Of a stretch of 28,031 bases of DNA, positions 1 through 28,031 are shown piece after piece. Both the position numbers and the translations under genes were made by a program. How positions within the stretch are numbered: position 1 is the first letter of the stretch; every line of letters starts with the position of its first letter. The notes under the pieces were generated by a model, which was not told where the DNA came from, ran no database searches, and saw only the letters and a program-made list of their open reading frames with translations. The DNA is taken from the IMG/VR virus record IMGVR_UViG_3300020281_000105, positions 1 to 28,031 of that record; one strand, 5' to 3'. The DNA comes from a virus.

Positions 1-3000
1 GATACAGACGTTACAAGTCCTACCTTCGGACAAACATTCTATCCAACTGCTGATACTCCTCCACTAACTGATCAGTCAAGAAGACTTGCAACCACTGACT
101 TTGTATATAAAGTTGCTACTAATGACACTGGTGGTCGTGTATACGTATCACAAACTATTGGTAGTGATCTAAATGATGGTCGTTCAGCTGCAAGACCAGT
201 AGCGACTATCAAAAAAGCAGCACAAATTGCTTATGGATTGCAGAAAGCAACTCCAGATCCTAGTGATGAATACGTAACACTTATTGTATCTGGTGGTGAG
301 TATCTAGAAGATAACCCAATATCACTACCTAGAAACTGTTCACTTGTTGGTGACAACTTAAGAAGAGTTATTGTTAGACCTCAAAACCAAGATCGTCATA
401 TGATCAAAGCGTCTAACGAGACATACATTTTTGGTGTTGTATTCAGAGACGCATTACAGAATTCATCAGACCCACAAAGTTCAGTAATTCATACTTGGAA
501 GTATGCCTTTGTGTTTGATGACAAACAAAGATTATACTACGAACCAGAGCTTAAACAGATACCTGCAGTTCCTGGCGATAAGTTCCGTGGTGAAAACATA
601 TTCAGTATTACTTTTGCTAACCACACAGGTAGTAACACAACTCTAGAGGTTGGAGACTTCGTACAAGGTGGATCATCTGGTACACTCGGTAAAATTCAAA
701 CTGTTACGTTCACAGGTCCTGTAGCATCACCATACTCAACTGGTAATGTAACAGTATTAATTACATCAGGTATTAACGACGTATTCCAAGACGCTGAAAA
801 AGTCTTCTATGATAATGTTGCAGCAAATATTATTACTGACCTTAATAATGCAGGTGTCTCAGATAGATTTGACGTTGCTGATGCTGAATCATTAAGACCA
901 GAACTAGAAACAATATCTAACCAGATCTATCAGCACACAGTTAATTCTGAAAGAGAAACAATTGCTTTCTCTGCTGATTCTACTAAAGTTGACTTAACTA
1001 CAGATAGAATTACAATCACTGGCCACAGCATAAAAACTGGTGACCAACTATACTATCAGAAAGATGAAAACACTGCTGCTCTAGGCGGTTTAATCGACAG
1101 TACAGCGTACTATGCAAGGAAGGTAGATGCCAATACAATTGAACTATATGACACTTGGGCAAACGCTACTGCAACTGTTACCGTTACTACAGGTAGAAAA
1201 GATATAACATCTGAATCTCCAGACGATAAACTTCACTTGTTTACTACTGGTAAGATAATGCCAGAGAGTAACAATATCTTTATTGATACTCATGGATTCA
1301 ATACTGGAGATGGTGTAATATATCGCTCAAGTAAAATGGGTGATGTAGCTGGTCTTACTGATGGTACCACTTACTATGTCTATGTTGAGAATGCTAACTG
1401 GATAAGACTTGCTGCGTCTGCTGCTAATGCAACTCAGAAAACTGCAGCTGGTGCTGATGATCCAATTACTGTTCCCATAACTGGAACTGGTTTAGGATAT
1501 CAAAGATTTGATATTGCAACTAAGTTGCTATCGGTTGTAAATATTGACACTTCACTTGCTACTCAAGCAACATATAACGGTCCTATAATCAATACTGCAC
1601 CAACTGCATTCCATGATTATGAGGTTGGTCAAGAAGTTATCCTTTATGGTTTCCAAAGTTCTGCAATTAATTTTGGTGCTTCAACAAATACTTCTTGGTC
1701 TCTAGCAAGTGGTCTAGTAACTGTTACTGTAAGTAATGTATCTAATTCTCTAACCACTGCACTGTTTGGTAATTGGGCAACTCTCGGAGAATGTGGACTT
1801 CAGTTTAACTTTAGTGGAGCTGGATCAGAAGCATTGAGTAAAACATACTTGATGGGTGAATTTAGCACTGGATCTGGAACCCCTACACTACCTAATAACT
1901 CAGCATTAGGAATGGGTTATGCTAGGTACAATAGTTCAAACACTACTATTACTTTTGTACTTAAAGTAGCAGATATTCAGTCTACAACAAACACTGCAAC
2001 TGCAACTGGATCAACTGTTAGTATCTTAGATAATACATCTGACCTAAACGGACGTAAGTACATCACACATCGTATTGAACGTGCTGATGGTTACTCTACT
2101 CAGTTTGTTGTTAGAGGTGAGTTTAGTAATGTCGGTGCTTCTGTAAACCCAACTGGTGACCAATCAGTTATTGCATCTAATAACTATGTTCTAGCTTCCT
2201 TAAGGAACTCTCCTTATGGATTTACCAAGATATCTCAAACAGATAGATTTAGAGATGGTGCAGAATCTATTAGAGCAAACCAAGAATTTATTGCACAAGA
2301 AGCATATGGTTATGTTAAATCACACCATGAAAAATCTTCTACTAGTGGAAGCAATTTAGTAATAGGACCTACTACATTCAGTAATGTAGGTATGAGAATT
2401 GCTAGTCCAATTACTAAGTGGTCTGTCTCATATAATAAACTTATTGTTAAGGTCAATACTGGTCACAACCTAACACCAGCATATACAGTCACAATAGCAG
2501 GTAGTGCTACTGCTGCAATTAATGGAACTTGGCCTATAGATGACATCTATGATCATAGAGAATTTACATTAGATCTAGGAACTACTGCTACAGATCTTAA
2601 CGGATCTACTGGAACAGATGGTACATACGAAGACGTAAGAAAACCATTTAGAACTCCAAACAGTTTCCCAGTTAATAACAAACAATCTGACGCTGCTGAT
2701 GCTATTGCAAGAAACGCTGAATTAATCGCTGAAGTTGCAGTCAAGAAGATGATTGCAGATACTGGTTACAGTGTACCTACTGGAACTCAAGCATGTCTTG
2801 ATGATGTTCAAGATTTCCTTAGCAAATCTCTTTATCACAACCTTAAATGGGGTGGTAATGACAGAGTATATGATGCTGCCAATTACTTCCTAAAAGAAGT
2901 AACTACTAGCAGTCAGAGTAAGTATATTGCTGCATTTAATAATGCTAGAGATTATGCTATTAAGGTTCTTAGAAATCTACCAATTCTTAGACATCCACAT

Positions 3001-6000
3001 AGTACCATTGCTCAACAGTATGAGTTGACAACTCAAGATAATCCTGTAAACAATCAAGTTATAGATGGTGCTAACCTAATAAATGCAAACAATCTATTCA
3101 TTGCAGAAGAAGCAGTTGAACGTTTTGTTTCTAAATTAATTGATGTTCCTGTTGTGGCCACAGGTGGATCTGGTGCATCTTCAACTATTACTATCAACGC
3201 ATTAAATGGCACAACTCCAACTAATACTTCACCTCACACATTCCAAGGTTTAGCAACCTATCAGTTTACACCAACTGGTGCTGTCTACAATCCTATTACA
3301 GGATTTATGGATCTAACCATTACTGGTCATCCATTTGTAGATGGAGATAGAATTAAGATAGCAGCTAACTCATTAACATTTAAGTGCGGTAAAGACGGAA
3401 ATACTGCTAACAAAACTTATCCTCGTACAACTGATCCATATTATGATAAGTGGATTGGTGTTCAAAAAGTAGATGCTAATACTATTAAAGTTAATGTAGG
3501 ACCTGCACTAACTGATGCAACAACTCATACATTCCAGTCTGCAACTGCAAATGCTATAGAAAGAGCTGCAGTCTTCAATGATGTTGGATTTACACAACAT
3601 ACAGTAACAGGTGCTAACTACGAACCAGTAACAGGTAAGTTGACTGTCACTATACCTGATCATGGATTTACTGATGGTGAAAAAGTTCAGATTGCAAACA
3701 GTTCTATCACATTCAAATGTGATATGGACGACAACTATTCTTTACATTCATATCCTAGAGCAACAGATCCAGCTGCAAACAGTTGGTTAACAGTTGCCAA
3801 CTCAACTCAGAATACATTTGAAGTAAATGTTGGAACTTCATTACCAGTAACCTTTACTCCTACAAATGCAAGTTATGATCCTACTACAGGATTGATGGAA
3901 ATTACTATTGGTAATCATAATCTATCTCAAGGAACTAGTGTTAAATTATCAACTGGTGCGATTACATTCAAGTGTAATGAGGACAACTATGCAACAGAGC
4001 ATCCATATCCTCGTACCTTAATAGACGTTCATACTGCAACCACTGGTACAACATATAACCCAACAACGGGTATTATGAATATTACCACAACCGCTGCTCA
4101 TGGAATGAGAACTGGCGATTGGGTTAAGATTGCAGATGATTCATTAACATTTAGTTGTGGATATAATGGTGCTACTGGCTCAGCTGCAGAAAAAACATAT
4201 CCAAGATCTACTGACCCCATCTCTGGACAATGGCAGAAAGTAACTGTTGTAGACGCAACAAACTTTACTTTACAGGTTCTTGATAGCACACCATCTACTA
4301 ACACTGATGCTCATACATTTGTATCTGCTGTTGCTAATGGAATTACACAAAAACGTGATAGATCAAATGATACTGCTATCCCAATAACAGCTACTACAGG
4401 AACAACAATCACTCTTGATGTTGGTAAGTCATCTAATACTACAAATCATACATTCCAGTCTGCTCTAAACAACTCAGTTGTTACTGGTGGTAACTATACA
4501 CATACATTCATATCCGCAACTACAAACGGACTGAAGAGAGCAACATCATCAACCATCAATAGTTACAATAGTGCTGTAGCTGGTGGAGGAGCGTCCAACA
4601 CATATAATCCTACTACTGGAGATATGGTCTTGGTAGTTGGTGCTAATAGTTTATCTGCTCCTACAACACATACTCCATCTACTGCAGCGTTCAACCCAAC
4701 ATTGGGTATCTTGACAATAACAATTTCTAATCATGGCTTCTCAGCAGGTGATAAAATTAAGTTGGCAAATAATGCTATTACATTTAACAATGGTATTTTA
4801 CCTGGTGCAGTTGGAGGTCCAAGTGATAAATGGATCAATATATTCAATGTAACTCAGAATACATTTGATGTTAAAATTGGCACAGGTTCTGGTTCATGGA
4901 CATTTAGTTCTGCTCTAACTGATGGTGTTTCTTACGCAACTTCTGTTGTTAGAATCGCACAAGAATCATTACAGTGGAGTTGTACACATGGTGATCAAAG
5001 TACTAAGAAGTATCCAAGATCTACTGATCCACTACTTTCTCCTGGCTTTACAATTCCTAATCACAATCAAGATTGTAAGGATGACGTTTCTGATGTTTGT
5101 AGAGCTGTTGCCTACAACTTAGGTCACGGTGGTAATGATGCTGTTTATGATCATGCAGGTTACTTTGTAGGAACTCCTCATGTAGATGGAGAAGAATTTG
5201 AAGCACGTGCAGTATTTGAACTAGCAAGTAATATCACACAACAAATTATTTCTAATGAAACTGTCAATGTTATAGGATGGCATGGATATACACAGACTAA
5301 AGATTTAACTATTACAGTCAGTGGAGATGGATGTGCTTCTCACAAATCAACAGTTGATACATTATTCTCTATTGTTGAGCAAGCAATTGTCAATGATAGT
5401 CTAAGTCATGCTACAGATACGGCTGCAACTAATCCAACTTGTTCTGACGTAGTATCTGCTGTCACAACATTCTTCAGCACCTTAACAACCGCGTTAGGTT
5501 CAGATGGTGCATATGGAAACTTAGATGGTGTAACAAGAACATTCTCACCTGGCGATCAACAGTGTCTTGATGATATATTACATATTCTTAGAGCATTCCA
5601 ATATGATTTAAGATATGGTGGTAACTCTTCTATTGTTGAAGCTGCTAACAAATATATTTCTAGTGGTGCTATTGCACACGTTACTGAGGAAGTAGATTAT
5701 ACTCGTGCGATATTTGCTTACGCTAAAGAATTAGCAATCAAAGCAATTAGAAATGATTTAGAACCAGGTTTCTATTCACAGATTACTCCTGTTGGACTCG
5801 GATCAACTACAGTAGACCCAAGTGCTCCTGAGTGTGCTAACGTTGTATCTGCATTAACTACAAACTGGGGTATATTAGATAACGTATTATCAAGTGCTAC
5901 TCTTTATACTGGTACTATTACAGCTCCTGATCCTGTAATTACAGAACAGGATGGTAACAAGTATAGTTTCCCACTTGGAAACGTATTCTTAGATCTTCCA

Positions 6001-9000
6001 GTTATTGAAGCATCTCCTTACATTCAGAACTCTTCACTTATATCATTCCTTGGTGGTTCTGGTTGTGAAATTGATGGTGCTAAGGTTGCTACACCTAACG
6101 TACCTAGACCTGGTTTAAAACAGAATGCACAAGGAAATACAGTTGCACAGTTTGACCCACAAGGTAAGTCAATGGTTGCAAACGCATTCACCATTATATG
6201 TTTTGGTGGTACTGCGTATAACGTTACTAACGATGGTTACACACAGTTAGTTTCTGTGTTTGCTATCTTCTGTCAAGATGGTATTCTTGTACAGTCTGGT
6301 GGTTATGCTTCTGTAACCAACTCTGCATCCAACTTCGGAACGTTCTCTCTTCGTGCAACTGGATTCAGGGCAGAAGCATACTCATTTGACGTTGGTGTTA
6401 TTGATAGTATTGTAAATGACGTTGATGGAAATGGAGTTCCAACAGGTAGACAAGTTATTCAGGTTTCTGGTACAACTCTAACTAACATTCCTGTTGAAGA
6501 TTATATTATTAAGATTGATGGTACAACGTTAACCAACCCTGCTGTTGAAACTATTATCTTAGAAACTAATGTTATTAGTGGTGCTCCTGGCTCACAGATT
6601 GTTGCTAAGATAACAACTAACATATCCATGAGTTACACTGATAGTAGCAATGGAACTGTATACAGTTATGCTGCTAATAACTTAAATCTTCTTGCTGGTA
6701 AGACTATAAGATTCCATAGACCATCTGTATGTAACTCATCATCACACACTTGGGAATTTTCTGGATCAGGTAATACCTATGCTGCTCTACCACAGAACGG
6801 TGGATTTGGTTTAGGATCTGCATATGAAGCTGCAGAACAAAACTTCGGACAAGTTTATACTTCAGGTACTAACGAGTTTGGTGACTTCAAGGTTGGTAAT
6901 TTTGTTACTATCTTCAACAGAACTGGTGCTATTAGTTTCGTTGGTACTGTTAGTATCTCTGAACTATCATCTATTAAGATCGTTGGTGGTGCTATCACGA
7001 TTACTGGTTTCTCTGATGATGACAACCTAGGTGGAACATTCGCATCTGATGCACTGTTACCTACACAGGCATCTGTTAGAGATTATATTTCAAACAACCT
7101 AGGACCATATCTAAACCAACCATTCTCAACAAACGCAGTTCCATCTGCCCTTGTTCAGTTGACATCAAATGGTAAGATCAATATTGATCAGATACCTGCA
7201 TTACGTCCATTCAATATTACTTCTGTTGCATCTACAGCGGAAAGACTAGCAATTGAAGACGCAAATGCTGGTGACATTGCTATTGAAACAACTTCTACTA
7301 CATTCAGTGTTGCACCTGCATCTGTTAATACATCTAACAATCAGATCACTATTACAAATCATGGAGTTTCAACTGGAGATCAATTAACATACACTGCTGG
7401 TACTACAGCAATTGGTGGATTATCAACCGCAACTGTTTACTATGTTATCAAGGTTGATGACAACACAATCAAGCTTGCAACAACTACATCTAATGCAACT
7501 AATGGTCAGGCTGTTCCTTTAAGTGGTCAAGGTTCAGGTACACATTCATTTGAGACTGCAGGTACTGCTGTTTCATATATTCTTGAAAATGATCTTGAAA
7601 GTCAGTTCTTAGCATTTACACCTAACAGTGCTTATCAGTTTACTAATGGTGACATTATTGCAGGTAGTTCTACTACTGCTCGTGGTACTGTAACAAACTA
7701 TAATGATGGTTTAATATTCAATTTTGTTATCAGTGATGGTGGTTCACAATACTCTGGTGATTTTGCATTAACAATATCTGCACCTGATGATACCAGTAAT
7801 GGTGTTCAGGCTGCTGCTACTGCTAATGTAACAAGTGGAGTAGTTACTAAAGTTACTATTACTAATCCAGGTAAAGGATACTATAGTCAACCAACTGTAC
7901 AGGTACAAACATCACCTGGCGGTGCATCTAATAACGCAGTAGTTGCTGCTCAGATTGAAGGTAGAGTTAATATTAATATTGCAAATGCTATTAAGTTTGA
8001 TGCAGGTGACTTTATTCTTGATCAAGCTCTTGCAAATTTAGGAACAGGTACTTACAGCCAGACTGGCACTACCATTACTATCACGGAGAATACACATAAT
8101 CTATCTAACGCATCTCTTGTTTACTTAGACTTTACAAGTGGTACAGCTGCTGATGGTTTCTATACAATATCTCTAATTAACTCTAATCAGTATTCAGTAA
8201 CTGCAACAACTTCTGCTACTACATCTGGTAACTTTAATCGTAAGAGAATTATTGATCTATCCAGAGTTATCAATACTTCAGCGTCTACAGCTGCAAACTG
8301 GACACAGTTAACATCAACTAACATTGATGCTTCCAATATCGTTGCAGGTACTATTGACCCTGAAAGAATGGCGAATAAGGGTACTGCAAACTCTTACACA
8401 TTCTTACGTGGTGACTCATCATGGGAGTATGCAGTACAGTCACTAAGACCTACTACACAAGATGCGTTACTTGTTAATGGATCTGTAACTGATAGTTCTT
8501 ATATTGACAGCATTACTATTACAAACGGTGGTACAGGATATACAGATGGAACTTATCAAAACTTACCAATGGAAGGTGGTAACGTTAGCGTTTCTGATGA
8601 CGGTGTTGCAAGAGCAACATATGTTGTTTCAAGTGGTGTTATCACATCTGCTACTGTAACTGACTCTGGTACAGGATATACTGCTGGATTTAGTGTTGTA
8701 ATACCATCTGAACTTGGTGGTGGTAGTTCTGGTGCATTGACTGCTGTTAAGGGAACTATCAACCGTGCATTTGGTAACCTTGAAATTGATATTAGAAAAG
8801 GTGATAACTTAACTCCTAATGCAACAACCTTTGGTAACTACGGTGTATTCAGATTTAGAAAAGATGTTGCAAACCAAGCACTTGGTAATCAAGATGAAGG
8901 TGGATTTGTAATTGACAATGACGGACAAGTAAGACTTGACCAAGGTCCTGGCTCAGAACTTAATGCTGACAAACTAGATGGTAACGACGGTTCATTCTAT

Positions 9001-11331
9001 ACAAACGCATCTAACCTATCTGCAGGAACATTACCAGCTGCAAGACTTGCAAACCAAATATATGCAATATCCATATCTGGTACTGCTGACACCGCAAACA
9101 GAATCTTTAACGAGACCTCATCACTTACATCAAACCCATCTCCTGCACAAGCTGCAAATGGTCTTGGTGCTGCACTAAGAAATAACGCTGCTACTGGTCT
9201 AACAGATGGTGGAACTACACATGGTATTCTTACATACAGACGTGAAGCAACTGGTAGTGCTGCAATACAACTTGCATTCACAGATAATGATAATCTTTGG
9301 TTAAGAGGTAACTCTGGTGGTAACGCTGTATATGGTAACTGGTATAAGATCTGGTCTGGATTTAATGATGGTGCTGGCAGTGGATTAGATGCTGATAAAT
9401 TAGATGGTTCACAAGGACTATGGTATCAGTCTGGTTATAACGTAGGTGACACTCGTGCAGGAATTCATCCTATCGGTGATATGTTCTTACCAGAAGTTCT
9501 TGGTCAGAACAAAATCGTATTTGAGAATTTCTATCTTAATGATAGTGGTTTAAAATATACACTTTACATTCCTAACTTCCACTGTGCTACTGGTACTGGT
9601 GGTAACATTACCAACGGTGGAACATTTACTATCTACTCTGATGTAGGTGCAACCAATAACATTGGTTCTATCGTAGTTGATTCCAATGGTGTTCAAGAAC
9701 TTACTCATACATCTGGTGAGATATATTCATTAGTTACAGGTACAATTAACTTTGTTGGTTCTAACACTAACGCAAACATTTACGTCTTCGGTCCTAATCC
9801 TGGTACTAAGTGGACTGTATCATCATCCAATTTAATTAACAGTGGTTCTAGCACACTGATTGGCATGAGCGACGCAGCAGCTGGTGCTAAATTACAGATT
9901 GGTAAAGCATCAGTTTCTACAACTCCAACATTAGATTTCCGTTCTAGTGGTTCTGCCACAAACTATGACGTTCAAATGATCGTCTCTGGTGGTAACTCTA
10001 ACGATGGAAATGGTACTCTAAGATTTAATGCAGGTGACTTAACTGTCAATGGTAATACTATATGGCATGCAGGTAACGATGGCTCATCATCTCAGCTAGA
10101 CGCTCATTACTTAGATGGATTTACACAATCAACATCTGCTACTGCAAATACAATTGCACGTAGAGATTCAAATGGTAACTTAGCAATTAATGACTTAGCT
10201 GCTGACCAAGGTACATTTGTAAACACAGGTACTTCTATTCTTGATCTTGCAGATGGTAATGGTATTACTATTGGTAAGGCAACAACTAACGTATTATCAA
10301 TAAAAGGTAAGCAATCATCCTCCGTTGGTTATATAAGATTTGGTAATGACAGTAATTCCTTTGGTTGGAACGGAACTCACTTATCATACAATAATGTATA
10401 CTTCCGTAACGGACGTTTAGGTATTGGTGATGACAATCCTGGTATATCATTACAATCTACTGGAGACGCTGCCTTTGGTACAACAAGTAGAGGTGCTAAC
10501 ACATACGTTAGAGCATTAGCTGGTGACTCTTATCAGTGTGGTTTTGAAGCATATGGTAATAACCAAGGAACAGGTTACTTATATGTTGGACAATCAAATG
10601 TTTATGGTGGTGGTATTGCATACAATGGTGATAACTCTCCATCTGCATTTGGTTCTGAGCAAGGTGATGACATCACATTCTACAGAAGAAACAATGGTGT
10701 AGATAGTAGAGTTGCTAAGTATCGTTATGATGATTCTACATTCCACTTCTTTGGACAGGTTAGATCAAGAGTTGCACAAGGAACTGCACCATTTGTAGTT
10801 GCTTCTACTACAGTTGTTGCTAACCTAAACGCAGACTTACTTGATGGTTATAGTGCAACTAACCTACCATACTTCTCTGCTCAAATTAACGGATGGAGAA
10901 ATAGTTCTGAGGGTCAACCAAGATTCTACTTTGCTAATAATGCTGCTACATACTTTAGAACTGGTACTGACTTCTACTATAGAAATGATGCAAATACTGG
11001 TATAGGCTCACTTAATGACAATGGTTGTTGGACATTCTATAATGGTGGTGACACAGTACAATCAACATACGGTTTACAAGTTAACCAGTTAAATGGTATT
11101 AACCTTAATGCATCTGAAGGACTATCATCTGGACAGAAGAGCACAGTTCTAAGAGCATCAGGTGATAAACAGTGGATAGATAGTTACGGTGTATTCAAGA
11201 GAAATAGAAATACATGTAGTGAAAGCATTACAATTACAAACTCAGATAACTGTATGACCGCTGGTCCAATCACTATAAATAATGGCGTAACCATAACTGT
11301 AAATGATGGTGGTTCATGGAGTGTAGTATAG
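1..11331 (+). CDS. Giant mosaic tail-fibre / virion structural protein (5' end outside window)
   Basis: The frame is open from base 1 with no stop until TAG at 11329-11331, so the gene starts upstream and at least 3776 residues are visible. The TTG at 238 is only an internal codon. Visible order: a beta-helix entry region (about 100-480) with the motif DNPISLPRNCSLVGD; 'TGD...Y...YYV..VD.NTI.L' modules near 1010-1160, 1290-1440 and 7320-7560; helical GGN modules and YPR..DP repeats (2779-5760); a beta-helix-like stretch with SPYIQNSSLISFLGG and SVTNSASNFGTF (about 5980-6400); GGxGY repeats (7730-8710); LDG fibre motifs (8958-10870); a pyocin-knob-like segment ending GNWYKIWSG (about 9190-9360); and a C-terminus ending ITINNGVTITVNDGGSW. 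These features are typical of long fibre or side proteins of marine T4-like phages. A role in host surface contact is inferred from the mosaic adhesin architecture and from the adjoining adhesin genes. The exact T4 counterpart is not identifiable. Confidence 0.8.
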   Translation, partial: DTDVTSPTFGQTFYPTADTPPLTDQSRRLATTDFVYKVATNDTGGRVYVSQTIGSDLNDGRSAARPVATIKKAAQIAYGLQKATPDPSDEYVTLIVSGGEYLEDNPISLPRNCSLVGDNLRRVIVRPQNQDRHMIKASNETYIFGVVFRDALQNSSDPQSSVIHTWKYAFVFDDKQRLYYEPELKQIPAVPGDKFRGENIFSITFANHTGSNTTLEVGDFVQGGSSGTLGKIQTVTFTGPVASPYSTGNVTVLITSGINDVFQDAEKVFYDNVAANIITDLNNAGVSDRFDVADAESLRPELETISNQIYQHTVNSERETIAFSADSTKVDLTTDRITITGHSIKTGDQLYYQKDENTAALGGLIDSTAYYARKVDANTIELYDTWANATATVTVTTGRKDITSESPDDKLHLFTTGKIMPESNNIFIDTHGFNTGDGVIYRSSKMGDVAGLTDGTTYYVYVENANWIRLAASAANATQKTAAGADDPITVPITGTGLGYQRFDIATKLLSVVNIDTSLATQATYNGPIINTAPTAFHDYEVGQEVILYGFQSSAINFGASTNTSWSLASGLVTVTVSNVSNSLTTALFGNWATLGECGLQFNFSGAGSEALSKTYLMGEFSTGSGTPTLPNNSALGMGYARYNSSNTTITFVLKVADIQSTTNTATATGSTVSILDNTSDLNGRKYITHRIERADGYSTQFVVRGEFSNVGASVNPTGDQSVIASNNYVLASLRNSPYGFTKISQTDRFRDGAESIRANQEFIAQEAYGYVKSHHEKSSTSGSNLVIGPTTFSNVGMRIASPITKWSVSYNKLIVKVNTGHNLTPAYTVTIAGSATAAINGTWPIDDIYDHREFTLDLGTTATDLNGSTGTDGTYEDVRKPFRTPNSFPVNNKQSDAADAIARNAELIAEVAVKKMIADTGYSVPTGTQACLDDVQDFLSKSLYHNLKWGGNDRVYDAANYFLKEVTTSSQSKYIAAFNNARDYAIKVLRNLPILRHPHSTIAQQYELTTQDNPVNNQVIDGANLINANNLFIAEEAVERFVSKLIDVPVVATGGSGASSTITINALNGTTPTNTSPHTFQGLATYQFTPTGAVYNPITGFMDLTITGHPFVDGDRIKIAANSLTFKCGKDGNTANKTYPRTTDPYYDKWIGVQKVDANTIKVNVGPALTDATTHTFQSATANAIERAAVFNDVGFTQHTVTGANYEPVTGKLTVTIPDHGFTDGEKVQIANSSITFKCDMDDNYSLHSYPRATDPAANSWLTVANSTQNTFEVNVGTSLPVTFTPTNASYDPTTGLMEITIGNHNLSQGTSVKLSTGAITFKCNEDNYATEHPYPRTLIDVHTATTGTTYNPTTGIMNITTTAAHGMRTGDWVKIADDSLTFSCGYNGATGSAAEKTYPRSTDPISGQWQKVTVVDATNFTLQVLDSTPSTNTDAHTFVSAVANGITQKRDRSNDTAIPITATTGTTITLDVGKSSNTTNHTFQSALNNSVVTGGNYTHTFISATTNGLKRATSSTINSYNSAVAGGGASNTYNPTTGDMVLVVGANSLSAPTTHTPSTAAFNPTLGILTITISNHGFSAGDKIKLANNAITFNNGILPGAVGGPSDKWINIFNVTQNTFDVKIGTGSGSWTFSSALTDGVSYATSVVRIAQESLQWSCTHGDQSTKKYPRSTDPLLSPGFTIPNHNQDCKDDVSDVCRAVAYNLGHGGNDAVYDHAGYFVGTPHVDGEEFEARAVFELASNITQQIISNETVNVIGWHGYTQTKDLTITVSGDGCASHKSTVDTLFSIVEQAIVNDSLSHATDTAATNPTCSDVVSAVTTFFSTLTTALGSDGAYGNLDGVTRTFSPGDQQCLDDILHILRAFQYDLRYGGNSSIVEAANKYISSGAIAHVTEEVDYTRAIFAYAKELAIKAIRNDLEPGFYSQITPVGLGSTTVDPSAPECANVVSALTTNWGILDNVLSSATLYTGTITAPDPVITEQDGNKYSFPLGNVFLDLPVIEASPYIQNSSLISFLGGSGCEIDGAKVATPNVPRPGLKQNAQGNTVAQFDPQGKSMVANAFTIICFGGTAYNVTNDGYTQLVSVFAIFCQDGILVQSGGYASVTNSASNFGTFSLRATGFRAEAYSFDVGVIDSIVNDVDGNGVPTGRQVIQVSGTTLTNIPVEDYIIKIDGTTLTNPAVETIILETNVISGAPGSQIVAKITTNISMSYTDSSNGTVYSYAANNLNLLAGKTIRFHRPSVCNSSSHTWEFSGSGNTYAALPQNGGFGLGSAYEAAEQNFGQVYTSGTNEFGDFKVGNFVTIFNRTGAISFVGTVSISELSSIKIVGGAITITGFSDDDNLGGTFASDALLPTQASVRDYISNNLGPYLNQPFSTNAVPSALVQLTSNGKINIDQIPALRPFNITSVASTAERLAIEDANAGDIAIETTSTTFSVAPASVNTSNNQITITNHGVSTGDQLTYTAGTTAIGGLSTATVYYVIKVDDNTIKLATTTSNATNGQAVPLSGQGSGTHSFETAGTAVSYILENDLESQFLAFTPNSAYQFTNGDIIAGSSTTARGTVTNYNDGLIFNFVISDGGSQYSGDFALTISAPDDTSNGVQAAATANVTSGVVTKVTITNPGKGYYSQPTVQVQTSPGGASNNAVVAAQIEGRVNINIANAIKFDAGDFILDQALANLGTGTYSQTGTTITITENTHNLSNASLVYLDFTSGTAADGFYTISLINSNQYSVTATTSATTSGNFNRKRIIDLSRVINTSASTAANWTQLTSTNIDASNIVAGTIDPERMANKGTANSYTFLRGDSSWEYAVQSLRPTTQDALLVNGSVTDSSYIDSITITNGGTGYTDGTYQNLPMEGGNVSVSDDGVARATYVVSSGVITSATVTDSGTGYTAGFSVVIPSELGGGSSGALTAVKGTINRAFGNLEIDIRKGDNLTPNATTFGNYGVFRFRKDVANQALGNQDEGGFVIDNDGQVRLDQGPGSELNADKLDGNDGSFYTNASNLSAGTLPAARLANQIYAISISGTADTANRIFNETSSLTSNPSPAQAANGLGAALRNNAATGLTDGGTTHGILTYRREATGSAAIQLAFTDNDNLWLRGNSGGNAVYGNWYKIWSGFNDGAGSGLDADKLDGSQGLWYQSGYNVGDTRAGIHPIGDMFLPEVLGQNKIVFENFYLNDSGLKYTLYIPNFHCATGTGGNITNGGTFTIYSDVGATNNIGSIVVDSNGVQELTHTSGEIYSLVTGTINFVGSNTNANIYVFGPNPGTKWTVSSSNLINSGSSTLIGMSDAAAGAKLQIGKASVSTTPTLDFRSSGSATNYDVQMIVSGGNSNDGNGTLRFNAGDLTVNGNTIWHAGNDGSSSQLDAHYLDGFTQSTSATANTIARRDSNGNLAINDLAADQGTFVNTGTSILDLADGNGITIGKATTNVLSIKGKQSSSVGYIRFGNDSNSFGWNGTHLSYNNVYFRNGRLGIGDDNPGISLQSTGDAAFGTTSRGANTYVRALAGDSYQCGFEAYGNNQGTGYLYVGQSNVYGGGIAYNGDNSPSAFGSEQGDDITFYRRNNGVDSRVAKYRYDDSTFHFFGQVRSRVAQGTAPFVVASTTVVANLNADLLDGYSATNLPYFSAQINGWRNSSEGQPRFYFANNAATYFRTGTDFYYRNDANTGIGSLNDNGCWTFYNGGDTVQSTYGLQVNQLNGINLNASEGLSSGQKSTVLRASGDKQWIDSYGVFKRNRNTCSESITITNSDNCMTAGPITINNGVTITVNDGGSWSVV
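2779..5760 (+). repeat. Three dispersed 'C-DD ... GGN' helical modules in the giant fibre gene
   Basis: Three copies of an alpha-helical-looking module lie near 2779-3000, 5060-5290 and 5548-5760. Each begins with a Cys followed by DD (ACLDDVQDFL, DCKDDVSDVC, QCLDDILHIL), continues to a Tyr-x-Leu segment and an exact GGN tripeptide (WGGNDRVYDAA, HGGNDAVYDHA, YGGNSSIVEAA), and ends in a longer helix. The first copy sits before the YPR array and the other two after it. They look like helical connectors between beta-rich segments, but I recognise no named domain. Confidence 0.55.
3268..5070 (+). repeat. YPR..DP repeat array inside the giant fibre gene
   Basis: At the protein level there are about six related units of 65 to 100 residues. 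The consensus is roughly YNPTTGxMxITI, then HGFxxGDxVKIAxxSLTF, then an acidic loop, then YPRxTDP and a strand such as VNVGxxxxHTFQSA. Units begin near 3268, 3592, 3841, 4041 and 4600. The last one is interrupted by another unit (about 4660-4945) before its second half resumes at about 4949. The array reads as tandem beta-rich modules that lengthen the fibre. No named family is recognised. Confidence 0.7.
8958..10870 (+). repeat. Four ADKLDG-type fibre motifs in the C-terminal part of the giant gene
   Basis: Four short motifs recur near 8961 (NADKLDGNDGSFYTNASNL), 9388 (LDADKLDGSQGLWYQ), 10096 (LDAHYLDGFTQSTSA) and 10830 (LNADLLDGYSATNLPYF). The D-x-LDG core followed by an aromatic or small residue is common in phage fibre shafts and usually marks boundaries between repeated shaft modules. 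Here the spacing is irregular (about 430 to 730 bp), so larger domains sit between them, including the pyocin-knob-like one. Confidence 0.6.
11274..11281 (+). promoter_or_regulatory. T4-like late promoter candidate (TATAAATA)
   Basis: The octamer TATAAATA is a full match to the T4 late promoter consensus and lies 55 bp upstream of the ATG of adhesin A, inside the last codons of the giant fibre gene. In T4 this element is read by the gp33/gp55/gp45-modified host polymerase. In DNA this AT-rich a couple of chance matches are expected in 28 kb, so position is the main support. Confidence 0.4.
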
Positions 11332-11335
11332 AAAG

Positions 11336-12283
11336 ATGAGTACTTTATCGTTACATGATTTACAAGGATTTTCAACCTACAGTAATACTGTAAGGGTTCC
11401 TAGTGGTCATACTTTTCAAGTAGATGGAAGATTAAAAATTCCACAAGGGACTACATCTAATAGACCTGGTTCTCCTGCAAATGGTGAATTGTATTATAAT
11501 ACAACTATTGGTCAATTGGAAACTTATATTCAAGATGGTTGGGTGGCTCTTGCTAATGCTGCAACTGGTACTAGATCAGATGCACCTCTAGCTAAATCTA
11601 CTGATCTTCTTACAATAAATCCAAATGCCACAACAGGTTGGTATTGGTTAGATATTAATGGTGTTTCTACTAACGTCTGGATTGATACAGTATATCGTAG
11701 TGGTGGTTGGGTTCTAGTTCTATGTAATAGAAGGGGAACTGGTGGAATGACTGGTTTAACCTACTCTAATGGAACTTCATATCAGGTTAACTACAGAGGA
11801 GAGTACGGAGATGGAAAGAACTTAGGTGCATTTAATATGTGCATGGGTCTTCCAATGTGGTCTTCTATTATTGCTGATAATCCTGGCACTGGACAAGTTG
11901 CTCAATTTGTAGCTACTAGTGCTATGGAATTAGGTAATACTGGTGGTCATAGTAAACGTCAATATTGGAATTGGAATGGTGCATGGGTCAATAGCTTTGC
12001 AGCATCTGGAGCTAGTGGTGAGGTCGTAGAATTAGGATCGCCTGGATCTGGACAATATGATTATTGGACTGTCTATGGTTCATATGGTTATAACTTTACC
12101 ACCACTGATGATGACAATGATACATATGGTGGTAACTGTGCCAACTTATATAATGCAAATCCATGGTGGTACAATGCTTGTTGGTCAGGAAACATGTTTG
12201 CTGGCGGTCCTTATCAGGATGCACCTTATTGGTATAGTTCTGGTGGAGACCATCATAATTATGGAGCTATGTACGTAAAATGA
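11336..12283 (+). CDS. Adhesin A: fibre-type N-terminus plus fibrinogen-like (FReD) C-terminal domain
   Basis: This 315-residue protein starts at ATG 11336, four bases after the fibre gene stop. Residues 20-72 are a fibre-type module (KIPQGTTSNRPGSPANGELY, then LETYIQDGWVAL) shared with the two later adhesins. Residues about 97-315 match the layout and length (about 215 aa) of fibrinogen-related domains: GWYWLDINGV for the 'GxYxIxPxG' opening, GGWVLVLCNRR for 'GGGWTVxQRR', an acidic DDDND at 258-262 where FReDs bind calcium, then NCAN (C268), WWYNAC (277-282) and SGNMFAGGPY for 'NCA..WWY..C..SNLNG.Y'. The C268/C282 pair equals the conserved FReD disulfide. The Cys of the usual 'VYCD' strand is absent. 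Known FReDs are lectins for acetylated sugars, so a receptor-binding role is likely but inferred. The gene overlaps the next one by ATGA. Confidence 0.75.
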   Translation: MSTLSLHDLQGFSTYSNTVRVPSGHTFQVDGRLKIPQGTTSNRPGSPANGELYYNTTIGQLETYIQDGWVALANAATGTRSDAPLAKSTDLLTINPNATTGWYWLDINGVSTNVWIDTVYRSGGWVLVLCNRRGTGGMTGLTYSNGTSYQVNYRGEYGDGKNLGAFNMCMGLPMWSSIIADNPGTGQVAQFVATSAMELGNTGGHSKRQYWNWNGAWVNSFAASGASGEVVELGSPGSGQYDYWTVYGSYGYNFTTTDDDNDTYGGNCANLYNANPWWYNACWSGNMFAGGPYQDAPYWYSSGGDHHNYGAMYVK

Positions 12284-12525
12284 AGTGTACTATTAAGAAA
12301 AATAGAACTACTACTGATCAGCATGGTAACTTGAAATTTATCATGAAATTTTATGATGACTCAGATGTATTTTTACACAGCGTTACTTGGCAGAAAGAAA
12401 TCAATGGAGAGGATAATTCTCTAGATGAATCTGAATGGAATGACTGGAGAGATGATATGCTGAAACAACAAGGCGACATGTACAGTGTTACATGGACTGA
12501 TATAACTGTAACTGAGGACGCTTAA
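12280..12525 (+). CDS. Small protein of unknown function following adhesin A
   Basis: This 81-residue acidic protein begins at an ATG overlapping the adhesin A stop (ATGA), which implies translational coupling. It has no signal peptide, membrane segment or cysteine pair. The N-terminal half has an alternating pattern suggestive of beta strands (NLKFIMKFYDDSDVFLHSV); the C-terminal half is acidic with a helical stretch (DESEWNDWRDDMLKQQ). I do not recognise a family. Its tight coupling to an adhesin gene, and the recurrence of a small ORF after each adhesin here, makes a dedicated chaperone or assembly partner possible, by analogy to tail-fibre assembly proteins. That is inference only. Confidence 0.7.
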   Translation: MKCTIKKNRTTTDQHGNLKFIMKFYDDSDVFLHSVTWQKEINGEDNSLDESEWNDWRDDMLKQQGDMYSVTWTDITVTEDA

Positions 12526-12527
12526 TC

Positions 12528-13439
12528 ATGGCTAGTATTTTAAGAATAGACACTCTACAAAATCTCGCAGGTACTACTGCTGCTACCCTTGAGGGAAATG
12601 GTGGGTTATATGTTGCTAACAGATTTAGACTTCCACAGTTTGCATTTGCAAGCCTTCCATCTAGCGGTGTTAGTGAAGGAGAACTTGTTTATGACACCAC
12701 AAACAAAATGTTAAGATTTTGGACTGGACAGAGATGGTTAGAAGCATCTAAGTCTGGTGGTCTAGGTGAGTCAGAAAGTAATCCTGTTGCTAATGGACAA
12801 GAACTAAGATCTATTGGTATATCAACTAATGGTGATTATTGGTATCAACCAGTTGGTGCAAACTTTTCTATACAATGCTATACAAATTTCAGTTCTCCTG
12901 TTGCTTCTAATAAAGCATGGGTGTTAGTACAGAGAGGTAGAGAAAGCTATCAAAACAAATGGGCATATGCAGGATATAATTACGACAAGTTAGATTCTTC
13001 ATATCTAAATGATAATGGAAATATTGCAGCTGCACCTTCCGATTGGGTTAACTCTCTTATAGGTGGAAACTGGTTAAATCAAAAGATGTTGGTTAACAGA
13101 AATTGTGTTAATGACTCTTATACTTTTGTCGCAACTACTGCAGCAAGTTTCCAATGGAACCAATGTAATGGTGGAACTAGACCAAATGCAAACTGGGCTA
13201 GGTATGGATCTTTCTGGGGTGCAGGTTCTGCAACCAATAGTGACAACAACACTACTTCTTGGACTGATACTAATTACGGTCCAGGTAATAACTGTGGTAG
13301 AAGTTTCAGTTGGCAATGGAACCAACATGGTGGATACCAAGGATGGTCTACTGGATCAACATGTGACCCCTCATGTGGATTTGAATATTCTAGTGAGAAC
13401 CACAGAATTATGAACGCACACGTATACTTTGAATGTTAA
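12528..13439 (+). CDS. Adhesin B: fibre-type N-terminus plus divergent fibrinogen/intelectin-like domain
   Basis: This 303-residue protein starts at ATG 12528, with a GAGGA ribosome-binding sequence about 10 bp upstream. Residues 28-72 repeat the adhesin N-terminal module in looser form (RFRLPQFAFASLPSSGVSEG, then MLRFWTGQRWLEA). From about residue 95 it resembles the start of a fibrinogen-related domain: STNGDYWYQP, then FSIQCYTNF (C117 at the 'VYCD' position) and AWVLVQRGRES at the 'GGGWTVxQRR' position. The C-terminal half lacks the DxDND/NCA/WWY block and instead has GNWARYGSFWGAG-like text (ANWARYGSFWGAGSATNSDN) and ends SSENHRIMNAHVYFEC, closer to intelectins. Seven cysteines lie between 117 and 303. 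A lectin-like receptor-binding role is inferred; the fold call is less sure than for adhesin A. Confidence 0.6.
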   Translation: MASILRIDTLQNLAGTTAATLEGNGGLYVANRFRLPQFAFASLPSSGVSEGELVYDTTNKMLRFWTGQRWLEASKSGGLGESESNPVANGQELRSIGISTNGDYWYQPVGANFSIQCYTNFSSPVASNKAWVLVQRGRESYQNKWAYAGYNYDKLDSSYLNDNGNIAAAPSDWVNSLIGGNWLNQKMLVNRNCVNDSYTFVATTAASFQWNQCNGGTRPNANWARYGSFWGAGSATNSDNNTTSWTDTNYGPGNNCGRSFSWQWNQHGGYQGWSTGSTCDPSCGFEYSSENHRIMNAHVYFEC

Positions 13440-13440
13440 G

Positions 13441-13770
13441 ATGACTATTACCGCCAACTATCTTGCATGGAAAGACGATCAGAGTGGGTACGAAGCTGCC
13501 CTTAATCCCGATCAAGGAGTCTCAGATAATACTGCTAAGGAGATGATCCTTCGTGGTCTTATAGAAGAGTGTTATACTCTTAGAAAATCTGAGTACCCTT
13601 CTGCAGGTGATCTTGGTGATGCAATCTATCATCAGTCTCTAGGGGATAATACTAAAATGACAGCTTACAATGCAAAAGTAAAAGCAGTCAAAGATAAATA
13701 TCCACTACCTCCTGTTCCTTCTTCTTATGGGTGGGAACAAACAGCCATGGAACCTGACCACGGAGAATAA
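13441..13770 (+). CDS. Small protein following adhesin B, possible fibre assembly partner
   Basis: I start this 109-residue protein at ATG 13441, one base after the adhesin B stop; an in-frame TTG at 13429 would add four residues but overlaps adhesin B and has no better ribosome site. The protein is mostly polar and helical, with no membrane segment. The stretch YPSAGDLGDAIYHQ (52-65) followed by VKDKYPLP (83-90) resembles the 'YP..GDQLDA.wh ... VK.kYPkP' pattern seen in small proteins of phage tail-fibre regions (XkdW-like and relatives). That pattern and its place between two adhesin genes suggest an adhesin or fibre assembly partner. The match is short, so the function stays tentative. Confidence 0.65.
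   Translation: MTITANYLAWKDDQSGYEAALNPDQGVSDNTAKEMILRGLIEECYTLRKSEYPSAGDLGDAIYHQSLGDNTKMTAYNAKVKAVKDKYPLPPVPSSYGWEQTAMEPDHGE
13693..13700 (+). promoter_or_regulatory. Late promoter-like octamer (GATAAATA) upstream of adhesin C
   Basis: This seven-of-eight match to TATAAATA lies 79 bp upstream of the ATG of adhesin C, at a distance that would leave a leader of about 65 nt. It lies within the coding sequence of the preceding small gene, so chance occurrence is possible. Confidence 0.3.
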
Positions 13771-13773
13771 ATA
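13766..13773 (+). promoter_or_regulatory. Late promoter-like octamer (AATAAATA) at the adhesin C start
   Basis: This octamer spans the stop codon of the preceding gene and ends five bases before the ATG at 13779. A transcript from here would be nearly leaderless, so the upstream copy at 13693 is the better promoter candidate and this one may be fortuitous. Confidence 0.2.
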
Positions 13774-13778
13774 AAGTT

Positions 13779-14912
13779 ATGTCAACTCTTAACACTGGTA
13801 ACATTTCTGGAGATCCGTCATTCAATACGACTGGTGCGGTAAAACTTCCTGTGGGATCTACAGGTCAGAGACCTGGCTCACCACGTGAGGGAGATCTCAG
13901 ATACAATAATTCTATAAGTCAATTAGAAATTTATGCTAATGGTCTTTGGCATGCTATAGGAGGTGTGCTATCACCTTTTACTGCAACTTTCTATTCTCTC
14001 TTCAGTAGTCCAAATAGAACAGCTCCTACATCCGTAGGTTCTTATTATAACAGCAGTCCACTTAGCGGAAACGTTTCACTTAGTGGTGGTAAACAAGCTT
14101 GGTCAGTTCCCTCATCTGGATGGTATAGATTTAATGCATATGGTGCACAGGGTGGAACTAATCAATACTATCAAGGAGGAGGAGGTGCTCGTATTCAAGG
14201 AGACTTTTTCCTAGAGCAAGGAGAAGTTATTAATGTATTATGTGGTTCTGCAGGTGTAGGTCCTACCTATGAGGATTGCGACTGCGGTGGTGGCGGTGGA
14301 ACTTATGTCGTCAAGGCAAGTGGAAACAATGTATCCGACATCCTTTTAATCGCTGCAGGTGGTGGCGGTGCTAGTAATGGAGGATTTAACAGTCAAGGTT
14401 GTGGAAATAGAACTCAAAATACTACTACAGGTGCTTGTGGAAAAGATGGTAGTGCTTCTGTAAATGGACTAGATGGTCGTGCAGGTAGAGGTGGTACTGG
14501 AGGATATGCTGGCGACAGAGCATTGAGTGGATCTAACAGAGGTAATCCTGGTGGCGGTTTCTATGGTGGTGGATTTAGTTATTCACAAAACCCAACATGG
14601 AGTGAAACTAGAGCTGGACAATCTTATATGGATGGTTCTCTAGGTGGCACAGCAAACCAAAGTGATTCCTTTGGTGGATTTGGTGGCGGTGGCGGTGGTC
14701 ACGGTAACTGCTTCATCTCAGGTGGAGGTGGCGGTGGCTACAATGGTGGAGGTTGTGAAGTACAATACTCCTCATATCATGGTGGACAAGGTGGAGGATC
14801 CATCAATAACGGTGTCAACAAGGTTGGACAAAGTGGTGTAAATTATAATGGAAATGCAGCACAAAATGGTAATCAAGGATACTGTGAAGTAACAAAAATT
14901 AGTGGTGGTTAA
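13779..14912 (+). CDS. Adhesin C: fibre-type N-terminus plus receptor-kinase-like glycine-rich domain
   Basis: This 377-residue protein has at residues 20-60 the clearest copy of the shared N-terminal module (VKLPVGSTGQRPGSPREGDL, then QLEIYANGLWHAI). From about residue 106 it matches the glycine-rich domain known from ALK/LTK receptors and many secreted proteins (PF12810 type): WSVPSSGWYRFNAYGAQGG, GGGGARIQGDFFL, a 'GE.I.VLCG' strand, GGGGGTYVVKASG, then ILLIAAGGGGASNGG. Poly-glycine runs continue to the C-terminus, which closes with the strand GYCEVTKISGG. Cysteines are concentrated around 155-220 and 311-369. Glycine-rich sheets of this kind also form the receptor-binding tips of gp38-type adhesins of T-even phages, so a host-binding tip is a reasonable inference. 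Confidence 0.75.
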   Translation: MSTLNTGNISGDPSFNTTGAVKLPVGSTGQRPGSPREGDLRYNNSISQLEIYANGLWHAIGGVLSPFTATFYSLFSSPNRTAPTSVGSYYNSSPLSGNVSLSGGKQAWSVPSSGWYRFNAYGAQGGTNQYYQGGGGARIQGDFFLEQGEVINVLCGSAGVGPTYEDCDCGGGGGTYVVKASGNNVSDILLIAAGGGGASNGGFNSQGCGNRTQNTTTGACGKDGSASVNGLDGRAGRGGTGGYAGDRALSGSNRGNPGGGFYGGGFSYSQNPTWSETRAGQSYMDGSLGGTANQSDSFGGFGGGGGGHGNCFISGGGGGGYNGGGCEVQYSSYHGGQGGGSINNGVNKVGQSGVNYNGNAAQNGNQGYCEVTKISGG

Positions 14913-14914
14913 TT

Positions 14915-15274
14915 ATGGCAGCTAGAACTTCAGCTTTTACATCATATACAGATGCAAAGGCATGGCTAGAAGGTGGAACAAAAAGACTTCTTATACTAAC
15001 TGATACTCAGTGCAGTGCGTGTGCTACTTGGTTAGCAGAGACTTTACCAACATATGATATTGGTACTTGGTTGTGGTCTACACTACCAATAGAGACATGG
15101 GTATCTGATGCAGAGGATAAAGATGTGGTATGCTACACAGGTGTTGCGGCTACAGCTTTGCATAGATGGCCATTAGGTGCTATAATGACAGAAGTTCAAG
15201 TCAAGGAATTCTTGGCACTTTGTGAAAAAGATGAATCAATCCCCAGACCAGGAGCAATCAACTCTTCCTCTTAA
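14915..15274 (+). CDS. Small CxxC protein, possibly thioredoxin-like
   Basis: This 119-residue protein starts two bases after the adhesin C stop. A hydrophobic strand followed by CSAC (KRLLILTDTQCSACATWL; C33 and C36) resembles the active-site region of thioredoxin-fold proteins. However, the cis-proline motif and the remainder of a thioredoxin domain are not clear, and the protein is at the short end for that fold. Two further cysteines (C73, C103) are present. If redox-active, it could assist disulfide formation in the cysteine-bearing adhesins encoded upstream; that is inference from position. A plain third 'small partner' of the cassette is the alternative. Its 3' end overlaps the next gene by 44 bp. 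Confidence 0.6.
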   Translation: MAARTSAFTSYTDAKAWLEGGTKRLLILTDTQCSACATWLAETLPTYDIGTWLWSTLPIETWVSDAEDKDVVCYTGVAATALHRWPLGAIMTEVQVKEFLALCEKDESIPRPGAINSSS

Positions 15275-15986
15275 GGTATTTGACGATAGAATATTTGAAG
15301 TAAACAGTGGTATAAATGTAACCACTTACGATGTTGGTAATCATAAAAATCGTATTGTCTCTGTTGACAATTTTTTCGCGTATCCAGAAAAGGTACGTGA
15401 TTTTTTATTGACTATTCCTCAACAGTTTATACCCAACCCATCTATGAAACCTACTGCATGGGATGCTAAAGCAGGTTTCTATCCTGGTTACCAAACTTAC
15501 CTTTCGTTTCAGATAAAAGAGTTAGAAGAAAAGATTAAAAAGATAGCACAAATAGAATTTGGATATAGTGGAAGGTTTATTAATTACTCCTTCCAAAGAA
15601 TATTTGGTCACAGTAAAGTATTCAAACAATCCAACTGGCCACACTGTGATGACTCTGCTCTTGCAGGTAATATATGTTTAAACTTTGATGATGAGATAGA
15701 AGGTGAGACTGGAACATCATTCTATAGAGTAAAGGAAACTGGAGAAGAATATTTTCATCCCAGTACATGTATGTACAGGAAATCAAGGTATTGTTTTACA
15801 CCTCAGAGAATGGACATGGATGTATATCAACCCATTGTGGAGAACACTAAATACATCAGATACCATCTTGATGAACATAAGTTCAATAGATTTAATCTGT
15901 ATGAAGGAGCGTGTTTCCATACTGCTTTTATGGAAAAAGGTAAGTACCTTAACACACCAAGAATGACACTTTCTATATCATATTAA
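15231..15986 (+). CDS. DUF6445-like Fe(II)/2-oxoglutarate oxygenase-type protein
   Basis: I start this 251-residue protein at ATG 15231; a GTG at 15222 would add three residues. The sequence has the DUF6445-like opening (RIVSVDNFFAYPEKVRDFLL, 41-60), a 'F.PGYQTYLS' segment, and then the double-stranded beta-helix metal motif WPHCDDSALAGNICLN with H138 and D140. The strand GTSFYRVKETG and a distal ACFHTAF (H230) follow, and PRMTLSIS supplies R244, at the place where these enzymes hold the 2-oxoglutarate carboxylate. So the full HxD...H...R set is present. Such enzymes hydroxylate proteins, nucleobases or small molecules; the substrate here is unknown. It is the first of five oxygenase-type genes in a row and the only one with HxD. 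Confidence 0.75.
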   Translation: MNQSPDQEQSTLPLKVFDDRIFEVNSGINVTTYDVGNHKNRIVSVDNFFAYPEKVRDFLLTIPQQFIPNPSMKPTAWDAKAGFYPGYQTYLSFQIKELEEKIKKIAQIEFGYSGRFINYSFQRIFGHSKVFKQSNWPHCDDSALAGNICLNFDDEIEGETGTSFYRVKETGEEYFHPSTCMYRKSRYCFTPQRMDMDVYQPIVENTKYIRYHLDEHKFNRFNLYEGACFHTAFMEKGKYLNTPRMTLSISY

Positions 15987-15987
15987 T

Positions 15988-16626
15988 ATGGACATATACA
16001 ATATTTTTCCGACACCTGTGCACGTGTTTAAAGGGGAATTTGATTTTAAAAAGATTATTTCTGATCTTGAAGAAGAAGATTATATTAATGTAAATCAAGC
16101 ACAACCCGAACACCCAGAAAGGGTTTGGCAAACTCGACATGATTTGCATAAAGATCCTAGGTTCAAAGAGATAACAACTTTCTTTGAGGATTGCGTAGAG
16201 CAATATAGAGCACACTATGAATATGAATGTGAGAAATTAGATATCAGTATTATGTGGGCTAACCTATCGCCTGGTTTTAAGGCAGGTAAGCATGAGATAC
16301 ATCATCACCCAATGTCATATATCAGTGGTATATTCTATCTGACTGATGGTTCACCTACCATGTTCTGTGATCCTGTAGATAAAAGACGGGAAGGTATGAT
16401 CAAACTTTATAGTGTAGATCCACAGAAAACTCCTGAACAATGGGGGATGATACCTGAAGCTGGGAAGTTATTATTATTTCCTAGTTGGTTGAAGCATGGT
16501 ACTTTGAACCATGTACAAGAGTTTTCGAGATGGTCAATTAGTTTTAATTGCATTCCTATAGGACCTTGCAATGCAGCATCATCTCAAGCAAAACTAGCTA
16601 CTTGGAATTTATATCAAGCTGAATAA
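15988..16626 (+). CDS. Putative 2OG-Fe(II) oxygenase (PF13759/TIGR02466 type)
   Basis: This 212-residue protein starts one base after the previous stop and overlaps the next ATG as TAATG. The opening IYNIFPTPVHVFKGEF is the usual start of this family. The core shows MWANLSPGFKAGKHEIHHHP followed by SYISGIFYLT, then PEAGKLLLFPSWLKHGTLNH and RWSISFN. Candidate metal ligands are H105, H107 and H170, with R181 for 2-oxoglutarate. Length and motif order fit a complete, single-domain enzyme. Members are common in marine myoviruses, but their substrates are mostly unknown. It is closest to the gene at 18171, which shares the HP..(F/Y)ISG(I/V) and LLLFPS.LKH signatures, suggesting an in-cluster duplication. 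Confidence 0.8.
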   Translation: MDIYNIFPTPVHVFKGEFDFKKIISDLEEEDYINVNQAQPEHPERVWQTRHDLHKDPRFKEITTFFEDCVEQYRAHYEYECEKLDISIMWANLSPGFKAGKHEIHHHPMSYISGIFYLTDGSPTMFCDPVDKRREGMIKLYSVDPQKTPEQWGMIPEAGKLLLFPSWLKHGTLNHVQEFSRWSISFNCIPIGPCNAASSQAKLATWNLYQAE

Positions 16627-17339
16627 TGCCTATTATTGAATGGAAGTCGGACGCTCCTAGAACTCCTTTTGCACCTAATTGGAACTTTCCTTTCTATACT
16701 GAGAAAGTATTTACTAGAGATGAGTGTAAACAAATAGGAGAAAGTATCCTAAGAAGAGAAAAAGAAATAATACATGACTTTAAAGATGTCGCTAATGATG
16801 GTGGTACTGGCCTTGGGGGAGATAGTCTTACTGCAAAGTTTAGTGCATTTAGTGTATGGGAATGGGATGAACCATGGGTGAATACACTGAGAGATACAGT
16901 CAACAGAGGTTGTGCAGCCATGGGACAATACATGCATGACGAAGGACTGTGGGATATTGGTTGTGGACAAGTTGATGGATTTAACCACAGAGAGGAAATA
17001 TATTACTCTCAATGTTGGGCAAATGTAATGAGATCAGGAGAGCAGATATTACCACATTGGCATAGTTCTTATAAAGATAGTTTTATAGGTGCACATTTAA
17101 CTATTGCTGCAAATAGAACTGGTACATATTATGCTAATTCATTTAACAAACAAGTAGTAAAGGGATTTGCAAATAAGCCAGGTGAACTTTATATGTTTCC
17201 AAACCATTTAGTTCATTGGACAGATAAACATGATCATCCATTTGAAAGAATAACAGTTGCAATGGATATTCTAACTGAACAAGGGTGGAAGGATCATCCA
17301 GACAAAGGTATAAAACCAAACTATAAGATGATCACATGA
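16626..17339 (+). CDS. Putative 2OG-Fe(II) oxygenase-type protein
   Basis: This 237-residue protein begins with the TAATG overlap and ends with an ATGA overlap to the next gene. The N-terminal half has PFYTEKVFTRDECKQIGESI, typical of the start of 2OG dioxygenase-like proteins ('...f..eec..i...'). The core reads YYSQCWANVMRSGEQILPHW, then HSSYKDSFIGAHLTIAA, followed by PGELYMFPNHLVHWTDKH and ERITVAMDI. Candidate ligands are H144, H146 and H197, with R208 in the 2-oxoglutarate position. The layout matches its neighbours, though overall sequence is distinct from the PF13759-type pair, so it is a different subfamily rather than a recent copy. Substrate unknown. Confidence 0.7.
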   Translation: MPIIEWKSDAPRTPFAPNWNFPFYTEKVFTRDECKQIGESILRREKEIIHDFKDVANDGGTGLGGDSLTAKFSAFSVWEWDEPWVNTLRDTVNRGCAAMGQYMHDEGLWDIGCGQVDGFNHREEIYYSQCWANVMRSGEQILPHWHSSYKDSFIGAHLTIAANRTGTYYANSFNKQVVKGFANKPGELYMFPNHLVHWTDKHDHPFERITVAMDILTEQGWKDHPDKGIKPNYKMIT

Positions 17340-17974
17340 ACATTAACTATCATTTTGACTATCCCTGTTTGATGTACAGTCAACTTCCAGAGGATATTTT
17401 TGAAGAATTAAATAATCTACCTAATGGTGCTCATCATGGTAATAAATTAGTTGGAGTATTCCCAGACGAATACAAACTACCGATACGAAAAGCACCTTTG
17501 TTTAGAGATTTTATCATTTGTCTATCTGAGGCTTTCGCTAGAGAATGTTCAACTGCTCCTGTATTTCATCAGATCAGGCAGAACACTCCACCTAACACAC
17601 CGTTTAAATTAGCGGATCTCTGGAGAAATGAAATGTATGCTAATTCTTATCAACCTTTACATCAGCATACTGGGTTGTTTAGTTTTATTGTATTCATGGA
17701 TGTTCCCTATACACATGCAGACCAAATGAAATTAGAGCCTAACGTTCTACCAGAACATGTAAAAAATGGATTTACAGAATTCTCAGACCCATTCTCTATG
17801 TTCAATAAATTAATTAATGTTGAAAAAGGTATAGAAGGTCAAGTAATATTATTTCCTGCATGGGTAAACCATGTAGTATATCCATTCAAGGGGTTCTCTG
17901 GTATACCACGAGTTAGCATTTCTGGCAATATTGTGCTAGACTATGGTACGGTTGATGGTGCAGAGCACTTCTAA
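17336..17974 (+). CDS. Putative 2OG-Fe(II) oxygenase-type protein
   Basis: This 212-residue protein starts in the ATGA overlap with the previous gene. It keeps the order of motifs seen in the other oxygenase-type genes: WRNEMYANSYQPLHQHTGLF with an HxH (H109, H111), a strand FSFIVFMDVPY, then a longer insert (about 126-165), and GIEGQVILFPAWVNHVVYPF with H179 and PRVSISGNI with R192. The insert between the two halves is longer than in its neighbours. I take it as a complete member of the jelly-roll 2OG-Fe(II) superfamily, less conserved than the PF13759-type pair. Activity is not certain because the canonical acidic ligand is replaced by His. Substrate unknown. Confidence 0.65.
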   Translation: MNINYHFDYPCLMYSQLPEDIFEELNNLPNGAHHGNKLVGVFPDEYKLPIRKAPLFRDFIICLSEAFARECSTAPVFHQIRQNTPPNTPFKLADLWRNEMYANSYQPLHQHTGLFSFIVFMDVPYTHADQMKLEPNVLPEHVKNGFTEFSDPFSMFNKLINVEKGIEGQVILFPAWVNHVVYPFKGFSGIPRVSISGNIVLDYGTVDGAEHF

Positions 17975-17998
17975 ATATAACAGTTATTATTTTAAACT

Positions 17999-18178
17999 AT
18001 GGAAATCCCAGACATGATCAAAGAGTTTAATGGTCAATTGGTAGAGCAAAAGGCTACTATCGTTGAACTTGAAAAACAACTCAGTCAAAGAAAAGAACAG
18101 GTATTGAGATTAGAGGGTGCAATAGAAGCACTAAATATGTCTCAAAAAGAAGAAGGTGAAGCTAAAGTAGGTGATTAA
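17999..18178 (+). CDS. Small coiled-coil protein (59 aa)
   Basis: ATG 17999 opens a 59-residue frame ending at TAA 18176-18178. It begins MEIPDMIKEFNGQLVEQKAT and continues IVELEKQLSQRKEQVLRLEG, then AIEALNMSQKEEGEAK. Leucine and isoleucine occur at heptad spacing (V, L, L, L, I), giving a clear short coiled coil with a charged tail, and no membrane segment. It lies after a 24-bp gap, the largest between genes in this oxygenase block, and overlaps the next gene by eight bases. Comparable small coiled-coil proteins occur in marine T4-like phages without assigned function. An oligomerisation or scaffolding role is possible, not shown. Confidence 0.7.
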   Translation: MEIPDMIKEFNGQLVEQKATIVELEKQLSQRKEQVLRLEGAIEALNMSQKEEGEAKVGD

Positions 18179-18764
18179 AACAGTATTCAGTATGTTTCCA
18201 CAGACCCTAGTGGTCTGTGATATTGGTATTGATCATCAAGAAGTACAAGATAATATTAAAGAAGTTTTAGAAGATGGAGATGGTTTCTCTATTTCTAAGA
18301 CTAATTTGCATGAGGATGAGAGGTTCTGGGTATTGTCTGGTTTGTTTGTAGAAGCAGTCAAACATTCATTCGCTAATGTTTTTGAATATAAAAACATATC
18401 TCCTCGCATAAGTACTATGTGGGCTACAGGGTGTGCATCCAATGAATATATTCATACACACTCACATCCTAACAGTTTTATATCTGGGGTATATTATCCT
18501 CAAGATATAGATTATCCTCCTATCAGGTTCTTTGATCCAGTACCAAAGATGATCATTCCTGATGTGGCTCAACCAAATTTTTATAATGTAACTGATTGCA
18601 TTATCAATCCAAATCAAGGAGACCTACTATTGTTTCCCAGTTATCTGAAACATGAGACTGCTAAAAATGATTTGGATCAAATGAGATATAGCATATCATT
18701 TAATGTATTTCCTTTTGGAACTTTTGGTGAACAAGACAAACTATGTAACTTGGAGTTAAAGTAA
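18171..18764 (+). CDS. Putative 2OG-Fe(II) oxygenase (PF13759/TIGR02466 type)
   Basis: The GTG at 18171 overlaps the end of the coiled-coil gene and gives 197 residues; ATG 18192 is an alternative that would lose seven residues (start MFPQTLVVCDIG). The core is of the same type as the gene at 15988: MWATGCASNEYIHTHSHPNS, then FISGVYYP, a proline-rich loop with FFDPVPKM, NQGDLLLFPSYLKHETAKND and MRYSISFNVFPFGTFG. Candidate ligands are H97, H99 and H161, with R172. All expected strands are present, so the protein looks intact. The gene is coupled to the following one by TAATG. Substrate unknown. Confidence 0.75.
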   Translation: MIKTVFSMFPQTLVVCDIGIDHQEVQDNIKEVLEDGDGFSISKTNLHEDERFWVLSGLFVEAVKHSFANVFEYKNISPRISTMWATGCASNEYIHTHSHPNSFISGVYYPQDIDYPPIRFFDPVPKMIIPDVAQPNFYNVTDCIINPNQGDLLLFPSYLKHETAKNDLDQMRYSISFNVFPFGTFGEQDKLCNLELK

Positions 18765-19108
18765 TGCATCAAAAAAACATACCATCTAGTGAAGCTAGGA
18801 AGCAAGAACATGTCAATTCTACACAGTTCTATATTCCTTTTGATGGTACTGCAGAGACTTGCCCATATAGAACAGGAGATTTATATGAGGGTAGATCCAT
18901 TGTTTCAGTAGGATTTACAGAGAATGTATATGGTAAATCTTATCATATTATTGTGGAGAGAGATAGAACTCATTGTAGACAAAAGTATGTCTTTGATGCT
19001 AGTCACGATTTAAAGTTTTGCAAACCAGTAGAAAGAATGGATAAGGTTGTTGACGAAACAGAAATTGCAAGAATACTTAGACAAGTAGATATGAACAAAA
19101 AGGCATAA
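18764..19108 (+). CDS. Unknown 114-residue protein
   Basis: The ATG overlaps the preceding oxygenase gene stop (TAATG), so the two are probably co-translated. The protein has a polar start (MHQKNIPSSEARKQEHVNST), a beta-rich centre (SVGFTENVYGKSYHIIVERD), four cysteines (one after AET, one in RTHCRQ, one in LKFCKP and none forming a CxxC), and a helical C-terminus (VDETEIARILRQVDMNKKA). There is no signal peptide or membrane segment. I recognise no family. Its coupling to the oxygenase gene points to a shared process, but nothing in the sequence names it. The C-terminal coding region contains the late-promoter-like element for the next gene. Confidence 0.65.
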   Translation: MHQKNIPSSEARKQEHVNSTQFYIPFDGTAETCPYRTGDLYEGRSIVSVGFTENVYGKSYHIIVERDRTHCRQKYVFDASHDLKFCKPVERMDKVVDETEIARILRQVDMNKKA

Positions 19109-19111
19109 ATA
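19104..19111 (+). promoter_or_regulatory. Late promoter-like octamer (CATAAATA) upstream of the subtilase gene
   Basis: This seven-of-eight match to TATAAATA lies in the 30-bp gap region, 27 bp upstream of ATG 19139, and is followed by a purine-rich GAAGGA at 19117-19122 that could serve as ribosome site. This is the largest gap in the second half of the window and precedes a large structural gene, which supports a promoter. The NATAAATA form is the one proposed for late promoters of cyanophages. Confidence 0.4.
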
Positions 19112-19138
19112 AACCTGAAGGACTAATTGCGAGCTGGG

Positions 19139-22100
19139 ATGAAGAAGGTAGTCATCAGGGTTTCTGGTAATTATAGTTTGGATTCTGCATGTGCTGCTAT
19201 CCTAAAATTATACGGTTTCCTAACCAATTATAAAGCATATAGAAGTTTTAAGACATTTTCATTAGAATGTCCAGAACAATATGAGAGTGGTTTACTAGAC
19301 AAACTCAATGCACTTAATGTTGTTAAGAAAGCGTTTTGGGATAAACTAGCATACTCTTCTGGAGCTGTGTCTGCCCAAGGAGTAGAGGTACAGACTAGTG
19401 GAGACGTAGTTGCACAATCCACTACGAATACAAGAAATATTACTGGATCAAGTACGAACACAATATACGTGAAGGTTATATCTAACTGGCAAGGCAGTGG
19501 AGCAAACGTATTTGCGTTCTCAACTGATGGTGGTAGTACATATTCTGTTACATCTTTCTTCAGTGGTTTCTTACAAGGTGCAACATATGTCTTTGATCAA
19601 TCAGACCCAACTAATAATACCCATCCTATAAGATTTTCTACTACACCTGACGGTTCATATACAACTGGCGGTGTAGAATTTTCATCAGGTGTAACCTATA
19701 ACGGAGTTGCAGGATCATCAGGTGCTAACACAACTGTAGTATTTGGTTCATCTACACCTTCAGTTTTATACTATTATTGTTTAAACCATGCTGGAATGGG
19801 AAGGTACGATACCTCTCCTAACAGATACGGAACACTTAACGTACATGACTTCTGGCATTTAGATAGACTGACCAAACAAGACAGACAGTATATGAATGGT
19901 CAGTACAGTAATAGTGGTCAGACTGGCGATGGTGTTGATATCTATATCTTAGACAGTGGAGTTCGTGGTGCAAGTAGACCAACAGGTAACAACGCAGCTC
20001 TACATCCTGAATTGTATGATCCAGATTTTGTTACTGATCTGAACGGAACTGCTGAACAACAGAACTATAGAGTGTACCAACTACCACATTACGCTGGTGA
20101 TTATGGTACTAACAACGAAGATGATAATGATCACGGTACTTATTGTGCCATCTTAGCTGCAGGTAGAACCTGTGGATTTGCATCTAATGCAAAAATATAT
20201 GCACTCAAATGCTTGAACTCTTCAGGTAGTGGTACATATACTGCTATATTAAATGCATATCAGGCAGTCATAGATCATAATGATAGTGGCAATGCAAACT
20301 ATAAAGGCAATACTAGACCAGCTATTGTCAATACTTCTATAGGTTCAGGACTTCCAAGTCAGTCTTATCCATATGTTGAACTGAATGATGCAGGTGATGA
20401 CACAGGAACTGACGAAGAAGTATTAGATGATATTGAAGGAACCATAGCTGCTTCTCAAAAAATATTAATTTGTAGATCTGCAGGTAATGGATTTAAAGAT
20501 TCTGGTGATAATTTTGCAGGACCTTTGATGTCTAAGGTTGTGGTTGGAGCAAGAACTGCTGGCTATGCTGATAACACAACTGGTGGTGTGAACAATGTAG
20601 ATGTAGATCAAGCAAAGATTTCTGTAGGTGCTACAGACTATAATGATAGGTGGGCAGACTTCTCTAACTATGGTGCTGGTGCTACTGTTTGTGCACCAGG
20701 TAAAAATATTCGTCTTCCTAAGTATGACTGGACTGCAAACACACCATATACTAGCACTGCGAACTATGCAACTATTGGTGGTACATCATTCTCATGCCCT
20801 CTAGTTGCAGGCATTATGGCATGTTGGGCTGGCAAGAATGGGTATACTTTAACAACTAATAACTTTGCAACACTAGGAAAACAATTTATTAGGGGAACTG
20901 GTAACACTGGAGATATAACGAAGGGTGTAACTCAACTCTATCCAACAAATAGTATTGAAGAAAGAAAACTACCCACTAACCCATATACGGTTACTAGTGG
21001 AAGTAATAATATAGTAATATCTTTTAACTCATCTGATAACAGTCACTTCATTGGTAATGTTGGTAAGAAGGTTCAGTTAAGAACTACAGGATCAACAGAG
21101 GGTGGTGGTAGTAACGCTCTAACATACAATATAACAACAACTGCACCGTCATTTAGTTTCTATACACTTAGTGGAACTGATAGAAATGGTGGAGTAAATG
21201 GAAACAATGTAGGTGTTACTGTATATGTTGGAGACACTATTAATTTTAACTTATCAGGTGTCAGTGGTTCTCATCCATTTTATCTTAAGAGTGTACAGGG
21301 AACTGGAACTACTAATCAGGTAAGTACACCAGCTGCTACTGGACAAGGATCTACAGGAACTGCAACAGTATCATGGACACCAAATACTGCAGGCACATAT
21401 TATTATCAGTGTTCTAATCACAATGCAATGAATGGAACTATCACAGTTCAAAACGATCCTGGTGCAGGTGGTGTAGTTCTTGGTGGTACAGACATTTCTG
21501 CATTATCTCAAGGTGGATGGTTAAACATAACTGCTGAAGATTCAATCAATAATACGGTTACCGTTCAATCAGCTGGTAACGCTAGTGCTACTGCAACTGG
21601 TGGTGGATCAAATAACTATCTTGCACTGATTAATTCGGAAGCAATAACACATGAAAGTACAGATGGTGTTGTTTCTACTTCTACTCAACTAAGATCTCAG
21701 ACTGATGCTCAAGAAGCACAAGGTACTAGTGTATATGATAATGTAAAATACTATCCAGTAGATAGTGGAGTTGACTTTAAATATGATGCCAACACTGATG
21801 TTCTAACTAAAAAGAGAGGAGCATTTTTCCCCTACGTTGATACTACAGTAACATGGGCACAATCTTCTGGTGCAATAACTGGAAGTCCATTTACAAATGG
21901 TGCTAGTGTTAGTATCGACCTTGGTTTATCTGGCCAGACATTTGCTAGTGAACCAACTTACGAACTTTATACAACTACAGGTGATGCACTGGGTGCTTCT
22001 GGTCTCTCATTAAACACTACGACAGGTGTATTGAGTGGTACAGTTACATCAGATTATATTGATACAACTTTTAACTTTAGTGTAGTTGAGCAAATTACAA

Positions 22101-24631
22101 ACAATACCCGTGCATTCAGTTTTACTACTGCAGGAACTGGTGTTCTTATTACAGTTACAGGACAACCTAGTGACGCAAGTATAGAAGCAGGTGCTGGTAC
22201 AAATGCTACATTCGGTCCTGTATCAGCTATCAGTTCTGATGGATCTACCATTACATATCAATGGGAACTATCTACTGACAGTGGTGCTAACTGGTCTGCC
22301 CTATCTGAAGGTAGTGGTTATACTAACGTGACAAGTAATACATTGACAGTCAATGATGACTATGGAAAAAATTCATATCAGTTCCGTTGTAAGTTAGATA
22401 CTAATACCGCAGTGGCATCAGCTTATACTAATGCTGTCACACTAACAGTATTCAGAGTGATTACTGTAAATACACAACCAGTAAACTCTACACCTGTTGC
22501 TCCAGCTACAGGATCATTTACAGCGGTGGGCTCAACTGCAGATGGTGCACCAATCACATATCAATGGTATAAATCTGAGAACGGTGATGGAGTAAACTTC
22601 AATGATATAAGTGGTGCTACCTCATCCACATATACTACAGGTGCTACAACTTACGATGCTGATTATGGTGATTACTACTTATGTAAATTAAATGCAGTAG
22701 GTGCAACTGGTATCTTTGCAAACACTGTTAGATTATTTGTAACTAGAACAATTAATATTACCACTCAACCTCAAGGAACTACAGGTGCTGTTGGTGGAAC
22801 AAGAACATTCAGTGTCGTAGCAAATACTTCAGATAATGATTCTGGAGATATAACATACCAATGGCAGATATCAAATACAGGTGGTGCTTCTTGGAGTAAT
22901 GTATCTGCAGGAACTGGTGGAACTACAGCAACTTATGTAACTCCTACATTAGATGCATCCTACGATGCAAATCAGTTCCGTTGTGTATTGTCTTGTACAG
23001 GTGCTACACAGATAGCATCAAATGCTGTTACCTTACAGGTAGAAACAGTAACTGTTAATGTTGTAAATCAACCACAGGATGCAACTGTAAATGAAACAGC
23101 TACAGCAACATTCAGTTGTACTGGATCAGTTACTATGTCAATCATTGGTGGTAATGCTGCGTCTTCATCATATGATAGTGAATCATGGACAACACCTGGT
23201 GGTGGAGGAGGATCAGAAAATGCTCAAAGTCAATCAGATCATAGTCCAAACGTAAGTTTCCAATGGCAGAAATCAGATGATGGAGGAGCAAACTGGGCAA
23301 ATATAGGTGGTGCAACAAGTTCAAGTTATACAACTGCTGGCACAGTATATGCTACAGATAATGCTGATCAGTATCGTTGTGAGTTAGATGCAGTTGGTGC
23401 AACTGTCAAGGCATATACAAATGCTGTAACTCTGACTGTACAAAGAACATTTGCTATTACCGCACAACCATCTAACGTAACATCTAATGAGGGTGCTACC
23501 AGTAACTTCACTATATCGGCATCAACAAGTAGTGGAACTCCAACATACCAGTGGCAAAAATCTGATGATGGTGGTGCAAACTATGCAAATGTTTCTACTG
23601 GTACAGGTGGAACAACAGATTCATATACAACTGGAACTTTAATATTTGCTGATGATAATAACGATCGTTTCCAATGTATCGTATCTCTTGTTGGATCTGC
23701 TGCACCTATAACTTCTGGTTTTGCATTACAGACTGTATTGCGTGTTATCACTATCAGTCAACAACCTCAAAACACTGCTGTTATTGAAGGACAGACTGCA
23801 AGTTTCAGTGTAACTGCTGCTATTACTAGTGGCTCAATTACATATCAGTGGCAGATATCAACTGATAGTGGAGCAAATTGGAGTGCTATTAATGGTGCAA
23901 ACTCAGCGTCATATACAACACCTGCAACAACATACCCAATTAATCCATCAGAACAATTCCGTTGTGTTCTATCAAACACTAATGCAACTTCTGTAACAAC
24001 TACAGCTGCCACTTTAACTGTTAATGAATCAGAGTTTGTATCTGCTCCAACTACTGTTACACCATTTATAGATCCAGATACTACTAAGACTTTATCAAGA
24101 CAACCAGTTATTACTACATCTGCATTCGTTCAAGAATATGCAGGCTCAACACATAGTTCTTCTTACTGGAGAATTAGAAGAGTTAATGATAACGTAACTG
24201 TCTATGATACTAACAATATAAATCTTAATGGAGATAGTGCAAATAAAACTAGTCTCACAGTACCTGCAGGAGTTCTTGAATTTGATACTCAGTATTCAGT
24301 TCAGGTTAAGTTCAGGGATCAGAATGGTTTGCAAAGTGCATACTCAAGTGCATCGTCATTTACTACTCCATTTGTTGATCAACCAGAGATACAAGTTATC
24401 ACACCTGCATTCAATCCTACTGTTACAGCGTTGACTGCACAAGTGAAAAGTGGTTTCCAACACACATCAACATTCTGGCAGTTCTCACCAGCAGTTACAT
24501 TTACTAATATAGTACATGAATCTAGAGACAACAGTGTAAACAAATTATCTTACACTCTTCCTAATGCTGTGACGCTTAGTGCGAATACTCTTTATTATGT
24601 AAGAATTAGATTCAACGTTAATCCTGTATAA
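19139..24631 (+). CDS. Multidomain virion protein: subtilisin-type protease flanked by cupredoxin-like domains, with Ig-like and FN3-like repeats
   Basis: Start chosen at ATG 19139 (1830 aa); TTG 19127 lies nearer GAAGGA and is a possible alternative. Residues 1-75 resemble an I9-type subtilase propeptide (KKVVIRVSGNYS ... LNALNVVKKAFWDKL). A cupredoxin-like unit follows, with H162 (NTHPIRF) and C214, H217, M220 (YYYCLNHAGMG). Peptidase S8 comes next with all catalytic residues: D272 (VDIYILDSGVRG), H332 (DNDHGTYCAILAAG), N450 (RSAGNG) and S550 (GGTSFSCPLVAGIMA). A second cupredoxin-like unit has H712 (SGSHPFYLKS) and C758, H761, M764 (YYYQCSNHNAM). Then come a putative-Ig (He_PIG-like) segment near 930-1000, six Ig-like repeats (about 1001-1629) and two FN3-like domains (1632-1830). 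Directly upstream of gp13, it is probably a virion component; it could self-process or cut host surface or phage proteins. No secretion signal is seen. Confidence 0.8.
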   Translation: MKKVVIRVSGNYSLDSACAAILKLYGFLTNYKAYRSFKTFSLECPEQYESGLLDKLNALNVVKKAFWDKLAYSSGAVSAQGVEVQTSGDVVAQSTTNTRNITGSSTNTIYVKVISNWQGSGANVFAFSTDGGSTYSVTSFFSGFLQGATYVFDQSDPTNNTHPIRFSTTPDGSYTTGGVEFSSGVTYNGVAGSSGANTTVVFGSSTPSVLYYYCLNHAGMGRYDTSPNRYGTLNVHDFWHLDRLTKQDRQYMNGQYSNSGQTGDGVDIYILDSGVRGASRPTGNNAALHPELYDPDFVTDLNGTAEQQNYRVYQLPHYAGDYGTNNEDDNDHGTYCAILAAGRTCGFASNAKIYALKCLNSSGSGTYTAILNAYQAVIDHNDSGNANYKGNTRPAIVNTSIGSGLPSQSYPYVELNDAGDDTGTDEEVLDDIEGTIAASQKILICRSAGNGFKDSGDNFAGPLMSKVVVGARTAGYADNTTGGVNNVDVDQAKISVGATDYNDRWADFSNYGAGATVCAPGKNIRLPKYDWTANTPYTSTANYATIGGTSFSCPLVAGIMACWAGKNGYTLTTNNFATLGKQFIRGTGNTGDITKGVTQLYPTNSIEERKLPTNPYTVTSGSNNIVISFNSSDNSHFIGNVGKKVQLRTTGSTEGGGSNALTYNITTTAPSFSFYTLSGTDRNGGVNGNNVGVTVYVGDTINFNLSGVSGSHPFYLKSVQGTGTTNQVSTPAATGQGSTGTATVSWTPNTAGTYYYQCSNHNAMNGTITVQNDPGAGGVVLGGTDISALSQGGWLNITAEDSINNTVTVQSAGNASATATGGGSNNYLALINSEAITHESTDGVVSTSTQLRSQTDAQEAQGTSVYDNVKYYPVDSGVDFKYDANTDVLTKKRGAFFPYVDTTVTWAQSSGAITGSPFTNGASVSIDLGLSGQTFASEPTYELYTTTGDALGASGLSLNTTTGVLSGTVTSDYIDTTFNFSVVEQITNNTRAFSFTTAGTGVLITVTGQPSDASIEAGAGTNATFGPVSAISSDGSTITYQWELSTDSGANWSALSEGSGYTNVTSNTLTVNDDYGKNSYQFRCKLDTNTAVASAYTNAVTLTVFRVITVNTQPVNSTPVAPATGSFTAVGSTADGAPITYQWYKSENGDGVNFNDISGATSSTYTTGATTYDADYGDYYLCKLNAVGATGIFANTVRLFVTRTINITTQPQGTTGAVGGTRTFSVVANTSDNDSGDITYQWQISNTGGASWSNVSAGTGGTTATYVTPTLDASYDANQFRCVLSCTGATQIASNAVTLQVETVTVNVVNQPQDATVNETATATFSCTGSVTMSIIGGNAASSSYDSESWTTPGGGGGSENAQSQSDHSPNVSFQWQKSDDGGANWANIGGATSSSYTTAGTVYATDNADQYRCELDAVGATVKAYTNAVTLTVQRTFAITAQPSNVTSNEGATSNFTISASTSSGTPTYQWQKSDDGGANYANVSTGTGGTTDSYTTGTLIFADDNNDRFQCIVSLVGSAAPITSGFALQTVLRVITISQQPQNTAVIEGQTASFSVTAAITSGSITYQWQISTDSGANWSAINGANSASYTTPATTYPINPSEQFRCVLSNTNATSVTTTAATLTVNESEFVSAPTTVTPFIDPDTTKTLSRQPVITTSAFVQEYAGSTHSSSYWRIRRVNDNVTVYDTNNINLNGDSANKTSLTVPAGVLEFDTQYSVQVKFRDQNGLQSAYSSASSFTTPFVDQPEIQVITPAFNPTVTALTAQVKSGFQHTSTFWQFSPAVTFTNIVHESRDNSVNKLSYTLPNAVTLSANTLYYVRIRFNVNPV
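22140..24030 (+). repeat. Six tandem Ig-like repeats in the subtilase protein gene
   Basis: Six protein-level units of about 95 to 130 residues begin near 22140, 22455, 22741, 23041, 23441 and 23738. Each starts 'RxItVxxQP', has a central ITYQWQxSxDxGANW and ends in 'YxCxLxxxGA...TNAVTLTV', the Trp and late Cys pattern of Ig-like folds. Repeat 4 carries a Ser/Gly-rich insertion (about 23140-23240, including TPGGGGGSEN). Divergence among units suggests old duplication. Confidence 0.75.
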
Positions 24632-24632
24632 C

Positions 24633-25448
24633 ATGGCTTCACCATCAACAAGAGAAGGACTTATCGACTACGCATTGCGTCAGAACGGTGCTCCTGTTTT
24701 AGAAATTAATATTGAAGATGATCAGATATCTGATCTAGTAGATGATGCTATCCAATTTTATAATGAAAGACATATGGATGGTTACATTAGAACCCATCTA
24801 AAAGTTCAGTTTACTCAGGCCATGATTGATGCCATGACAACTGACACTACTACTCAAGTAACAGCTGCAACATCATCAGCACTAGCAGTTGACTGGAAGG
24901 AACAGAATAATTATCTTAAAGTTCCTGAGCATGTTACTAGTGTTATAAAAGTATTTCCATTCCAATCTAAGAACGTAACTAATTTATTTGATGTTAGATA
25001 TCAGTGGAGATTAAATGATCTATGGGATCTAACTAACACAGAAATTTTAACCTATGAGATGGTTAATAGAAGACTAGAAGATATCTATTATCTCTTAGAA
25101 GGACAGAAGCAAACTAGATTCCAGATGAGAGGAGATAGATTATATCTAGATTTAGATTTTAAAACTGATGTAAATGATGGAGACTTCTTAGTTCTTGAGG
25201 TCTATCGTGCACTAGATCCTACAAATACATCTGCAGTTTACAATGATCTTTGGATGAAAAGATATGTATCTGCACTTATACAAAGACAGTGGGGTGCAAA
25301 CTTAATCAAGTTCCAAGGAGCACAGTTGCCTGGTGGAATTACAATGAATGGAGAGTTTATATACAACGAAGGTAAAGAGAAAGTAGCGAAACTAGAAGAA
25401 GAAATGATATCTCAATATGAGACACCACCCCTTGACATGATTGGCTAA
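24633..25448 (+). CDS. 13: Neck / head completion protein gp13
   Basis: This 271-residue protein starts one base after the subtilase gene stop and overlaps gp14 as TAATG. The opening STREGLIDYALRQNGAPVLE, INIEDDQISDLVDDAIQFYN and the following ERHMDG closely resemble gp13 neck proteins of marine T4-like phages. With gp14, gp13 forms the neck that closes the filled head and receives the tail. It is somewhat shorter than T4 gp13 (309 aa). The order gp13-gp14-gp15-gp16 that follows is the T4 order, which fixes the identity well. Confidence 0.88.
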   Translation: MASPSTREGLIDYALRQNGAPVLEINIEDDQISDLVDDAIQFYNERHMDGYIRTHLKVQFTQAMIDAMTTDTTTQVTAATSSALAVDWKEQNNYLKVPEHVTSVIKVFPFQSKNVTNLFDVRYQWRLNDLWDLTNTEILTYEMVNRRLEDIYYLLEGQKQTRFQMRGDRLYLDLDFKTDVNDGDFLVLEVYRALDPTNTSAVYNDLWMKRYVSALIQRQWGANLIKFQGAQLPGGITMNGEFIYNEGKEKVAKLEEEMISQYETPPLDMIG

Positions 25449-26785
25449 TGGCAAGATCTACATACTTTACTCATGGTACTAGGAACGAACAGTTTCTATT
25501 ACAGAACCTAGTAGAAGAACATCTCAAAATGTTTGGGATGGATGTCCTTTACTGCCCTCGTAAGATGGTTATGAAGGATGGTGTTTTTAATGAAGAAAGT
25601 ATTTCTGAATTTGATGATGCATATATTATAGAAGGATACCTAGAGAACTTTGATGGGTTCCAAGGTGGTGGAGATTTGATGACTAAGTTTGGTATTAGAC
25701 AAACAGATGAATTAACTTTGGTAATCTCTCAACAAAGATTTTCAGATTTAATTTCTCAGTTTTTACTTCTAGATAAAGGTACAACTATTGAAGTTGGAGA
25801 AAGGCCACAAGAAGGAGATCTAATATACTTCCCAATAACTAGCAATTTCTTTGAGATTAAATTTGTAGAACATGAAGAACCTTTCTACCAACTCGGTAAA
25901 GGTTATGTTTATAAACTTAAATGTGAGCTCTTTGAATACAGCAACGAGCAAGGTGATCTATTTGAAGGTGATGAGGATCTTATTGATTACGGATATACTG
26001 TTAAGCATTACTATCTCACAACCAATGGTGTCACTGCAACTGGAACTCCAGTTATTGACAATGGTGGTATTGATCAGATCTATATCACTAACAATGGTAG
26101 CAAATATAATGAGACACCTGCAATTACTATTTCTGGTAATGGATCCAATGCAGCTGCTACTGCATTCATGACAAACATTACTGTGTCTGGTGGATCACCA
26201 ACTAAATCTGCAGTCATAAGAGGGATTGTTAATCAAGGACAACTCATGTCTGTAAACATAGTAGATGGTGGAGAGGGATATGATGAAGATAGAGCAACTC
26301 TTCAGATAACTGATCCTGATGCTGGTGGTGTAAAGGCAACCATCACACCAACTTTTACCAATGGAGTATTGACTGCAATCAATATTTTAAATGGTGGATC
26401 TGGTTACAGAAGTGTTAAACTTATAGATATTACTAATGCAGGTACTGGTTATACAGCTGCAACAATGGCATTTACTGCTGCACCACAAGGAATATCTGGA
26501 ACTTTCACAGTGCCAGAAACAGTTACTGGTGGTACTACTGGTGCAACAGCTCAGATGGTTGAGTGGGATGCACAAGAAGGTTGGATCAAACTTAAATCGC
26601 CAACTGCTACTTTCGCTATAGGTGAAACCATTATGGGTTCAGACTCTGGTGCTACCATGGTGCTAGATAATAGGGATGAGATGGCAACAACAGATACTAA
26701 ATATTCTGATAGTGTTACCTTTGAAAATCTCGGTGACGATATTTTAGACTTTAGTGAAACAAACCCATTTGGAGTAATGACTTAA
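25448..26785 (+). CDS. 14: Neck protein gp14 with a large repeat-bearing insertion
   Basis: This 445-residue protein is far longer than T4 gp14 (256 aa). Residues 1-185 carry the gp14 signature (TYFTHGTRNEQFLLQNLVEE, FNEESISEFDDAYIIEGYLE, NFDGFQGGGDLMTKFGIRQT), and the last 30 residues, with DDILDFSETNPFGVMT, are the normal gp14 end. Between them, about residues 186-414 form an insertion of GGxGY repeats (TNNGSKYNETPAITISGNGS, VDGGEGYDEDRATLQI, LNGGSGYRSVKL, NAGTGYTAATMAF) plus a TTGATAQM / DSGATMVL pair. These repeats resemble those in the giant fibre gene. Gp14 builds the neck with gp13; the insertion probably forms a surface decoration on it. Confidence 0.88.
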   Translation: MARSTYFTHGTRNEQFLLQNLVEEHLKMFGMDVLYCPRKMVMKDGVFNEESISEFDDAYIIEGYLENFDGFQGGGDLMTKFGIRQTDELTLVISQQRFSDLISQFLLLDKGTTIEVGERPQEGDLIYFPITSNFFEIKFVEHEEPFYQLGKGYVYKLKCELFEYSNEQGDLFEGDEDLIDYGYTVKHYYLTTNGVTATGTPVIDNGGIDQIYITNNGSKYNETPAITISGNGSNAAATAFMTNITVSGGSPTKSAVIRGIVNQGQLMSVNIVDGGEGYDEDRATLQITDPDAGGVKATITPTFTNGVLTAINILNGGSGYRSVKLIDITNAGTGYTAATMAFTAAPQGISGTFTVPETVTGGTTGATAQMVEWDAQEGWIKLKSPTATFAIGETIMGSDSGATMVLDNRDEMATTDTKYSDSVTFENLGDDILDFSETNPFGVMT

Positions 26786-26786
26786 T

Positions 26787-27791
26787 ATGTTAGGGACATA
26801 CACATATAATAAGATTATTAGAAAGTGCGTAATAGGATTTGGTACGCTCTTCAATAACATAGAAGTCCGTAAGGAAAACAAAGACGGCTCAGTATACAGT
26901 AGGATGAAAGTACCACTAGCGTACGGTCCTCGACAGAAATTTTTAGCAAGACTAGAACAACAGGCAGATCTAAACCAGAAGGTTGCGATCACAGTTCCCC
27001 GTTTGTCATTTGAGATGACAGGAATATCATATGATAGTTCTAGGAAACTTGCCCCTATTACTATGAACGTAAAGTCAGGTGATAAGGATACAATAAGAAA
27101 ACAGTTCACACCTGTACCATATAATATTGATTTTGAACTCAATGTTATATCAAAAACCAACGACGAAAGTTTAGAAATACTAGAACAGATAGTTCCAGTC
27201 TTTCAACCATCATATCAAATGACTATTAAGTTGGTTGATGATATGAAAGACTATAGGGACATACCTATTATATTGAATAGTATTTCCTATAGTGATGACT
27301 ACGAAGGATCTTTTGATGACAAAAAGATAACTCTGGTCACTATGCAATTTACTTGCAAGACATACATCTTTGGACCTGTTGGAACTCAAGGACCTATCAA
27401 GAAGGCAAAAGCAGATATTTACACTACTATGCCTTCTGCTGCAGCAACCAGACAGGTTGAGTATCAGGTTACACCAAGAGCTCTTACAGATAAAAACAAA
27501 GATGGTACTACAGAACTTGCAGGTGCTATCACCTCAAGAAACTTAACTGTTGAGGTGGTGGACTACAGCAACATTCCTACTCAATCATATATTGAAGTTG
27601 GTAATGAAGTGATGTATGTCAAGAGTAAAACTTCTCCAAATAAACTATCTGTTAGAAGAGCACAGAATGGTACTACTGCTGCAGCAGCAACATCTGGTAC
27701 CCCTGTTGATCTAGTAGATGCTACTGATGATGCATTGCTAACCAGTGGTGATGACTTTGGATTTAGCGAATCGGTATCGTATTATGAATGA
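26787..27791 (+). CDS. 15: Proximal tail sheath stabilisation protein gp15
   Basis: This 334-residue protein starts one base after the gp14 stop. The motifs GTYTYNKIIRKCVIGFGTLF, KVPLAYGPRQKFLARL, VAITVPRLSFEMTGISYD, and the central FELNVISKTNDESLEILEQI are those of T4 gp15, which caps the tail tube and sheath and joins the tail to the neck. It is longer than T4 gp15 (272 aa). The extra length lies near residues 230-315, including SYIEVGNEVMYV, LSVRRAQNGTTAAAATSG, a small beta module ('IxIgxExMxV...LxVxRGxxGT') that recurs in phage virion proteins. The C-terminus FGFSESVSYYE is conserved-looking. The gene overlaps gp16 by eight bases. Confidence 0.87.
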   Translation: MLGTYTYNKIIRKCVIGFGTLFNNIEVRKENKDGSVYSRMKVPLAYGPRQKFLARLEQQADLNQKVAITVPRLSFEMTGISYDSSRKLAPITMNVKSGDKDTIRKQFTPVPYNIDFELNVISKTNDESLEILEQIVPVFQPSYQMTIKLVDDMKDYRDIPIILNSISYSDDYEGSFDDKKITLVTMQFTCKTYIFGPVGTQGPIKKAKADIYTTMPSAAATRQVEYQVTPRALTDKNKDGTTELAGAITSRNLTVEVVDYSNIPTQSYIEVGNEVMYVKSKTSPNKLSVRRAQNGTTAAAATSGTPVDLVDATDDALLTSGDDFGFSESVSYYE

Positions 27792-28031
27792 TGGATTAGA
27801 TAAAGCATTTGATATTGTTGAGTCAATAGATGATGTGACACCAAAAGCAGAGGTTAAAAAACCTCCCAAGAAGGTGGAAACACAAGATCAAGTACAGGAT
27901 GATTATGAATATGCACGAGGAAATCTTTACGCCTTGGTGGATAAAGGACAAGAAGCTGTCAACGGTGCTCTTGATTTGGCTATGTCTTCTGATCACCCTA
28001 GAGCATACGAAGTTGCTGGACAACTCATCAA
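27784..28031 (+). CDS. 16: Small terminase subunit gp16 (3' end outside window)
   Basis: ATG 27784 lies inside the gp15 3' end and the frame runs open to the window edge (82 codons). The start MNDGLDKAFDIVESIDDVTP, a lysine/proline stretch, and then DDYEYARGNLYALVDKGQEA with SSDHPRAYEVAGQLI match the small terminase of T4-like phages ('DDY..vR.Nm...i..g..a ... DSPRa.EV...l'). The small subunit recognises and regulates DNA packaging by the gp17 motor, which should follow. The position immediately after gp15 is the T4 order. Confidence 0.83.
   Translation, partial: MNDGLDKAFDIVESIDDVTPKAEVKKPPKKVETQDQVQDDYEYARGNLYALVDKGQEAVNGALDLAMSSDHPRAYEVAGQLI

Follow-up and report, generated by a model that had tools for sequence, protein, structure and literature searches.

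Among marine cyanophage genes that have no established role, those for 2OG-Fe(II) oxygenases rank with the most common, and their abundance in these phages is already known. T4-like cyanophages, the phage group considered here, encode members of the same families as those described below (phrog_81, PF13759 and PF13640; up to 24 per genome, in S-SCSM1). They have been published as metabolic or DNA-repair genes and are mostly filed under host metabolism; arrays matched to adhesins, or fiber-linked arrays presented as a system, were not found in the literature searched. For three of our proteins (ox2, ox3 and ox5), the solved structures most closely related in sequence or in fold are 2RG4 and 3BVC, uncharacterized bacterial proteins of the PF13759/TIGR02466 type. 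These have the H-x-H-P-x-S motif seen in ox2 and ox5, but are cellular proteins of unknown function.

Two viral protein hydroxylases of the same superfamily, mimivirus L230 and chlorella virus vCPH, occur in our fold match lists. L230 acts on collagen-like proteins of mimivirus itself. Both enzymes differ from those studied here in that they belong to viruses of eukaryotes and have collagen-type substrates, whereas the adhesins here are not enriched in proline or lysine. In cassettes of the T4 gp37-gp38 type, an exchangeable receptor-binding gene is accompanied by cognate downstream genes. The locus resembles these cassettes, but there the downstream gene encodes a chaperone or adhesin and here the cognate genes include oxygenases. 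Also similar is a cluster of tailoring enzymes in cyanophage S-SSM6a, whose 10 genes include halogenase, 2OG oxygenase and cupin genes (PMC7824862). It differs in carrying carbamoyltransferases and phosphatases, and was interpreted there as metabolite or capsule chemistry.

The window (the whole stretch of DNA analyzed, 28,031 nucleotides of IMG/VR record IMGVR_UViG_3300020281_000105) is a genome fragment of a Eurybiavirus-like Prochlorococcus myovirus. It includes a variable island bounded by the long tail fiber gene on one side and by GC518, the protease gene and gp13 on the other. The following features were identified:

238..11331, plus strand: long tail fiber gene (GC513/YapH-like), bounding the island on the left, from megablast collinearity and synteny with the 'tail fiber protein' of P-HM1, P-HM2 and MED4-213
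11336..12283, plus strand: adhesin A, RPGSP-type N-terminus and fibrinogen-C-like end (PF00147, 2.9e-5)
12280..12525, plus strand: small gene 3' of adhesin A, conserved in L010 and L011
12528..13439, plus strand: probable adhesin B, from position and make-up, without a family match
13429..13770, plus strand: small gene 3' of adhesin B, distantly related to P-HM1 GC516 (phrog_2687, 1.3e-7)
13779..14912, plus strand: adhesin C, glycine-rich terminal adhesin (25% Gly)
14915..15274, plus strand: small gene 3' of adhesin C
15231..15986, plus strand: ox1, predicted DUF6445/phrog_1644 2OG-Fe(II) oxygenase (H-x-D...H...R), with another possible start, a GTG, at 15222
15988..16626, plus strand: ox2, predicted PF13759/TIGR02466 oxygenase (H-x-H...H...R)
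16626..17339, plus strand: ox3, predicted divergent PF13759-like oxygenase
17336..17974, plus strand: ox4, predicted PF13759 oxygenase
17999..18178, plus strand: GC517 homologue of 59 aa, a phage backbone gene overlooked in the preliminary description
18171..18764, plus strand: ox5, predicted PF13759/TIGR02466 oxygenase, inserted between GC517 and GC518
18764..19108, plus strand: GC518, conserved gene bounding the island on the right (phrog_26228, 1.2e-51)
19127..24631, plus strand: GC519, large protein of virion type that includes a protease domain (phrog_27200; phrog_3677 protease)
24633..27791, plus strand: neck genes gp13, gp14 and gp15 (phrog_211, phrog_460, phrog_227)

P-HM1 GC516 also matches phrog_2687, and the gene at 13429..13770 may encode a fiber chaperone. 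As the preliminary description stated, the oxygenase genes have adhesin-like genes on one side and a protease gene on the other, and do not lie among DNA-metabolism genes, none of which is recognizable in the island. Its single translationally coupled array of five genes needs revision: ox1 to ox4 are coupled, but GC517 separates ox4 from ox5. The order is thus four coupled genes, then GC517 from the phage backbone, and last ox5. TATAAATA-like sites, as expected for T4-type late promoters, are no commoner than chance. Compared with two relatives, the window shows a mosaic of sequence identity along its length, a pattern that alone does not show transfer of the whole cassette.

All five ORFs proposed earlier as 2OG-Fe(II) oxygenases find family matches. 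ox1 matches DUF6445 (PF20043; 1.3e-11, 45.3 bits, above the 24-bit threshold) and phrog_1644 (1.6e-31). PF13759 (2OG-FeII_Oxy_5) is matched by ox2 (6.5e-18, 65.4 bits), ox4 (1.9e-9, 38.3 bits) and ox5 (2e-19, 70.3 bits), all above the gathering cut-off of 27, and by ox3 at 1.5e-5 and 25.7 bits, just below it. phrog_81 is matched by ox2 to ox5 at about 9e-21 or better (ox3, 9.4e-21). ox3 is filed only as PF13759-like, on the strength of its phrog_81 match and fold, given its PF13759 score. Against the TIGR02466 threshold of 62.5 bits, ox2 (64.7) and ox5 (67.3) score above and ox4 (18.9) below, and ox1 and ox3 have no match. Given the matches to DUF6445/phrog_1644 and PF13759/phrog_81, the five ORFs are not chance resemblances. 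The window yielded no match to PF13640, as the oxygenases here are of the PF13759 and DUF6445 types, and a genome scan for the bacterial context of DUF6445 gave no relative.

The active-site pattern reported for the five ORFs (an H-x-H/D pair, a distal His, and an Arg 11 to 14 residues on) is present in each, with the refinement that H-x-D occurs in ox1 only and ox2 to ox5 all have H-x-H. The sole invariant columns in an alignment of 20 PF13759-type proteins are W, H-x-H, H and R, although these proteins, ox3 orthologues aside, are only 11-24% identical to ox3. The H-x-H...H of ox2 to ox5 is found also in 2RG4 and 3BVC, and its second His is a putative metal ligand. H-x-D, H and R are likewise invariant in nine aligned DUF6445 proteins. 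The spacing from distal His to Arg is 14, 11, 11, 13 and 11 residues in ox1 to ox5, the Arg column being invariant; in the superfamily, the 2OG-binding Arg lies 10-14 residues past the distal His. AlphaFold models of ox1 and ox3 (pLDDT about 70) match 2OG oxygenases with a double-stranded beta-helix: ox1 matches OGFOD1 (Z 14.1, 173 residues, rmsd 2.9) and ox3 matches 3BVC (Z 16.6, 174 residues, rmsd 3.1). The fold of ox2 and ox5 is assigned by sequence to 2RG4/3BVC and that of ox4 by PF13759 alone. The top fold matches are mostly protein hydroxylases (OGFOD1/Tpa1, lysyl hydroxylases, PHD2, P4H), along with others. We conclude, from sequence and, for ox1 and ox3, modelled fold, that ox1 to ox5 are all 2OG-Fe(II) oxygenases, one of DUF6445 and four of PF13759/phrog_81, with the predicted metal- and 2OG-binding residues intact. 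The dN/dS values across the five genes (0.03-0.35) indicate purifying selection.

The strong divergence among the five genes noted previously holds. Tandem duplication is ruled out as their origin: ox2, ox4 and ox5 are only 11-18% identical to ox3, and the nearest relatives of the members are found in different phages and regions. Because relatives elsewhere occupy different genome regions, the comparisons indicate that the array members were recruited separately; those of ox2, ox3 and ox4 in other phages adjoin DNA-replication or nucleotide genes. Separate recruitment makes the proposed single modification pathway doubtful, and it is equally likely that the enzymes work in parallel on different residues or targets.

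A census of this locus in relatives comprised 54 non-redundant islands. At least one oxygenase is present at the island end in 40, and 14 have none at that place; several arrays, that of the window among them, are found at this locus. The islands of P-HM1 and MED4-213 each have a single oxygenase, and that of P-HM2 has none. The genomic link between array and adhesins that the preliminary reading put forward for checking is borne out, in that arrays of different origin share the site and are associated with particular terminal adhesins. Array type tracks adhesin type, while the junction upstream is variable. A four-gene array comes after a102L adhesins in 10/10 islands, whether f101 or u133 precedes them, and s516 with a PF13759 oxygenase comes after the short form of a515 in 5/5, despite three different preceding genes. 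On a 46-taxon backbone tree, the independent pairs agree in 4/4 cases for a102L, and for a515 three agree and two are ties, with none opposite, numbers too few for significance. Mutual information was also calculated for array and adhesin labels, a measure that ignores relatedness. The f101 gene (P-HM2_101) was dropped as an adhesin-side gene, as its Cys-rich N-terminal part and Methyltransf_24 domain identify an enzyme. Its pairing with DUF6445 (2/2) is thus one of enzyme with enzyme and was excluded from the adhesin claim; the f101 islands were kept among the 54. Adjacent genes move together even without a common function, a caveat on the array-adhesin pairing.

The ties between oxygenase sets and the neighboring tail protein suggest that the enzymes may chemically finish tail proteins. 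We give an even chance to the possibility that the oxygenases modify the adjacent adhesins before assembly. The island would then be an exchangeable host-recognition cassette that combines terminal adhesins with small assembly-type genes and a matching 2OG-Fe(II) oxygenase set. The oxygenases would be made together with late virion proteins and hydroxylate adhesin side chains in the infected cell, each perhaps with its own residue or target, and hydroxylation could alter adhesin stability or receptor binding. Points against it are the 14 islands whose end has no oxygenase, the DNA-replication or nucleotide-gene surroundings of the ox2, ox3 and ox4 relatives, the lack of class-wide enrichment near giant ORFs given below, and an adhesin composition that gives no target-residue signal. 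The main rival, which we consider rather unlikely, is that a secondary metabolite or host surface polysaccharide is what these enzymes tailor, their place near the fiber reflecting a common link with the cell surface, for example in superinfection blocking. Such chemistry was proposed for the S-SSM6a cluster (PMC7824862). Related arrays contain halogenases, a JmjC/cupin protein and a sulfotransferase. The fold matches of ox1 include PolD and PasI, which have small-molecule substrates. However, neither glycosyltransferase nor carbamoyltransferase was found in the island of the window or in the scanned island proteins, several arrays contain chaperone genes, and small-molecule or glycan chemistry sits poorly with adhesin and array types going together.

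That pairing would also be left unexplained if the substrates were other host or phage proteins (ribosomal proteins, an elongation factor, capsid or other virion proteins). We regard this as improbable, although OGFOD1/Tpa1 and a Pseudomonas hydroxylase bound to EF-Tu have closely similar folds and, in S-H9-1, a DUF6445 gene adjoins that of the major head protein. AlkB-like DNA repair or nucleobase modification was proposed for Syn9 oxygenases adjoining uvsX/uvsY (PMC2984593), and related single oxygenases lie near replication genes. For this locus it is very unlikely: Pfam assigns none of the five to PF13532 (AlkB; no match up to E 10) and the island lacks recognizable DNA-metabolism genes, although ALKBH3/AlkB do occur lower down the fold list of ox1. 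Draw-down of 2-oxoglutarate as a way for the infecting phage to direct nitrogen control (NtcA) in its host, as proposed for cyanophage 2OG oxygenases (PMC3037559), would not account for five diverse sequences, their site or adhesin-specific sets, and we give it very little credence. Just as improbable is reuse of the fold as a non-catalytic coat or fiber component. PHROG labels phrog_1644, the ox1 family, 'minor coat protein', but the conserved residues are those of the active site, and the portion available to us of a virion study of S-SCSM1, whose genome encodes 24 oxygenases, names none among 45 virion proteins (13 of them of unknown function).

The association extends beyond this locus and into other genera, with arrays 3' of tail-fiber genes in S-RSM4 (two arrays), S-CAM1, S-CAM4, S-ShM2 and P-TIM40. 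A 'tail assembly chaperone' gene lies within the array in S-CAM1, S-CAM4 and S-RSM4, and arrays of other cyanomyoviruses sometimes include halogenases or tail chaperones. As a class, oxygenases are not enriched near giant ORFs (25 seen within 7 kb of ORFs of at least 1000 aa, versus 25.4 expected). We propose, tentatively and with some doubt, that in cyanomyovirus cassettes each adhesin travels with its own side-chain-tailoring enzymes, host range being set by the added chemistry as well as by sequence. In some relatives, a halogenase, sulfotransferase or methyltransferase gene adjoins such an array and would join the oxygenases in the tailoring set. If the fiber-side arrays do act on fibers, many such genes would belong to host recognition instead of metabolism, and phage host range would come to include post-translational chemistry. 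The idea is accessible to proteomics in the isolates P-HM1, MED4-213, S-RSM4 and S-CAM1. Single oxygenases are scattered throughout these genomes.

The record, a viral contig of 28 kb, represents a piece of a Eurybiavirus-like T4-type cyanophage genome. By megablast against the Prochlorococcus myoviruses P-HM2, P-HM1 and MED4-213, 42-47% of the last 25 kb aligned at 76-77% identity, and the gene order of the block comprising the tail fibre, a variable island, GC517, GC518, GC519 (protease domain) and gp13-gp14-gp15 is the same as in these three phages. The following genes lie downstream of adhesins A-C at the end of the island:

15231..15986, + strand, ox1, oxygenase of the DUF6445/phrog_1644 family
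15988..16626, + strand, ox2, phrog_81 and PF13759 oxygenase
16626..17339, + strand, ox3, phrog_81 oxygenase, slightly below the PF13759 cut-off
17336..17974, + strand, ox4, phrog_81 and PF13759 oxygenase
17999-18178, homologue of GC517 of P-HM1, 59 aa
18171..18764, + strand, ox5, phrog_81 and PF13759 oxygenase

The preliminary description saw the five oxygenase genes as one coupled array. All five are present, but the arrangement is four plus one because the GC517 homologue, which had been overlooked, sits between ox4 and ox5. GC517 and GC518 adjoin in P-HM1 and P-HM2, and ox5 is inserted between them in the window.

The five genes encode genuine, intact enzymes. The positions conserved in each family are the catalytic ones (H-x-D, H and R in DUF6445; W, H-x-H, H and R in PF13759-type proteins), and dN/dS values of 0.03-0.35 relative to the two nearest relatives indicate purifying selection on every gene. 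The top structural matches of the AlphaFold models of ox1 and ox3 (pLDDT about 70) are 2OG oxygenases, including OGFOD1, Tpa1, lysyl hydroxylases, PHD2 and P4H; the small-molecule enzymes PolD, PasI and SnoN are likewise among the matches. In the PF13759-type proteins (ox2-ox5, window 15988-18764) H-x-H is invariant and replaces H-x-D/E, a motif that may form a three-His metal site.

Loci retrieved by GC518 and by gp13 yielded 54 non-redundant islands whose terminal part could be read, and at least one oxygenase is encoded at this site in 40 of them. The complete five-gene set was identified in the window and in two more contigs, with oxygenases that are 89-99% identical. The islands of P-HM1 and MED4-213 encode a single PF13759 oxygenase, and that of P-HM2 encodes none. 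Other island types carry DUF6445 alone, three PF13640 oxygenases along with a phrog_2954 protein whose H-x-D...H pattern is similar, or a set of two PF13759 genes, one sulfotransferase and one PF13640 gene.

The window array is one case of a broader pattern that extends to other cyanophage genera. In S-RSM4, about nine oxygenase-type genes from different subfamilies lie in a row between the tail fibre and gp13, and a second array is located behind a virion structural gene. Oxygenase clusters also occur behind tail-fibre genes in S-CAM1, S-CAM4 (two loci), S-ShM2 and P-TIM40; in the last, two tryptophan halogenases are part of the cluster, as is a JmjC/cupin protein. Across six complete genomes, six of the seven arrays of three or more genes are at fibre loci; the remaining one lies at 171 kb in P-TIM40, near psbA and hli genes. 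DUF6445-type genes adjoin tail fibres in S-SSM7, S-CAM4, Sf-FS3 and S-ShM2, and the major head protein instead in S-H9-1. Single oxygenases are scattered, and we found no enrichment of them near giant virion ORFs. Thus, the association with fibres is a property of the arrays, not of the oxygenase class.

Arrays and adhesins also occur in consistent pairs. The four-gene array follows the a102L adhesin in 10/10 islands, whether this adhesin is preceded by the P-HM2_101-type gene or by u133, another island gene (one of the ten has a different gene order and one an extra DUF6445). Behind the 322-325 aa form of the a515 adhesin, a small gene and then a PF13759 oxygenase are present in all five cases, with the fibre, the island gene a514 or the P-HM2_101-type gene preceding the adhesin, and the 413-414 aa form occurs without an oxygenase. 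On a backbone tree built from GC518, GC519 and gp13, independent pairs agree in 4/4 cases for a102L and in three for a515 (with two ties), and none is opposite, numbers that are too low for significance by themselves. Two loci, L060 and L062, have identical GC518, yet adhesin and oxygenase both differ between them. Physical linkage is sufficient to account for part of the pairing.

Several roles have been proposed for cyanophage 2OG oxygenases, namely nitrogen/2OG control (PMC3037559), DNA repair (PMC2984593) and host reprogramming (PMC9602691), and a cluster in S-SSM6a has been interpreted as metabolite or capsule chemistry (PMC7824862). Eight Fe(II) oxygenases among variable marine phage island genes were placed under host recognition without argument (PMC3909814). 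Searches of open-access papers turned up no account that treats fibre-linked arrays as a system. The best-supported reading is that the oxygenases modify the neighboring adhesins; we infer each step from gene to modified protein, and give this reading about an even chance of being correct.

Genes for other enzymes were identified in these regions. A sulfotransferase gene (PF13469; L041:3981-4760, also present in L044) lies inside an oxygenase array and adjoins an adhesin. P-HM2_101 (GC354/phrog_1458; L005:12581-14317) is an enzyme that combines a Cys-rich N-terminal part of unassigned fold with a Methyltransf_24 domain; genes of this type are frequent in the islands, and the S-ShM2 and S-CAM4 versions are about 50% identical to it. 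A class-III aminotransferase gene is encoded at this end of the island, directly upstream of GC519, in loci L095 (PF00202), L121 and L111. The two P-TIM40 halogenase genes (L222:6772-9868) are located after tail-fibre assembly genes and before the oxygenase array.

The PHROG labels 'DNA endonuclease V' (274), 'DNA endonuclease' (2297), 'ferrochelatase' (2954) and 'minor coat protein' (1644) sit on 2OG-oxygenase-like proteins (L159:6075-7065, L071:8191-9284 and L158:10955-11671), and the endonuclease, ferrochelatase and minor coat protein labels appear in RefSeq cyanophage records.
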